Shown here: one piece after another, positions 1-64,000 of the stretch
Layout of the letters: the number at the start of each line of letters is the position of its first letter
Position numbering within the stretch: position 1 is the stretch's first letter
Position numbers and translations under genes: made by a program
Source of the DNA: Diacronema lutheri
Taxonomy: Eukaryota; Haptophyta; Pavlovophyceae; Pavlovales; Pavlovaceae
Length of the DNA: 64,000 nt
Assembly: GCA_019448385.1 (NCBI GenBank)
Contig: JAGTXO010000003.1
Coordinates: forward strand, 1,643,799 to 1,707,798
Direction: 5' to 3'
The notes under the pieces: model-generated
What the model saw: only the letters and a program-made list of their open reading frames with translations
What the model was told of the DNA's origin: nothing
The model's database searches: none

Positions 1-183
1 GCCAGCCGACCGCGTGCGTGCCGGGCCGGGCGTCGGCATCGTGCCTGCACCGCCCGTCGCGCTCAGCCCGTCCGACTGCTTTCCCGAGGCCTAGCCCCCC
101 CACGCGCCGTCGTCGGCTCAGATCCGTATTCAAAGTGCCCGCACACCTCTTCATGCAAGGCTGTGCAGACTGGAGCCACCTCC
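1..183. other. Window edge, no gene recognised
   Basis: This short stretch lies downstream of the stop codon of the first minus-strand gene. It is somewhat less GC-biased around 120 to 175 than the genes nearby. I see no open frame with the strong G/C third-position bias typical of this genome, and no RNA gene. It probably holds the 3' untranslated region of the neighbouring gene. Confidence 0.5.
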
Positions 184-2076
184 TCATTTGGCGCGTGGCG
201 CGACACGGTCGGCGCGCACAACAGCGGCCGTCGGCCTCGCCGCGCCGGCGACTAGTGCGCCCTGCTCGTCCGGCGCGGCCGAGTCGTGCGCGCGCACCAC
301 GATTCTCTGGAAAGGCTGAGCCGAGACGACCACGTCGGCGAGCACGCGTCCGCTCGTCGCATCGCGTACGCGCCACCACTCGCCCGGCTCGGTAAGGACG
401 GCGAGCGCCTCGCGCGGCTGCAGCTCTGCCTCGCGGTGCCACGCGCGCGGCGCGTCGCACAGCCGCAGCACGCTCGCGCTGCCAGCCGCGCTGCTGTCGA
501 GCACAAACTCGACGCGGACGTGGCGGCCATCCTGCGAGCCCGTCGGAAGGCTTTGACCCGGTGGCGCGCAGTAAACGTTGACGTGCTGATGCAGCTCGTG
601 CGTCGCCGCGTGCTCGGCGCACACGCGCCCGCTGCTGTCCGCGACGACGAAGAGGTCACCCGCCGTCGCGCGCACCGTCAGGCGGCCGTCAGACGCAAGG
701 CGGCCAACAGCCCGGTCGTTGATGCCCACGTGCCTCTCAGCACTCGGCGTGCCCACGCTGGCGATCGGCTCGTCGCCTGCCTTGAAGAGCCGCAGCTCGG
801 GTTGCTCGTCCTGCGGCTGCGCACGCAGCGCGCGCGCGGCCTCCGCCGCCTCGTCGGGGAGGCGCGCGCCGTCGGCGACGGCCGCGGCTGCGGCCCCGAC
901 AAGTAGCCGCCGCGTGCGGCGGACGTCCGGCGCGTGGAACTCGACCGACACCGTCGACGCGGGCACGATGAGCACGGTCTCGTCGCGCTCGGAAGCGGTG
1001 ACGGAGAGCAAATGGTTGCCCGAGGCCGAGTCGCGCACGCGCCAGCGCTCGCCCGCGTTCGTCACCTGCACGAGCGGCGGTTGGCCCTGGCGCACGTCGG
1101 CGTACCAGAGCTCGAGCGTGTCCAACTCACTCACCCAGTACACCGACGCGCCCTCGCTCAGCAGCTGCGTCGGCGGGAACTCGAAGCTCAGCCGCACCTC
1201 GGCCGCGGCCTGAGGCTCCGCGTCGTCGCTGGCGGTTGGCACGGGCTGCGCGCGCGCGCCGTCCGCGCCGTCCGCGGTGCGCGCGGGCTGGATGGGCGTT
1301 GCACGCGCGCCAGCCACAGCCACCGCCTCGATGCGCGGCGCCGGTGCGACGCCCGCGACACCCGCGAGCGCGGCCACCGCCCGCCCCTCGGCGTCGCGCA
1401 CGCGCGCCTCGAGCGAGCGAAGGCGCGCAAGCGCCTCGGCGCTCTTGGCGATGGCGGCGCGCTCGCGCTCGGTGGCTGCGCGCATCTGGCTTTCGAGCTG
1501 TGCGACGTGCTCGCGCACCCTGCGCCCCTCGGCCTCCACTGTGTCGCGCAGGCTCGTCACCTGCGCGACGACGGCGCCGCGCGCCGCGTCCGCGTTGGCG
1601 ACGCGCGCCTGCAGCGCCGAGAGCTGCGCCTCGAGGGCGAAGAGCTGTGCAGCTGTGGGATACGTCGAACGCGTGAGATGGCTGGCAAGTGACACGCGCT
1701 CGTTCGCGAGCACGTCCACCGCGTGGTGCAGCGCGTGCTGCGCCTCGTTGGCTCCACCGCCGAGCGTCGCCCACGCGGCGCCTATGCACGCCAGCGCGCA
1801 CGCGGCGCCGATTGCGCGGACGATGAGAGCGCGTGAGCTGCGCGAGAGCTTGCTGACTTGAAAGCGCTCACCCTGTTGCGCGCCGACTCCGCCGATGCCG
1901 CCCGCTTCGAGCGCCGACGCACCGAGCGGCGACGCGCGGTTGAGGCTCGCACGGCGCGGCAGCTTGGACGGCGTGCCCTCCAGCTCGTCGACGTGACGGC
2001 CATGCTGCGCGGCGGCGGCGCGTTGGAGCTGGCGCGGCATCTCAATCGCAACCGTGCCCGTCATCGTGCGCGACAT
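184..2076 (-). CDS. Single-pass membrane protein with coiled coil and VHL-beta-like modules
   Basis: The predicted protein has 630 residues from the ATG at 2076. The frame is open further upstream, but that part would run into the divergent SNARE gene. Residues 83 to 107 form one hydrophobic helix, with no signal peptide before it, so a type II membrane orientation is likely. Residues of about 135 to 240 are rich in Ala, Glu and Arg in heptads and should form a coiled coil. The C-terminal half holds at least two modules with the pattern GE-x-WRVRD-x-x-SG, the first preceded by VYWVSELDTLELWYADV. This resembles the beta domain of the von Hippel-Lindau protein (VYW-x-D, then W-x-x-RDA-x-TG). 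In VHL that domain recognises hydroxyproline, but I cannot show the same here. The function is unknown. It has no visible intron. Confidence 0.75.
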   Translation of the reverse strand: MSRTMTGTVAIEMPRQLQRAAAAQHGRHVDELEGTPSKLPRRASLNRASPLGASALEAGGIGGVGAQQGERFQVSKLSRSSRALIVRAIGAACALACIGAAWATLGGGANEAQHALHHAVDVLANERVSLASHLTRSTYPTAAQLFALEAQLSALQARVANADAARGAVVAQVTSLRDTVEAEGRRVREHVAQLESQMRAATERERAAIAKSAEALARLRSLEARVRDAEGRAVAALAGVAGVAPAPRIEAVAVAGARATPIQPARTADGADGARAQPVPTASDDAEPQAAAEVRLSFEFPPTQLLSEGASVYWVSELDTLELWYADVRQGQPPLVQVTNAGERWRVRDSASGNHLLSVTASERDETVLIVPASTVSVEFHAPDVRRTRRLLVGAAAAAVADGARLPDEAAEAARALRAQPQDEQPELRLFKAGDEPIASVGTPSAERHVGINDRAVGRLASDGRLTVRATAGDLFVVADSSGRVCAEHAATHELHQHVNVYCAPPGQSLPTGSQDGRHVRVEFVLDSSAAGSASVLRLCDAPRAWHREAELQPREALAVLTEPGEWWRVRDATSGRVLADVVVSAQPFQRIVVRAHDSAAPDEQGALVAGAARPTAAVVRADRVAPRAK

Positions 2077-2238
2077 GGTCCGTGCGACGCGCTCGTTGGT
2101 TCGAGGCGGCAGCCGCTGGACGACGGCGCTGAGGTTGGTGGAGGGCCGGACCTGGTGTGCACTTTTCCCCCTCCCGCTTTCCGGACTCGACAGCCCGCCC
2201 ATCCTCCGGACCAGCAGGGCGGTCGTCTGGGGCGTTGA

Positions 2239-2734
2239 ATGCAGCCCGCGTCGGAGCCGGTGACGGTGCGGCCGCTCGTCGCGAGCAATGCGGTGGGCAG
2301 CCAGCAGATCATGGCCGCGCAGGACCAGGTGATGCTCCAGCAGGACGCGCAGCTCGACTCGATCAGCCGCTCGCTCGGCGCGGTAAAAAACATGGGCCTC
2401 CAAATCCGCGACGAGCTCGGCATGCAGGTGCGTCGACAGCGGCGGACGGCCCAGCACGGCGGCCTGCCGCGCGGCATGCGCGCCTGCGCGACGTCACGCC
2501 TCATCGCCCGCGCCGCTCTCCGCGCCGGCCGCGCGCACGCGCGCCCGCGCGCAGAACCACCTGCTCGACGACATTGAGGGCGGCATTGACCGCACGCACA
2601 ACGAGCTGCGCGGCGCGCAATCGCGCATGGAGCGACTGCTGAAACAGACGAAGGACTGCAAGTGGATCTGCGCAATTGTCATCCTCGCCGCCATCGCGAT
2701 CGGCCTTCTCGGTTGGGTCTTCAGATCCAAGTGA
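2239..2734 (+). CDS. Qc-SNARE of the syntaxin 6/8 type, spliced
   Basis: Exons 2239..2427 and 2555..2734 join in phase 0 to give 122 residues. Residues 28 to 90 form a SNARE motif with heptads such as QQDAQLDSISRSLGAVKNM, closest in pattern to syntaxin 6/8/10 Qc-SNAREs. The ionic-layer glutamine is Q63 in DELGMQ, exactly at the exon junction. Residues 100 to 119 form a C-terminal membrane anchor, followed by only RSK. Such proteins act in fusion of endosome and trans-Golgi vesicles together with Qa, Qb and R SNAREs. An in-frame TGA stands directly before the ATG. The protein is short for syntaxin 6/8, which carry a three-helix N-terminal domain, so either upstream exons were missed or the domain is absent. 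Bet1-like SNAREs have this length, but the motif fits syntaxin 6/8 better. Confidence 0.85.
2428..2554 (+). other. Intron of the Qc-SNARE gene
   Basis: The donor is CAG|GTGCGT and the acceptor GCGCAG|AAC, phase 0, 127 bp. Splicing restores the continuous SNARE heptad pattern. A TCAC that could be the branch site lies in the second half. Confidence 0.85.
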
Positions 2735-2790
2735 GCAGAATGATGCAGGTCCGGTCGCCAGTTGGCGTTGCCGTCGGCGTCCGATTTTGA

Positions 2791-3792
2791 TCATCTGATG
2801 TGGCCCGCGGCCGTGGCCCTGTGCTCGAGGAGCGGCTGCAGAGGGAGAAAGCTGCCGTAGGCGTGCAGCGGGATCCCATTGGCCGCCTCGCCGCGCGACC
2901 TCCGGTTGGCGTTGTTGCCCACGGCGGCCTGGTGCGCCCACGTGCCGCTCGGCGAGGCGCGCGCCGCCGTGCCAAACGTGCGCGGCGTGCGCGCGCGCTG
3001 CGGCGGCTGCGCTTGCCGGTACCCACCGACGCCTGGCGGCGGCGGCGGGTCGGCGCGGCCGTCGGGGCGTGCGCGCGGCGCCGGATGCTGTTCCGAGAGT
3101 CTGATCCAGTTGCCATGCGTCGGGATGTCGTGGCGCGAAGCGAGCGGCTGCGGCGGAACCCACGGCACGTGCCCTGCCGTCTTGGCGCGCGCCTCGTCGC
3201 TCTCGCTGAGGAGCAGCTGGTGCGTCTTTGCGGCGGCGAGCCGGTCCCACCACGCGTCCGGCCCGGAGAGCTCGCTGCCGTCGGGCGCGGTGGGCGGGCG
3301 TGCGCGGCGTGAAGGCGCCGCGCTGTTGGGCCGCTCGACGGGGCGGAGCGGCCTGCCCACCGCCGGCGCGACGTGCGCTGCCCGCTGCGCGTCGGGCGTC
3401 GGCAGTGCCGACCGTGGCCGGTGCCTCGCGGCCTCCTGGTGTTCCCACGTACCGCTCGGCGACGCGCGCGCTGCGACGGGCATGCGGAAGGCGGGCGTGC
3501 TCGAATGCCACCCCGCCTGCGGGAACTCATCCTTGGCCGCGCGTACGCGAAGCCGCTCCGCCTCCACCGCCTCGGCCGACGCGGCCGGCGCGACCGAGTG
3601 CGCGCCTGACGCGCTCGGCGCAGGCGCGGCGGCCGGCCCGCCGCGCGCTCGCGCCAGCGCGTTGCCTGCACGCCGGAGCACGCTCGCGAGTTCGCGCGCG
3701 GAGAGCTCCGCCTCGTCCTCCGCCACCGGCTCCGCCCAAAGATCCGACGGCGCGAGGCCGTCCGGCGCGTACCCATACCGGAGCTCTTCCAT
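2791..3792 (-). CDS. Unknown low-complexity protein with duplicated short motif
   Basis: The predicted protein has 333 residues starting at MEELRYGYAPDGLAPSDLW. The open frame reaches 3885, but the upstream part overlaps the start region of the divergent gene. The sequence is rich in Pro, Ala and Arg and probably disordered. The motif ARASPSGTWxHQ occurs twice, once in the middle and once near the C-terminus, and a related GHVPWVPPQ / GWHSSTPAF pattern separates them. There is no membrane segment or signal peptide. I do not recognise the family. Third codon positions are strongly G/C, which supports real coding. It diverges from the next gene with about 86 bp between the starts. Confidence 0.6.
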   Translation of the reverse strand: MEELRYGYAPDGLAPSDLWAEPVAEDEAELSARELASVLRRAGNALARARGGPAAAPAPSASGAHSVAPAASAEAVEAERLRVRAAKDEFPQAGWHSSTPAFRMPVAARASPSGTWEHQEAARHRPRSALPTPDAQRAAHVAPAVGRPLRPVERPNSAAPSRRARPPTAPDGSELSGPDAWWDRLAAAKTHQLLLSESDEARAKTAGHVPWVPPQPLASRHDIPTHGNWIRLSEQHPAPRARPDGRADPPPPPGVGGYRQAQPPQRARTPRTFGTAARASPSGTWAHQAAVGNNANRRSRGEAANGIPLHAYGSFLPLQPLLEHRATAAGHIR

Positions 3793-3878
3793 TTTTTTGG
3801 GGGGTCTGGCGGTTGGGTTTGGCCGTGTGGAGCGGGCCCGACTGGCTTCAACCTGCATCAGCTGCACCAAGGGACTGC

Positions 3879-5135
3879 ATGCCACGCTTCAGCCAGTGGG
3901 GCCAGCCCTCGCAGGTCGAGGAGCCAAAGCGGCCGCGGCTGCACGGCGGCGCGCCGCCCGCTGGCGGCTTCGACGCCGGCGCGCTTGGCCTTGACCTGAC
4001 GCAGCCGCCTGACTCGCCCGAGCTCGCCGTCGACGCGCCGCCTGCCGTGCCGCCCGACATTTCGCACGAGCTGAGCCAGCGCGTGGCGCTCGGCACGGGC
4101 GCGTTGAGCGCACTGCCCACGTACGACGAGATCCACGCGCGGCTGCAGCGCCTCGACCGCCTCGACGACGCGAGCGTGGGTAAGGCGCTGAGCAAGGCCG
4201 AAGTGCTTCTCCTCCTCACGGCAAACGGCATCAACTCGCACCGCGCGTCGGCGCACAAGGCGACGATCGTGGACGAGCTGCTGCGCGCGCTCAAGCAGCG
4301 GCGCATCGGCGCGACGCTCGCTGACGCGCAGCGCGCGCTGGTGCGTGCTACATCAAGCGTCGACGACGACGACGCGACACTCCCGCCCGACGAGCTTGAC
4401 GCGGCAATGACGGACGCGCTCGCGCAGATGGGGCAGCCGCAGCACGCGTCGCCGCGGCCGCCGCCGCCGTTGCCGTCTGCGACGGGCGCGCCTGCCTTTC
4501 GAGCGGCGGCGACGCCTCTGCTGCCCGTGCGCACCAACAGCATGCCCGACGTCGCCGCGCTTGCGCAGCCGCACGCGAGTGCGGCGAAGCGCCGGCGCGG
4601 CGCGCTCCCGCCTGCCTCGCTGACGGAGGAGGAGGAGGACTTTGTGTACCGGCTCGTGACGGGCACGCTCGGCTCGATTGGCGGCGACGGCAGCGATGGC
4701 GCGGCCTCGCGCAGCGTGCAGACGCAGACGGAGCCGCACGCCTTCGCCGCGCCGCGCTCGGCGGGCGGCGCGCTTGCGCCCTACTCGCAGCTCCAGCAGT
4801 CGCAGGCGTGCGTCACCGTTGCGGTCGACTCGCAGCAGCAACAGCTGCAGATGGCGCTGCACAGCAACGCGGCCGGCCAGCACATTGACGATCTTGTGGG
4901 CAAATGCCGCAAGCTGCTCAAGGCGCACCCTTTCGCGCTCGCCGACGACGACATCCGCAGCGCGCTCGCAACGAACGGGCGCAACGTCATGCAGGCCGTC
5001 GAGAGCCTGCGCGCCAAGGCATCGACCGCGTCGGCGAGCGCGCGCGCCGCCGCCGCGACGAGCGGCCCGTTGGGCTCTGCCGCGAGCAGGATGCAGCGCG
5101 TGTGGGACGAGCGTGTCACGCGCGGGCTGCTGTGA
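3879..5135 (+). CDS. Unknown protein with C-terminal UBA/CUE-like helical segment
   Basis: The predicted protein has 418 residues from the ATG at 3879 (MPRFSQWGQPSQ). The N-terminal KRPRLHG and a later KRRRGALPP look like nuclear localisation signals. The middle part is a helical stretch (about residues 75 to 160) followed by Pro/Ala-rich linker. Near the C-terminus, about residues 340 to 385, the segment DDLVGKCRKLLKAHP with IRSALATNGRNVMQAVESL has the spacing of a three-helix ubiquitin-associated or CUE fold. That resemblance is weak, and no conserved loop residue settles it. A nuclear protein of unknown function is the safest reading. Confidence 0.6.
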   Translation: MPRFSQWGQPSQVEEPKRPRLHGGAPPAGGFDAGALGLDLTQPPDSPELAVDAPPAVPPDISHELSQRVALGTGALSALPTYDEIHARLQRLDRLDDASVGKALSKAEVLLLLTANGINSHRASAHKATIVDELLRALKQRRIGATLADAQRALVRATSSVDDDDATLPPDELDAAMTDALAQMGQPQHASPRPPPPLPSATGAPAFRAAATPLLPVRTNSMPDVAALAQPHASAAKRRRGALPPASLTEEEEDFVYRLVTGTLGSIGGDGSDGAASRSVQTQTEPHAFAAPRSAGGALAPYSQLQQSQACVTVAVDSQQQQLQMALHSNAAGQHIDDLVGKCRKLLKAHPFALADDDIRSALATNGRNVMQAVESLRAKASTASASARAAAATSGPLGSAASRMQRVWDERVTRGLL

Positions 5136-5175
5136 CCCGCGCCACGACCAACTTGAATATAGTAGCGCGAGGCCC

Positions 5176-7143
5176 ATGGCGGCGCGCGCGCGCTTCCTCT
5201 GGGCGCGGGTCCACCCGTGGCGCGGGCGGTGCGGCATGCGCGCGCCGGCGCGCGCGGCGAGCATGGGCGTGCAGCTCAACGCACGGCTGATGGCCGCACC
5301 CGAGCCCGAGCACGTTCTCGAGCTGCACGGTGCGCACGCAGGCTGCTTTGACGCGGTCAACCTGAGCACCGCGTGGGGCCGGATAAGCCGCGTCGCGGCG
5401 ACGTGGCCGGCGCGGCGGCAGGCGGCCTTCTTCGACGAGCATAGGGACGCGCTCGAGCGGCTGCACGCAAGCATGCACGCGCGCCTCCGTGACTTTGGCG
5501 CGCGCGAGCTCGCCAACACGGCATACGCGTGCGCGTGTCTCCCCAGCGATCCGGCGCTCGCGCTCATGCGCTCCGTGCGCGAGCGCGCGCCGGCGCTCTC
5601 GGCGGACTTCAAGCCGCAAGAGCTGGCGAACATCGCGTGGGGCTTTGCCAAGGCCGGGCTGCGCGCGCCGCCCCTCTTCGAGATGGTCGAGCGCGAGTCC
5701 GTCCGGCAGCTGCGCAACTTTAAACCGATCGAGCTCGCGTCGCTCGCGTGGGCGTTTGCGCGCGACGGGACGGGCAAGCTGAGCAGCTCGGACGCGCTGT
5801 TCGAAGGGATCGCGCGGGAGGCGGAGGCGCGGATCGACGAGTTCAACGTGCGCTCGCTCTTCAACCTCGCGTGGGCCTTCGCCGCGACGCGCCGCGCGGA
5901 CGAGCGGCTCTTCGACGCGATCGCACTCGCCGCACTGCCCGTCTGCGACTCGCTCCCGCCGCAGCAGCTCGCGGTGCTCGCGTGGGCGATGGGCCGCGTG
6001 CGCGCGCAGCAGCCGCGGCTCGTCCGCGCCCTCGCCGCCGCTGCCGCGCCGCACGCCAGCCGACTACAGCCCAAGCACATCGTGATGCTGCTGTGGAGCG
6101 CAAACCGGTGCGGCGCGGCCGACGCGCGCGTGCTGCGCGCGCTCTCGTGCGAGGTGGCGCGCACGGCGAAGACGTACTCGGCGCTCGAGCTGGCGCTCGT
6201 GCTATGGGCCTCCGCCGCCTCGCACGCCGCCGACGCTGCGCCGCTCTTTGCCCTCGTTGCGCGCCAGCTCGCGCCGGACGTGCGCGCATGCGAGGGTCGA
6301 GCCCTCTCCCTCCTTGCGTACGCGTCCGCCGTCTCCGGCCACGCGCGCGAGGCGGGGCCACTGCTCGACGCGATCGAGGCGGAGCTGCCCGCTCGCGCGC
6401 ACGCGCTCCGCCTGCCCGACCTCGTCCGCACCGGCTGGGCGCTCGCTGTCGCGCGCCGCTACCCGCCCGCGCTCCTCGATGCAATCGTGTCGCGCGTGAA
6501 TGCGCTGCCGTCGACCGCGCTCGCGTGCGAGAGCGTGCAGCTGCGCGTGCAGCTGCACCAGATCAACCTGTCGCTCGCGCTGCTCGTGCCCGCGCACCTC
6601 GCGGGCGCGCTCGCCCTCTCGCCGCCGCACGCCGCGCTCTGCGCCGACGCGCTCCGGCACGAGACTGCGCCGTGCGCTCCGTCAGCCCCCCACTTGACCG
6701 TCTCCGCCGCGCTCGCGCAGCTGCGCGTGGAGCACGAGAACGAGTACGTCGTGCCCGGCCTCGGCTGCACGGTCGATATCGCCGTCTGGCCGCCCACGCG
6801 CCGTGGCGCGCCGCGACGCGCCGATCGTGGCGCTGCATCGGCAGCCGAGCGCGCCGGTGCATCCATGATGCTCGTCGAGGTCAACGGCCCACACCACTAC
6901 TTGCCATCGGGTGAGCTTCGCCCGACGAGCGCGCTCAAGCACGCGCAGCTGCGCGCCGCTGGCTGGCGCGTGCTTGTCGTGTGCAACGACGAGTGGCTGG
7001 CCCTGCCCGCTGGGGGCCCGCGCCTCGGCTTCCTGCGCGACCTGCTGCGCGCGGGCGGGCACGCGGGGCCGCGCGCGGGTGCGGCGGCGGTCGTGCGGCG
7101 GGCCAACGACGGGGCGGAGCTGGCTGCGGCAGTAGCCTGCTGA
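5176..7143 (+). CDS. Octotricopeptide (OPR) repeat protein with RAP domain
   Basis: The predicted protein has 655 residues. About nine consecutive helical repeats run through residues 100 to 450. Each has the core pattern L-A-x-x-A-W-A-F-A, for example PQELANIAWGFAKAGL and PIELASLAWAFARDG. The C-terminus (about 520 to 640) is a RAP domain with VEVNGPHHYL, a later KHAQLRAAGWRVLVV and CNDEW. OPR and OPR-RAP proteins bind organelle RNAs and control their stability, splicing or translation in chloroplasts and mitochondria. The first 30 residues are rich in Arg and Ala, lack acidic residues and suit an organelle transit peptide. RAP domains are related to PD-(D/E)XK nucleases, but I cannot say whether this one cleaves. 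A TATA-like ttgaatatag lies about 20 bp before the start. Confidence 0.88.
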   Translation: MAARARFLWARVHPWRGRCGMRAPARAASMGVQLNARLMAAPEPEHVLELHGAHAGCFDAVNLSTAWGRISRVAATWPARRQAAFFDEHRDALERLHASMHARLRDFGARELANTAYACACLPSDPALALMRSVRERAPALSADFKPQELANIAWGFAKAGLRAPPLFEMVERESVRQLRNFKPIELASLAWAFARDGTGKLSSSDALFEGIAREAEARIDEFNVRSLFNLAWAFAATRRADERLFDAIALAALPVCDSLPPQQLAVLAWAMGRVRAQQPRLVRALAAAAAPHASRLQPKHIVMLLWSANRCGAADARVLRALSCEVARTAKTYSALELALVLWASAASHAADAAPLFALVARQLAPDVRACEGRALSLLAYASAVSGHAREAGPLLDAIEAELPARAHALRLPDLVRTGWALAVARRYPPALLDAIVSRVNALPSTALACESVQLRVQLHQINLSLALLVPAHLAGALALSPPHAALCADALRHETAPCAPSAPHLTVSAALAQLRVEHENEYVVPGLGCTVDIAVWPPTRRGAPRRADRGAASAAERAGASMMLVEVNGPHHYLPSGELRPTSALKHAQLRAAGWRVLVVCNDEWLALPAGGPRLGFLRDLLRAGGHAGPRAGAAAVVRRANDGAELAAAVAC

Positions 7144-7230
7144 CGGCGTGGCCAGCAACTGATGAAAAGTACAATTGTGTGGCAGCCTGCTGGCGGCGTG
7201 GCCAGCGACTGATGAAAAGTACATTTGTGT
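7134..7230 (+). repeat. Two tandem 47-bp near-identical copies, 50-bp period
   Basis: Copies at 7134..7180 and 7184..7230 both read agcctgct-g/a-cggcgtggccag and end in tgatgaaaagtac, differing at three or four positions. The first copy overlaps the stop codon of the OPR gene, so the duplication fixes the C-terminal codons and the start of the 3' untranslated region. Confidence 0.9.
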
Positions 7231-7316
7231 CACCGATCCTCCGCCCCGACGACGCGGCGCTGGGGCAGCGCTCGTCGGACACGTGCCATCGCGTCCTCGC
7301 GGCTCGACGCTCCGGC

Positions 7317-7661
7317 TCAACGCTCGTACAGGCCGGGCGGGGCAAAGCCGCGCTGGCGGCAGAGCGAGGGCGGCGCGGGAGCATTCGTGTCGGCCGCCAG
7401 TGCGCCGCCCGTCGAGAAGGAGCGGAAGGTCGGCTCGTCGTCCTCGATCTCGTACGCAATGTTGCGCGAGATGCCAGCCGAGAAGTGGTACGCGGGGGGC
7501 GGCTCGTCCTCGATGACCAGGTCGTCGACGTCACCGTCCGAGTGGTCGCTGGCGGCTCGGCGAAAGATGGGGCGGTCACCGTCAAAGCCGACGAGCACCA
7601 CGCCGCTCGCCGCGCCGCGCTCCTCGCCCGTCTCGCCCGGAAGCAGCGCGCCGTGGTCCAT
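7317..7661 (-). CDS. Small acidic protein of unknown function
   Basis: The predicted protein has 114 residues from the ATG at 7661 (MDHGALLPGETGEERG). The frame is open up to 7883. However, the G/C third-position bias disappears upstream of 7661, so I take that part as untranslated or promoter DNA. The protein is acidic, with clusters such as DGDVDDLVIEDEPPP and YEIEDDEPTF, and ends in a CRQRGFAPPGLYER tail. There is no signal peptide, membrane helix or recognised domain. It is divergent from the NSF-like gene, with about 120 bp between starts. The function is unknown. Confidence 0.65.
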   Translation of the reverse strand: MDHGALLPGETGEERGAASGVVLVGFDGDRPIFRRAASDHSDGDVDDLVIEDEPPPAYHFSAGISRNIAYEIEDDEPTFRSFSTGGALAADTNAPAPPSLCRQRGFAPPGLYER

Positions 7662-7783
7662 CTCCGCCCCCCTTTGGAAGCTCGATGCTGTGTCCTTTGT
7701 CGATGTTCCCAGGGTCCAGCTTCCAAAACGGGGCGGCAGGTGGGTCCCATTTTCAAACTCGGCGTGGTCCATCAGGGGGCGCC

Positions 7784-10588
7784 ATGCTGGCGCTCGTCTT
7801 CTACTCAGCGGTCGCGGCGAGCGCGCACAGCCCTGCCCTCGCGCGAGCGTTTCATGCAGTCTGGCGCGAGCCAGTGCGTGCACAGCTCCGCCCGCACGAG
7901 CCAGTCCGAGTTGCGAGAACGCCTAGGGCGAGCGCGCGCGCGCACAGCGCGTCCGCGGTGCGCGCCGCGGTGGGCACGTCCGAGCCGGCACACGCAGCGC
8001 TCGGCCCGGTCGTGCGCGCGGCGCGCGCGGCGATCGACGAGTGCACGGGCCGCGGCACGGAGAGCAGCGGCACCGGCCGTGTCGAGTGGGGCACGTGGTT
8101 GGACGCCGACCTGCGCTGGCGCGCGATCGACGCGCTCGACAACGTGTGCGTCGCCCTCGACGGCGAGGCCGCGTGGGCGCGGCTCTGTGCGCGCTACGGC
8201 GCCATCGACGCACCGGTCTCGCTTCGCGTCGCGGGCGACGACGAGGGCAAGCGTTGGGACGTGCTGCTCCACCTATTGCCCGCGCAGTCGTCCGAGCTGC
8301 CCGGCCAGCCGGGCGACCTCGGCCGCGTCGTCAAGCCGACGACCGGCACGCTCACCCTCCTCAAGCCGCTGCTTGGCACGACGCGCGTCACCAAGCTGCG
8401 GCTCGACCGCGATGACCGACTGCAGCCGATCGGCGTCGCGACGGACGCGGTTGGCGCGGGCTACGGCTCGCTGGGGGGCAGCGGCGCGCGCGGCGCAGCC
8501 GCGGAGAACACAACGGTCGTGCTCGGTGGACTTCACCAGCACACCGCCGGCCGGCTCGGCCGCGCGGCGCTCCTCGAGGTCGTGCTCGCGCCGCCGCACG
8601 CGGACGCGGCCGAGCGCGTGCCGCCATTGCCGGCGTGCGCGCGCCTCGACGTCGACGCGGACGCGGAGCTGGGCGCGCTCTTCGCGCGGCTGGGTGATGC
8701 GGACGCGCTGCGGCGTGCGGCTGGCGGTACGGCCGGCGAGACGGCCGCCGAGTCGGCGCGCCGCCTCTCGGCGGCCGGCATCGGCACTGGTGGCGGCGGC
8801 AGCGGACTGTCTGAGCAGGTGGGCGGGCTTGAGGCGCAGCTGGGCGCGATCGTGCGGCGAGTGCTCGCGTCGCGCGCGAGCCCGGAGGCGGCGGCGCGGC
8901 TCGGCGTGAGCCACGTGCGCGGCGTGCTGCTCTCCGGCCCGCCAGGCTGTGGCAAGACGCTGCTCGCGCGCGAGCTTGCGCGCCAGCTCGGCGCGCGCGA
9001 GCCGCAGGTCGTCAACGGGCCCGAAGTGCTCTCCAAATTTGTGGGCGAGGCAGAGGCGAACGTGCGCCGGCTCTTCGCGCCCGCCGCCGAGGAGTATGCC
9101 GCTGCCGGCGCCGCGTCCGCGCTGCACGTCATCATCCTCGACGAGATGGACGCGATCGCGCGCGCGCGCGGCTCGAACAGCGGCGACACGTCCGGCGTGC
9201 GCGACTCTGTCGTCAACCAGCTTCTCGCGCAGATGGACGGCGTGAAGGCCGCGCCCAACGTGCTCGTGATCGGCTGCACCAACCGGCCCGAGCTCATCGA
9301 CCCGGCGCTTCTCCGGCCGGGACGCCTCGAGGTGCAGCTCGACGTTGCGCTGCCCGATGGTGCGGGCCGACGCGACATTTTGCGAATTCACACGCGCGCG
9401 ATGCGCCAGAACGGCGCACTCGCGCCCGACGCGTGCGCGCTCATCGACGGCGCCGACGGCACCGACGGCGCCGAGCGCAACCTCGCCGCGCGCACCGAGC
9501 ATTTCTCGGGAGCAGAGCTCGCGGGCCTCGTGCGGTCGGCGGCATCATTTGCACTCGCGCGCGCGTCGCTCGCCGCCGCGTCCCGCGCGGAGGGCGCGGC
9601 AGTGTTGGCCGGCGCGCCGTCGCTCGAGGCGGAGTCCGTTGCCGTCCGCGCCGCCGACTTTGAGCGCGCGCTCGCGGAGGTGACGCCCGCGCTGGGCAAG
9701 CGCGACGCGCAGCTTCAAGCGCGATTTGCGCTCCACGGTGTCGCGCCGCTCGCCGACGCGCAGCGCGATGCGCAACGTGCGCTCCGCCTCTTCGTCGCGG
9801 CGGCGACGCGCGCCGCGCCCGGTGGCGGCGCGCGCGTCCATTCGCTTCTCGTGCTTGGCGAGGGCGCTGGCGCCGGCGCGACTGCCGCGGGCGCGTGGGC
9901 GACGTGGCACGCGTCGAAGAGTGGGTGCGTGCAGTACGCGCGAATCCTCACACCGCTCGACGTGCTCGGCGCTGCGGACGCAGAGTCGGCGCGCTGCGCC
10001 GCGCTCGCCGATCGGTTCGCCGAGGCGCGCTCGCTCGGCCGCGCCGCGCTGCTCCTCGACGACGTCGACCGCATGCTCGACGGCTCGCCCGCGCTCGCGG
10101 CCGCGCTGCGCGCGCTGCTGCGCGAGCCGCTCGTCGGCGCGCGCGGTGTGGCGCGCGGCGCGAACGGCGGCGAAGACACGCGCGCCGCGCCTGCTCTCAT
10201 CGTGATCGGCACGTGCTCCGACCCGGTCGCCGCGCGCGCGCTCGCGCTCGGCCCGCTCTTTGGGGCGGCGGTGGCGCTGCCCCTCGTCGGCGCGGCGCCG
10301 CACGCGGCCACGGCGCTCGAGCACTCGGCCGCGCTCGGGCTCGCGCCCGCCGCCGCGCACGCGCTCGCCGCCGTCGCGCTCGCCGAGCTCGGCCCGCTCG
10401 GCGTCAAGACGCTCCTCGCGCTCGCCGAGCGCGCGTGCGCGCTCGCCGCCGCCGCCGCCGACGTATCTTCGCCCGACGCGCGCGACGTCGCGCTCGCGCT
10501 TGGGCTGTCGGCCGGCTCGCCGCTCGCCGAGCTGCAGCTGCGTGCCATGGAGCTCGCGTGCCGCGAGCAAAGGCTGGGGGCTCTGTGA
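7784..10588 (+). CDS. NSF-like AAA+ ATPase with degenerate D2 P-loop
   Basis: The predicted protein has 934 residues without introns. The first AAA domain is clearly of the N-ethylmaleimide-sensitive factor type: Walker A GPPGCGKT at 385 to 392, Walker B IILDEMDAI near 453, EPQVVNGPEVLSKFVGEAEAN, VVNQLLAQMDGV and TNRPELIDPALLRPGRLEV. NSF uses this domain to disassemble SNARE complexes. The second AAA domain (about 680 to 930) keeps LLLDDVDRML, but its P-loop reads GEGAGAGATAAG and lacks the lysine. The N-terminal 340 residues do not resemble the NSF N domain that binds alpha-SNAP. They begin with a hydrophobic, Arg-poor stretch MLALVFYSAVAASA that could be a targeting peptide. It may therefore be a specialised paralogue or simply a fast-evolving NSF. 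No other Met precedes the D1 domain. Confidence 0.85.
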   Translation: MLALVFYSAVAASAHSPALARAFHAVWREPVRAQLRPHEPVRVARTPRASARAHSASAVRAAVGTSEPAHAALGPVVRAARAAIDECTGRGTESSGTGRVEWGTWLDADLRWRAIDALDNVCVALDGEAAWARLCARYGAIDAPVSLRVAGDDEGKRWDVLLHLLPAQSSELPGQPGDLGRVVKPTTGTLTLLKPLLGTTRVTKLRLDRDDRLQPIGVATDAVGAGYGSLGGSGARGAAAENTTVVLGGLHQHTAGRLGRAALLEVVLAPPHADAAERVPPLPACARLDVDADAELGALFARLGDADALRRAAGGTAGETAAESARRLSAAGIGTGGGGSGLSEQVGGLEAQLGAIVRRVLASRASPEAAARLGVSHVRGVLLSGPPGCGKTLLARELARQLGAREPQVVNGPEVLSKFVGEAEANVRRLFAPAAEEYAAAGAASALHVIILDEMDAIARARGSNSGDTSGVRDSVVNQLLAQMDGVKAAPNVLVIGCTNRPELIDPALLRPGRLEVQLDVALPDGAGRRDILRIHTRAMRQNGALAPDACALIDGADGTDGAERNLAARTEHFSGAELAGLVRSAASFALARASLAAASRAEGAAVLAGAPSLEAESVAVRAADFERALAEVTPALGKRDAQLQARFALHGVAPLADAQRDAQRALRLFVAAATRAAPGGGARVHSLLVLGEGAGAGATAAGAWATWHASKSGCVQYARILTPLDVLGAADAESARCAALADRFAEARSLGRAALLLDDVDRMLDGSPALAAALRALLREPLVGARGVARGANGGEDTRAAPALIVIGTCSDPVAARALALGPLFGAAVALPLVGAAPHAATALEHSAALGLAPAAAHALAAVALAELGPLGVKTLLALAERACALAAAAADVSSPDARDVALALGLSAGSPLAELQLRAMELACREQRLGAL

Positions 10589-10670
10589 GCCTCGGCATTC
10601 GGACCGCCTGACTGAAGACTCAGACCGTAAACTGTGAAAGCCGTCTGTGACTGTAACCGAGGGTACGAGG

Positions 10671-11964
10671 ATGGGCGGCGACGAGGGCGCGAACGTGCCG
10701 CTCGACGCGCGCGCGCTACTCGCGCAGGCGCGCGCGCCGGCGCCGGTGGGCGACGGCGTCGAGCGAGCGGACGTACTCGAGTATGACCTCGGCGCGCTTT
10801 GCGCCTTCGATCCGTCGCAGATCGACGAGGCCGCGCTCGCCGCCGGCGCGGAGGCGTGGCTCGCCGACTCGGCGCGCGACTGCACGCAGCTGCTCTTCAA
10901 CCGGCTGTGGGCGACGGCGGACGGGCAGGCGGGTGACAAGGGCGTCATTTCACTGCCCGCCCCCGCCTTGCCACTCCCGCGCGAGAAGCCGCTGCCCAAG
11001 CCGCCCGCGCCGACGCGCTGGGCCAAGTTTGCACAGGAGAAGGGGATCGTCAAGAAGAAGCGCGAGCGCATGATGTACGACGAGCTGCAGCAGAAGTGGA
11101 TGCCGCGGTACGGGTACAAGCGGCACAACTCGGACGATGCCGAGTGGGTCCTCCCCGCCAAGAGCACCGACTTGCCCGGCTCCGACCCGTTCGAGGAGAA
11201 GGCGCGCCTCAAGGCCGAGCAGCGCGGCCGCCAGCGCTTCAACGAAGAGCGCAACCGGCGCGCGGCGAAGCGTGGCGCGGCGGGTGGTGCGGCGGCGTCG
11301 CCGCCGGTTGGCGTGCCCGAGCTGCGCGCCGCCATGCCGAGCAAGGAGCAGCGGCTGAAGCAATCGGACGGCGCGCTGGTGCGTGCGCCGCAGTGCGTGC
11401 GTGGCTCGGACGTTCCGATCGTTGCTCGGGCCCCGCTGCTCGTTGCTCGTGTGCATCCGCGCCCATGCGCCGTGCTGCCCTCACGCCACTCGCCCCTGCG
11501 CCCCGCGACCGCGTCGCCCGCAGCACGTCGCGCAACGCGCGACGGCCTCGCTCGGCAAGTTTGACCGCGCGCTCGCCAATGAGCCGAGCCGCGCGCGCGC
11601 GACCAAGCGCAAGTTTGAGGACAACTTGCCGATGGATCTTGCGCAAGACAAGTCGAAGGGGCTCAAGGTGATCGACAAGCTGCTCAAGGCGGGCGGCGCG
11701 CAGCTCGACGCGGGCAAGGCCGCGCGCCTTGGCCAGCAGGGGCACGAGCGCGCCAACCGCGAGGCCCGGGCGGCGCGTGACGTCGGTGCGCCTCGCGGCC
11801 GCGGTCGCGGCGGCGGCGGCGGGGGCGGCGGCGACGGCCGCGGTGGCCGCGGTGGGAGCGGCCGTGGCGGTGGGGGCGGCCGTGGCGGTGGGGGCGGCCG
11901 CGGCGGTAGCGGCCGCGGCGGCTCAGGCGGGAAGGGCCGCGGGCGCGGAGGAGGCCGGCGCTGA
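10671..11964 (+). CDS. RRS1: Ribosome biogenesis protein RRS1, spliced
   Basis: Exons 10671..11378 and 11524..11964 join in phase 0 to give 382 residues. Characteristic RRS1 signatures are LEYDLGALCAFD, RDCTQLLFNRLW, LPREKPLPKPPAPTRW, FAQEKGIVKKKRERM and a W-x-P-R-Y-G-Y-K-R segment. They are followed after the junction by RATASLGKFDRAL. RRS1 acts in the nucleolus with RPF2 to load the 5S RNP onto pre-60S ribosomal particles. The C-terminal 60 residues are a GRGG-rich tail, longer than in yeast or human, of the kind found in nucleolar RNA-binding proteins. I chose the ATG at 10671; an upstream in-frame GTG is not needed. Confidence 0.93.
11379..11523 (+). other. Intron of RRS1
   Basis: The donor is CTG|GTGCGTGCG and the acceptor CCCGCAG|CACGTC, phase 0, 145 bp. 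A CTCAC that could be the branch site sits about 40 nt before the acceptor. Splicing removes an unconserved stretch and restores the RRS1 reading frame. Confidence 0.85.
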
Positions 11965-12043
11965 GATCAGAGTGATGCGTGGGGTGCGCGCTTGCGCTCG
12001 CAGCGCGTCCAGTCAAGTCACGAGACCTCAAAATGACTGACAC

Positions 12044-12682
12044 TCACAGCTCCTTCTTCCTCGCGAGCGTCTCGTGGCCGCCGTCCTGGTCGCTGAGCTG
12101 CTCCTTGAGCTCGAGCGTTTGCGCCATCATCTTGACGAGCTCAAGTGACTGGCTGGACGCTTGCTGGCGGAGCGTCCGGAGGGAGTCCTCGCGCGTCACG
12201 ATCACTTTCCGGACGGCCGCGAGCTCGACGCGCAGGCGGGTCAGCTCGGCGTCCTTCTCGTCGAGCAGCATGCTGAACGTCGCTTGCTGGCGCAACGCCT
12301 GGCCGCGTAGCGCCTCCTCGGAGAGCGAGCGCCTGCCCGCGCCACCGACGACGGCGAACGCGCGCCAGCAGAGGAATGCGAGCGCGCCCACGCCGAGCTC
12401 GAGCCGGGCTTCCAGCCCCGCGGCGTAGGGGAGCGCGTGGTGGGCCTCGGCCATCGCGAGCACGAAGAGCAGGCAGAGCGTTGCGCCGACCACGTGCGCC
12501 GGGCCGCTCAGCGCCACGCGCACGAGGAGCGCGACGAACCGCCGCCAGTTCGACGCGCCGTCGAGCGCGCCTCCGACGAGCGCGTCGGCGACAAAGGCGA
12601 GCGTCGCCGCGGTTGTCAGCGTGCCGACGAGCGCGATGAGCGGCCGCACGAACGCGGCGCATGGGCCCACGAGCGCGAGCAT
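12044..12682 (-). CDS. BAP31-like ER membrane protein
   Basis: The predicted protein has 212 residues. Three hydrophobic segments occupy about residues 1 to 35, 55 to 82 and 95 to 115. They are followed by a hydrophilic coiled coil from about 120 to 205 (LLDEKDAELTRLRVELAAVRK). The C-terminus is KKEL, a dilysine KKxx signal for retrieval to the endoplasmic reticulum. This layout is that of BAP31 and the yeast YET proteins, which help sort and quality-control membrane proteins in the ER. Sequence identity is low, so the call rests mainly on architecture. It shares a 105-bp divergent upstream region with the U1A/U2B''-like gene. Confidence 0.65.
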   Translation of the reverse strand: MLALVGPCAAFVRPLIALVGTLTTAATLAFVADALVGGALDGASNWRRFVALLVRVALSGPAHVVGATLCLLFVLAMAEAHHALPYAAGLEARLELGVGALAFLCWRAFAVVGGAGRRSLSEEALRGQALRQQATFSMLLDEKDAELTRLRVELAAVRKVIVTREDSLRTLRQQASSQSLELVKMMAQTLELKEQLSDQDGGHETLARKKEL

Positions 12683-12787
12683 CCAGCCGCGCGCCCGCTG
12701 ACGATGACGTCCCAACGATGACGTCCAGCACGCCGGACTGGGACCCTCTGCCGCGTGTTTCGAGTTTGGACCGTGCGTGCCGCAGGG

Positions 12788-13486
12788 ATGGCGGGCGAGG
12801 GGGCGACGCTCTACGTGCGCAACTTGAACGAGCGGGTGAAGCCAGAGGCGCTCAGGTCGGCGCTGCAGCTCGCGTTCGAGCCCTTTGGCACGGTCCTCGA
12901 CATCCGGCTGCGTTCCGCGCACCGCCTGCGCGGCCAGGCGTTCGTGTCGTTTGCCGACGCGGGGCGCGCGCGCAAGGCCGCCACGACAATGGACGGCTTC
13001 GAGCTCTTCGCCAAGCCGATGGGCGTCGCGCTTGCGAAGGAGCGTGCCGACGTGCTCACCAAGGCTGATGGCACCTACATTCCGCGCGAGCGCAGGCGCG
13101 CGCAGGCCCTCGCGCTCGCCGAGCAGAATAGCGCCGACGCGCGCGCCGCCGTCTCGGCGCGCGCCGCGGCGGGCGCCGCGTCGGACGCCGGCCCGCAGCC
13201 GGCGGGCGTGGGCGCGGCGAGTGGCGCGCCGCCGCTCCCGGCCGCCAACGAGCCCAACGAGAAGCTCTTCCTGCAGGGCCTTCCCGCCGACCTTGACGGC
13301 CAGTCGCTTCAGATGCTCTTCGCGCAGTTTGGCGGCTTTCGCGAGGCGCGCACCGTGCCCGGCCGCGCCGGCATTGCGTTCGTCGAGTTCCACACGGCGG
13401 CGCAGGCGACAATCGCGCTTGATCGGCTGCAGGGCTTTAAGCTTGACGACGAGCACGCGATGCAAATCTCCTTCGCGAAGCGGTGA
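12788..13486 (+). CDS. U1A/U2B''-type spliceosomal RNA-binding protein
   Basis: The predicted protein has 232 residues from the ATG at 12788. RRM1 begins TLYVRNLNERVKPEALR, with RNP1 RGQAFVSF and the following AKERADVLTKADGTYIPRER, matching the U1A/U2B''/SNF family. An Ala/Gly/Pro linker leads to RRM2, with LFLQGLPADLDGQSLQMLF, the segment QFGGFREARTVPGR, and the end IAFVEF then MQISFAKR. RRM1 of this family binds stem-loop II of U1 snRNA or stem-loop IV of U2 snRNA together with U2A'. Many eukaryotes have one dual-use protein, and this may be that case. It has no intron. Confidence 0.95.
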   Translation: MAGEGATLYVRNLNERVKPEALRSALQLAFEPFGTVLDIRLRSAHRLRGQAFVSFADAGRARKAATTMDGFELFAKPMGVALAKERADVLTKADGTYIPRERRRAQALALAEQNSADARAAVSARAAAGAASDAGPQPAGVGAASGAPPLPAANEPNEKLFLQGLPADLDGQSLQMLFAQFGGFREARTVPGRAGIAFVEFHTAAQATIALDRLQGFKLDDEHAMQISFAKR

Positions 13487-13624
13487 GGTCAGGAGAGGAA
13501 GGGTGAGGGGCTTTGCCACGACAGAAGACGCTCTCTTTTGTTCAGAGTGCCTGCCAGGAGCGACCCGATCAGTGTGGTTGGTGCCATGGCACGACCCAAC
13601 ACCAGCACATCGCGCAACCGCATC

Positions 13625-14047
13625 TCAGGGCGCAGATGCGCCGGCGGCGACCCGCACGCCCTTGACGGTAAAAGGCGCGCCTGCGCCGTGCGGCCTCGAC
13701 GCGCCGTGCGTCGTCGCGACAGGCGGGCTGCTCGCGGACGCGGAGCGAGCCCATGGTGTGCCGCCCGCGGTGGGCGAGGGCGAGCGCCCGCCGCGGTCGT
13801 CGTCCAGGTCACGATGGCGGTGCTGCTTGGACGCGGTGACGGGCATGAAGCCTGCGTCCGCGTCCTGATAAAAGGACGAATGCTGGCCGGCGGTCGTGAC
13901 GACGAGGCGCTGCTCCGAGGTGAGCGCGAGGCCCGAGCTGACCTTGGTGCCGTCAAGAGCATACAGTCCCTCGGCGGATCGCAGCATCGCCGACAGGTTC
14001 ATCTGCCGGTCAACCTGCCTGAGTACGTCCTGCGCGCGGCGTGGCAT
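13625..14047 (-). CDS. Unknown small protein
   Basis: The predicted protein has 140 residues starting MPRRAQDVLRQVDRQMNLSA. Third positions are consistently G or C. The N-terminal half (to about residue 60) contains a possible helix and a strand pair (EGLYALDGTKVSSGLALTSE), and the C-terminal half is Ser/Pro/Gly-rich and probably disordered. There is no signal peptide or membrane segment. It lies on the same strand as, and 135 bp downstream of, the IQ-like gene. I do not recognise it. Confidence 0.55.
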   Translation of the reverse strand: MPRRAQDVLRQVDRQMNLSAMLRSAEGLYALDGTKVSSGLALTSEQRLVVTTAGQHSSFYQDADAGFMPVTASKQHRHRDLDDDRGGRSPSPTAGGTPWARSASASSPPVATTHGASRPHGAGAPFTVKGVRVAAGASAP

Positions 14048-14182
14048 GGCGCGCGCGCGGCGGCGAGGGCGTGGACTTGAGCGTGGGGCAGCGCGCAGCG
14101 GGCAGCGGCGGGTCGGCTGCACGCCGCGGTCAAGCGCTCGCAGCGCGCGGTGGCGGCGTGCGGACGTCAACGCAAGTTTGCA

Positions 14183-16898
14183 TCACGGCGCGCGGCGCGC
14201 GACACGCACGGGCATCTGGACGGTGCCATGTGGCGGCACGTTGATGAGACACACGCGCGTCACGTCGCGCTGGTCGTGCAACGAGACGATGAGGCGGAGT
14301 GTGCCGCCCGAGCGCGCGCCGCGCGACGCCTCCGTCGCGCCGGCGGAGGCGGCGGACGCGCGCGTGCGTGGCTGCGTGCCCAACGCCGGCCTCGGCGCCA
14401 CGACCGGCGGATGCGAAGTGGTCGCGGTTGCGTCGGTGCGCGCACCCGGCGGCACATTTGGCGAAGCCTCCGGCGTGCCGCGCGCGCCGCCGGGGCCGGC
14501 TGCGGGCGGTGCGGCCTGGCCAAAGGACGAAGCGAGCGCGCTGAAGGCGCTGTGCACCATGCCCAGGCCCCAGCCCGTCCCGCCGTTGCCGCACGCCGCG
14601 GGCGCGCCGTGTGCGCCGGCCGGAGCGGCCGGCGCGGGCGAAGTGGCCGGCGCACGCGGCGCACGTGGCGCGCGCGCGCGCGGCGGCGGCGTGCCGTTGC
14701 CACGCGCGACCGTCGCGCGCGGCGATGCGGCCGTGGCCGGCGCGGCATGGCCGTGCGGGTGAGCGGCCGCCTTGGGAGCGGCCGCAGCCGGCGCGGCCGG
14801 CGCGGAGCCACGCCGGCGGCCGCCGGCGGAGCGCGCGCGTGCCGGTGTGGCCGCCGCTGCTGGCCCGCTCTCCGCGTGAGCGCGCGTCGCGCTCGACGAC
14901 GCGGCCGAGCCAGCCTCCCACCCGTCGTGCGCGCCGCGCTCGCGCGAGCGCGCGCGCTGCCGCGCCGTCTTGTGGCGATGGCGTTCCTGTTCCTCCTGGG
15001 AGCACAGGGAGGAAGGGGAAGGGAGGGCGGGAAAGGGAGGGGAAAGGGGATGGGCCGCGCAACGTTGGCGCGGAGGCAGCACGTACCCAGCGCGCGGGCA
15101 GGCGGTACAGCGCGAGGCGGCGCTGTGCGGCCGCACGTGGGACGGGCGCGAGGGACGAGGGGCCGACAAAGGAGAGGAGACAACAGGAAAGGTAAGGACG
15201 GGCGCGAGGGACGAGGGGCCGACAAAGGAGAGAAGACAACAGGAAAGGAAAGGACGGGCGCGAGGGACGAGGGGCCGACAAAGGAGAGAAGACAACAGGA
15301 AAGGAAAGGACGGGCGCGAGGGACGAGGGGCCGACAAAGGAGAGAAGACAACAGGAAAGGGAAAGACGGGCGCGAGGGCGCGCACGGCCGCACCGGCGGC
15401 CACTCGGAGAAGCGCATCGCGCGCCACGATGGTGCGAGCTGCGCGCTGGCGTGCGCGAGCGGATTGCGCCACGCCTCCGCCTCGGAGGGCTGGCGCTTGC
15501 CCCAGCCGCGCCCAGCGTCGCGCGCCGCCCAGTCGGCGGCGCGCAGCGACCCCTCCCAGTCGTACACGCCCGGGTCGAGGTAGCCATATTCGCCGTCGGC
15601 GGGCGCGACAGATGGCGGGCGCATCGGCGGCGGCTTTGGCGGCGCGGGGCGGTGGTGCAGCGCGCCACGCCCGTCGGGCGTGAGCGCGCGCGCGCGCGCG
15701 TTCCTACCCGCGTGCCGGCCGGCCGACGCGAGCCGCCCGCCACGCGCGCGCGCCGCGTCCGCGCCGCCGGCGCCTCGCTCGTCGTCGTCGCCACCGCTCT
15801 GCGCTTCCGCGTCCGCGCTTGGCAGAGGCGCGCGCGCGCGCGGCTGCGCGCCGAGCGCGTTGGCGGCGCGCGCGCGCGCGACGCGGCCGGCGGCGCGCGC
15901 GGCGACGGGCGCGGCCGTGTGGCGCGCGCCGCCGCGTGTGCCGCCGGCGGCGTCGCTGCCGTCGGAGCCCGTCGCATCGCCGCCGGCGCCGTCGCCGACG
16001 CGCGCGCCCTCGCTGCCGCCGTCGCCGTCGGCGGCTGCGTCCGTCCCCAAGTCGCGCGTGCGCCCGTTGTAGTAGTCGCGGTAGGCGATGCGACGCCGCT
16101 CCTCCTCCGCGGCGAGCGCGCGCTCGTCGTCGGCGCCGCCCGCGTCGTCGGGCCGCGCGGCCGCGTCGTCGGGCCGCGCGGCCGCGCGCGGCGACGAGAG
16201 CACGAGGGCGACCGACTCGAAGGACGAGCGCTGCCAGCGGAACGGGTGCTGCGTGCCGTGCTGCACGCCCAGCGGCAGCTCGCCGTCGGCCGACCGGCCG
16301 GACCGGCCGGACTTTTCTTCGTCGCTTGAGCGGCGGAAGCGGCCAACGCCGCGCGCACCGTCGTGCGAGCCCGTGCTCGCCGCGTCCGCGGCCGCGCCGG
16401 CGGCGTGCGCGGCGTGCGCAAGCTCGTCGGCGCGCGCGCGCGCCGAGTCGACGCCGCCCTCGAGGCGGCGAAGTGCGACGGCGCGCGCGCCGCGCGCCGC
16501 GTGCAGCTCCGCGCTGATCGCATCAGCGCGCGCCGTCTCGGCGGCGAGCGCGGTCTCGAGCGCGCCGACGCGCGCGTCGGCCGCGTCGCGCAGCTCGGCG
16601 CGCGCGGCGCGCGACGCGCCGACGGCCGCGCGCGCGTCGTGCAGCTGCGCGCGCAGCCGCGCGGCCGCCGCGTCCGACTCGTCGAGCGCCGCGTCGCGCT
16701 CGGCAATCGCCGCGTCGGCGAGCGCGCGCACGCGCTCGAGCTCCGCCTGCACGTCCGCGGCCGCTGCGCGCGCGCGCGCCGCGTCCGCCGTCGCTGCAGC
16801 CGCGGCCGCGGCAGCGGCGTGCGCGGCGGCGTGCGCGCGCGGCCTTGCGCGGCGTGCGTGCGGCCGGTGGCCGTCGATGCCGTCAGAGCTGCTGCCGC

Positions 16899-16945
<47 letters not shown>

Positions 16946-18653
16946 GCGTCGATTCCCGCCGCCCGCCCACCAACGCCGCCGCTGTCACCGTCGTCGTCGT
17001 CCTCGCCGTCGCCCACCGGCCGGCGCTCGGCCGCGCCGTCGCGCGAGCGCCGCCTCTCCCCAGCGTCGGCCGCGCGGCGGCCGCGCGCCGCGCCGGTCGC
17101 CACGCGCGCGCCGTCGGACGCGCGCCGCGCGCCGCTGCGCGCGCGCTCGAGCTCGAGGGCGCGCGCGCGCTCGGCCGCCGCGTCCGTTGCGAGCGCGGCG
17201 AGCGAGCGCGCGGCGGCCGCGTCGGCGTCGGCGAGTCGGCGCTCGAGCAGCGCCACGCGGCGGAGCGCGCGCGCGCGCGCCTCGTCGGCGGCGGCGGCGC
17301 GCTCCGCCTCGCGCAGCAGCTCACGGTCGTGCGCAGCGGCGACGGGCAGGCGCGTGCGCGCCGCGCTCGGCGCGGCGCGCGCCGCGCGCCGCGCGTCAGC
17401 GAGCGCGGCGCGCAGCGAAGTGGCTTCGCGCTTAGCGGCCGCCTCCGCCTCCTCGCGTCGCGCCTCGAGGTCGGCGATGCGCCGGCGCGCGGCGGCGAGA
17501 TCGGCGGCGAGCAGCTGGAGCGCGTCGCGCGCAGCGCCGCCTAAGCCGTGCTCATCGGCGCCGTCGCCATCGCCTTCGCGCTCATCGTCGCTCGCCGTGT
17601 CGCCCTCCTCCTCGCCGCCGCCGCCGCCGCTGCCGTCGCCACCGCCGCCGGGCGCGCCGCGCACGGCGGCGGCGGCCGAACGTGGCGAGGGCACGGGCGG
17701 GCGGTCGAACGGGCGCGAGGCAAACGGCGAGAGCGTTCGCTCGCCGCGCCGGCGCGCGCCGTCTGTGGCCGCGGCGACGCCGGCGCGCCGGCGTCGCATC
17801 GCCTCGCGCCGGCCGCGCCGGCCGCGCGCGGCGGCTTGCAGCGCCGTCGCGGCACGATCGGCGTCGCGCAGCCGCTCCGCCGCGGCGAGCGAGCGCCGAC
17901 GCCGGCGCTCGGCCGCGCGCGCCCGGCGCAGACCCGCGCGCGTTGCGCGCGCGCGCTCGTGCCGCTGGATCACGATGGCTGCGGCCGCGCGCGCCGCGAG
18001 CCGCCCCTCGGCGGCGGCGCGGCGCGCGGCCACGCCTTGCGCGCGCCCCCGCGCCGCGCGCAGCACGGCGGCCTCGTGCCGCGCGGCGCGGCCACGCGCG
18101 CCCGCCTGCAGCGCAAGCGCCGCGCGCTGCCGGTCGGCGGCCGCGCGCGCCGCGTCCGCGCGCCGCCGTTCGCGCGCCCAGCGCTGGAAGCGCCGCTCTT
18201 CCGCGTCGGCGCACGCGGCCGTGCGCCGCGCGGCCGCCTGGATGAGCGTCGCCGCGTCGGAGCGGCGCAGCTCGGCGGCGTACCGCGCGCGCTGCGCCGC
18301 GTCCGCGTCGCGCGCCGCGGCCGCCGCCGCGTTCCGACGCTCGGTCGCCATCGCCGCCGCGCGCTCGCGCGCGCGCGCGGCCGCGGCCGCAGCCGCGCGC
18401 GCGTCGGCGGCGGCGCGCGCGGCGGCGCGCGCGGCGCGGCCGCGCTCGGCCGCCTGCACCGCGCGCGCGGCGCGGTGCTCACGCCAGCGCTCGCGCTCAG
18501 CCATCCGCTGCCGCCGGCGCGCGGCGAGGCGGCGGCGGCGCTCGTCGCGCCACGGCGCGTCGCGCGCGGCCACGGCGCGCGCGCGCGCGGCGCGTTGGAT
18601 CGCGCGCGCGGCCGCGTCAAGGTCGTCGGAGCTGCCGGTGCGGTCGGTCGGCA

Positions 18654-18695
<42 letters not shown>

Positions 18696-18773
18696 GGGCG
18701 CCCGCATTCCCACCCATGGCGCGCACGCCGTGCCTCGCCGCGCCCGCGTCCGCGTACGCGCGCGTTCGGCGCG

Positions 18774-18804
<31 letters not shown>

Positions 18805-20532
18805 GCCACCGGCATACTCGCCCGCATAGCCGTGCGGCCCACCGAGCGGCCGCGCGCGCTCGACGGCGTCCGCGCGCGGCTCGAAGACGGTGCCGTACGA
18901 GCCGCCGCGCGGGACGAGCCCATCGCCCGCCTTTGGCCCCGCGCCATAGTGCGACTCTCGTCCGCCGCGCGCGACTGCGGCGCCGCCGTCCGCGCCGCGC
19001 GCGTACATGTCGTGGCCGCCGTACATGCCGCCGTACGGCGTTGCGCCGCGCGCGCCCGGGCTCGCGCTGCGCGGCGGGCCGCCGCCCGCGACGCCGACGC
19101 CATTGCCCGCGTCGGCGGGCGGCGCGCGCTCCAAGCCGCCGACGGCGCGCCGCGCGTCGTCCGAGCGCGCGCCGTCGGCGCGCGGCGCGCCGCCGCTGTG
19201 CAACGTCGCGTCGCTCTCGCGCTCGTCGGACGCCGCGGGCGCGTCCAACTCGGTCCAGCGCGACGACGACGGCGAGCTGCTGTCGTCGCCTCCGCCCGCC
19301 GGTCGGGGCGCGCCAGGCGTCGGGCTCGGCTGCACAGGCCCACGGCTGAGCGCGCCTGCGCGCGCGCTGCCGGCCGGCGGCCAGGCCGCGCGCGACCGCT
19401 CGTGCGACTGCGGCGTGAGATCGCGCGCGGGGCCGAGCTCGCGTGCCTGGGCGCCGCGCGCGCCGCCGCCGCCATTGCCGTCGCCGTCGCCACCGTCGTC
19501 GCCGCCGTCACCGTCGGCGGGGAGCAGGGCGATCGCGAGCGCGGACGGCCGCCGCGTGTCGCGCGACGACGGCGCCGTCGACTCGCGCGGCTGCGCGCGC
19601 TCGTCGGCGACCGCGCCCGCGTGGTCTGCGCCGCCGAAGCGGCGCGCGGCGATTGCGGCCGCCTCGCGCGCGAGCTCGCCGCCCAGCCCGCCGCTGCCGG
19701 GCGAAGCGGCGGCGGGGCTGCGCGGTGGCGTGCCGGCCGCACCGCCCGCGCCCGCGCCGGCGCCGGCGCCGGCGCCGCCATCGTGCAGCTCGCGCGCGAA
19801 CGAGCGCACGCGCGACGGCCGCACCGCGCGCACATCGGATGGCGGCGGCGCAGGCGGCGCGTCGCGCGCGCGCGCGCGCAACGGCGCGCCGGCCGCGAGC
19901 GCGGCGTCGATCTGCGCAAAATCGCCCTGCGCGAGGCGGCCGGGCGGCGCCGACGCGGCGCGCTCGCTGGCCGGCCCGGCCGCCGGCGCGCCCGCGCGAT
20001 CCCGGCGCGTCGGCGTGACGGAGCGGCGGCCGAGCATCGCGGCGGCGGCGGGGCGATCGTGCGACGCCGCGTGTGACGACACGCCCATAAAACCGCCGTA
20101 GCCGTACGAATGCGAGAGCGTGTTCTCGACGATCGGCCGCAGCCCGCGGCCGAGGTGCACGACGCGGCTCTCGTACTGCGGGTCGCCGCGGTAGAAGGAG
20201 TCCGAGGAGGCGCGCGAGCCGCCGCCGCCCTTCTCGGGCGACTCGGCGTCGGTCGCCTCGCGCGCAAAGAGCGACGGGCCGTATGCGTGCACGAGCGCCG
20301 AGTAGGTGAGCTGCGTGCCCGGTACGCGCCTGTCGTCGCTGGCGCTTTGCGTGCTCAGCCGCGCCACGCCGTAACGCCGACTCGGCGAGCCGCTCGAGCC
20401 TGCCGATGGGTCGGCAGGCGGGCTCGATGGCCGCACGCCCGTCTGGCTGCCCTGCGGCTCGGCCAGCGGCTGGCCGCGCGGTGCAGGCGCTGCGCCCGCG
20501 CCGCGCGCCTCGACGACTCGCCCGAGGGGCAT
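14183..20532 (-). CDS. Very large protein with IQ-like repeats and coiled coils
   Basis: Exons 15394..20532 and 14183..14995 (minus strand) join in phase 0 to give 1,983 residues from the ATG at 20532. The first 650 residues are low complexity, Pro/Gly/Asp-rich. A 13-Asp run then precedes a block of about 350 residues with repeated IQ-like helices: AARAIQRAARARA, AATLIQAAARRTA, AAIVIQRHERARA, AATALQAAARGRRGRRE. IQ helices bind calmodulin or calmodulin-like light chains. Long coiled coils follow, broken by an 11-Asp run, then a more ordered segment with IAYRDYYNGRTRD and GEYGYLDPGVYDWEG. The end is SGGTLRLIVSLHDQRDVTRV. The layout suggests a cytoskeletal, centrosomal or flagellar scaffold, but no motor or known domain is present, so the role is open. 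Confidence 0.75.
14996..15393 (-). other. Intron of the IQ-like gene, mostly minisatellite
   Basis: Read on the minus strand, the donor is CCG|GTGCGGCC and the acceptor CTCCCAG|GAGGAACAG, phase 0, 398 bp. The sense strand is pyrimidine-rich throughout. More than half of the intron is the 56-bp tandem repeat listed separately. The frame stays open through it, but the composition changes abruptly at both borders. Confidence 0.75.
15141..15380 (-). repeat. 56-bp minisatellite, four copies plus a partial one
   Basis: Copies begin at 15141, 15197, 15253, 15309 and 15365 (partial). Each starts gacgggcgcgagggacgagg on the plus strand and ends in a purine-rich stretch with gacaacaggaaagg. Copies 2 to 4 are almost identical. 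The repeat lies inside an intron whose sense strand is therefore a repeated polypyrimidine tract. Confidence 0.95.
16912..16944. repeat. (GTC)11 microsatellite, encodes poly-Asp
   Basis: Eleven GTC units on the plus strand read as eleven Asp codons in the minus-strand IQ-like gene. The purity of the repeat suggests slippage and probable length variation between strains. Confidence 0.95.
18655..18693. repeat. (GTC)13 microsatellite, encodes poly-Asp
   Basis: Thirteen GTC units on the plus strand read as thirteen Asp codons directly before the IQ-like repeat block of the minus-strand gene. Confidence 0.95.
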
Positions 20533-22867
20533 TGGGGCAGCCCGGGCCCCTTTTGGGCCAAAACGTTGTGAATGAAACGTCCGGCAGCGTCCTCACAAAC
20601 GACGGACGGAATCGTGGCTCGTGCCTGGCGCCGCCAGGCGCGTGAGCAGCCAGGCGCGTGAGCAGCTCTTCGGCCAACGCCATGCCACGAACGTCAATTC
20701 CAAGTCTGGCAAAGTGTACGATCGGCGCCAGCCGGCCAACCTGCCGACCGCGGGAGGTCTGGCAAACTTGAAGTCGTGACAATGGCACTATGCTGACATG
20801 CAGGCTCGAACCGTCGAACGCCTTGCCGGAATCAGATTTTACAAAGCCATGCCCTGTGTACAGTGACAAACTGCGCTTGCTGCGCCTTGAGCGGCGCGCG
20901 CGCCGTGTGCTCGCTTGACCGTCTCCCACACTTCCAGGCCCCTAGGCAACGGCTTCACCGACCGACGCGGTCGCGCGCTCCGTATGCACGTGCACATGCC
21001 CAGACCTTTTGGCGTGGCGCGCGCGCGTCACAAACGTGTAAACGCGGCGCCGCCGCGCCGCCGCGCCGCGACGCCGGGACGCCGCCGCGACGCGCCTTGG
21101 CCGACGCCGCTCCAGCGCGCCTCGGCCGCCGTTCGCTGCGCGTGAGCGTCGGCGCAGAGGCGAACGTGTCGTGCGAGCTCAGCCCGATGAAGCGGCGGCG
21201 AATGCGGCTCGTCGCACCCTGAACCACTCGACGATCAGGTTCGTGTCGTGCACGCGGAGCCCGTCCGCCAGCACGCGGATCATCGTGTCGCTCGGCGTCG
21301 GCTCTGCGCTGAACGCGGCGTGCAAGACCTCGAGGACGTCCGAGCACAACTTTGCCACGGCGGTGCACTCCATGGACTCGGCGTACGTCCCCTGCGTCTC
21401 GCTCGGCGATGCGTCGTCGAACATTGTGGCCATCGACTGCGAGCTCGCCCGAGGCGATCGTGACGCTGTGGATATCATGGTTGCAATCGGGGGAGGCTGC
21501 CTCCGGAAAGAAGAAGTTCCAATGACACTTCAGGCTCCCGCATACGCTCAGCCAACACCGCCAATCACACTCGGTTTCGGCGGGACGAAGGTGAGTAGAT
21601 CCTGGACCGGCTCGTGGCCCTGGGCGCAATCCGCGGCGCCCAATCGGCTGATTACGACACCGGCCGTACTGTGCACACCTGCCTAGGGAGACTCTCACGC
21701 GTGCCCGCGGTGTGCGCGGCCCGAAAGCGTTCCCCGTCGCGTCGCTCCCCGATTGGTCCCGCGCGCGCTGCGGAAGTGGCGCCGGCGCCAAAGCCGAGCG
21801 CGGCCGCCGCGCGCGGCGCGCCCTTTGCGTCGTCCGCCGGTCCACCGATGCAGCGATGCTGTGCGACGGGCGAGGCGGGGGAAGGCCATGAGGTCGCGAA
21901 CGTGCGCCGAGTAAAGCCGCCTGAGCCATCGCGCGCACGCCTGCTACGAGTTCGCCCTCCTCCTGACCTTGTCAAGTGTCGGCCGGGCTCGTCGGCTCGC
22001 GCGACCCTCGATTCAGACGCCTCTCATCAGTTCCTCACTACACCGTCAGTGAAATCGATGGAGGGAACCTGCTGTGGCGCGCGGTACGTGCCTCCACCAC
22101 AGCGCGCGAGGGCGCCGGGGCACGCTCGCGAGGAGGCGCGCGCGCGCAGCAGCAGCATAAGCATTAGCAGCAGCAGCAGCAGTCCATGCGCCGCGCGATG
22201 GGACCGCAGGCCGGGGCCGCCCGTGCGCTCGGCGCGCGCGCGCACGGCCCGGCCGTTGCGCGCGCGCCCCGCCCGCCCCAAAGCCGACGCCACTGTGGCC
22301 GTGCGCGCGCGCCGCGCGCGCGGAGGGCTCGCCGCGGAAAGCTTGATCTTATCTGTCAGCCCACTCGGGCGATGATCACACGCGAACGACACGCGGGAGC
22401 GCGCGGCCGCGGGGCCTGAACAGCTCGCGGCCCGCGCAATGACCGACGGCGGGGCCTCCCCGCGCGCGGCGCGGCACTCACGGCCGCGGCGGAGGGTGCA
22501 GCTAGGGCGTGGCGGGCCGCGTGCGTGGCGGCCGGGCGGCATCGTGCGGGCCGCGCCGCGGCGGCCGGTGGGTGCGCCGCCGAAACGCGGGCGTGGGGGG
22601 CGGACAGCGCCCCCCACCCTTCCCTACAGCACGAGCGGAAGCGCGAGGGGTGGCTCGCCGCGCGCTGCGCCACGAGATGGGGCCCAGCGCCGCGCGGCAC
22701 GGCACACGCCACGAGCCCCACACGCGCCGCCGCCGCGCGCGCGCGCGCGCGCGCTTGGCTCACGCTTGCCTACCGTGCCGCCGCGTCGCCATCGTGCGAA
22801 GTCACGCCGCGCAGCCGCGCGCGTGAGCCACGCGTGAGGCGCCCTGCACTTCGCCCACGCCGCCGCG
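20533..22867. other. Gene-poor stretch of about 2.3 kb
   Basis: This is the largest gap before 60 kb. It contains locally lower GC (20,760 to 20,880 and 21,460 to 21,680), a short tandem gccaggcgcgtgagca pair near 20,631 to 20,662, an imperfect AGC microsatellite at about 22,147 to 22,184, and one minus-strand exon candidate described separately. Other open frames here lack the genome's third-position bias. The region before 22,868 probably holds the promoter of the karyopherin gene. Confidence 0.6.
21179..21433 (-). CDS. Candidate coding exon or small protein, unknown
   Basis: The frame from the ATG at 21433 reads MATMFDDASPSETQ and continues with a plausible amphipathic helix (AVAKLCSDVLEVLHAAF) to DTNLIVEWFR. 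Codons up to about 21,205 almost all end in G or C, unlike the flanks, which argues for real coding. A GTGCGACG sequence right after WFRx matches this genome's splice donor. A GCAG just before the ATG could be an acceptor. This may therefore be one internal exon of a larger gene whose other exons I cannot find. No family is recognised. Confidence 0.4.
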   Translation of the reverse strand: MATMFDDASPSETQGTYAESMECTAVAKLCSDVLEVLHAAFSAEPTPSDTMIRVLADGLRVHDTNLIVEWFRVRRAAFAAASSG

Positions 22868-24366
22868 ATGGACTGCGCCGCGCTTGGTGCGGACGTGAGC
22901 AGCCGCCGGCCGCCTCCATCGCTCGGCCAGGCCTATGCGCTCTGGCTCGCGCACGCCGCGGCGCTCTTCGCGCCGGACACGCCCGCCGACGCGCGCGCGC
23001 GCGCATCGCGCCATCTTGAGCAGGCCGTGCGCGAGCCGCACGCGCTCGCGTTGTTCACGGCCATCGTGCGCATCGGCGTTTGCGCGCACCCGCGCGCGGC
23101 CGTGCTCGGCGTTGCAGATGGCGGCGGCAGCAGCGGCGATGGCGGCGGCGGCGCCGGCGGCGCGCGCGTGCGGGCCGAGCCGGAGCGCGCGTGCGCGGCG
23201 GCGCTCACCCTCGCCGCACAGCAGCTGCGCACGCGCGTGCGTCGCGAGCCACCGCCGCGCGACGCGCTGCGCGCGCTAACCGCCGAGCTGGCGACGGCGC
23301 TTGTCGCCAGCTGCGCGCCGAGCGGCGGCGCCGCGCCCCGCGCGCTCATCCACGCGCTCGCCGAGGGCCTCGCCGCCATGCTCCTCCTCTCCGACGGCTG
23401 CGCGCCGTCCGACGCGCGCGCGCCGGACGGGTGGCAACCGGACGGGTGGCAACCGGACGGGTGGCAACCGGACGGGTGGCAACCGCTGCTGACGCGCGCG
23501 GCGGCCGAGCTGCGCGCGCTCGGTGAGGCGGGCGAGCGCGCGTGCCGCGCGCTGCTCGCCGCGACGCCGCTCGAGCTGTCGCCGCGGCACGCGGGCGCGG
23601 CCGACGCGCGCTCCGCCCTCGCGCGCGCGCGCTCGGCGCTGCGCTCCGCGGACGCCGCGTCGGGCGTGCTGCCGCTCCTGTGCGAGTGGCACACGCGCGC
23701 GGACTGCGCGGCGGAGCGCGCGCGCGCTTTTGCGGCGATGGCCGAATGGGCGAGCGCGCGGCTGCTGCCGCCGGTCGAGGCGCTGGGCAGCGCGCTCGCC
23801 GCGTGCGCCGCGGCCGTCCTCGCGCGCGCGCCGCAGCGCGCGCTCGGCCAAGCCGACGGCGCCGACGGCGGCGACGACGGCGACGACGATGATGACGACA
23901 GCGACGGCGAAGCGGAGGCGGCGTTGCAGCTGCTCGCCTCCCTCGCCGAGGCCCTCGCCGCTGACTGCGCGAGCCACGACGAGCAGCGGCTCGATGCCGA
24001 CGCGCGCGGCGCGGACGAACCGACGCGGCAGGCCGAGCCGCGCGCGCGCGCCGGCGGCGAAGGCGCCGATCACGACGCCGACCACGCGGCCGACGGCTCG
24101 CGCGGCGCGCTGCCGGCCGGCGCGCGCATCGACGGCGAGGCGACGGTGCGCGCGGCGGCGCAGCTCGCCGAGCACGCCGCCGCGCTCGCCGCCGTGCAGC
24201 GCGGCGCGCCCGCCGCGCCTGCCGCGCGTGCGGCGCGCGCGCTGAGCGGCTGCGCGCTCGCGCTTGGCCCGGCGCTGCTGCGCGCGGCGGCGGACGAGGC
24301 GGTCGACGACGCGGCGGCGGCGGTGGCGACGAGCGGACGCGCGCCGAGCGCCGCCGCGGCGGCGGA

Positions 24367-24402
<36 letters not shown>

Positions 24403-27187
24403 GCTCGCCGCCGTGCCCGCGCCGGGCGGCGCGGCGGGCGGGCGCGCTCCGCTGCGCTCGCTCCTCACGCTGCTCGGCGCGCTCGTCGACGCGTCGGACT
24501 CGCCGGCCGCGCGGCGCGCGCAGCTCGCCGCGCTCGCGTCGTGGGCGCCGCTCTGGGCCGGCCTGTGCGCGGCCGCTCGCGCGCCGGCGCGCACGCGCGA
24601 CGCGCGCGCGGCCGCGCGCGCGGCCGCGGCCGCGCAGCTGCTGTGGGCGGCCGCTCGGCCGCTGCTCCTTCAGCGGCTGCCTGCCGCGCTGCTGCGCGCG
24701 TCGACGCTGCCGCCGCATCTCGCGCCGTGCGGCACGGCGCTGCTCGCGCCCGCGCCCGACGCGGTGCCCGGCGTCGCGCCACTGCGGCTGTGCGCGCGCG
24801 CCGACGGCGCGCGCGACGCGTGGGACGACGTGCGCGAGTCGGTGCGCGAGGCGATCCGCGCGGCGCTGCTGCAGCCACCGCCCACGGTGCGCGTCGGCGC
24901 GGACGCCGCGCCCGCCACGCCGCCCGGCGCGCGCGCGAGCGGCGAGCGCGGCGGCGGGCGCGGCGGCGGGCGCGGCGGCGGGCGCGGCGGCGGGCGCGGC
25001 GGCGGGCGCGGTGGCGGGCGCGGCGGCGGGCGCGGCGGCGGGCGCGGTGGCGGGCGCGGCGCGGCGCGCGACGGCGACGGCGACGCGGCGCGCGCGGCGG
25101 CCGACGCGGCGGGCGCGGCGTGCGCGGCGGAGCTGTGCGCGCTCGCGTGCGCGCAGCTCGGCGCGGAGGCGGCGGCGTCGGCCGCCGCGCGCCGCGCGGG
25201 CGCCGACGCGCGCGCGCCATGGCGGCCGTGCGAGGCGCTGTTGCACTTCATCTCGGCGACGGCCAAGCCGCTGCGCAACGCGCCGTGCGCGCAGCTCGGC
25301 GCGGCGCTGGGCGCGGCGGCGGCGCTGCCCAACCACCGCGCGGTGCACGCCGCCATTGCCGTCCTCGTCTCGGCGCTCGCCGACTGGGCCGTCGCCGCCG
25401 CCGCCACGCGCGCCGACAGCGCACCGCTTGACGAGTGCGTGCGGCTCGCGCTCGCGTGCGTGCCGCTGCGCGAGGAAGGCGGCACCGTCGCGCCGCTGCC
25501 CGGCGGCGGCTGGGCGGCGGCGGCGTGCGGTGACGGCGGCGGCGGCGGCGGCGAAGGTGGCGGCGGCGGCGGCGGCGGCGAGGCGCGCGCCGCGCTGCGA
25601 GCGCACGACGCGGAGGGCGCGTGCTTTGACATGCGCGTGCGCCAAGACCACGCAGGCGCCGTCGCACTGCTCAAGCTCGCGGCCGCCGCGCGCGCGCGCG
25701 GCCTCGAGCTGCCGCTGCCCGCGGACGGCGCGCGGCGCGCGCTCGCGTGCGCGGCGCGCGCGCTCGTCGACGCGGAGACGGGCGGCCGGCTGCACTCTGA
25801 GCGCTCGCGCGCGCTGCTCGTCGACGCGCTCGCGAGCGCGACGAGCACCCTCGCCGACATGCGCGCGCAAGACGCGTCCGCCGCCGAGCTGTTGCGCGCG
25901 CTGCTCGACGAGGGTGTGCGCCTCGCGCGTGAGGCACGCGACGCCGAGGCGGGCGTGCTCGCCGGTGGGCCTCGCGCCGACGCCGCCGCCACCGCGCGCC
26001 ACGCCGCGCTGTGCGCCGAGCAGCTGCGCGTCCTCGGCGGCGCGGCGGCGCGGCTGCCGCAGCGCGCCGCGCTCGCCACGTGGCTCTCGCGCTGGCACCA
26101 CGTCGACGAGCTCGCGCGCGCGGCGAGTCGCGAGCGCCCGCCGCCGCTGGGCGCGCCCGACGGCACGCCCGCCGCCGCCGCCGCGCCCGCCGCCGCCGCC
26201 GCCGCTTATTGCGCGCTGTGCGGAGCGGTGCTCGGCGCGCATGGCGCGCGCGGCGCGGCCGAGCTGCCGCAGCTGCTGTCGCGTCTCGCGCCCGCCGTGT
26301 GTGCGCTCATGCCGCTCGCGCCCGTCGCGGCGCTGCGCACGACCGCCATCGCGTGCCGCGCGCTCGGCGGCGCGCTCGACGGCGCGGCGGACGGCGGCGC
26401 GGCGGACGGCGCACGCGCGGCGGCGGTGGCGGCGGCGGTCGCAGGCGCGCTCGGCGCGTGGCTGCACGACGCATCGGCGCTCGTCGCCACCGCGCTCCTC
26501 GGGCCCGGCGGCGACGACGGCGGCGTGTGCCCGCTGCCGACGCCCGCCGCCACCGCCGCTGACGCGCGCGCCAAGCGCGCCGCGCTCGCGCACGCTTACT
26601 GCGCCGAGTTGCTGCCTGGAGCGGCCACGGCCGCGCCCCTCGCGCTCGCGCACGCCGGCCGCGCGGCGGCGGCGATCGTGCTGCGATGCGCGCGCGCCGC
26701 GCCGCCGGCGGGCGCCGAGCCGTCGCACGCCGACTGCGCCGAGGCGCGCGCCGCACTCGCAGCGCTCTCGGCGCAGCCGGGCGCGCGCGGCGCCGCGGCG
26801 CTCTACGGCGACGGCGTGCTCGGCGCCGAGGGCCCGAGGCTCGTTGGCGCGCTGCTCGGCGCGGCGTGCGGCGGTCTGCCCGCGTGGATGCTTGGCGAGG
26901 TCGCCGCGGCGCTTTGGGCGCTGCTCCACGCCGTCGGCGTCGACGTGTTCGCCGGCTGGCTCGCCGCCGGCGCTGCGCCCGGCGCCGCGCTCTGGCCGCG
27001 CGCCGAGCAGCCGCTCGCGCAGCGGCTCGCCGTCGCGCGCGAGCTGCTCGCGCCGCGCGCGGTCGCCAATCGCGCCGTGTTCAAGGCGGTGCTCAAGCAG
27101 CTGCGCGGCGGCAAGGCCAAGGGCGCGGGCGGCACGCCACGCATCGAGCGCGGCGGCGGCGACGATGGCGGCGCGCGCGCGGCGTAG
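22868..27187 (+). CDS. Importin-13/transportin-3-like karyopherin (probable)
   Basis: The predicted protein has 1,439 residues without introns and is built almost entirely of Ala/Leu-rich helices of the HEAT type. The C-terminal 130 residues have the layout of the importin-13/TNPO3 C-terminus: a G-G-L-P helix pair (LLGAACGGLPAWMLGEVAAA), the segment LWALLHAVGVDVFAGWL, and a final basic helix NRAVFKAVLKQLRGGKAK. These receptors carry cargo such as SR proteins or Mago-Y14 through nuclear pores. It is about 450 residues longer than usual because of low-complexity insertions: four copies of DGWQP (about 187 to 206), an Asp-rich loop, poly-Ala, nine RGGG repeats (about 694 to 730) and a Gly-rich loop. 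The N-terminus is less clearly of this family, so I keep the call as probable. Confidence 0.6.
23426..23485 (+). repeat. Four perfect 15-bp repeats in the karyopherin-like gene
   Basis: The unit gacgggtggcaaccg occurs four times in tandem and encodes DGWQP each time. The identity at synonymous sites points to recent expansion. Confidence 0.97.
24946..25057 (+). repeat. 12-bp repeats encoding RGGG
   Basis: The unit ggcggcgggcgc (two copies with gt in place of gc) occurs about nine times and encodes a run of RGGG, an RGG-box-like segment unusual for a karyopherin. Confidence 0.9.
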
Positions 27188-27442
27188 CGGTGCGCGCCAC
27201 CGCCGCGCGCGGAGGGAGGACGAGGGCGCGGGGAGCGTTTGTCGCGCTGGCTGACTGTGGGCGCCCGAGTCCCGACGCAAATCATGACCGTTCACGTGAC
27301 TGACGCGTTCTGCTGACCGCCCCTCACTCTGCCCACTCACTGACACGCACTGGCCCACTGCCGCAAGCGCACAGCCACACACCCTGAGACACCCAGAGGC
27401 GCGCGCCCTCGGCTCAGCACTCAGAACTCAAAACTCAAAAGG
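27188..27442. other. Convergent intergenic spacer
   Basis: This spacer separates two genes that converge. It is less GC-rich and contains several ctgac and cactgac repeats around 27,290 to 27,350. No gene or structured RNA is evident. It probably contains both 3' untranslated regions. Confidence 0.5.
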
Positions 27443-29306
27443 TCAGCATCGCATTGCGCACAGCAGCCAAGCCACGCTGACGGCGAGCAGCGCGGACGCC
27501 GACGGCGCGCTGCCGTCCACGCCGTCGTCGTCGAGCTGCGCCGACCGCGCGGCGTCGGGCGTCGGGCGTCGGGGCGGGGGCGCGTGACGCGTGACGCGCG
27601 GGTGGCGGATGCGCGCACGAGGCGGCGCGCGGCGCGCGGCTGCCTCTGCGCGCGCGGTGCGCGCACCTGCAGCCTGAGCGCGAGCGCGTGCGCGCAGAGG
27701 CAGCCGGCGGCGCACACGCCGCAGAGCGCACGCACGCGCGCGGCCGCGAGCCGGCAGGGCAGCAGCGCCGCGCACGCGAGCAGCGCGATCGCGCCGCCGA
27801 GCGGCATCGACGCGCCGTGCGGCGGCAGCGCGGACGGCGCGAGAAGCGCGGCGAGCTCGGCGCACTCGCCGCGCGCGAGCTCGGCCGCGCCAGCGGTGCC
27901 GCCACGCAGCCCGACGATCGGCCCGTCGCGCACAGCCAACGCGACGAGCTGCGCGAAGCCGTACGCGCCAAGCCACGCGCGCAGCAGCAGCCGCGACGCG
28001 CGTGACGCGCACGCCCGAGGCAGCAGCAGCAGCCCGAGCACGGCGCACGCGGCGGCGGCAAGGGCGGCGGCGCCGCCGCGCAGATCCGCGTGCGACGGCT
28101 GCCCCGCCGCCGCGAGCGCGGCGCGGCCGAGCGCCACGGCCGCGCCGTGCGCGAGGTGGACGGCGTCGGCGGCGGCGTCAAGCGTCGCATTCAGCGGCGG
28201 CAGTCTGCCGAGCGCGCGCGCGCGCGCATGCGCGCCCGCCGCGGCGGGCTGCGCGCGAGCGCAGCCGGCGCGCACCGCAGAGAGCAGCGCGCTGGCGAGC
28301 GCGTCACTCGCGTTGCCCAGCACGCCGAGCGGCGCGCGCGCGCGCGCGGCGAGCGGCGCGGGGAGCGCGCGCAGCAGCGCGCTCGCCGCCGCGCCCGACA
28401 GGCCGGCCGACGGCGGCGCGCGCTCGCACTCGCGCTCGGAGAAGAGGCCGCGCAGGCCGAGGCTGAAGCCCGCATCGACCGGCTCGCCGCGCGCGAGCCA
28501 CAGCGATGCCGCGCGCGCGGCGAGTGCGCGCGCGCTCCCCGCGCCAGCGCGCGAGAGCGCGCCGGCGGCGGCGCTCGCCGCCCAGCGCGCCGCGCCGTCG
28601 AGCGCGCGCGCGGTGACGTCGAGCGCGCGCGCGAGTTGCGCCGTTGCTGTCGCGTTGAGCGACGCCTCCGCCGCGTCGAGATGCGCCTGCAGCCGTCGGA
28701 GGTGCGCCTCGCGCAGCGAGGCTGAGTCGGCGCGCGCGCGCAGCTGCTCGGTCAGCCGGTGCAACTCGGCCTCGGAGCGCGCAAGGCGCGCCTCGAGCGA
28801 GCTCGCCTCCTGTGGCAAGCGCGCGCGCACGAGGAGCGGGACGGGCGACGCGCTCAGCGGCGCAGTGCTCTGCGGCCTCGCGCGGCGCGCCGGCGCGCGC
28901 GCGCCGGCGGCGCGGCCTCGCGCACCGCCTTGGCCGCCTGGACTTGCGCCTCGATCTGGGAGGAGGTGGCGGCGCGCAGCTCGGCGAGGCGCAGGCCGGT
29001 TTCCGTCTGCTCGCGCACCGCGCTCGCGTGCGCGCCGCGCAGCGCCTCCACCTCGGCGCCCAGCTCAGCGACCGTCGCGTTGAGCCGCTCGGCCGCGTCG
29101 CGCCACGCGGCCGCCTCCGACGCGGACGCGCGCGCCTGCGCGTCGGACGCCGCGCACACGTCAAGCTCGAGGCACGAGGCATCACCGTCGCTGCACGCGC
29201 GCACCTCTCCCGCCGCGCCGCCCGCGAGGCACGCCGCCAGCGCGAGCGCGAAAGCGTTTGAACGGGTCGCCCCATGGCGGGTGGCGTTTGAACGGGTCGC
29301 CGCCAT
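27443..29306 (-). CDS. Secreted or membrane coiled-coil protein with C-terminal helices, spliced
   Basis: Exons 28926..29306, 27667..28809 and 27443..27535 (minus strand) join in phase 0 to give 538 residues. Residues of about 17 to 36 ([21 protein letters not shown]) look like a signal peptide. A Cys-containing segment and then a coiled coil (about 50 to 190) follow, with N-glycosylation-type sites such as NAT. The second half has several hydrophobic helices (around residues 370 to 505). The last exon adds [17 protein letters not shown] and ends in a short hydrophobic tail [13 protein letters not shown]. The topology suggests an extracellular coiled coil on a multi-helix membrane part. No known family is recognised. 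The start lies inside a 30-bp tandem duplication. Confidence 0.7.
27536..27666 (-). other. Second intron of the coiled-coil membrane gene
   Basis: Minus-strand donor CTGCAG|GTGCGCGC, acceptor GGCGCAG|CTCGAC, phase 0, 131 bp. Two GTCAC sequences could serve as branch sites. Splicing gives access to a last exon with a clean stop. Confidence 0.7.
28810..28925 (-). other. First intron of the coiled-coil membrane gene
   Basis: Minus-strand donor AAGGCG|GTGCGCG, acceptor GCCACAG|GAGGCG, phase 0, 116 bp. The coiled-coil heptads continue across the junction. Confidence 0.75.
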
Positions 29307-29313
29307 GGCGGCG
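29254..29313. repeat. 30-bp tandem duplication over the start of the coiled-coil gene
   Basis: Two 30-bp copies beginning gcgtttgaacgggtcgcc lie back to back and duplicate ten codons (ATRSN twice) before the signal peptide of the minus-strand gene. Confidence 0.9.
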
Positions 29314-29463
29314 GGTCCGGACGGGACCCCAAAGCGTCGCGAAAGCGCGCACCGGACCTTTCGGGTGGCAGCTCGCGCGAGCGCCGCCTCCAACCGCCCT
29401 CCCACATCAGCAAAAAAAGGGCTCCTCCTCCCGCGCTCTCGCACCTCCCGCCGACCACCAACC

Positions 29464-29874
29464 ATGCCCGGCAAGAACGTGACCCCTGCTGCCGGCGGCC
29501 GTGGCGGCTCGAAGAAGAAGTCGTCCTCGCGCTCGGCGAAGGCGGGCCTGCAGTTCCCCGTCGGCCGCGTCCACCGCCACCTCAAGCTTGGCCGCTACTC
29601 GCAGCGCATCGGCGCGGGCGCGCCCGTGTACATGGCCGCCGTGCTCGAGTACCTCGCCGCTGAGGTGCTCGAGCTCGCGGGCAACGCCGCGCGCGACAAC
29701 AAGAAGTCGCGCATCATCCCGCGCCACGTCACGCTCGCCGTGCGCAACGACGAGGAGCTCAACAAGCTGCTCTCGGGCGTGACGGTCGCGCAGGGCGGCG
29801 TGCTGCCCAACATCCACAGCGTCCTGCTGCCCAAGAAGGCCGTCAAGAAGGCGGGCTCGTCGCAGGAGTTCTAA
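29464..29874 (+). CDS. H2A: Histone H2A of the H2A.X type (SQEF tail)
   Basis: The 136-residue protein contains the full histone fold: [56 protein letters not shown] and [15 protein letters not shown]. The C-terminus is SSQEF, fitting the H2A.X consensus SQ-(E/D)-hydrophobic, whose serine is phosphorylated by ATM/ATR-type kinases at DNA breaks. It has no intron. A 16-nt hairpin lies 52 nt after the stop codon and marks it as a probable replication-dependent, non-polyadenylated histone gene. Its body is nearly identical to the H2A gene at 38143..38535, which differs mainly at the C-terminus. Confidence 0.97.
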
Positions 29875-29925
29875 GCGGCGGCGCGCCCGCGCCCAGCGCC
29901 GCCTGGCGGCGCGCCCAAAACCCAC

Positions 29926-29941
29926 GGTGTATGTCTACACC
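29926..29941 (+). promoter_or_regulatory. Histone mRNA 3' stem-loop, diverged form
   Basis: GGTGTATGTCTACACC forms a perfect 6-bp stem (GGTGTA/TACACC) with the 4-nt loop TGTC. Size and G-G/C-C base match the canonical histone 3' stem-loop bound by SLBP, but stem and loop letters differ from the animal consensus. The same 16 nt stand after all three H2A genes here. The sequence cccgctgcacgcttctcc follows and recurs after the second H2A gene. Confidence 0.85.
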
Positions 29942-30345
29942 CCGCTGCACGCTTCTCCACACGGCCTCCAGAGCAAGGAGACGCGCGAGCACAGCGCGCC
30001 GCCGCGCCCAGCGCACCGGCCGCGCGCGGCCGCAGGCAGCGCGTTCTGGCACGCGCCGGCCACGTGCTCAGCACTGGCCGGCCATGGCTGGTCGTAGGAG
30101 GAAGGCGCCGCAAACGGCACCGCAAACGGGCAAGGGCCGCGCAGGGGCAGCCGGCAGCGTGTCGACGCTCAACAGGCCTGAGCGAAGCAGAGGTGAAGTG
30201 GCGGGCCCGACGGAGACTGCGCCAACGCCGAGGCGTACGCCGCGCGACCCTTGACTTGGCTCCAAGCCGACAAGAAGTGGCAGCCTCACTGCAAATCAGC
30301 CGCCATCGCCTGAAGTCCCCGTGACTGGCGTGCGCGGGAAGCGCG
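29942..30345. other. Intergenic region between H2A.X and the WD40 gene
   Basis: The first 20 nt may include a histone downstream element. The rest probably contains the promoter of the WD40 gene. I see no convincing coding frame, although several open frames cross it, and no RNA gene. Confidence 0.5.
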
Positions 30346-31506
30346 ATGGCGTTGGAGGGGCCAATCGATGGCCTCGACGAGGGTCGAGCTTCGCCGCGTG
30401 CGGGGCGCGCCGCACCGGCGCGCGCGCAGCCCAGCGCGCCCATCGATTCTCTTGCCGCCGCATTCGACGGGCAGTCGCGTGGCCGCGCGCCGCCAACTGG
30501 GCGCGCAGACCGCATGCGCGCCGCGCGCGCGGAGCCAGACGGCGGTGTCATGCCCAGTGGCGGCGATGGCGTCGGCGGCGACGGCGGCGATGGCGGTGAC
30601 GGCGGCGGCGGTGGCGGCGGCGGTGGCGGCGTCAGCAGCGGCTTGATCGACACGGCCCCCATCGGCGCCGCGGGCGACGGTCGCAGCGTGGGCTGTGGCT
30701 GCGCGGCAGCGGCGGCGGCGGACGCGCGCGCTGCGGTCCTCGCGCGCGAGCGCGCGGAGGCCTCGGCAGCGGCGGAGGCGGCGGGCGTGCCGGTGGCGGC
30801 GATGTTGGCGGAAGAGGCGGAGGCGGGCGAGGCCGCTCTAGCCGAGGCCGAGGCGCGGCACGCGAGCGGCCACGCACGCGCGAGCGCGGGCGCCGCCGCT
30901 GCCGCTGACGCGCGCGCGCTCGTGGCGCGCGCGCGCGGCGAGGGGAGGCTGCGGCCGCTCGCGCCTGTCGCGGCGGCGTCAGCCGCGCGCGCCGCGTTCG
31001 CGCGCGAGCGCGCGCGCGACGCGGCCACCACGTCGGCGGGCGCGGCGGGCGGCGCGGCGGGCGGCGCGGCGGGCGGCGCGGCGGGCGGCGCGGCGGGCGG
31101 CAGCGGCGAGCGCTCGATCGCGCTGCAGCTACGCGAGCGCGAGCTGGGCGTGCGGCGGCGCGGTCTGGCGCCATCGCCGCTACTCGCCTTCCGCTCGCTC
31201 CGCCGCGCGCACGGCGCGCGCGGCCACGCCGAGCCGGTCTATTGCGCGGCCTTTGATGGCGGGGGCAGCATGCTCATCACTGCGGCGGACGACGCGCTCG
31301 TCAAGCTGTGGTGCACGGCGAGCGGCTTCTTGCTCGCGACGCTACGCGGGCACGCGATGGACGTGACGGACCTCTCGATAAGCTGCGACGACTGCATCCT
31401 CGCCTCCGCCTCCAACGACCGCACCGTTCGCCTCTGGGCCGTGCGGCCGACGCCGGCGCTCGCGCCCGCGCCCGCCGCGCGCGCGTGCGCCGCGCTCGGC
31501 GTCGAT

Positions 31507-31540
<34 letters not shown>

Positions 31541-33411
31541 GCGCGGTGGGCGCGAACTCGATCGGCCTCGGCCTTGGCGAGCCCGTCGTGCCGCGCGCGC
31601 CGCGCGACGGCGGCGGCGCGGGCGGCGGCGCGCGCGCGTTCACGCCGCACTGCCTGCGCGTGCTGCGCGCGGGCGCGGCGCTGCAGACGGTAGACTGGCG
31701 GCCATGGGACGGGCTCGCGCCGCCGCAGCTGCTCACGACGGAGCAGAACGGTTTCATTCGGCTGTGGGAGTGTCCACCACCGTTTTACTGGACCGCCGCA
31801 GTTGCCGCCGCCAACGGCACGCTCGCCGCCGAGCAGCGCGCGCCTGCCGAGCCGAGCGCGTCGTGTGGCGCGCGGCGCAAGCAGCCCGCCGCCGCGTGCG
31901 TGGCTGGCGGCGCGCGGCGGCGCGGCGCGGGCGCGGCATGCGCCGGCCCAGCCGGCGCGTCGCCGCCGTCGCCGCCGCCACCGCCGCTGCCGTGCGTGCG
32001 CGTCGCGTGCTCGGAGTCGCTCGAAGGCCTCACGCCCGCGCAGGCTGTCGCGTGGGCACCGCTCGGCGCCGACTGGGCGTGCACCAAGCTGCCGCTCAAG
32101 TCGGTGCAGGGCTTCCGCGACGAGGCGCTCTCCGTCTTTTGCGTCTCGTGGACGGCCGGTGGGACGCTCGTCGCCGTGGGCACATCCGAGTGCGCCGCGA
32201 CGCTCTTCGCGCCCGCGGACGGCGACGAGGCAGACGCGCTCGCGCTCATCGACGCGCTGCACGCGCAGGCGCTCGCGCCGGCGGGCGCGGCGCGCGGCGC
32301 GCGCTCGACGCCGCCGTGCGGGCTGAGCGCGCGCGCGCGCCTCCACCGGCACAAGCGTCTCGACGGCCACGTACACGACGTGACCTCGGCGCAGTGGAGC
32401 GCGGCGCGCAGCGCGCGCGGCGCAGCGCCATTGCTGCTTACCGCGTCGCGCGACGGGCAGGCGCGCATCTGGCGGCGCGTCGCGCGGCGGCGCAAGGCGG
32501 CGGGCAAGGCGGGCGTGCCGGGCGGCGCGGCCGCGCTCGCTGCCGCGCACGCCGCCGCAGCCCTCGGCCACAGCGCGCGGCCGGCGCCCGACGGCGCGGC
32601 CGGCGCGAGCGGCTCGGCGGCTGGCGCGCCGCCCGCCGACGGCGGCCGCGCCGCCGAGCAGCTCGCGCGTGCCGCGGCGTCGCCACCGGGCGCGCTCATC
32701 TCGGCGCGCGCCGCGCACGCGGCCTCGCTCGCCGCCGCCATCGCCTCCGCCGCCACGCCGTATACCGCGCGCGCGGCGTGGTCCGACGAGGCGTGGGCCT
32801 TCTTGCCGCTCGGCGCGCAGGCGCGGCCTGGGCGCGGCGAGCAACCGCCGCTGATCAACATGGCGGTGTGGGTGCGTCGCGCCGCGCCGCGCCGCGCCGT
32901 CCGGAGCGCGCGAGGCCCACCCGCGCCGCGCGCGCCGCGTCTCACACCGCGCGCGGCCGTTACGCCGTTACGCCGTTACGCCGTTACGCCTTCATGCGCC
33001 GCTCTGCTGCCCGCGAACTGCCAGGCCGGCCGTGACGACTGTTACGCCGTCACGGCGGCGACCGATGCGACGCTGTCCGTCTGGTGCGCGGCGAGCGGGC
33101 AGAGGCTGCGCGTGCTGCGTGCGCACCAGCAGCAGATCTTCGTCCTCGACGCGCACCCGACGCGCGCGAACGTTGTGTTCTCAGCCGGTGCGCGCGCGCA
33201 TCGCCGCGCGCTCTGCGTGGGCGAGGCGCGCGAGCCGCGCGCGCGTGCGCGCGCGCCTCACACGCAGAGCGCGGCGCGGCGCGGCGCGCGCGCGGCGTGG
33301 CGGCGCAGGGTACGACGGTCTGCTCGTGCTGTGGGACGTGCAGACGGGGCGCTCGCTCTACCGTTACGGCGAGCAGCTGCCGCCTGCCGGCCAGCCCAAC
33401 GGTGGCGCGGC

Positions 33412-33468
<57 letters not shown>

Positions 33469-34024
33469 CGCGGGCGCGGCGGGCGCGGGCGCGGCCGGCG
33501 CGCACGCGGCGGACGGCGGCGACGTGGGCGACCTGCGCGAGCGGCTGGGCGACGTTGCGCCCGAGGAGTTCGCACTCGTCGAGGGGCGGTGGGACCGGCG
33601 CGGCGAGCAGCTCGTCGTGACCGACACGGCGGGTGGCCTCACGATCCTCAACACGTCCGCGCCGCCGCGCCGCGCGACGGCGCCCGCGCCGCCGCGCGCG
33701 CCGCCGCGCGCGCCGCCGGCCGCGCCGCTCGGCGCCGACGGGCGGCCGATGCTGCTGCCGCCGCCTCCCGCCGCCCTCTTGCTCTCGCCGCGCGCGCCGC
33801 GCGCGCTCGCCGCGCCCGACGCCGAGCGCGCCGCGCTGCCGACCGCGCATGACGCGCTCTACGCCGGCGGCGTTGCGCTCGCGCCCGCGCCGCCTCCGCC
33901 TGCGCCTCCGCCTGCGCCTCCGCCCGTCGAGCAATTCTTCGATGCTGATCTGCTCCCGTGGGGCCCCTTCGACGAGGCGGCGGACGACGCGCCGCAGCAA
34001 GACGATGGCGGCGTGCGCCCACGC

Positions 34025-34063
<39 letters not shown>

Positions 34064-35681
34064 TCCCTCGCCGCTTCTCTCGGCCCTCCGCCACCTCCGC
34101 CGCCTCCGCCGCCCGCGCGCCTCCGCCGCCCGTTACCGCTCCTCGTAACTGCCGACGGCGCGCCGTACGATGACGAAACGCAGGCGCGGCACGCGGCAGC
34201 CGTCGGCGCCTTCGAGTGCACCTCGCTCGCGCGCCTTTCCGCCGTCGCCGCCGCGGCGCTCGGCATGATCGAGCGCGTGCGCGCGCTCGCCGCCGCCGAG
34301 CGCGCCGCGCGCGACCGCGCCTGCGGCGAGCCGCCGGCTGGCGACGGCGTGACGCGGCCGGTGCGCGGCGGTGGCGGCGCGCTCGGCGGCGGCGGCGTGC
34401 TCGGCGGCGGTTGGGTGCTGCCAAAGAAGGACGCACGGGCGGGCGCGCGCGGTGTGCACACGGCCGACGGCGGGGCGTCCTCTGACGATGGCGGCAGGAG
34501 CGACAGCGAAGCGGCCGTCCGGAGTGTCGCGTTCGCCGGACCGGGCCGCATCCTCGGACTCGGTGGCAGGCCCGCGCGCGCGGCACGGGTCGTCGTCGTC
34601 GAGGACGACGACGAGGGCGAGGGCGACGACGACGGCGGCGGCGAGGGCGAGGGCGGCGAGCGGCTTGCGCGCCTTGGCGCCGTCGGCGACGACGGCGCGG
34701 GCGCAGCCGAGCGCGGCGCGCGCCGCATGGCGCACGCCGCACACGCTGCGCCCGCGGCGGGCGCGAGCGCGCCCGCCGCGCTCGGCCGCCGGCTGCGCCC
34801 TCTCGGGCGGAGCGCAGACGGTGCCGTCGCTTCCGACGATGACGCAGACGGCGGCGGCGCGCGCAGCGGGCGCGGCGACCGCGCGGCGCGCGCCGCCCGC
34901 CGGCAGGGCAGCGGCGCGCCGGACGCGCGAGGCGCAGATGGCGCGCGCCGTCCGCGGCGCGCGGCACTCCGCGCGACCGAGCGTTTGAGCCGGCGGGTGG
35001 CGGCGACGGCGGAGGAGGAGACGGAGGAGGAGGCGGAGGGGGAGGGCGGTTGCGCACGGCGGCGCCGCGTCGCGCGTGCGCGAAGCGACGGCGCGCACGG
35101 CACGCGTGGCGGCGAGCGCGCGCGGCACGATGGCGGTGGCGGTGCGTCGTCGTCGTCGCCCGCCCAATCGGCCGAATGGCGTGCGCAGGGGGAGGCGGAG
35201 TCGGAGTCGGACGACGAGTGCGAGGACGAGTGCGAGAGCGATGAATGCGAGAGCGACGACGACAGCGACAGCGGCGATGGCGAGCGTCGCCGCTCGGCTG
35301 GCGCGCGCGCCACCCGCGCCGTGGCGCGCGCGCTGACGCGCGCGCGCTCGAGGCCGCGCCGGCGTGCACGCGACTCGTCAGGGTCGTCCGATTCTGAGAG
35401 CGAGCCAGCGGCTGACTCGAGCTCCGACTTGGCAAGCAGCTTCACGAGCCGCTCGGAGCGCGACGAGTGGGACGCGCCGCGCACGCGCACGCGCGCGCGC
35501 GCGCCGATTGGCGCGCCGCGCGTGCGCCGGCGGTCGCAGCGCACTGTGCGGCCAAACCTGCGCTGCGCGCAGGGCGCTGGCGAGGGCGAGGGCGAAAGCG
35601 GGGCGGAGGCGGAGGACGAGGCGGAGGACGAGGACGAGGACGAGGAGGCGCGCCCGCCAGTCTCCCGACGCGACAGCGACA

Positions 35682-35732
<51 letters not shown>

Positions 35733-36763
35733 GAGATGCGCGCGGCGGCCGTGCGCTCGCCCGCTCGCAGCGCGCGCGCCGTCCAACTGCCGCCGTGGGC
35801 CAACGCGGCGTCAAGCGCGCGCGAGCAGACGCGCGCGCTGCGAGCGCGCCGCCATCGCCCCTCCTGCGCGAGCGGCGTGGCGCCATCTTTGGCTGCAGCC
35901 GACGGCCGCAACGGCGCAAGCGCAAGCGCGCGATCGTGTCGGACGGTTCGAGCGGCTCATCCGATGCGCAGGGCGAGGATGAGGGCGGGGATGAGAGCGA
36001 CGGCGAGGAGGAGGAGGACGAGGAGGGTAGCACCGAGGACAGCAGCGCGCGTGCGACCGGGGCCGCGCTCGCCGCCACGCGCGCCGCGCAGCCGCAGGTG
36101 CCGACGGCCGGGCGAGGCGCGCGCGCGGCCGCACGCGCGCCGCGCGCTGGCGCGCACGCCGGCGCCGCGGTGGCCATAGCTCCGAGGGCGGCGCGCGCGG
36201 CGGAGGCGGCGGCTGCAGTGTTGGCCCCCGTCGCCGCCGGTGCGCCGAACGGCGGCGCACGCCGTCGAGCGTTGCGCGCGCTCGGCCGCGCGGCCGCCCG
36301 CGCCCCGCCCCCGCCCATCGTAGGCGCGCGCACCCCGCATGCGGGCGCGCCGCGCTCGGGCGGAAAGCGGCGTCGCGGCGCCGCAATCGCCCATGCTGAT
36401 CTGGCGGCGAGCGAGCCGCCAACGCTGCGCTCGCGTGCGCTGCGCACACCGCCGCCGCCGCCCGTCGCGCGCGCCGCTGCGGCGCCACGCGCGCGCGCCG
36501 TGGCCGGTGCGGCCGACGACGGCTGGGGCTCTGCGGCGCGCAGCGGGCCCGCATCGGGGAGCGAGCGCGCGTCGGACAGCCCCGAGACCGGCGACTCGGC
36601 CTCAGATTCGGACGAGGCGGTGCCGCTGGCGCTGCGCGCGCGCGTCGCACGTGCGGCTGTGGGGCCACGCGCGCGCGCCGCGCGCGCGCGCGCGCCCGCG
36701 GATGGCGGTGGTCCAAGTGCCGTGGCGACACGCGCATTGGGCACGCGCCGCCGCCGCCGTTGA
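30346..36763 (+). CDS. BRWD/PHIP-like WD40 protein with long acidic tail, spliced
   Basis: Exons 30346..32871, 33025..33187 and 33309..36763 join to 2,047 residues. WD repeats include GHAEPVYCAAFDGGGSMLIT with LVKLWCTASGFLLATLRGH, then NDRTVRLWAV, ALSVFCVSWTAGGTLVAVGT, HVHDVTSAQW and ATLSVWCAASGQRLRVL. After the last junction comes GYDGLLVLWDVQTGRSLYRY. A following VEQFFDADLLPWGPFD matches the EQFF segment that ends the propeller of BRWD1/2/3 and PHIP. Those proteins read acetylated chromatin and act as CUL4-DDB1 substrate receptors. Here about 1,100 C-terminal residues are disordered, with Asp/Glu/Ser runs and basic clusters, and I see no bromodomain. A nuclear chromatin or ubiquitin role is likely by family. 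Poly-Gly, poly-Ala and Pro-rich loops enlarge the propeller. Confidence 0.75.
32872..33024 (+). other. First intron of the BRWD-like gene
   Basis: Donor GTGTGG|GTGCGTCG, acceptor CTGCCAG|GCCGGC, phase 0, 153 bp. It contains CTCAC and four tandem copies of gccgttac at 32956..32987. Splicing joins two halves of a WD repeat region. Confidence 0.75.
33188..33308 (+). other. Second intron of the BRWD-like gene
   Basis: Donor GCCG|GTGCGCGC, acceptor GCGCAG|GGTACGAC, phase 1, 121 bp. Splicing produces FSAGYDGLLVLWD, which matches the FSAG-x-DG-x-x-x-x-WD pattern of BRWD/PHIP. This fixes both borders well. Confidence 0.88.
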
Positions 36764-36905
36764 GCGCGAGCGCGAAAGGCGCGGCCAGGTTTCAACGCCA
36801 CCTTAAAACCGCCTCGCGACGCATGCAGCTGTGGGTTTGGCCTCCCGTCTGCCGCTGCGAGGCCGACCCGATCCGAAATCTCGCTCATGATCAAGCGGGC
36901 ACGCA

Positions 36906-37649
36906 TCACTCCGAACCGCCCCGGACGCCTGCCCGAGATGAGTCCGTTGCGGCACGGGCCGGATGCGCGTCGCCGTCCAAGCTGTGTGCCGTGCGGCCGT
37001 GAGCAAGCTCCGTCGCGGGCGCGGGCGGCGTAGCGCCTGCTGCGCGCGCGCCTTTCGATGCAAAGAGCGGCAGCAGCTGCGCGGTCGGGTCGAGCAGCGG
37101 CTCGGGGCGCTGCAGCTCGGGCGGCTCCCACGAGACTGGCATGCCCTCGTAGCCGGCGCGGTACATCTCAAAGTGGAGCATGGCGCGAGGCCTCCCCTTG
37201 TCTTTTGCGAGCACGGTCGCCCCCGACCCGATCACCTCCCCCGCGTCCACGTCGCTGCCCACACGCAGGTCGTCCCGCGCGCGCACCTCGCCGTAGCAGA
37301 CGACCCACGAGCTCGAGGCGACCATGACGGCCTGCGTGTCGAGCCACCACGGGCTCTGCGCCTTGGGCCCGGTTAAGTCAACGATGCGCACGACGCGCCC
37401 AGCCTCGACCGCAGCCACGGGCGCGCCGTGCGGCGCGTACAGGTCGACGCCCTCGTGCGTGTGCTTGGAGCGCACGACGGCGAACGCGCCGCAGTGCGGC
37501 AGAAGCGGAAGCTCAACCTCCGTGGCCAGGTCGATTGTGCGGAATGACTCGCTGTCCGTCGTGCAGCCGCGCAGCCGCATGGATGGCAGCGGGCTGACGA
37601 TGGCTGCAGCCGGCCGCTCGGCTGTCTCATCGGCGGGCGCGTTCGCCAT
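36906..37649 (-). CDS. M23 peptidase-like (LytM fold) protein
   Basis: The predicted protein has 247 residues. Residues 55 to 165 follow the M23/LytM pattern: THEGVDLYAPHGAPV with H65 and D69 as probable metal ligands, a V-x-A-x-x-x-G-R-V-V strand, and AMLHFEMY with H159. In active M23 enzymes this last motif is HxH. Here the first His is replaced by Met157, so the catalytic general base appears missing while the three metal ligands remain. M23 enzymes cut peptidoglycan cross-links in bacteria, and inactive relatives such as LECT2 bind zinc without cleaving. There is no signal peptide. Bacterial ancestry is plausible, but codon use matches the neighbours, so any transfer is old. The tail after residue 195 is low complexity. 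Confidence 0.75.
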   Translation of the reverse strand: MANAPADETAERPAAAIVSPLPSMRLRGCTTDSESFRTIDLATEVELPLLPHCGAFAVVRSKHTHEGVDLYAPHGAPVAAVEAGRVVRIVDLTGPKAQSPWWLDTQAVMVASSSWVVCYGEVRARDDLRVGSDVDAGEVIGSGATVLAKDKGRPRAMLHFEMYRAGYEGMPVSWEPPELQRPEPLLDPTAQLLPLFASKGARAAGATPPAPATELAHGRTAHSLDGDAHPARAATDSSRAGVRGGSE

Positions 37650-37700
37650 GGACGGGAAGTGGGTGGGTGAAGTGCGAACCTACAAAACTTCCTACGGCCC

Positions 37701-37775
37701 GCGTCGGCCCGGGCCTCGGTGCCTGGGCTCGGGCTTCGGTGCCTCGGCCCGGGCCTCGGTGCCTCGGCTCGGCGC
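37701..37775. repeat. 20-bp minisatellite, about 3.5 copies
   Basis: The core gggcctcggtgcct recurs at 37711, 37731 (one change) and 37751, with a partial copy after it. It sits upstream of the M23-like gene start. Confidence 0.85.
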
Positions 37776-38019
37776 CCCGGGTCTGTGCCTCGCCTCCGGG
37801 CCGCACACGCATCCCTTTTCGCCGTGAAGCGCCGCGTTCGAGAATCCAGAACCCTTGCCGCACGCAGTACGAACGCAGCCTTCAAGGCCGCATGGCCTCG
37901 CTGCTCCGTGCTTGTCCTGCGAAGGGATCGACGAGGGGAGAGAGGGGCGTCGCTGCGCTCCGCACGGCCACGCGCGCAGCCGCGCGTGCGCGGCGGCCGC
38001 GCGGAGAAGCGTGCAGCGG

Positions 38020-38035
38020 GGTGTAGACATACACC
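38020..38035 (-). promoter_or_regulatory. Histone mRNA 3' stem-loop for the plain H2A gene
   Basis: On the minus strand this reads GGTGTATGTCTACACC, identical to the other two copies, 107 nt after the H2A stop codon. It is again followed by cccgctgcacgcttctcc. Confidence 0.85.
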
Positions 38036-38142
38036 GGAGTGGGGTTCCTTGGACGATGAGGGTGCGGCGGGCCCCGGGCCGAGGCCGAGCGCGCGCGCTG
38101 ACGGCGCGCGCATCATGCGCGCGTGTCCTCGAAGCGGATAGC

Positions 38143-38535
38143 TTACTCGGCCTTCTTCGTCTTCTTGGGCAGCAGGACGCTGTGGATGTTGGGCAGCACG
38201 CCGCCCTGCGCGACCGTCACGCCCGAGAGCAGCTTGTTGAGCTCCTCGTCGTTGCGCACGGCGAGCGTGACGTGGCGCGGGATGATGCGCGACTTCTTGT
38301 TGTCGCGCGCAGCGTTGCCCGCGAGCTCGAGCACCTCAGCGGCGAGGTACTCGAGCACGGCGGCCATGTACACGGGCGCGCCCGCGCCGATGCGCTGCGA
38401 GTAGCGGCCGAGCTTGAGGTGGCGGTGGACGCGGCCGACGGGGAACTGCAGGCCCGCCTTCGCCGAGCGCGAGGACGACTTCTTCTTCGAGCCGCCACGG
38501 CCGCCGGCAGCAGGGGTCACGTTCTTGCCGGGCAT
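38143..38535 (-). CDS. H2A: Histone H2A, canonical, without SQ tail
   Basis: The 130-residue protein is identical to the H2A.X-type protein at 29464..29874 through VLLPKK, then ends TKKAE with no SQ motif. The DNA of the shared part is also almost identical, including most synonymous sites, which suggests gene conversion or recent duplication. It is divergent from the H2A variant gene, with 165 bp between the starts, so the two may share regulatory DNA. It has no intron. Confidence 0.97.
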
Positions 38536-38700
38536 GGGTGGTCGCTTGGTCGGTGCGAGTCGGTGGGAGCGCGGGAGGTGTGGGAAGCGTTGTGCTGCCG
38601 CCGATTTTCAAATATCTTCACTGGTCGTTTGGCAGGCGCGAAGAGCAGGCTGCGCTCGCACGGCAGCAGACCCGCCCGCTACTCTACCCCAGCGCAGACC

Positions 38701-39461
38701 ATGGCACCGAAGGGAGGCTCCGGACGCGGCGTCGACAAGAAGAAGTGCGCGCGGCGCACGCTCGGACGTCTCGTCCGGCTGCGCGCGAGACGGCTGCTCG
38801 GCCCCGCCGCCCGCCGCACGGCGCGCGTCAGTTCTCGTCGCGCCGCGGAGCGCGCCGCGCGCGAGGGGTTGCCGCCGCTCGGTGCGCGGCGTCTCGCCGC
38901 CTCTCGACCGGCTGGGGCCGGTCGTGCAAAGAACAGGCTGGTGCGCACCCGCTCACGACCGCTTGGCCCGCGCGCCTGCGCCCGCGCTGGTGGCGTGCGC
39001 GCGCAGGAAGGCGCAGAGCAAGTCGGCCAAGGCGGGCCTCACGTTCCCCGTCGCGCGCATTGGCCGCGGCCTTCGCTTCATGCGCTTGGCCAAGCGGCTT
39101 GGCGCGGGAGGCCCAGTGTACTTGACGGCCGTGCTCGAGTATATGGCCGCCGAGGTGCTCGAGCTCGCGGGCAACGCGTGCCGCGACAACAAGAAGAAGC
39201 GCATCACGCCGCGCCACCTCGTCCTCGCGATCCGCAACGACGAGGAGCTCAACAAGCTGCTCGGCGGCGTCACGATCGCGCAGGGTGGCGTGCTGCCCAA
39301 CATCCACCAGGTGCGCAGGCGCCGTGCGCGCCCCGCTTCCGCGCTCCGCGCCAGCGCGTCAACGCGCTGGACGGTGCCTACCTGTACCGGCCATGCGATC
39401 GCAGGTGCTGCTGCCCAGCAAGAAGAAGATCGGCAAGGACGGTGCCAGCCAGGATTTTTAG
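38701..39461 (+). CDS. Divergent histone H2A variant (SQDF tail), spliced
   Basis: Exons 38701..38744, 39007..39310 and 39405..39461 join to 134 residues. The N-terminal tail is [18 protein letters not shown]. The fold contains [59 protein letters not shown] and [17 protein letters not shown], ending GASQDF. SQDF fits the H2A.X-type phosphorylation motif. The loop 1 region ([20 protein letters not shown]) differs clearly from the other two H2A copies. It is not H2A.Z, because the acidic patch and C-terminal region follow canonical H2A. Its introns set it apart from the intronless pair. Yet it carries the same 3' hairpin 25 nt after the stop. Confidence 0.92.
38745..39006 (+). other. First intron of the H2A variant
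   Basis: Donor AAGAA|GTGCGCGC, acceptor GCGCAG|GAAGGC, phase 2, 262 bp, with a CTCAC near 38,952. Splicing yields the lysine-rich tail leading into [11 protein letters not shown]. Confidence 0.88.
39311..39404 (+). other. Second intron of the H2A variant
   Basis: Donor CACCAG|GTGCGCAG, acceptor ATCGCAG|GTGCTG, phase 0, 94 bp. Splicing gives [12 protein letters not shown], the expected H2A C-terminus. Confidence 0.92.
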
Positions 39462-39486
39462 AGGAGGTCCTCCTCAAACCAACCAC

Positions 39487-39502
39487 GGTGTATGTCTACA
39501 CC
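39487..39502 (+). promoter_or_regulatory. Histone mRNA 3' stem-loop for the H2A variant
   Basis: The same 16 nt, GGTGTATGTCTACACC, lie 25 nt after the stop of a spliced histone gene. The flank accacgg before it matches cccacgg before the first copy. Confidence 0.85.
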
Positions 39503-39815
39503 CCGCCCGCCCCCGTCTCCATGCGCGCTCCGCCCGGCCGCCCCACCCCCGCCTTCCGCAGTTCCGCTGCCACCGCCACTTGGGCATGTCGCCTTTCAGC
39601 CGGCTCTCGGCAGCGGGCGCCTCAACTCTGCCACGGCCACTGATCATGATCGCTGACCACGGCCACGGCCTCGATTCTGCCACAGCGATCAGACGCTGTG
39701 CGACGAGTCCCGTTGATCGCTTTTCAGTGGACACTTCCAGTCCACAGGCATACTCGTCTTCCCCCTCCCCGACCGTTTCTTTCCGCCTCCAACCGTCCAA
39801 CGGCGGGTCGGCCTC
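39503..39815. other. Intergenic region before the proline-rich protein gene
   Basis: No gene is visible. A 9-bp inverted repeat (tgatcgctg at 39647, cagcgatca at 39683) could form a hairpin with a 27-nt loop, but has no clear role. The promoter of the proline-rich gene is expected here. Confidence 0.5.
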
Positions 39816-41525
39816 ATGACGGCCGCGAGCTCGAGCAGACGAGCGTGGGTGCTCGCGCTGGCAGCGGCCGTCGCCGCGGTGGCGCCGCCGTCGCCACCGT
39901 CACCGCCACCGCCGTCACCACCACCGCCGTCACCGCCACCACCCTCACCTCCGCCACCCACGCCATCGCCGTTGGCACCCGCGATCGTCGTGTCGCCGCC
40001 GCCGCCGCCAGGTTTGCCACCACCGCATCCGCCGCCGCCGCATCCGCCGCCCGCGCTGCCGCAGTTGCCGCTGCCATTTGCACCGCCGCCGCAGCCGTTC
40101 TCGCCGCCTCCACGTCCGCCGCCCGCGGCGCGGCTGCCGTCGCCGCAACCGCAATCGCCGCCACCTCCGCCGCCACCGTCGCCGCCGTCGCCGCCGCCGC
40201 CGTCGCCGCCGCCGCCATCGCCGCCGCCGCCATCGCCGCCGCCGCCATCGCCGCCACCGCCATCGCCGCCGCCGCCGCCGCCGTCGCCGCCGCCGCCCGC
40301 ACCGCCGTCTGCGCCGCGGCCGCGCTTTGTGGGGGGCAGGCTCATGCTGGGCATCACTCTGAGCGGCGCGATCGATGCGTGGGATCGCACGACCGCGCAT
40401 GGGCGGCAAATCCGGCGCGCCTTTGAGGGCGCCGTCGCGAGCACGCTCGAGCTCGGCGCGGAGCGCGTCGTGGTCGAGCGCGTTGTCGGCGGGAGCGTGG
40501 TCGTCACGTTTGCCGCTTTGCTGCCGGGTGCGACGAGCGCCGCGGAGGGAAGCACGCTGAGCGCTCTCATCGCGCTGCGCGCCGACGCGCTAGGCATCGC
40601 AATTGCTGCCGCCACGTCGCGCAGCGTGCTGAGCGGCGTCGCGGTGCTCGGCTTTGAGCTGCTCGGCGTCCAACCGTTTCCGCCACCCGTGCCGCCGCCA
40701 CCGTCCGCCTCGGGCGGCGATGGCGGCGGAGGGCGCGGCCGCGGAACGCGCGGCGGCGGCGGCGACAGCGACGGCGACGGTGTTGGCGCCGGCTCATTGA
40801 CGCCTGGTACGAGCGTATCGCGCGCACTTCCGTTTGACGCCGTCGTCGGTTTGATTGTCGGCGCGACCCTGCTCGCCCTCTGCTGTGGCGGGTGCGGTGC
40901 GGCATTGCTGCGCCGGCGGCTGCACAGGCGGCAACGCACGCCGGTCTACGTGCACAAGCCGCTCAGCGAGACGCCCGCGGGCGGCGCCGCTGACGTTGGC
41001 GCGGCCGACGGCGCTGCGCGCGCATCGCTGGACGGCAGCGCGCCCGTGCCCGCGTACGTGCCCGAAGCGGGCGTGGCGCAGCTGGCGCAACGCGCACGCG
41101 CGCGCATGGATGCGAGCGCCACGTCGCCTCCGCTCGAGACGGCGGGGCTCGTGCAGGCGGAGGCGCGCGCGGGCGGCAGCGAGGCCATGCTCGCCACGGG
41201 CGGCATTGTCGCCTCGTCGTCCCTACGCCCGCGCGCGCTGCCGCCGATTGGTCAGAGTGCCGCGACGCTGCTCGGTGGAGGGAAGCGTATATATGTTCAA
41301 GCCAAATCCGATCAGGGGCACGATCGCGCCCCGAGTGCAGCGCGGGCCGTTCGGAAGGACGTCCTTGTGAGGGAGCTCTTCGCGTTTGGCGAGCGGGGGA
41401 GCACGACGCGCAGCGTTGCTGCGGCGGCGTGCGGGCGGCGAGCAGCGGTCGGGCTGCTCGCGACGAGGCCGGAGCAGACGGCGCCGTGGCCGCCGGCGCA
41501 GGTGACGCGCGCCGACGAGCCGTAG
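39816..41525 (+). CDS. Proline-rich cell-surface glycoprotein with one membrane segment
   Basis: The predicted protein has 569 residues. A signal peptide (WVLALAAAVAAVA, to about residue 23) leads to 150 residues of SPPPP repeats typical of hydroxyproline-rich, pherophorin-like algal wall proteins. A compact domain follows (about 170 to 275) with alternating strands and helices, LMLGITLSGAIDAWD and VVVERVVGGSVVVTFAALL. This kind of domain often follows proline-rich stalks in algae. A Pro/Gly linker, a transmembrane helix (AVVGLIVGATLLALCCGGCG, about 348 to 368) and a basic stop-transfer RRRLHRR come next, then a cytoplasmic tail. Around 41,285 to 41,345 the third-position G/C bias fails and a tatatat occurs. 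The last 80 residues may therefore be wrong, for example because of a missed intron or an earlier end. Confidence 0.75.
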   Translation: MTAASSSRRAWVLALAAAVAAVAPPSPPSPPPPSPPPPSPPPPSPPPPTPSPLAPAIVVSPPPPPGLPPPHPPPPHPPPALPQLPLPFAPPPQPFSPPPRPPPAARLPSPQPQSPPPPPPPSPPSPPPPSPPPPSPPPPSPPPPSPPPPSPPPPPPSPPPPAPPSAPRPRFVGGRLMLGITLSGAIDAWDRTTAHGRQIRRAFEGAVASTLELGAERVVVERVVGGSVVVTFAALLPGATSAAEGSTLSALIALRADALGIAIAAATSRSVLSGVAVLGFELLGVQPFPPPVPPPPSASGGDGGGGRGRGTRGGGGDSDGDGVGAGSLTPGTSVSRALPFDAVVGLIVGATLLALCCGGCGAALLRRRLHRRQRTPVYVHKPLSETPAGGAADVGAADGAARASLDGSAPVPAYVPEAGVAQLAQRARARMDASATSPPLETAGLVQAEARAGGSEAMLATGGIVASSSLRPRALPPIGQSAATLLGGGKRIYVQAKSDQGHDRAPSAARAVRKDVLVRELFAFGERGSTTRSVAAAACGRRAAVGLLATRPEQTAPWPPAQVTRADEP

Positions 41526-41691
41526 CGAGCGTCCGTGATCCGCACGGCGGTTGGAGCGGGCCGGCTGGTGCGGCGCGCTCGGCCACGGGTGGCGGCGTGC
41601 ACGGTCGTGCCGCGCGCGGCACGCGTCGCCAGCCGCGCGCGACCTGGGCAGAGCCCGCAAAGCGTCGACCGCTGCGCGGCTCGGCCGTGCG
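41526..41691. other. Convergent spacer between the proline-rich gene and the Fanzor gene
   Basis: Only 166 bp separate the two stop codons. If a Fanzor guide RNA (omega RNA) is encoded at the 3' end of the nuclease, as in TnpB systems, it would lie here or overlap the nuclease tail. I cannot recognise it. Confidence 0.3.
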
Positions 41692-44600
41692 TCAACGCCG
41701 GCCGCGCTTCGGCCCGCGCGCGCTGCCGCCGCCGGCACTGGCGCTGGCAGCTCCGCGGGCGGGGGTGCGGGCGCGAGAGCCGCCGCCGCCACCGCCGCCG
41801 CGCCCGCCGCCGTCGTCGCCACCGCCGTCGCCGCCGCCGCCTCCCCCGCCGTCATCGTCGTCGTCGCCGCCGCCGCCTCCGTCGCCGTCGCCGTCGCCGT
41901 CGCCCTCGCCGCCGCCGCCGTCGCCGCTGCCATCGTCGTCGTCGTCGTCGTCGCCCTCGTCGTCGCCCTCGTCGTCGCCGTCGCACTCGTCGTCGCAGTC
42001 GTCGCCCTCGCCGTGCACCATGCGCTCCTCACGCTCCCACACCTCGCCGCGCGCCCACCAGGCGAGCACGAGGGCAAAGCGCTCAGGCGTCGACGTGGTG
42101 TCGCGCCCGGCCGCGTGCGCCGCCATGTCGTGCACGTCGTAGAAGATGTTGCGCGCGGCGTTGTAGTCGCGGTGCACGGGCTTCTTGCCGCCGTTGCACG
42201 CCGGGCAGATGACGAGCGCGTGCACCGTGCGCGTGCCGCCCTTTGCCACGGGCAGGCGCGGGTTCTGCACGAGCTCCGCGCCGCAGCGCTGCAGCCTGCC
42301 GCCCTTGGCGAGCCGCGGCATCGAGCAGTGCATCGACGTGTACGGCTCGGGCACGAAGACGGCCGCGACGCCGCGCCGCCGCAGCTCGCGCAGCAGCCCC
42401 ACCTGGAAGGCGGGCGGCGCGCCCTTGGGCTGCGCGCCCTTGTGGTCGCGCAGCCACTTGCCCACGCACACGAGCAGCCGGTCGCGCGTCACGCCGTCGA
42501 CACAGTGCGCCGCGATGAGCGCCTCGGCGACGCGCGCCGCGTTGGACCGCCCGCCGCTGTCGCGCCGCCAGCGCTCCTTCCGGCGCGCCGGCGCGTCGTA
42601 CACGTGCTCGGCGGCGCGCTCGCGCACCCGCGCGCTCTCGCGGTGGAAGGCGATGTATTTGCCCGCGTCGAGCACCTTGGCGCTGTGCGCCTCGCCAAGC
42701 CGCGCCTCGTCCGCCTCCACGCTGAACTCCTCGCCGCGCCCGTCGGTGCGCACGCGCCGCCGCGCCGCGTTGGTCTTGGCCGTCTCGCGCGCAAAGCCCG
42801 CGGCGCGCGCGCGCGCGCGCTGCGTGAACTGCCGCCAGACGGCCGCCCGCCCGACGTGCGCAGAGTAGGTGGTGATGTTGCCCATGTTCGGGTCGGCCGC
42901 GACGACGACCGCCGCCTCGACGTCGATCGCCCGCCGCAGCTCGGAGCCGAGCGCGACGGCGATGCGCCCGTCCGGCCGGCGCCAGCGGTGCAGGACGCCC
43001 GAGCCGCCGGCCGGCGCCTGCGCCTTCGGCACGAGGACGGTCCCGACGGCGTGCACGGCGACGCCATCTGTCACCACCGACTTGACGGGCTGCCGGCCCG
43101 GGAGCGGCACGCGCGGCAGCGGCGCGAGGCCAACCCACGAGCGCCGCGCGTGCCACGGCAGATCGGCCGGCGGCCGCTCGCGCCCGGCGTAGTCGAAGAC
43201 GCGGTTGGAGATGTCGAAGCGCGTCGCAAAGACCGCGTACCTGACGCGCACGTCCGACATCGGCGGGGTGTTGCCGTTTGTGCCTGTCCACTTGATCGGC
43301 TCGCCATCGTGGTCGCGCAGGTCCAGCGCCTTGAGCCGCGCGCGCAGCTCCTTGCGCTCGTCATCCGAAAGCGTCACCCAGATGGCGCTCGCGGCGAGGC
43401 GCACGTTGCGCGGCACCTGCGCGCAGCGCGCGGCGCGCGAGCGCGCGGGCGCGTGACCAACCTGGCCGCGGGGCGGCGCGCACGGCGGCGGCGCGCGCGC
43501 TTGGGCGCTCGGCGGCGGCAGCGGCAGCCACGCCTCGCGCGCACATTGTGCGTGCGCAGCGGCGCCACATTGTACCGCGGCGGCCGTCCGGTCAGCTGCG
43601 TGTGGATGTGCGCGAGCCGGCAGAGCAGCGCCTGCCCCTCGGCCACGTGCTGCAGGGTGCGGATCTGCACGAGGAAGTAGCGCGTCGTGTGCCGGTCGTA
43701 GTTCCACCTTTTCGTGGGCGTGCACTTGTAGTCGATCTTGTGGAGGACCATGTCGGGCAGGTGGCGGTCGAGCGCGGCGGGGCAGCCGACGCGCGCGCCC
43801 TCCACGTCGCCGCGCAGCAGCCGCTCGCACAGCTCGCGCACGCGCGCGTTTCGCTGCATCTCGGGCAGCGCGACGAGCGCCTCGTCGCGCTCGACTGCCG
43901 CGCGGACGACGTCGCGGAGCAGCCCGTTCACGACGCGCGATGGGTGCATCAGGCACGCGGTGGACACCTGCGTCGCCTCCGCCTCGAGGATCTCCGTGAG
44001 GCCCACCGCGCAGACGGGCTGGACGCCCTCGGCCATCTCGCCGACGGCGCGCGCCGTCGCCGCCTTGGTCTGCGCGGCGGCTTGCTCGGCGGGCTTGCCT
44101 CGCGGCGCTGCACCGTACGTGCTCTCGTCCTTGTGCCAGCCGATGGCCGAGAAGATCGCACGGACGGATCCCTTGTCCATCGTGGTCGACGTGTGCACGC
44201 TGGTCGACGGGCCGCCCGACGCCGCGCCGACGGCCTGCGCGCTCGCCACCGCAGCCTCGTCGCGCACCACCTTGTTGATGACGCGGTACGCCTGTGTCGT
44301 GAGCCTGTGCACGGCCGCCGCGATGCGCCGCAGCTCCTTCCGCGCACCGGGCTGCGCCGTCACCGCCTGCGGCCCCGCGTTGAGCGTCGAGCGCTTGACC
44401 ACGAAGCCCGGGAGCACGCTGCCGCGCGTGCGCGCCGTCGCGCCGCCGGCGGCGCGCGCGCTCGGCGCAGCGGGCTCGTCCACGCGCGCGCGCTCGACGC
44501 CGCGCGCGCGGGGAACGCTCGGCGCGCGCGCGCCCGCGGCGTCGCGCGCGCTCGCGGCGGCACCCGCCGCGGCGCGCTTGCCCGCGGCGCCCGACTCGCC

Positions 44601-47600
44601 GTGCGCGCGAAGCGGCGCCGACGCCAATGCCGACGCCGCGCCCGCGCCGCCGCTGCCGCTGCCCGATCCGCCCGCGCGCCGCTTCTGCTCGTCGCGCGTC
44701 TTGCGGAACTGGGCGACGAGGTCGCTGCTCACGTTGGCCTCAGGCTCCCACGTGTCGGCGCTCTCGTCGTAGCCCCGCCACCTGATCCGGAACTGGAACG
44801 TCAACTTCTTGCCCGCCTTGCGGCGCTCGTCGACGACCGCCTCGACCTCGTACGTGCGCGCCTCCTCGTCGACGCTCGCGCCCGCCGCGCTCGCGCCCGT
44901 GTCCGGCCACCCAGCGACCGTGCCGCCCAGCCTCTCGGCGGCCGCGCGCAGCTGCCGCTCGCGCTGGGCGGCCGCGGCGCCTCGCGCGACCAGCGCGGGC
45001 AGCATGCCCGCGCCGCCCGCGAGGCCGTGCGCGCCGACGCTGGCGGTCATCAGCGCGTCGAGGCACGCGAACGTTGCGAGCGCACACGCGCCATCGTCGC
45101 CGCCGCGCGGCTGCGAGCGCACGACGGGCGATGGCCGCGGCTCCCCCTCGGCCGCGAGCAGCGGCCAGATCGCACTGGCCAGCGCGACGGCATGCGCGCC
45201 GACCGCGACGGCCACGTCCGCGTCGAGCGGCGCAAAGTCGTAGCGCACGAGCGCGGCCGGGCGCGAGTCGTCCGTCGGCCGGTCGGCGACGAGCAGCCCG
45301 ACCGGGCGCGGCGGCTCGCCGGACGGCGCGGCGACGGGCACGCAGAGGAGCACGACGAGCAGGCGCGGCGTGCCGCCGAGCAGCGCGCGCGCGGCATCCG
45401 CCCCGTCGGCTCCGCCGCGCGCGGCCGCGGCGAGCAGCTCGGCCGCGCGCGTCGGGCCCAGCGCCGTGCGCGCGTCCTTGCGCGCGCGTGCGCGGGCCGT
45501 GTACGCGGCGCAGGCGTCGTCGAGCACCGCCGCGCTGGGCGCGGTGCCAGTCGTCGCCCACGCGCGCAGCGCGTCGCGCACCCGCGTGACGATCGCCTGG
45601 TCGACCGCCGCCTCGCCGGCAGCGTGCGCCGGCGCGCACGCCGGCGGTGCGGCGGCAGGCGCGAGCGCGGGCGCGCCGTCGGCGCCGTCAACGCCGACGG
45701 CGCCGTCGGCGCGCCGCCACGCGAGCTTCGCCTCGATCTGCTGCCGGACGGCGTGGCAGTGCCGGTCGATGCCGCGCGCGTCGTCGAGCGCGGCCAGCGC
45801 GTCCTCAGCGGCGGGACGGCCGCTCGCGTCCGCGACGGCCTGCAGGCAGAGCAGCGCGGCCGCACGCGCGTTGCACGCGCTCTGCGGCTCGGGCGCGAGC
45901 GCGAGCTCGAGCTCGAGCGGCGACGCGCCTCGCGCCGCGGCGATCGCGTCCATCAGCACGTCCAACCGCTGCACCAGCGCCCTGTGCGCGTCGCGCGGCG
46001 CGCCCGTCGACGGCGCGCGCGAGCGCGTCGCCAGGAGCCCGAGCGCGCGCGCCGGCGCGCCCGCCGGCGTGTGCAGCACGAGCAGCGCCGCGCCCGCCAA
46101 GCTCGCGTTGCGCGTGACGAGCGCGAAGATGCGCGTCGCCTCGTGCGCGCCCACCGACGCCCAGATCGCAGCGCGATCGGCGTCCGTCTGCGCGTCGCAC
46201 AGGTCGCGCACGTCGTCCGGCGCGAGCAGCGCGCCGCCGCCGGCGGAGCGCGCGACGATCGCCCGCGCCTCCGCCACGAAGACGGCCTGCGGCAGGTCGG
46301 CGTGGCGCGCGTCGACGATGGCGCGCGTCGCGTGCACGCCGAGCTCCACGCCGCGGTAGAAGGCGCGCGCGTTGGCCGCGCGCGCGTGCGCCGGCCGTCC
46401 GTCCGCGTTGCGCCTCGCGCGCGCCTGCTTGCTCGTGCGCGCGAGGCCGTCGCGTGGCGGTGGCGGCAGCGTGGCGAGGAAGCGCGCGGCGGGCGGCGGC
46501 GCGCGCACGCCGCGCTGCCGCCGTGCGATGGCCGCGAGCCGCCGGCCCGCCGCGCTGCCGCCCGCGCCGACGTGCTGCCAGCGGTTGAGCGCCGCCGGTG
46601 GCGGCGGCGGCGGCGGCGCGGCGGCGGGCGGCGGCGCGACGGCGGGCGGCGGCGCGGCGGCGGGCGGCGGCGCGGCGGTGGGCGGCGGCGCGGCGGCGGG
46701 CGGCAGCGGCGGCGGCGCGGCGGCGACGGCAGCACCAGTCGGCTTGTCCGCCCACGCACCCGAGACGCTGTCCCAGGCCTTGCCCGGTGGCGCGCGCCCA
46801 CGCGGCCGCGGGTGGCGGGCTCGAGCGGCGGGGGGCGGGCGGCCGGCGCGCCAGTCGAAGACAGGTGCAACCGTGGCGGCAGGCGCCGAGTGCAGCGCGT
46901 CGGTCACAGAGCGCGTGGTGCGCGCGGCGACCGTGGCGCGCATGGCGGGCGGGCGGTGAGCAGCGCCCGCCGGCGCGCCGGCGGGCGCGGCAGCCGGCGC
47001 GCCGGCGGGCGCGGCCGCCTCGAGCCCGGCGGAGGCGCCGCGCTTGCGCTTGCGCGTACCGCCGCGCGTGCGCCTGCGCGCGCGCCCGCCGCGCGCCCGT
47101 GCGGCCTGCGCGTCGCCAGCCGCGTCGCCGGCCGCGTCGCCGCGCCGCACGTAGACGACCGCGAACGCCTCCTCGCCGGTCCCGTCGACGCCGCCGCGCG
47201 CGCGGCGTAGGACCGACCGCCACTGCAGCCGCCGCGCGCGGCCGGGCTCGCACGCAAACCAGCGCCCACCGCGCCTGACGACGGCCACAAAGTCGTCGTC
47301 GCGCCGCCCGCGCCGGCGCGTGCGCAGCAGCACGCACTGCACGTCGAGCCAGCCCTCGTGCCAGTCGGCCGTGCTGGGGGCGACGCGAATCGACTGCGGG
47401 AGCTCGACGCCAAAGCCGGCGAGGCGCACGATGTGCGCGACGATGACGCTCGAAATGGCGGGGGCGCTCGACGGGTCGTCCGCTGCAGCGAGCACCGTCT
47501 CGCCCCAGTGCTCACGCGTGACGCAATCCGCGTCCTCGACGTGCACGTGCGCCACGCTCGCGCCGAGCTGGTGCAGCAACGCGCAGATGTCGGCGTCGAC

Positions 47601-50600
47601 CGTCCTCTCCTCCTCGGCCGCCTCGGCCGTGCCGCGGGCGGCGGCGTCGCCCGCCGGCTGCCCGAGGTACGCGATCGCCCGCTCGACGGCCGCGCGCTCC
47701 GCACGCGCTGCGCTGGCGATCGCCGCATTGCCGACGGGCGCGCGCAGCGCCGCGATCGCGTCTTGCAACGCCGTCGCGTCGCCCGTCGCCGCCGCCGCCG
47801 TCACCGCCGCCGCGCTCGCGGTGCCGTGCGCGACGGCGTGCAGCGCGGCGGCGCGCGCGGCGGGGATGCGCCCGTCCAGCGCGAGCACGAGCGGCGGCCC
47901 GGCCGGCGTCTGCTGCCGCCGGTGCCGCCGGCTCGCAGCCGGGTGGTCGGCGCGCGCGCGCTCGAGCCGCGCGCGCCGCTCGACGACGCGCGCCCAGAAG
48001 GCCTGCACCCTCGGCTGCGCGAATGCAAGCCAGCCGGCGCCGCGCGTCACGACGTGCACGACGATCCGGTCCTCGTGCCTGAGGTACTGCACGTAGAGCG
48101 CTTTGCTCACGCCGAGGACGTGCATGCCGAGCTGCAGCTGATCGCGGTGCGGCTGCGGCGGCCCGTCCTCGTGCGCCGTGGCGCCCGCCTTGGTGAGCGT
48201 CTTCACCTCGACGAGGACCTGCTCGTTGTTTTCGGGGAGGATGGCGAGCCCGTCCGGCGAGAAGGCGAACGGCGCGCTCTTGTCGTGCGGGTCCGCACGC
48301 ACCATCGGCAGGTTGCACACGACGGTGATGCCGTACGCGGCCGCCAGCTTGCGCAGCGCGACGGCCTCGCCGAGGATGCCCGCGGTCGTCGCCTTGGTCC
48401 GCACCTCGCGCCGCCGCCGGTGCACGTACTCGTCGGTGAGCGTCTCGTGCGCGACGCCGGCGTTGTCGTTCACGACGTCGCCAACCTTGCTGCCCGTGAC
48501 CTCCTCCCATCGCTCGTCGTGCCAGCGCGGGCTGCGCTGCGCGGGCGCGCCCGCGCCGACGGCGTCGAGCACGCGGCGCAGCGCTGTGCCGTCGGGCGCA
48601 GCAGGCACGCGCGCGCGGTCCTGGGCCTCGCGAGCGTCGAGGACGCGGCCCGTAGTGGAATCTTGGGGTAGGTCGAGCTTGCTCGCCTCGCCGTAGCGGC
48701 TCTCCAGCTGGCGCGGTGCGTCGGCAGGGCCGCCGTCCGTGCGCGCACCCGACGCGCCCGCCAGTGCACGCGGCGCAGCGTCCGAGGCGCCCGCCGCGCC
48801 CGCGCCGCCGCCAATCGCGCCAGCGCACGCGCGCGCCGCGACCTGCGGACGGCCAGCCGCAGGGACCTCGTCCGCTCGGCCGGCCGCTGCGTCGGCCGTC
48901 CGCTTGGCCACCTCGCGCACGTCTCCGAGCGCGAGCGTGGCTGGCGCCGTCCAGCTCCCGTTGCGTTTGTCCCAACATTTGAGCAGCCCGCCAAGGAAGG
49001 GCGTGCCCGTCGGGCGGTCCTCGGGCACCTCCGCCAGGATCGCGTCGACGCGCAGCGCGGCCGCCACATCGCAGAACGCGCGCGCGGCGCGCGCCATCCG
49101 CTCGGCGCGCGCGCCGCCGTCGTCCGCCGCGCGGCGGATGGCGTGGCTCACGTGCGCGACGCGGAGCGAGACGACGGCGTGCGCCGGCGCGTCGGCGCCC
49201 GTGCCGAGCGTGTGCCGCCGGATGGCCAGCTGCCCATCGCCCATGCGCGGCGGCAGCGACGCGCACGCCGCGACGGTCGTCGTGCCGGCCGCGCTGTCGC
49301 ACAGCCAGCTCGCCTCGCCGCCGCCCGCAAACTCAAAGGTCGCGAAGCCCTCGCGGCCGAAAAGCGCGACGAAGTGGTCGAGCACCGCCTTGTTGATCGC
49401 GCGCGCCGCCGGCCGCGTCGATGCGCCGCGGGCAGCGCCACCCGCCGCGCCGCGCGCATCGCCGCACGTCGCAGGGCAGGTGCAGCCGGACGCGCGCACG
49501 CCGTCCGACCGCGTCCGCGGCAGCTCGAGCTCGCGCACCTTGGGGCAGAACCAGAGCGGGTTGGACGCCTCGAGGCACAGCACGACGAGCCGCCCGTCCG
49601 TGCCGGCCAGCGCGCGCGCGTCGCGCAGCAGCTCGACGGCGAGCTCGGACGTCGCCGCGTGCACCGCCGGCTCGCCCGTCTCGCGGTCGGGCGGGAAGAG
49701 GCCGCCGCCGACGAGCGGGCTGGGGCAGCGGCCGAGCATCACGAGAAGCGGCGGCGGCGGCGTCTGCGGCGCCTGCTGCCCGACCGCAGCCGCCGTCAGC
49801 CCGGCCAGGTCGGAGCTCGTGCGGAGGGCCTTGAGCGCGACGCGCGAGCCGGTGCCCGCCTGCTCGGAAAACGTGGCGAGCATGGCGCACGTGCTCGCCC
49901 TCGCGCCGCACTGCCAGCTGACGCGCGCGAGGAGGCCTTCCAGCGTGTCGTTTTCGCGCGGCCGCGTGACCGCGTCGAGCGCCGCCGGGCCGAGCTGGAG
50001 GCTGCCGGGCGTGACGCACAGCACCGCCTCGTGGTAGGCGCGCAGCAGCTCCCTCGGCAGCTGCTCGGCGGGCGTCGCCGCCTGCCCGCCCACCCACCGT
50101 GCACCGTGGCCGCCGTCGCCCGCGCCCGCGAGCCGCACCGCCGGCCCGCCCGTGATCGCCGAGGTCGGCGGCGTGCCGAGCGCGTCGACGAGCGCGCGCA
50201 CGGGCGCGACACGCCTGCGCGCAGCGTCCGCGCCGACGGCGAGCGCGGCGATCTGAGCGCCGTCCCATACGCGCTCCCTCGCGTCGTCCCGCGCGGCCGC
50301 CGGCGCGGCGCCCGGCCGCGCGCCGGGCGGCACCGCGCACGCCGCCGCGACGACCTCCGCGCGCGCGCCGGCGGCGTCGGGCGCGTGCAGCTGCGCGATC
50401 GCGCCAAAGAGCGCGGCGGCCGAGCGGTAGCGGCCGTGCGCCGCGACGAGCGCGTAGAGCACGCGCAGCGCGGCCACGCCCGCCTGGTCGGGCGCGTCGT
50501 CAGCGATTTGCTCGACCTCCCACGTGCGCGTGGGCGGCGGGCTGCCGTCGGCCGGGTCCGGACGCAGCGCCCACGCGCGCTCGACGATCGCGTTGAACAC

Positions 50601-52238
50601 GTCGCGCGCGGCGCCCTCGTCAAACTCGGCGGCGCCCGCCGCGTGCGCGCACCACCCGTGCACGCGCGACGTGGGCGCGTCCACGGCGCGCTGCACGACG
50701 AGCACCGCCGGCCGGTCGACGCAGCCGAGGCTCACCGCCGCGTGCTTGCCCTCGAGCAGCGCCGCCGCCGCAGCCTCGACCAAGGCGTCATCAGGCGCGT
50801 CGCCGACGACGACGGCACAGCCGTCGCCGTACTCGGCCTGCATCGCGGCGACGCACGACGCGACAAAGTCGCCGCCCGCGGCCGCCGCGTGTCGCGCCGC
50901 CAGCATCCGGCGCGCGATGGCAAGCCAGACGTACTCGGCCGGCGCGCGCGCGGCGCGCGCGCGAGGCGCGCCGGCCGCGCCGCGTGCGCCCGCGCGTGCG
51001 CCTCCAGCGGCCGCAACGGCCGAGGCGGCTGGAGCGGCGGTGAGCGTGCGCCGCGCGCGCTTCGCCGGCCGCGTGATGGGCGATGCACCCGCCATCGCAC
51101 CGCCCGCAGCAGCCGGTGCGGCCGCCACAGCGCCCGCCGCAACGCCACTCGTCACGACGCCCGTGGCGGGCGGCGCGGCGGCGGACGTGGCCGCCTCGAC
51201 GGGCGTCGCGCAACTACCGCCAGCGGTCGCGGACGCGCCCGGCGACGCGTCGGCGAGGAGGTGGCGCAGCACGCCGCGCGCGAGCGCGACTCGCACGGCG
51301 AGCGTCAGCGCGCTCAGGCGGTCGGAAGGCGAGGCGTCGCGCTCGGCGTCGGCGGACGTGGCGGCAGCAGGCGGGGCGGCGGGCGGCACGGCGGCGGGCT
51401 GGGCGGCCGCCGGCGCAACCTCGTCGGCCTTGGCCAGCCAGACGAGCCCGGCGACTGCGAGCACGACGCTGTACGCGCCGACATCGTCACCCGCAACGCG
51501 CGCCAGCCGGGCGTGGGCGTCGGCCTCGGACACGGCGACGTGGAAGAGCACGTCGTCGCGGGCAGCTTGCTCGGCAAACTGACGCAGCTGCTTGGCCATC
51601 GTCACGCCGGCGACGCACGCCTCGCCCGCCTCTGCCTCGACCTGCTCGTCCTGGCCGATGGCGGACGCGCCGGCCTCGGCGCCAGCGTCGAGTGTCCGGC
51701 GGCGCTCGAGGGCGAAGCCACGCACACAGACGCGCTGGAGGCCGCCGAGCGCGCCCGCCTTCTCGTGCAGCGCGCACGACAGCTCGACCACCGAGTCCAC
51801 GCGCCTCGCGGCGGCGCCCCCCCGCTCGCCGCGCGTGGCCGCGCGCACGACGAACACCGTGAATTGCGCGCGCTTCGCCGCGCGCGCCGACGCGCACGCG
51901 TGCTTCAGGAGCCGGCAAAGCGCGGGCCTTTGCGCCGCTGCGCCCCGCGTGCACAGCAGCAGTTGGCCGCGCTCGTCGCCCAGCTCCTGCTCGACGGCGG
52001 CCTCGAGCGCGTCGTCCGTCAAATCGCCGTGCTCCGTCGAGGCGAGCGCGCGCGCAGCCGCGAGCGCCAGCTCGCCTGCGCCCGCGCGCCGCCGGCGGCG
52101 CGCACCGGCGGGCGCGTGCGGCGCCGACGCGTGTGACGACGCCGCCGCGTCCGCGCGCGCACACGCGGCGCGCAACGCCTCACGCGCCGAGGCGGCCGCG
52201 CGCGCCCTGGGCGCGAGCTTCAAGAACGTGCGCGCGGC

Positions 52239-52311
<73 letters not shown>

Positions 52312-55300
52312 TCGCCCGCGTCGCCGGCCGGCGGCGGCGGTGGCGGCGGTGGCGGCGCGGCCACGGCGGCGGCAGCAGCGGCGGCGGCGGCGGTGGCGGC
52401 GGCGGCGGCGCCCAGCGCGGGCGGCGGCGGCGTGGCGGCGGCGGTGGCGGCGGCGGTGACGCCAGCGGCGGCCTTGGCGCCGCGCGTCTGCGGCGGCGTT
52501 TCGGCGCGATCGGGGCTGCCCCCGCCACGCACCGCGCTCGTGACCGCGCAGACGCCGCCCGGCGCACGATCGCTGGCCGCGCCGGTCAGCGCGACGCGGA
52601 GGCGCTCGCCGACAGCGTACATGTCCGCCACGCTGAACGTGCGCGGCGCGGACGAGCAGCCCGCCGCGGCGAGCGCGTCGTTGAGCGCGCCCACTATCGC
52701 GAGGCCGCACGTCGCGCCACGCTGCGCCGCCTCGTTGAGCAGCAGCGCGCGGCGCACGCGCGAAATGTCGAGACCCGCCGCGTGCAGCGTGGCAGTTATC
52801 GCCTTGGCGAGCATGAGCGCCTGCCTGCAGGGCGACGCGAGCGTGTCGACGAGCACCGCGTCGTAGCGATGCTCGCCCGCGCGCGCGACGCGCACAAGGC
52901 GCAACGCGGTGAAATGGCCGGAGGCGAGCTGCGCGCCGTCGTCACCGCCCGCGCCGCCGCGCTCGTCCGACGGGCTCCACACGCCGATGACAGCCTGCGT
53001 TGTCGCCTCGCTGCGCAGGCGGTGCAGCAGCGCGGCGCGCTCGGCGTCGTCCTGAAACACCGCGGGTTGCGCGGCGAGCGGCACGTGGCAGACATGCCCG
53101 CCGCCGGCCTGCCCGTGCACGCGCAGCACGACCTCGCAGCACGCGTCGACGGTTGAGGCGAGCATGTCGCCGCTGGCGATGCGCTCCACCTCTGCCTGCG
53201 GGAGGCCGGCGCTCGCGGCGGCGGCGGCCAGCCGGCGCGCAGCCGCGTCGCCCGCCCACGCAAGCAGCGCCGAGTTGGCGGGTTGGAGGGGAAGCTCAAG
53301 GGCGGCTGGTTCGGTGGCGGTAGCCTCGTTGGCAACGGGCACGTTGGCGGTGCGCGCGTTGGCGGCGGGCGCGGCGGCGATGGCTGGTGGGGCGGAAGAC
53401 GCGCCCGCGGCGGCGGGCGCGGACGCGGCAGCGGCAGCGGCTAGTGGGGCGGGGAAAACGCCGTCGGTGGCAGGCGCGGAGGCGAATGCAGGAGCAACTA
53501 GTGGGGCGGGAAAATCGGCGGCAGGCGCGAAGGCGGATGCAGCAGCGGCTAGTGCGGCGGGGAAAACACCGTCGGCGGCAGGCGCGAAGGCGGATGCAGG
53601 AGCGCCCAGCGGGGCGCAGAAAACACCGTCGGCGGCAGGCGCGAAGGCGACAGCAGCAGCGGCCAGTGGAGCGGAGGCGCAGGGCCACGCGCGCGCCAGC
53701 CGTGCAAGCCCAAGCCGCGCGCGAGCGACGCACGCGCCGATGGCCGAGGCGGCGGCGCAGGCCACGACGTGGCCTGGCACCGGTGTGGCCAGCCGCTCGC
53801 GGGTGTGCACGTCGAGCCGCGCCCCACGCCAAGAGCGGCGGCGCGCTGAACGGAGGCGCGCGACCCCGATCGATCCGCCCGCGCACGCGCGCGCCGGCTC
53901 AGTGTGGCCAACGCGCGCCGCTATGCAAGGCGCGCGCGCGATAACGGCGGCTGTCGGCCGTGGCGTGCGCGTGGCGGCGCCGCGGCGACGGGCGCGGCAC
54001 ACGAGCCGCTCGGGCGCGCCGCCGCCGCGCGGCACGATGTCGAGCAGCACGGTCACGCCGCGCGCGCGCGCGACCGCCGTGCACGCGAGCCGCACGGGCA
54101 GCGGCGGCCCGTCCGGGCGCGCGAGCGCCGCCACCTCGGCGTCGGTGAGGCTGTGCAGCTCGCGGCGCGCGCGCGCGAACGCGGCGATGTCCGCGCGCAG
54201 CTCCGCGTCCGTGCCGAGCGCGGCACGCGCGTGCACGGGGAGCGACGCGCGCAGCGCGTGGAGCACGCCGCCGCGCGCGCCGCGCGGCGCCGGCGCGCGC
54301 TCGCGCTCAGCGCGCGCGGCGCGCGTGAGCTCGCGCACCGCGCGCGCGAGATTGCGCCGCGCGGCCGCGACGGGAGGGCTAGGTGCGCGCGCGCGCCGGT
54401 TGTAGCGCGGCCGCGCCGAGTCGAGGGGCGGCGGACGCGGTGCGTACGCCGCGGCGCGGCCCGCGCGCCAAAAGGCCGGCGGCGGGCGCAGCTCCGTCGC
54501 GTCGACCGCGGCCGCGAGCGCGCCGAGCGCGGCGTCGCTGTCGCCCGCCGCGTCGGCCGCGTCGACGAGCACGAAGAGCGCGCCGAGCGCGCGCGACGCG
54601 GCCGCCTGCGCGGCGGTGGGGCGGGCGCAGGCAGCGACGCATGCGGCCGCCATGCCGCGCGCCGCGGCGAACGCCGGTGACGTGACGGCCGCGCCGATGG
54701 CAACGGCGGCGGCGGCGACGGTGGAGGCGGCAGCGCCGGCGATGGAGGTGGCAGCGGCGGCGGCGCTTGCCATCGCGCGGCGCGCGAGACGCGAGGCGCC
54801 ACCGACCGCCGCCGCCGCAGCGCGCGCTGCGCGCGCGCCGGTGGCGCGCATCGTCGCCGCGCCAGGCGCCGCCGCGCCGACGCCGCCGGCGCCCGCGCCG
54901 TCGCCGCTCTCGGCCGTGCAGGGCTCCGATGGCGAACCCGGCGTGCGCTGGCGCGTGATGCGCGCGCCGAGGCGCGCGCTCCGCGCCGCGCGGCCGGCGA
55001 CGTCGAGGAAGCGCCGTGCGCGCGCCGCGCGCAGGCCACGCGCGCGCGGCGGCGCACCGACAGGCGCCGAGCGCCGCGGCGCGCACGCCGGCGCGTCGCT
55101 GTCGGGTTGCGCAGCGCGCGCGCGGGAACTCGGCGCGGCGTGTGCGGGCGGCGGGCGCGCGCCCGCGCGGCGCAGAGGCGCGAGGCGCCGGCCGCAGACG
55201 AGGCGTGTGCGCAACCAGGACGGCGAGGGCCGCAGGGCGCCGTCGACGTCGCGCATCGGCGGGCCGCGAGCCCGCCGCGCAGCCGTGCGGCGCGCGCGAG

Positions 55301-58300
55301 GCGCTCGGCGGCGCGCGCGCCGCACGGCGCGCGCGGCGGCGCGCACGCCAGCGACGGCTGCGGCCACGCCGCGCGCCAACACGGCCGCGGCGTGCGCCAT
55401 CGCACCGAGCACGGCGCGTGGCGCGCCGAGCAAGCGCAGCAAGCGCGACGCCGTCGCGCGCGCCGGCGCACCGTGTGCAGGGGCCTCGCCAGCGCCAGCA
55501 CCGACGCCGCCATCGCCGCAGCCGCAGGTGGCGTCGCCGCCGCCGCAGGCGTCGCGACGGACGCCGCCGCCGCCGAAACAACCGCCGCACACGTCGCCGC
55601 CGACGTTGCCACCCCAGCCGCCGTTGCGTGCGCAGGTGGCTGCGGCGCGTGCGTGCGGGAGGCGTGCCGTGCGGCGCGCATCACACGGGCTGCGCGACGC
55701 GAGCGACGCCGCCGGGGTCCCCGCTGCGCCAGGCGCGCCGTGCGCGCCAGCCTCGCCGGCCTCGCCGGCGCGCGGTCGCGCGCTCGCCTCGACGTGGCCG
55801 CCTCCGCCGCCATCGCCGCCGTCGAACCGGGCGGCGGAGGGCTGCCGCTCGAACCGCTCGTCGGCGTCGGCCGCCACCGCCGCCTCGCGCTCCGCCGCCG
55901 CGGCGGCCGCACGGCGCGCGTGGCGGAGCGCGCGGCCGCCGTCCGCTGCGCGGCGTGGCGGCGCGGGCGCGGGCTTCGGCGCGCGCGGCCCCTCGGCGCG
56001 CTCGCGGAGCACGGCGAGCGGCGTGCCCGTGGCGACGCTCGTGCAGACGCGCCGCAAGGCGGCGCTTACGCACGCGTGGACGACGCGCGCCGTCCGCTTG
56101 TCGGCGGCGCGCGCGGCGCGGCGCGCGGCCTTGGCGGCGGCCTTTTTGGCGCGCCTCTGCTCCGCCTGCTCCGACAGCGCGCGCGCCTGGCGCTCGGCTG
56201 CGAGCGCGTCCTCGGGCGAAACGGTCGGCCTCGGCGGCCGCGCGCGCGCGCTGCGACGCTGCGCGCTGCGGCGGTCGGACGGCGGCTGCCGCGGCGGCGA
56301 GGACGGCGAGCGCGAGCTCGGCGTGGGCGACCAATCGCCGCTGACGGTTGCGAGCGGCGCAAACGGGTTGTCGTCCCCGCGACCCGCGGCGTGCGACAGT
56401 GCACGCGGCGTCGGGCGCCGGCCGACCGCTGGCGGGCCCCACTCGGACGGCGGCTCCGAGGGCGAGCGCGCCGTCGGCGCCGCGCGTTGCGCGGCCGGCG
56501 GCGCCTCCCGGTCCAGCGCCGCCTGCTCTCTCGCCGCGGCCTGCTCGTCACCCTCCGGCACGCCACGCGGCGCGAGCACCGCGGTGGCGCAGCGCGTCGC
56601 GTTGAGCAACGCCGCCTCCATCTGCCGCACGCTGGCCTTGGCGCACGCCACACCCTGTCTCGCCCGGCGCAGCGCCTCGTGCGCGCGGCGCACATCCGCG
56701 TCGGCATCTTCGCGCATGCCAAAGTGCGCCTGTTGCAGCCGCAGGTCCGCAGGGCGCCCCTGCGCGCGAGGGGCACGGGCGCGGCGGCGCGCAGGTGACG
56801 GAGCTGGCGCGCCGTTCTGCGCTGCGCGCACGCCAATCGACGGGCGCGCGCGCGGCGGGGCGCGCGCGCGCGCGCGCGCGCGCGCTGCCTACCCAGCCGC
56901 CGGCCGGCTCGCGCGAGCGCGCCAGCTGCTCCGCCGCCTCGGCGTCGAGCACGCGCTGCTGCGCCTCCTCCTCGCCCAGTGCAGCGAGGTGCAGCCGGCG
57001 GGCTGCCTTGCGGCAGTTGCCCTCCGCCTTGCCCACGGCCTTGCGCGCCGCGTCGACGGGGTCGTCGTTGGCTCTGGCGCGCCTGCGCTTGCCCTTGTCG
57101 GCGGGCGGCGGCTTGGCGCGCTGCAGCGTGCCGAGCGCGTCGTCGGCTCCGCGCGCGGCCGCCCGCGGGCGGCGGGCCCCAAAAAGCGCACCGGTCGCCG
57201 TGCGCGCCGCGCAAGCAACGACCAGCGCTGACATGCCGGCGAAGACCGCACCGCCCAGCGCCACGGTTGCCACGATGCGCAGCGTCCCGTGCGCAAGCTG
57301 CGCTGCCTCCGCCGCTTTGGCGGCCTCGCGCGCGCGCGCATCGGCGGCTCTCATCTCGTGCAGCAGCCCGGCCGCGCCGCTCGCGCCGTCGCGGCCGCGC
57401 GCGAGCTCGCACAGCACCGCCGCCGCGCGCCGCGTGGGCTCGCGCGCGAGCAGCTGCGCGCCGCCGTCGGGGCGCAGCTTCTCAACGAACTCGACAAACG
57501 TCGCGTCGCGCCAGAGGGACATGCGGAAGGCCCTGTGCACCGCCCCCTCCTGCTCGCGCATCCGCCGTGCCGCCCGCCTGCCGTCGCGCGCGTGCGCGTG
57601 CGCGGCCGCGTCGAATCCCGCGACGCCGCGCTGCGCGTCGCGCGCGGCCGACGACGGCGCCGCCGCGCTGCCCGCCAAGGGCGCCGCAGCGGCGACGCGC
57701 GCGTGCGGAGCGACGGGATCGCCGGCGGCCGGCGGCTCGGCGCGCTGCGGCGTGCCGTTTGCTCCGCGCGCGGCCGTCCCGGGGGAGATGGCCGCGATGG
57801 CGCCGCCAGCCGCGCCGCGCGCCAGCCACGCGCATAGGCTGCCGACGAGCTCGCCGAGACCCCCGACGGTCGCCGCGGCGGCGAGTGCGCCGGGCTTGCC
57901 GGCCGACAGCGGCTCGCGAGCGTCGTCGTCGCAGCCGCCGGCACCCGTCTTGGCGAGTGCGTCGCGCTCGCCCTCGACGCCCGCCACGACCGCCGCCCCT
58001 CCGTCGTCCGCCGCGCCGGCCGCGCGCGCGGCCGGGCGCAGAGGAGGCGTGCCGGTGCAGCCGTCGCCGCTCGTCTTCGCCGTTTCCTCCACTTTGGTCA
58101 CTTCGTCGCCACCTGCGCCATCTCCGACGCCGGGGCCCTTGGTCACGCTTGCCGCCATGCGCGCCGTGCCCGCCGGCCAGCCCGCCGACTGCTCGAGCGC
58201 GGCGGCGAGCGGCGCGACGCGCGTCGACTCGGGCGCGCTCTCGTCATCGGGCTCGAGCGCGTTGTGCAGGCGCGCGAGCGCGCGCTCGACGGCCGCGGCG

Positions 58301-60567
58301 CCACTGCCGGGGGCGCGGCTCGCCGCGCGCACCGCGCGCCGCCAGGCCGGCGCGAACATGAGCGCCGGCTCGAGCGCCGCGAGCGCGCGCGCCTCGCGCG
58401 CGTCGCTCGCGCCGAGGCGCGGCGGCACGCGCGCGGCTCCGCGCGGCGCGGTGCCTCGGAAGCGTGGGCTCAGCGTGTAGGCGAGGTGCTGCGGCACGCC
58501 GCGCGCCTCCGCGCGCGCGCGTCCGTCCTCGACCTCGCGCCGCGCCTTCGCGATCGCCGGCGTGGCGCGCGCGAGCCAGTCGGGGTCGGCGGGCAGGTGG
58601 ATCACGACGAGAATCGGCGCCCAGTCCAGCCGCGGGTTCTTGTGACGGTCGGGCACGACCCACACGAGCAGCACCGTGCCCTCCGCGCCGCACGCCGCCT
58701 CGTAGATCCTGGGCTGCGAGCGCCAATCGGGCCTGACGCGCAGCGCCCGCGCGTGGTCGATGGCGGCGGCGCGGTCGCCATTGAAGTGAACCGTCGTCAC
58801 CTCGCCGATGACGGACCGGCCGGACCGCCAGCAGAACACCGCGTCCGCCGACCCGCCGGCGATGGCCGCGAGCGATTCGGGCGCGGCGAGCCGCGGCAAG
58901 CCCTCGAAGGCGGCAAAGTCCTCGTGCGCATTGTACACGCCGCCCCAGCCGTCGTGCGCGTACGCGCGCGCGGCCGCTCGTACCGCGCGCGGCTGGTTCT
59001 CCACGCCCGACGTCATGTGCCATGTCGTCCCCGCGAAGCCGGGCTCGCCCAGCTCGGCCCGCACGACGGTACCGTACCCCGCGCCCTGCGTCGGGGCGGC
59101 GAGGTGGTGCATGCCCGCGCCGGTCACGCCCTCCGTGCGCTGCCGCGTGACGATCGTGCCCGTCGCGTGCGCGAAAAGCGTGTCGACCACGGCGGGCGCG
59201 CGCCCGCTGTTCGCCCGTAGCCGCGCCCTGCCCGCTTTTAGCTGCTCGGGGTCCTTGGCGTCGTACACGCGCGCGTCCGCGTCGCCCTCATCAGGCGCAG
59301 TGTAGACGCAGCGGCGTTCGAGCGGCGCCGAGCCACCGCCGTCCGCCGCCGCCGGCGAGGTTGGCGCCGCGCCCGCCGCCACCGCGCTCGTCGCCGCCGT
59401 GCCCGTCGCCACCGCCGCAGCCGCCGCGCCCGCGGGGTCGTCGTCCCCGTCCTCCGCGCCCTCCCCGTCGTCAGCGGTGGTGGCGTCGCCATCGTCCCCG
59501 TCGCCCTCGCCCCCGCCGAGGCTGCTGAATGGTCGGGGCCCCCACGCCGAGGCGGCGCGCCGCTGCGGCGCACGCGGCGGTGGCGCTCGCGACGGCGGCC
59601 TTGGCGCCGCCGCGCCGCGCGGCCTGGCCGCCGTCGACAGCGCGCGGCCTGCAGCGCCCGTGAGCGCGTCGAGCGCGGCCGTGCGTGCGATGCGGTCGTC
59701 GGGCGCGCGCAGCGCCGCCTCGACGGCCTGCAGCAGCCCGTCGGGCGCGGATCCGCCGACACTGGCATCGCACGCCTCGGCGAGCCGCGCGGCCTCGGCG
59801 AGCCGCGCGGCCTCGCGGGTGAACGGGCCGAAGCGCCTGGCGCGGTCGCCGAGCAGAGCGCCGATGGCGGCGCGGAGCGTGCGCGCGCGGGTCTCCTCGT
59901 ACGCGGCCGTCGTGAGGCGCGCGAGGCGCGCGTCCAAAGCCTTCTTGATGTCGACAAGGACACTCGCGCGGCGGCCGTAGAGCGTCGATGCGCTCGCCAC
60001 GACCTCGGCCGCGACTGTTGCCGCGGCGAAGCAACACGCGGCCCCACTCTGCGGGGGCGCCTTGAAGGCATCGATGGGCGGCGCTGTTCTGCCGATGCGC
60101 TGCGCAAGCTTCTTGATGAGCACGCCGGCCGCCGTGGCGTACGCCGATTCGCCGTTGCCCAAGGTGCGCGAATCGGCGAGCAGGGCGAGCGCGGCGCCGG
60201 GCGGCGCGCCGCGCTGCGCGGGCGGCGCGAGGAGCAGGTACGCCGCCGTCCAGTGCACGAGGCCGCTGGACGCGCGGAGGCAGAGCGGTAGCACGACCAC
60301 GAGCACCTGCCCAAACCGGTCCGCATCCGCGCATGCTTTGCGCAGGTTGCGCAGCGCCACCTTGAGCGCATGCTGCGAGCACCCCGTGTCGCCCACCCTA
60401 ACCCTGCTCGTGCCGAAATCCGCGTAACGCAGCAGGGCGATGAGGCAAGTGGATGGGACCACGTGGGGGTGGGTATCTCCCGGCGACAGAATGGTGCTGA
60501 GGGCCAGCGAGAAACTGTCCGAGCCGCCCCGCCCGCCGGGCAAAGCGTCCTTCACGGAGTCCTCCAT
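41692..60567 (-). CDS. Giant multidomain protein ending in a Fanzor RNA-guided nuclease
   Basis: Exons 56893..60567, 43545..56759 and 41692..43416 (minus strand) join in phase 0 to 6,204 residues. Domains in order: Ulp1/C48-type protease (about 35 to 190, H105, D132, Q173, C178); low complexity; a hydrophobic helix near residue 1,120 followed by coiled coil; basic and Ala-rich regions with 19-residue repeats; a second C48-type protease (H2507, D2530, Q2571, C2576); degenerate relatives; a YqaJ-like nuclease (about 3,960 to 4,140); a chromodomain (about 5,190 to 5,245); and a Fanzor nuclease (about 5,350 to 6,060; D5805, E5987, D6047). The tail is acidic and Gly-rich, ending GPKRGRR. The central exon is one open frame of 4,405 codons, far beyond chance. 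It probably belongs to a large mobile element. The chain may be cut by its own proteases, or may really be more than one transcript. Confidence 0.75.
41900..43416 (-). other. Fanzor RuvC-type nuclease core
   Basis: RuvC-I is AAVVVAADPNMGNITTYSAH (Asp at 42892..42894). RuvC-II is VFVPEPYTSMHC (Glu at 42346..42348). RuvC-III is HRDYNAARNIF (Asp at 42166..42168). Between II and III, C-x13-C and CPAC form the split zinc-binding region. This order, the T-S after the RuvC-II Glu and the RD-x-NAARNI ending are hallmarks of TnpB and Fanzor. All three catalytic acids are present, so the nuclease may be active. The preceding exon supplies the N-terminal part, with KIDYKCTPTKRWNYDRHTTR just before the junction. 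Confidence 0.88.
43417..43544 (-). other. Intron inside the Fanzor domain
   Basis: Minus-strand donor CACAAT|GTGCGCGC, acceptor GCGCAG|GTGCCGCG, phase 0, 128 bp, with GTCAC in the second half. Both flanking frames run on as open frames beyond the junction. Fanzor-like sequence is seen only when they are joined. Confidence 0.75.
44700..44872 (-). other. Chromodomain in the giant protein
   Basis: The segment begins TYEVEAVVDERRKAGKK, continues FQFRIRWRGYDESADTWEPE and ends ANVSSDLVAQFRK. It keeps the aromatic positions that form a methyl-lysine cage (Y in TYEVE, W in RIRWRGY, and the WEPE turn). Chromodomains in integrating elements steer insertion toward marked chromatin. Confidence 0.9.
48008..48548 (-). 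other. YqaJ/lambda-exonuclease-like nuclease domain
   Basis: The order SPRWHDERWEEVTGSKVGDV, a G-x-x-x-E-A helix (GILGEAVALRKLA), FSPDGLAI (Asp), VLVEVKTL (E-x-K) and QLQLGMHVLGV is that of the YqaJ viral recombinase family in the PD-(D/E)XK superfamily. These enzymes resect DNA ends for single-strand annealing. All catalytic positions appear intact. Confidence 0.85.
52230..52313. repeat. Long (GGC)n tract encoding poly-Ala
   Basis: Almost uninterrupted GGC on the plus strand reads as a long alanine run in the giant minus-strand protein, followed by further broken GGC tracts to about 52,460. Confidence 0.9.
52600..53200 (-). other. Second Ulp1/C48-type cysteine protease domain
   Basis: SGHFTALRLVRV (H2507), DAVLVDTLAS (D2530) and NEAAQRGATCGLAIV (Q2571, C2576) follow the Ulp1 order His, Asp, Gln, Cys. 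The spacings of 23, 41 and 5 are close to those of yeast Ulp1 (17, 43, 6). Such proteases process SUMO-like proteins in cells and precursor proteins in viruses and large transposons. Confidence 0.75.
53440..53690 (-). repeat. 57-bp coding repeats in the giant gene
   Basis: About four units spaced mostly 57 bp apart (for example gcaggcgcgaaggcg at 53521, 53578 and 53635) encode degenerate 19-residue repeats such as AFAPAADGVFPAALAAAAS. Confidence 0.85.
56760..56892 (-). other. Probable intron of the giant gene, unusual donor
   Basis: A phase 0 junction TGG|GTAGGCAG to GCGCAG|GGGCGCCC of 133 bp would join the 1,225-codon first exon to the 4,405-codon exon and continue a coiled coil. Its GTAGG donor departs from the GTGCG seen in all other introns here. 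The exact borders are therefore uncertain, and the two open frames could belong to separate genes. A GTGCG donor nearby would give a frame mismatch. Confidence 0.5.
59998..60465 (-). other. First Ulp1/C48-type cysteine protease domain
   Basis: SGLVHWTAAYLLL (H105), LALLADSRT (D132) and APPQSGAACCFAAA (Q173, C178 or C179) follow the Ulp1 order. The spacings are 27, 41 and 5 or 6. The His-Trp pair is typical of C48 enzymes. It stands at the very N-terminus of the giant protein. Confidence 0.75.
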
Positions 60568-61900
60568 CTGCAGACTGTGGGCACGTCAGTGTCCGGATGG
60601 CGGCCCGGATGATACTTGGGAGAATTTACATGATGCCCTGGAGAATGCCCCGCTCTCCCACAACCAGGACCCGCCAGCGCGCCGAGCCTACTCGTTTGCC
60701 CGCGCCGCCTCTCTTTGCGCGCCCGAGCGCGGCCTCCGAGCGCGGCCAACGTCCTCCGGGGGCGTGCATCGTGGCTGCTCGGAGGGGCTGCGACGCGGCG
60801 AAAGCTCGCTGCGCGGCCGCAACGTGAGCGCGCGCGCGCGGCCGCGCGCCGGCCTGCGCTGCTCTGCACGGCCGCGCGCCGGCCTGCGCAGCCTCGTCGC
60901 GCAGCGTGAGCGCGAGCGCGCGCGAGGTGAGCTCGGCGGATGGGTGCGCGGCGGCGTTGGCGGCGGGTGCGGCGGCAGGCTGGGCGGCGGGTTTGGACGG
61001 AGAGTGTCGGGGAAGAACGGGGCGCATCCTGGCTGGGAGTTGGACGGCGCCCACCACGCGCTGGCGGATCCTGGTTGCCACCACCACCCCCCCCCCCCCC
61101 CCCGGAGACGAGGACCAGGGGCATGGCCGACTCGCTGCGCCGCACAGCGCGCGGCGCGCGGCATGCTGCGCGACCTCAAGCACATCCAGCCGCGCTCCGC
61201 CCACGCAACGCGCGCAATGCCGCGTTGCACTGCAGGTGTGCACGTGCGGCTCTCACGCGCACTGTGTTGCACGAACGGCATCACGCCACCGAGCTGCGTC
61301 CGGACCACGCGCCGCGCGCAGGCGACCACACAGGGGCGCGCCGCGCCGCGCGTGCGCGCCCTCGCAACCGTTGCAGCACGCTCTGCCTTGCACTGCGCCG
61401 AGCCGCCGCGCGCTGTGCGCGTGCATGCAGGGCGCACGCGTGCGACGAAGCGCGCGCGCGGCGAGGCGCGCGGGCGGCTCGCTGCGCGGGCGGCAACGCG
61501 CCCAGCTGCGCCCAGGCCAGGCGCGCGCCCGCGAGTGCCACCGGGACGCACTGCCCCCACCGGGGTCGCCGCGCGCTCTGTGTGTGCGCTCGCGCGCTGC
61601 GAGCGCGGCGGAACGTTCGTGCATGGCGCGAAGAGCGCGGCACCCGAAGACGGCTGCCCCGAGCCCGCGCCGGGTGGCAGCGAGCGGCGGCACCTCCTCG
61701 GCGAGCCCGCCCCGCGCCTTCCCCTCCACGTGGCGTTTTGAGGCAGACGGACACGCGCCCACACTGCGACTGGGCACGCTGCTCGAGGCAGACACGCACC
61801 CAACGCGCGCGCACCACGCGCCCGCGTCGGCGGGCCGGTGTGAACGAGCGAGAGCTCGGTGTCGCCAACGGGGGCACGGGCGCGACTTCGGTCCGCCTCT
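60568..61900. other. Region upstream of the giant gene, no intact gene
   Basis: The first few hundred bases should hold the promoter of the giant gene. Open frames are long on both strands because stops are rare in GC-rich DNA, but none shows consistent third-position bias or a recognisable domain. A 17-C tract lies at 61087..61103. Confidence 0.5.
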
Positions 61901-62471
61901 CGACGGACGCAGGCGACGCTGCCGGGAACTTCCCCGACGCCTGCACATCCAGGGCTTCGAGGTACAGAGCTGGGCAACAGTGCCGCTCGTCACCGATGAG
62001 GCGGCCAAGCTCGCTATCCTTGCTGCCCTCGGCTCCACCAAACAGCCGGGCGACCCAACGGTTCGTGATCGCCTGGCCGCCAGGTGCGAACCGCGCCCGT
62101 GCAAGCGCTTCACCCGCATTCTCCGCCCCGCTGCGGACGTCCGCCTGCCGGCCGCGAACACGGCCGGTGCGCGTTGCCGCCTGGCCCAACACGAAAACCC
62201 GCCCGCCCCCGAGGCCGCAGGTCCTACCTGCCCAAGCGCAGCCCAACGGCACGCAGACAGCCCGCCTTGGCAACCGACTCGTGCGCGAGCGCTCCGCCCT
62301 CCACAAGAGCCTGCCCCACGCCACCGCCGACGCGGAGCCAGCGCAGCCGACGCCCCTCCGCGACGCTCGCGCCGCAAGGCGCAAGGGCCCCGGCGAGACG
62401 GCGTCAACCAAGCCCGCCGCTGGCACAGCGCCGGCACCCGGAGCCCACCCCAAGCCCCCGCGCACGCCTCG

Positions 62472-62500
62472 CCCCCCCCCCCCCCCCCCCCCCCCCCCCC
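62472..62500. repeat. Poly-C tract, 29 nt
   Basis: An uninterrupted run of C. Such length in assembled sequence is unusual and prone to length error. Confidence 0.95.
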
Positions 62501-62903
62501 GATCGGCGGACCGATTGCGTTTTGGTGCGCCAGGCTCAATGCGCCATCGCAGTGGCGGGCCCGCAGACGCAGACGCTGACATGCCCAACGCTGGGCACTG
62601 AGGCCGCAGGCCGGCCCTCCTGGACCTGGCGGGCGAGCTGCCCGCGCAGCGGCCACGCGAGCCTCGCACTGACCGTGGCGGTCGCTGCCACCGTGATAGC
62701 TGCGGGTGCGGCGGCCTTGGCCCCAACCCCATCATCCGTCTTCATCCCCGCCCTGCTCGCGCTCGCGGCCTGCGTCGGCAATCCCTGCACCGGGATCCGC
62801 CCCGCGAAGTCCACACAAGACTTATCCGTGCTGCACGCCAGCCGCGCGCGCCGACGCGCGCCGCTCCCACACGCTCACCTCCGTTTCCGCGGGCGGCCCA
62901 ACG

Positions 62904-62971
62904 CCCCCCCCCCCCCCCCCCCCCCCTCCCCCCCCCCCCCCCCCCCCCCCCCCTCCCCCCCCCCCCCCCCC
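62904..62971. repeat. Poly-C tract, about 68 nt with two T
   Basis: The run of C is broken only by T at two positions. On the minus strand it is poly-G and could form G-quadruplexes. Read as codons it gives only polyproline with rare Ser. Confidence 0.95.
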
Positions 62972-63522
62972 GGCAGGCGGCCATCGAGCCGCATTAGCAC
63001 ACCCGCCCGGGGCCTCCCGCCGCACCCGCAGCGGCTCGGCGCCTTGAATCCTCCCGTCCCCCGGGGTGAGGCCTTCAACCCGGGCCCAGCGCGCTCCGAC
63101 TGCCTCACGCGCGCCAGCGCCAACCTCGGCGGCATGGTAGACCCCGAGCGAAAAGCCGCACTTCTCGCCGTCCTCGTCAGGCGCAAGTACGTTATCCTGC
63201 TCCTACTGCCGACGCGGCTCCCGCGCGCGCGGACTACTACGCCGGGCAGATCGCCGCAGACGCACGTGAGTGCACACGTGCGGACAAGGCGCACACGCTC
63301 GACGTCCAGTTAGCGCACGTGCACGTGCGCGCCACTGGTCACATTTGAGCGTCCGTGCTCGCCCACAGCGTCGCCATCCACAAGATGCGCGCTGGAGCCA
63401 TCCAAGCAGGGCTCTGCCTGCTCGGCTTCCGCAAGGCAATTTGGGCCGCGGACAGCGGACAGCGGACGGCGTGCGCGTGCGAGGTGCGAAAGGAGGAAGA
63501 AGGTAGGGAGAGTTGTGTGTGT

Positions 63523-63550
<28 letters not shown>
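63523..63550. repeat. Poly-G tract, 28 nt
   Basis: This is an uninterrupted run of G, in the orientation opposite to the poly-C tracts upstream. The sequence ccggagacgaggac follows at 63562 and also directly borders the poly-C tract near 61,102. Confidence 0.95.
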
Positions 63551-63555
<5 letters not shown>

Positions 63556-63689
63556 CGGCCGCCGGAGACGAGGACGCACTCACCGCTGTTGGCAATGCGC
63601 GCGTCACGGAGACAACTTGGCGGGCCTCGCACGCAGCTGGGCCGATCGCCGCCGTAGAGATGTCTGCAGCCGTCTCCGCGATGCCGATC

Positions 63690-63902
63690 GTCGCATCTGT
63701 TGGCACCGCTGCCATCTGCCGCACCCGCGGCCAGGCTGCCGGCAAGGTCGGCGCGTCGGGCTCCGAGCTCGGCCACGCAGGCGATGCGGCCGACGGCGGT
63801 GACGCTGAGCCCAGCGCCGGGTTCCAACGGCTCCACGTCCAGCCGGCTGTGAACGAGCATGCTCGCACCACTTGCCCACGCCAGCGCGTCGGACTCAGGC
63901 AC
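63690..63902 (-). mobile_element. Possible inverted fragment of a LINE-type endonuclease
   Basis: On the minus strand the frame reads MPESDALAWASGASMLVHSR, then LDVEPLEPGAGLSVTAVGRI and ACVAELGARRADLAG. This is reminiscent of the central part of LINE APE endonucleases (G-x-A-x-L-x-x..., then D-x-x-G-R-x-x-x-V). The similarity is faint and no catalytic residue is certain. If correct, its orientation opposes the fragment at 63.1 kb. Confidence 0.25.
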
Positions 63903-64000
63903 GTGTAGATCTGCGCGGGCAACGCGCGTGCGTGCGGCAGGCGCGCGCGCGAGCTTTCAGGCCACGCGCGCGTGCCGCGCGGGAGGACGGGGCGGTCGCG

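Follow-up and report, generated by a model that had tools for sequence, protein, structure and literature searches.

A long minus-strand gene with a predicted Fanzor nuclease is part of a ~31-kb, high-copy transposable element in Diacronema lutheri

Introduction

One genomic stretch of the haptophyte alga Diacronema lutheri carries minus-strand open reading frames of unusual length, which an initial annotation had read as a single gene for a chain of 6,204 residues combining C48 proteases, a YqaJ-like exonuclease, a chromodomain, and a C-terminal Fanzor nuclease. That reading raises the question of whether these parts belong to one gene and one protein, and of what kind of locus houses them. 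We addressed both questions on the stretch at its full length of 64,000 nucleotides (hereafter, the window; positions refer to it unless a contig is named) and on its counterparts elsewhere in the genome. The published assembly of D. lutheri NIVA-4/92 is described as 43.503 Mb in 103 contigs, with a GC content of 73.25% and 22.9% repeats (PMC8379373).

Results

The long frame is real, and exonuclease, chromodomain, and Fanzor probably form one gene

Three minus-strand open frames cover the gene, namely, one of 1,345 aa (56548-60585), one of 4,504 aa, i.e., 4,504 codons (43374-56888), which holds the exonuclease, the chromodomain, and the presumed N-terminal half of the Fanzor, and one of 1,015 aa (41692-44739). 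The longest run expected by chance, as determined from 200 first-order Markov sequences, had a median of 739 and a maximum of 1,445 codons, and the other five frames contain 10 to 48 stops. The long minus-strand frame that had been proposed is thus real. Moreover, of 234 candidate copies of the exonuclease piece in the genome, 150 were scored, and in 88 of these the surrounding frame is open over at least 4,400 codons.

We tracked the coding frame by its third-position GC excess (codon periodicity), which follows one frame from 60.6 to ~57.0 kb, a second from 56.6 to 43.5 kb, and a third from 43.4 to 41.9 kb, thereby supporting short introns near 56.8 and 43.45 kb. More specifically, a first coding stretch with its ATG at 60567 (56892..60567, minus), for which no Pfam family was found at E ≤ 1, is followed by a frame change indicative of a short intron near 56.89-56.76 kb (minus). 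The second short intron lies within 43420..43520 (minus), where the frame switches between 43.54 and 43.42 kb; candidate GT and AG dinucleotides are present, and its exact splice points are putative. The last exon (41692..43419, minus) encodes the RuvC and zinc-finger half of the Fanzor. Periodicity spans the exonuclease, chromodomain, and Fanzor (53.3-41.9 kb) with brief lapses near 52.4-52.3, 51.1-51.0, 48.8-48.7, and 47.0-46.8 kb, and is absent at ~55.8-54.7 and 53.9-53.4 kb, which may be read-through introns or a gene boundary. Judging from frame and periodicity, the exonuclease, chromodomain, and Fanzor probably constitute one gene; this part of the one-chain reading stands, whereas the longer loss of periodicity upstream leaves the union of all upstream parts into a 6,204-residue chain unproven.

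As introns and spacers seldom contain stops at ~80% GC, the open frame could instead join two or more separate genes read through as one, e.g., a gene covering 60.6-54 kb followed by another that starts at 53.3 kb and encodes exonuclease, chromodomain, and Fanzor; the Fanzor might even be a gene by itself. We regard this arrangement as a serious contender, at somewhat less than even odds: the two upstream gaps in periodicity and the four brief lapses are in line with it, whereas the lapses between exonuclease and Fanzor are short, those near 52.4 and 47.0 kb coincide with low-complexity stretches of 85-91% GC, and the long frame is kept open in the copies counted above.

Profile searches support the Fanzor, exonuclease, and chromodomain but not the C48 proteases

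Profile searches of the big frames identified a Pfam TNB domain in the last exon (27.4 bits versus a cut-off of 26.3; E = 3.7e-6), in which the catalytic residues D616, E798, and D858 of the 1,015-aa frame are encoded at about 42892, 42346, and 42166. The exon also contains the long Fanzor/TnpB motif as defined in PMC3627910, D-X(125,275)-[TS][TS]XX-C4 zinc finger-X(5,50)-RD, with a D-to-TS distance of 185, TS-MH-C, four cysteines, and HRD. A glutamate lies six residues before the zinc finger (E-PYTSMH-C), a position reported to separate Fanzor from TnpB (PMC10711439). Like SpuFz1, a Fanzor1 (PMC10432273), the protein has D-x-N at the first catalytic motif, this glutamate, and RD at the end; unlike SpuFz1, it apparently forms the C-terminus of a much larger polypeptide. 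It departs from the usual Fanzor in two respects, namely, a first zinc knuckle that reads C-x13-C and a first RuvC motif that reads DPN. Fanzors usually have DPG at the latter, a triplet described as near exclusive to them; however, since the metal ligands of SpuFz1 include D383 and N385 (PMC10432273), DPN does not exclude a Fanzor. Further matches were weak, i.e., NCBIfam TnpB (0.085), PHROG 506 (0.26), and, in a PDB search with the Fanzor exon, Cas12f1 (0.42). Together, the TNB domain, the long motif, and the D-E-D triad in place bear out the C-terminal Fanzor of the initial annotation. Its presumed N-terminal half (43511..44381, minus) was assigned by position; it lies in the frame of the long exon, has strong periodicity, and returned no profile match.

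The exonuclease domain (47973..48548, minus) matched the RecE-like family PHROG 434 at 6.7e-15. Pfam YqaJ scored 22.2 bits on the isolated piece, just above its cut-off of 22, and 15 bits, below the cut-off, on the whole frame; TIGR03033 (3.1e-5) was likewise below its own cut-off, and a PDB search with the piece gave no relevant match. Genome-wide, Pfam YqaJ was found at one place among 150 scored of 203 candidates, the domain sitting near the family cut-off. The chromodomain (44700..44852, minus) matched Pfam PF00385 at 4e-13 on the piece (49.5 bits versus a cut-off of 25.1) and 6.7e-12 on the whole frame. Profiles, together with frame and periodicity, support the fusion of these two domains, YqaJ/RecE exonuclease and chromodomain, with the Fanzor; from the predicted domains, they would be expected to confer resection, chromatin reading, and RNA-guided cutting, respectively. 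By eye, residues 440-780 of the 1,345-aa frame (~58250-59270) resemble a second, degenerate restriction-nuclease-like stretch (GSADAV...GEVTT), for which there was no profile support.

In contrast, the C48 proteases were not supported. No C48 match was obtained at E ≤ 10 in ten pieces searched against Pfam, the only other name being DUF7525 at 0.92, and the best candidate had no C48 match in the PDB. Homology among the protease-like pieces was rejected as well, as their best matches were shuffled decoys, to which the pieces were no less similar than to one another. A single-sequence model of the piece at 52569..53441 (minus) reached a pLDDT of 39.8 and was unusable, as was the structure prediction of P0004 (pLDDT 35.9); P0004 and P0006 (source label "ena"; contigs of 3.7 and 2.4 kb) were not used as gene models. 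Because an H-D-Q-C order recalling C48 is visible by eye at 52569..53441, this piece may be a far-diverged protease; the protease part lacks statistical support, as does the self-processing that had been suggested.

The gene is the largest of a ~31-kb element present in about 200 near-identical copies

The gene is the largest one of a transposable element of ~31 kb with about 200 near-identical copies. Internal copies on contigs C9, C30, and C71 align with the window at ~99% and stop at 41285-41286, so that the element occupies 41286..64000 (the gene being on the minus strand). The window thereby holds about three quarters of the element and ends where contig C4 ends, at position 7,764 of the C30 copy, comparison with which indicates that the element continues for ~7.8 kb past the contig end. 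Thus, the gene that had been taken for a single one is real but is not a singular host gene; its membership in a high-copy element had been missed, and it changes the likely purpose of its domains.

Searches with the end sequences (≤2 mismatches) yielded 215 matches (101 + 114) for one end and 203 (99 + 104) for the other, with 0 for reversed controls. Likewise, there were at least 98 genomic matches scored of 420 candidates for the Fanzor exon, at least 150 of 234 for the exonuclease piece, and at least 96 of 236 for the N-terminal helicase piece (see below), with identities of 98-100% among the matches listed. Elements fall into size classes of ~31.0, 29.1, 26.3, and 21.5 kb with both ends in common, and full copies measure ~31,049 bases on C9 and 30,483 on C30. 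For C1-C48, the matches listed include 97 exact near ends; for 61 of them, the listed far ends include a partner on the same strand within 45 kb, whereas the other 36 are unpaired among the matches listed, owing to contig ends, truncation, or a far end beyond those matches. The mean paired length of 27.8 kb, when extrapolated to 203 copies, corresponds to 13% of the genome. Four copies differ by ~3 nonsynonymous changes to 1 synonymous change, a ratio that is uninformative on selection because the copies are so young, and the window and C1 copies are identical in the exon compared.

Near the far end, the C1 and C9 copies differ from C30 in that ~330 bases (30,048-30,379 of the C30 copy) occur inverted and in repeated form. 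Outside the element, the plus strand of the window carries frames with WD40 repeats (30325-33852; 1.5e-21) and an AAA ATPase (7517-10588; 4.2e-36).

Element ends are precise and insertion sites unrelated

The near, Fanzor-side terminus (41286..41332) includes an imperfect 18-base palindrome at 41315-41332, and 18-base palindromes occur near both element ends. The terminus reads GTATATATGTTC in the window copy and GTATAGATGGTC in other copies. We read 12 copies at both ends (ten, plus those on C30 and C9), and all 12 have GTATAGATGGTC, ten of them having been chosen by exact match to the near end; in 12 internal copies from the Fanzor search with the inner 28 bases, the near end is GTATAG, versus GTATATATG in the window copy. 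The far end, whose last 13 bases were outside the selection, is STATATAS in 11 of the 12 copies and CTCTATAG in one. There are no perfect terminal inverted repeats, and inspection by eye revealed no asymmetric ones.

The flanks of all 12 copies are unrelated. When the boundaries are kept fixed, the two sides agree in no more than two flanking bases; when a shift of the boundary by eight is allowed, the TATA(G) present at both ends yields a 4-7 base repeat, which may represent a TATA(G) target duplication. Judged by eye, the copy at C4:9,299 is bordered on its far side by a small repeat, and TATAG is missing from the corresponding place in the other copies of that repeat. In 10 of the 12 copies, the base after the far end is an A or a T (27% expected; P = 7e-5), a test made after the pattern had been noticed. 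With its many copies, precise ends, and unrelated sites, the sequence is a transposable element.

The Fanzor adjoins the element end, from which a guide RNA would extend into the flanking DNA. This 3' end, the putative source of a guide RNA, folds only slightly better than shuffles (z = -1.78), and Rfam returned no match for the window.

A small repeat starting approximately with ATACTAACGRCGC occurs near several insertion points; it may be a different mobile family or mark a site at which insertion is favored. Contigs C1, C5, C6, C10, C12, C26, and C29 start at the Fanzor-side end or only a few bases from it, probably reflecting assembly breaks at an unresolved repeat. We considered and rejected a telomere-targeted element: TTAGGG arrays are found at the ends of other contigs (C15 left, C29 right, and C30 left, among the first 100 of 212 places listed), C32 and C49 begin at the opposite element end, and assembly breaks are the simpler reading.

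A Helitron-type helicase accompanies the gene, and no moving enzyme was recognized

In the C30 copy, 5' of the giant gene and outside the window, the element encodes a PIF1 helicase (1.8e-24; 2B domain, 5.3e-13) and a UCH-type protease (4.3e-8). The helicase is closest to Helraiser in the PDB (7lcc; 91.7 bits), the next PIF1 chain scoring 28.7, and a homologue search returned the query itself plus one weak PIF1. In C30 and C1, the two copies inspected, the halves of the helicase are encoded in different frames; the change between the Walker A half and the second half falls at ~8,200-8,350 of the piece C30:270001-280000, and is the same in C1. Spacing relative to Helraiser leaves no room for an intron at this point. 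All 96 scored copies match query residues 1-437, including the off-frame tail, 65 of them at the top score. As the split is present in both copies and the tail in all those scored, the helicase may be broken; the split may alternatively reflect programmed frameshifting or a shared assembly error, or the gene may have been broken before the burst and helped in trans. The 21.5-kb copies at C5:257,856, C14:231,745, and C17:199,861 share both ends and are absent among the helicase matches listed, a hint of movement in trans.

Searches of the three big frames against Pfam, PHROGs, and NCBIfam revealed no transposase, Rep, integrase, or recombinase except for the weak TnpB-type names, nor was any recognized in 52 ORFs of the element's 5' third. 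Helitron Rep (PF14214) was not found in the element, and the C30 copy has no acceptable Y2-type motif. The sole Rep-type match in the genome (C63:35501-36400; 8.3e-23) lies in a 326-aa frame, and this locus has no extended DNA similarity to the element. A homologue search with the Fanzor exon returned a near-identical protein only, and residues 2650-4460 of the 4,504-aa frame had no homologue among 1,387 candidates.

Discussion

Fanzors in algal Helitron2 elements (PMC3627910), YqaJ in ISL2EU (PMC4482050), and Helitrons of up to 39 kb (PMC6431247) are each known separately; among the titles and abstract openings searched, a scope that mostly leaves out the subscription literature, no element combining these parts is described. 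Among the closest counterparts are the Fanzor1-bearing Helitron2 elements CRe-1, 2, and 3 of Chlamydomonas reinhardtii (Bao and Jurka 2013, PMC3627910), which likewise place a Fanzor in a mobile element of an alga, have hairpin-forming sequences near both ends, and include full-length insertions without clear duplication. The D. lutheri element differs in its ~31-kb length, in its exonuclease, chromodomain, helicase, and UCH protease, in having no RepHel, and in its ends; hairpins at both ends together with asymmetric terminal inverted repeats characterize Helitron2 in that source, and the latter were not seen by eye here. ISL2EU (PMC4482050) shares a YqaJ exonuclease within a DNA transposon, but is ~4.8 kb long, occurs in animals, and has a DDE transposase and an AT duplication, neither of which was recognized in our element. 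With Helitrons such as Helraiser the element shares the Pif1-type helicase, end palindromes, and lack of a clear duplication, and on these grounds it works most like a Helitron; membership fails on the missing Rep and on ends other than 5'-TC/CTRR-3', and the helicase lies in two frames. The element fits no known superfamily fully, and is best read as a new giant Fanzor transposon, perhaps derived from a Helitron.

The best explanation of the locus as a whole, to which we assign a probability of about 0.5, is that the window holds most of a ~31-kb D. lutheri transposable element encoding a giant Fanzor protein and moving in a Helitron-like manner. Its largest gene, or two genes read through, would specify a giant protein whose C-terminal half comprises the exonuclease, chromodomain, and Fanzor. 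The multiple copies, shared ends, and domain content are direct observations, from which we infer all enzymatic steps. Movement would follow a Helitron-like route through single-stranded DNA that relies on the element's Pif1-type helicase, and the nicking enzyme would be either unrecognized or provided in trans. With a guide RNA derived from the 3' end of the element plus flank, the Fanzor would cut the empty donor or allelic site; the fused exonuclease would resect that break, the chromodomain would hold the complex on chromatin, and recombination would then copy the element back, while the UCH-type protease may counter ubiquitin-dependent silencing. In bacteria, TnpB has been proposed to cleave the site left empty by the transposon, which is then brought back by repair, and fusing a Fanzor with a nuclease for resection would couple cleavage to the opening step of homologous repair. 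Against the Helitron-like route stand the missing Rep, ends that are neither TC/CTRR nor clear asymmetric repeats, the possibly broken helicase, the modest 3' fold, and the possible TATA(G) target duplication.

Other routes of movement account for parts of these observations. If the unassigned parts of the giant protein concealed a DDE transposase or recombinase with TATA(G)-like targets, the Fanzor and helicase would be passengers, and the 4-7 base repeat obtained by sliding the boundary, the post hoc excess of A or T after the far end, and the DDE transposase and AT duplications of the YqaJ-carrying ISL2EU (PMC4482050) would find a common setting; we consider this unlikely, yet worth keeping in view, as no such family appeared in the big frames or the 5' third, perfect terminal inverted repeats are missing, and the other copies of the far-flank repeat at C4:9,299 lack TATAG. 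Eukaryotic Pif1 serves break-induced replication, and the Fanzor itself might drive movement, its guided cut, the fused exonuclease, and the helicase installing or restoring copies by that process with no transposase at all. The lack of a recognized transposase and the frame shared by exonuclease and RNA-guided nuclease fit such a break-and-copy route; however, the helicase is Helitron-like and possibly broken, and homing to a matching target cannot account for insertion at new locations, given that the copies differ in their flanks. We consider this route quite improbable. About as doubtful is the broader proposal of a new class of giant element without a conventional transposase, in which one protein, through its Fanzor cut, its fused RecE-type exonuclease, and a chromodomain tether, would install or restore 31-kb copies with the aid of a Helitron-type helicase and would thereby have filled about an eighth of the host genome. 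Least likely by a wide margin is an integrated large DNA virus or its remnant: according to PMC3627910, Fanzors also occur in large DNA viruses, including those of Emiliania huxleyi, but three viral-contig scans, which find close relatives only, yielded no relative, no capsid, polymerase, or packaging family was recognized, and about 200 copies have fixed ends.

The D. lutheri genome has a reported repeat content of 22.9% (PMC8379373), much of which may be due to this element family. As the copies are many and young and the alga is cultured, movement, guide RNA, and Fanzor action are testable. If the fusion holds, selection would have produced a single protein that contains an RNA-guided nuclease, a nuclease for resection, and a domain for reading chromatin, and such a protein would bear directly on what Fanzors do for the transposons that carry them.
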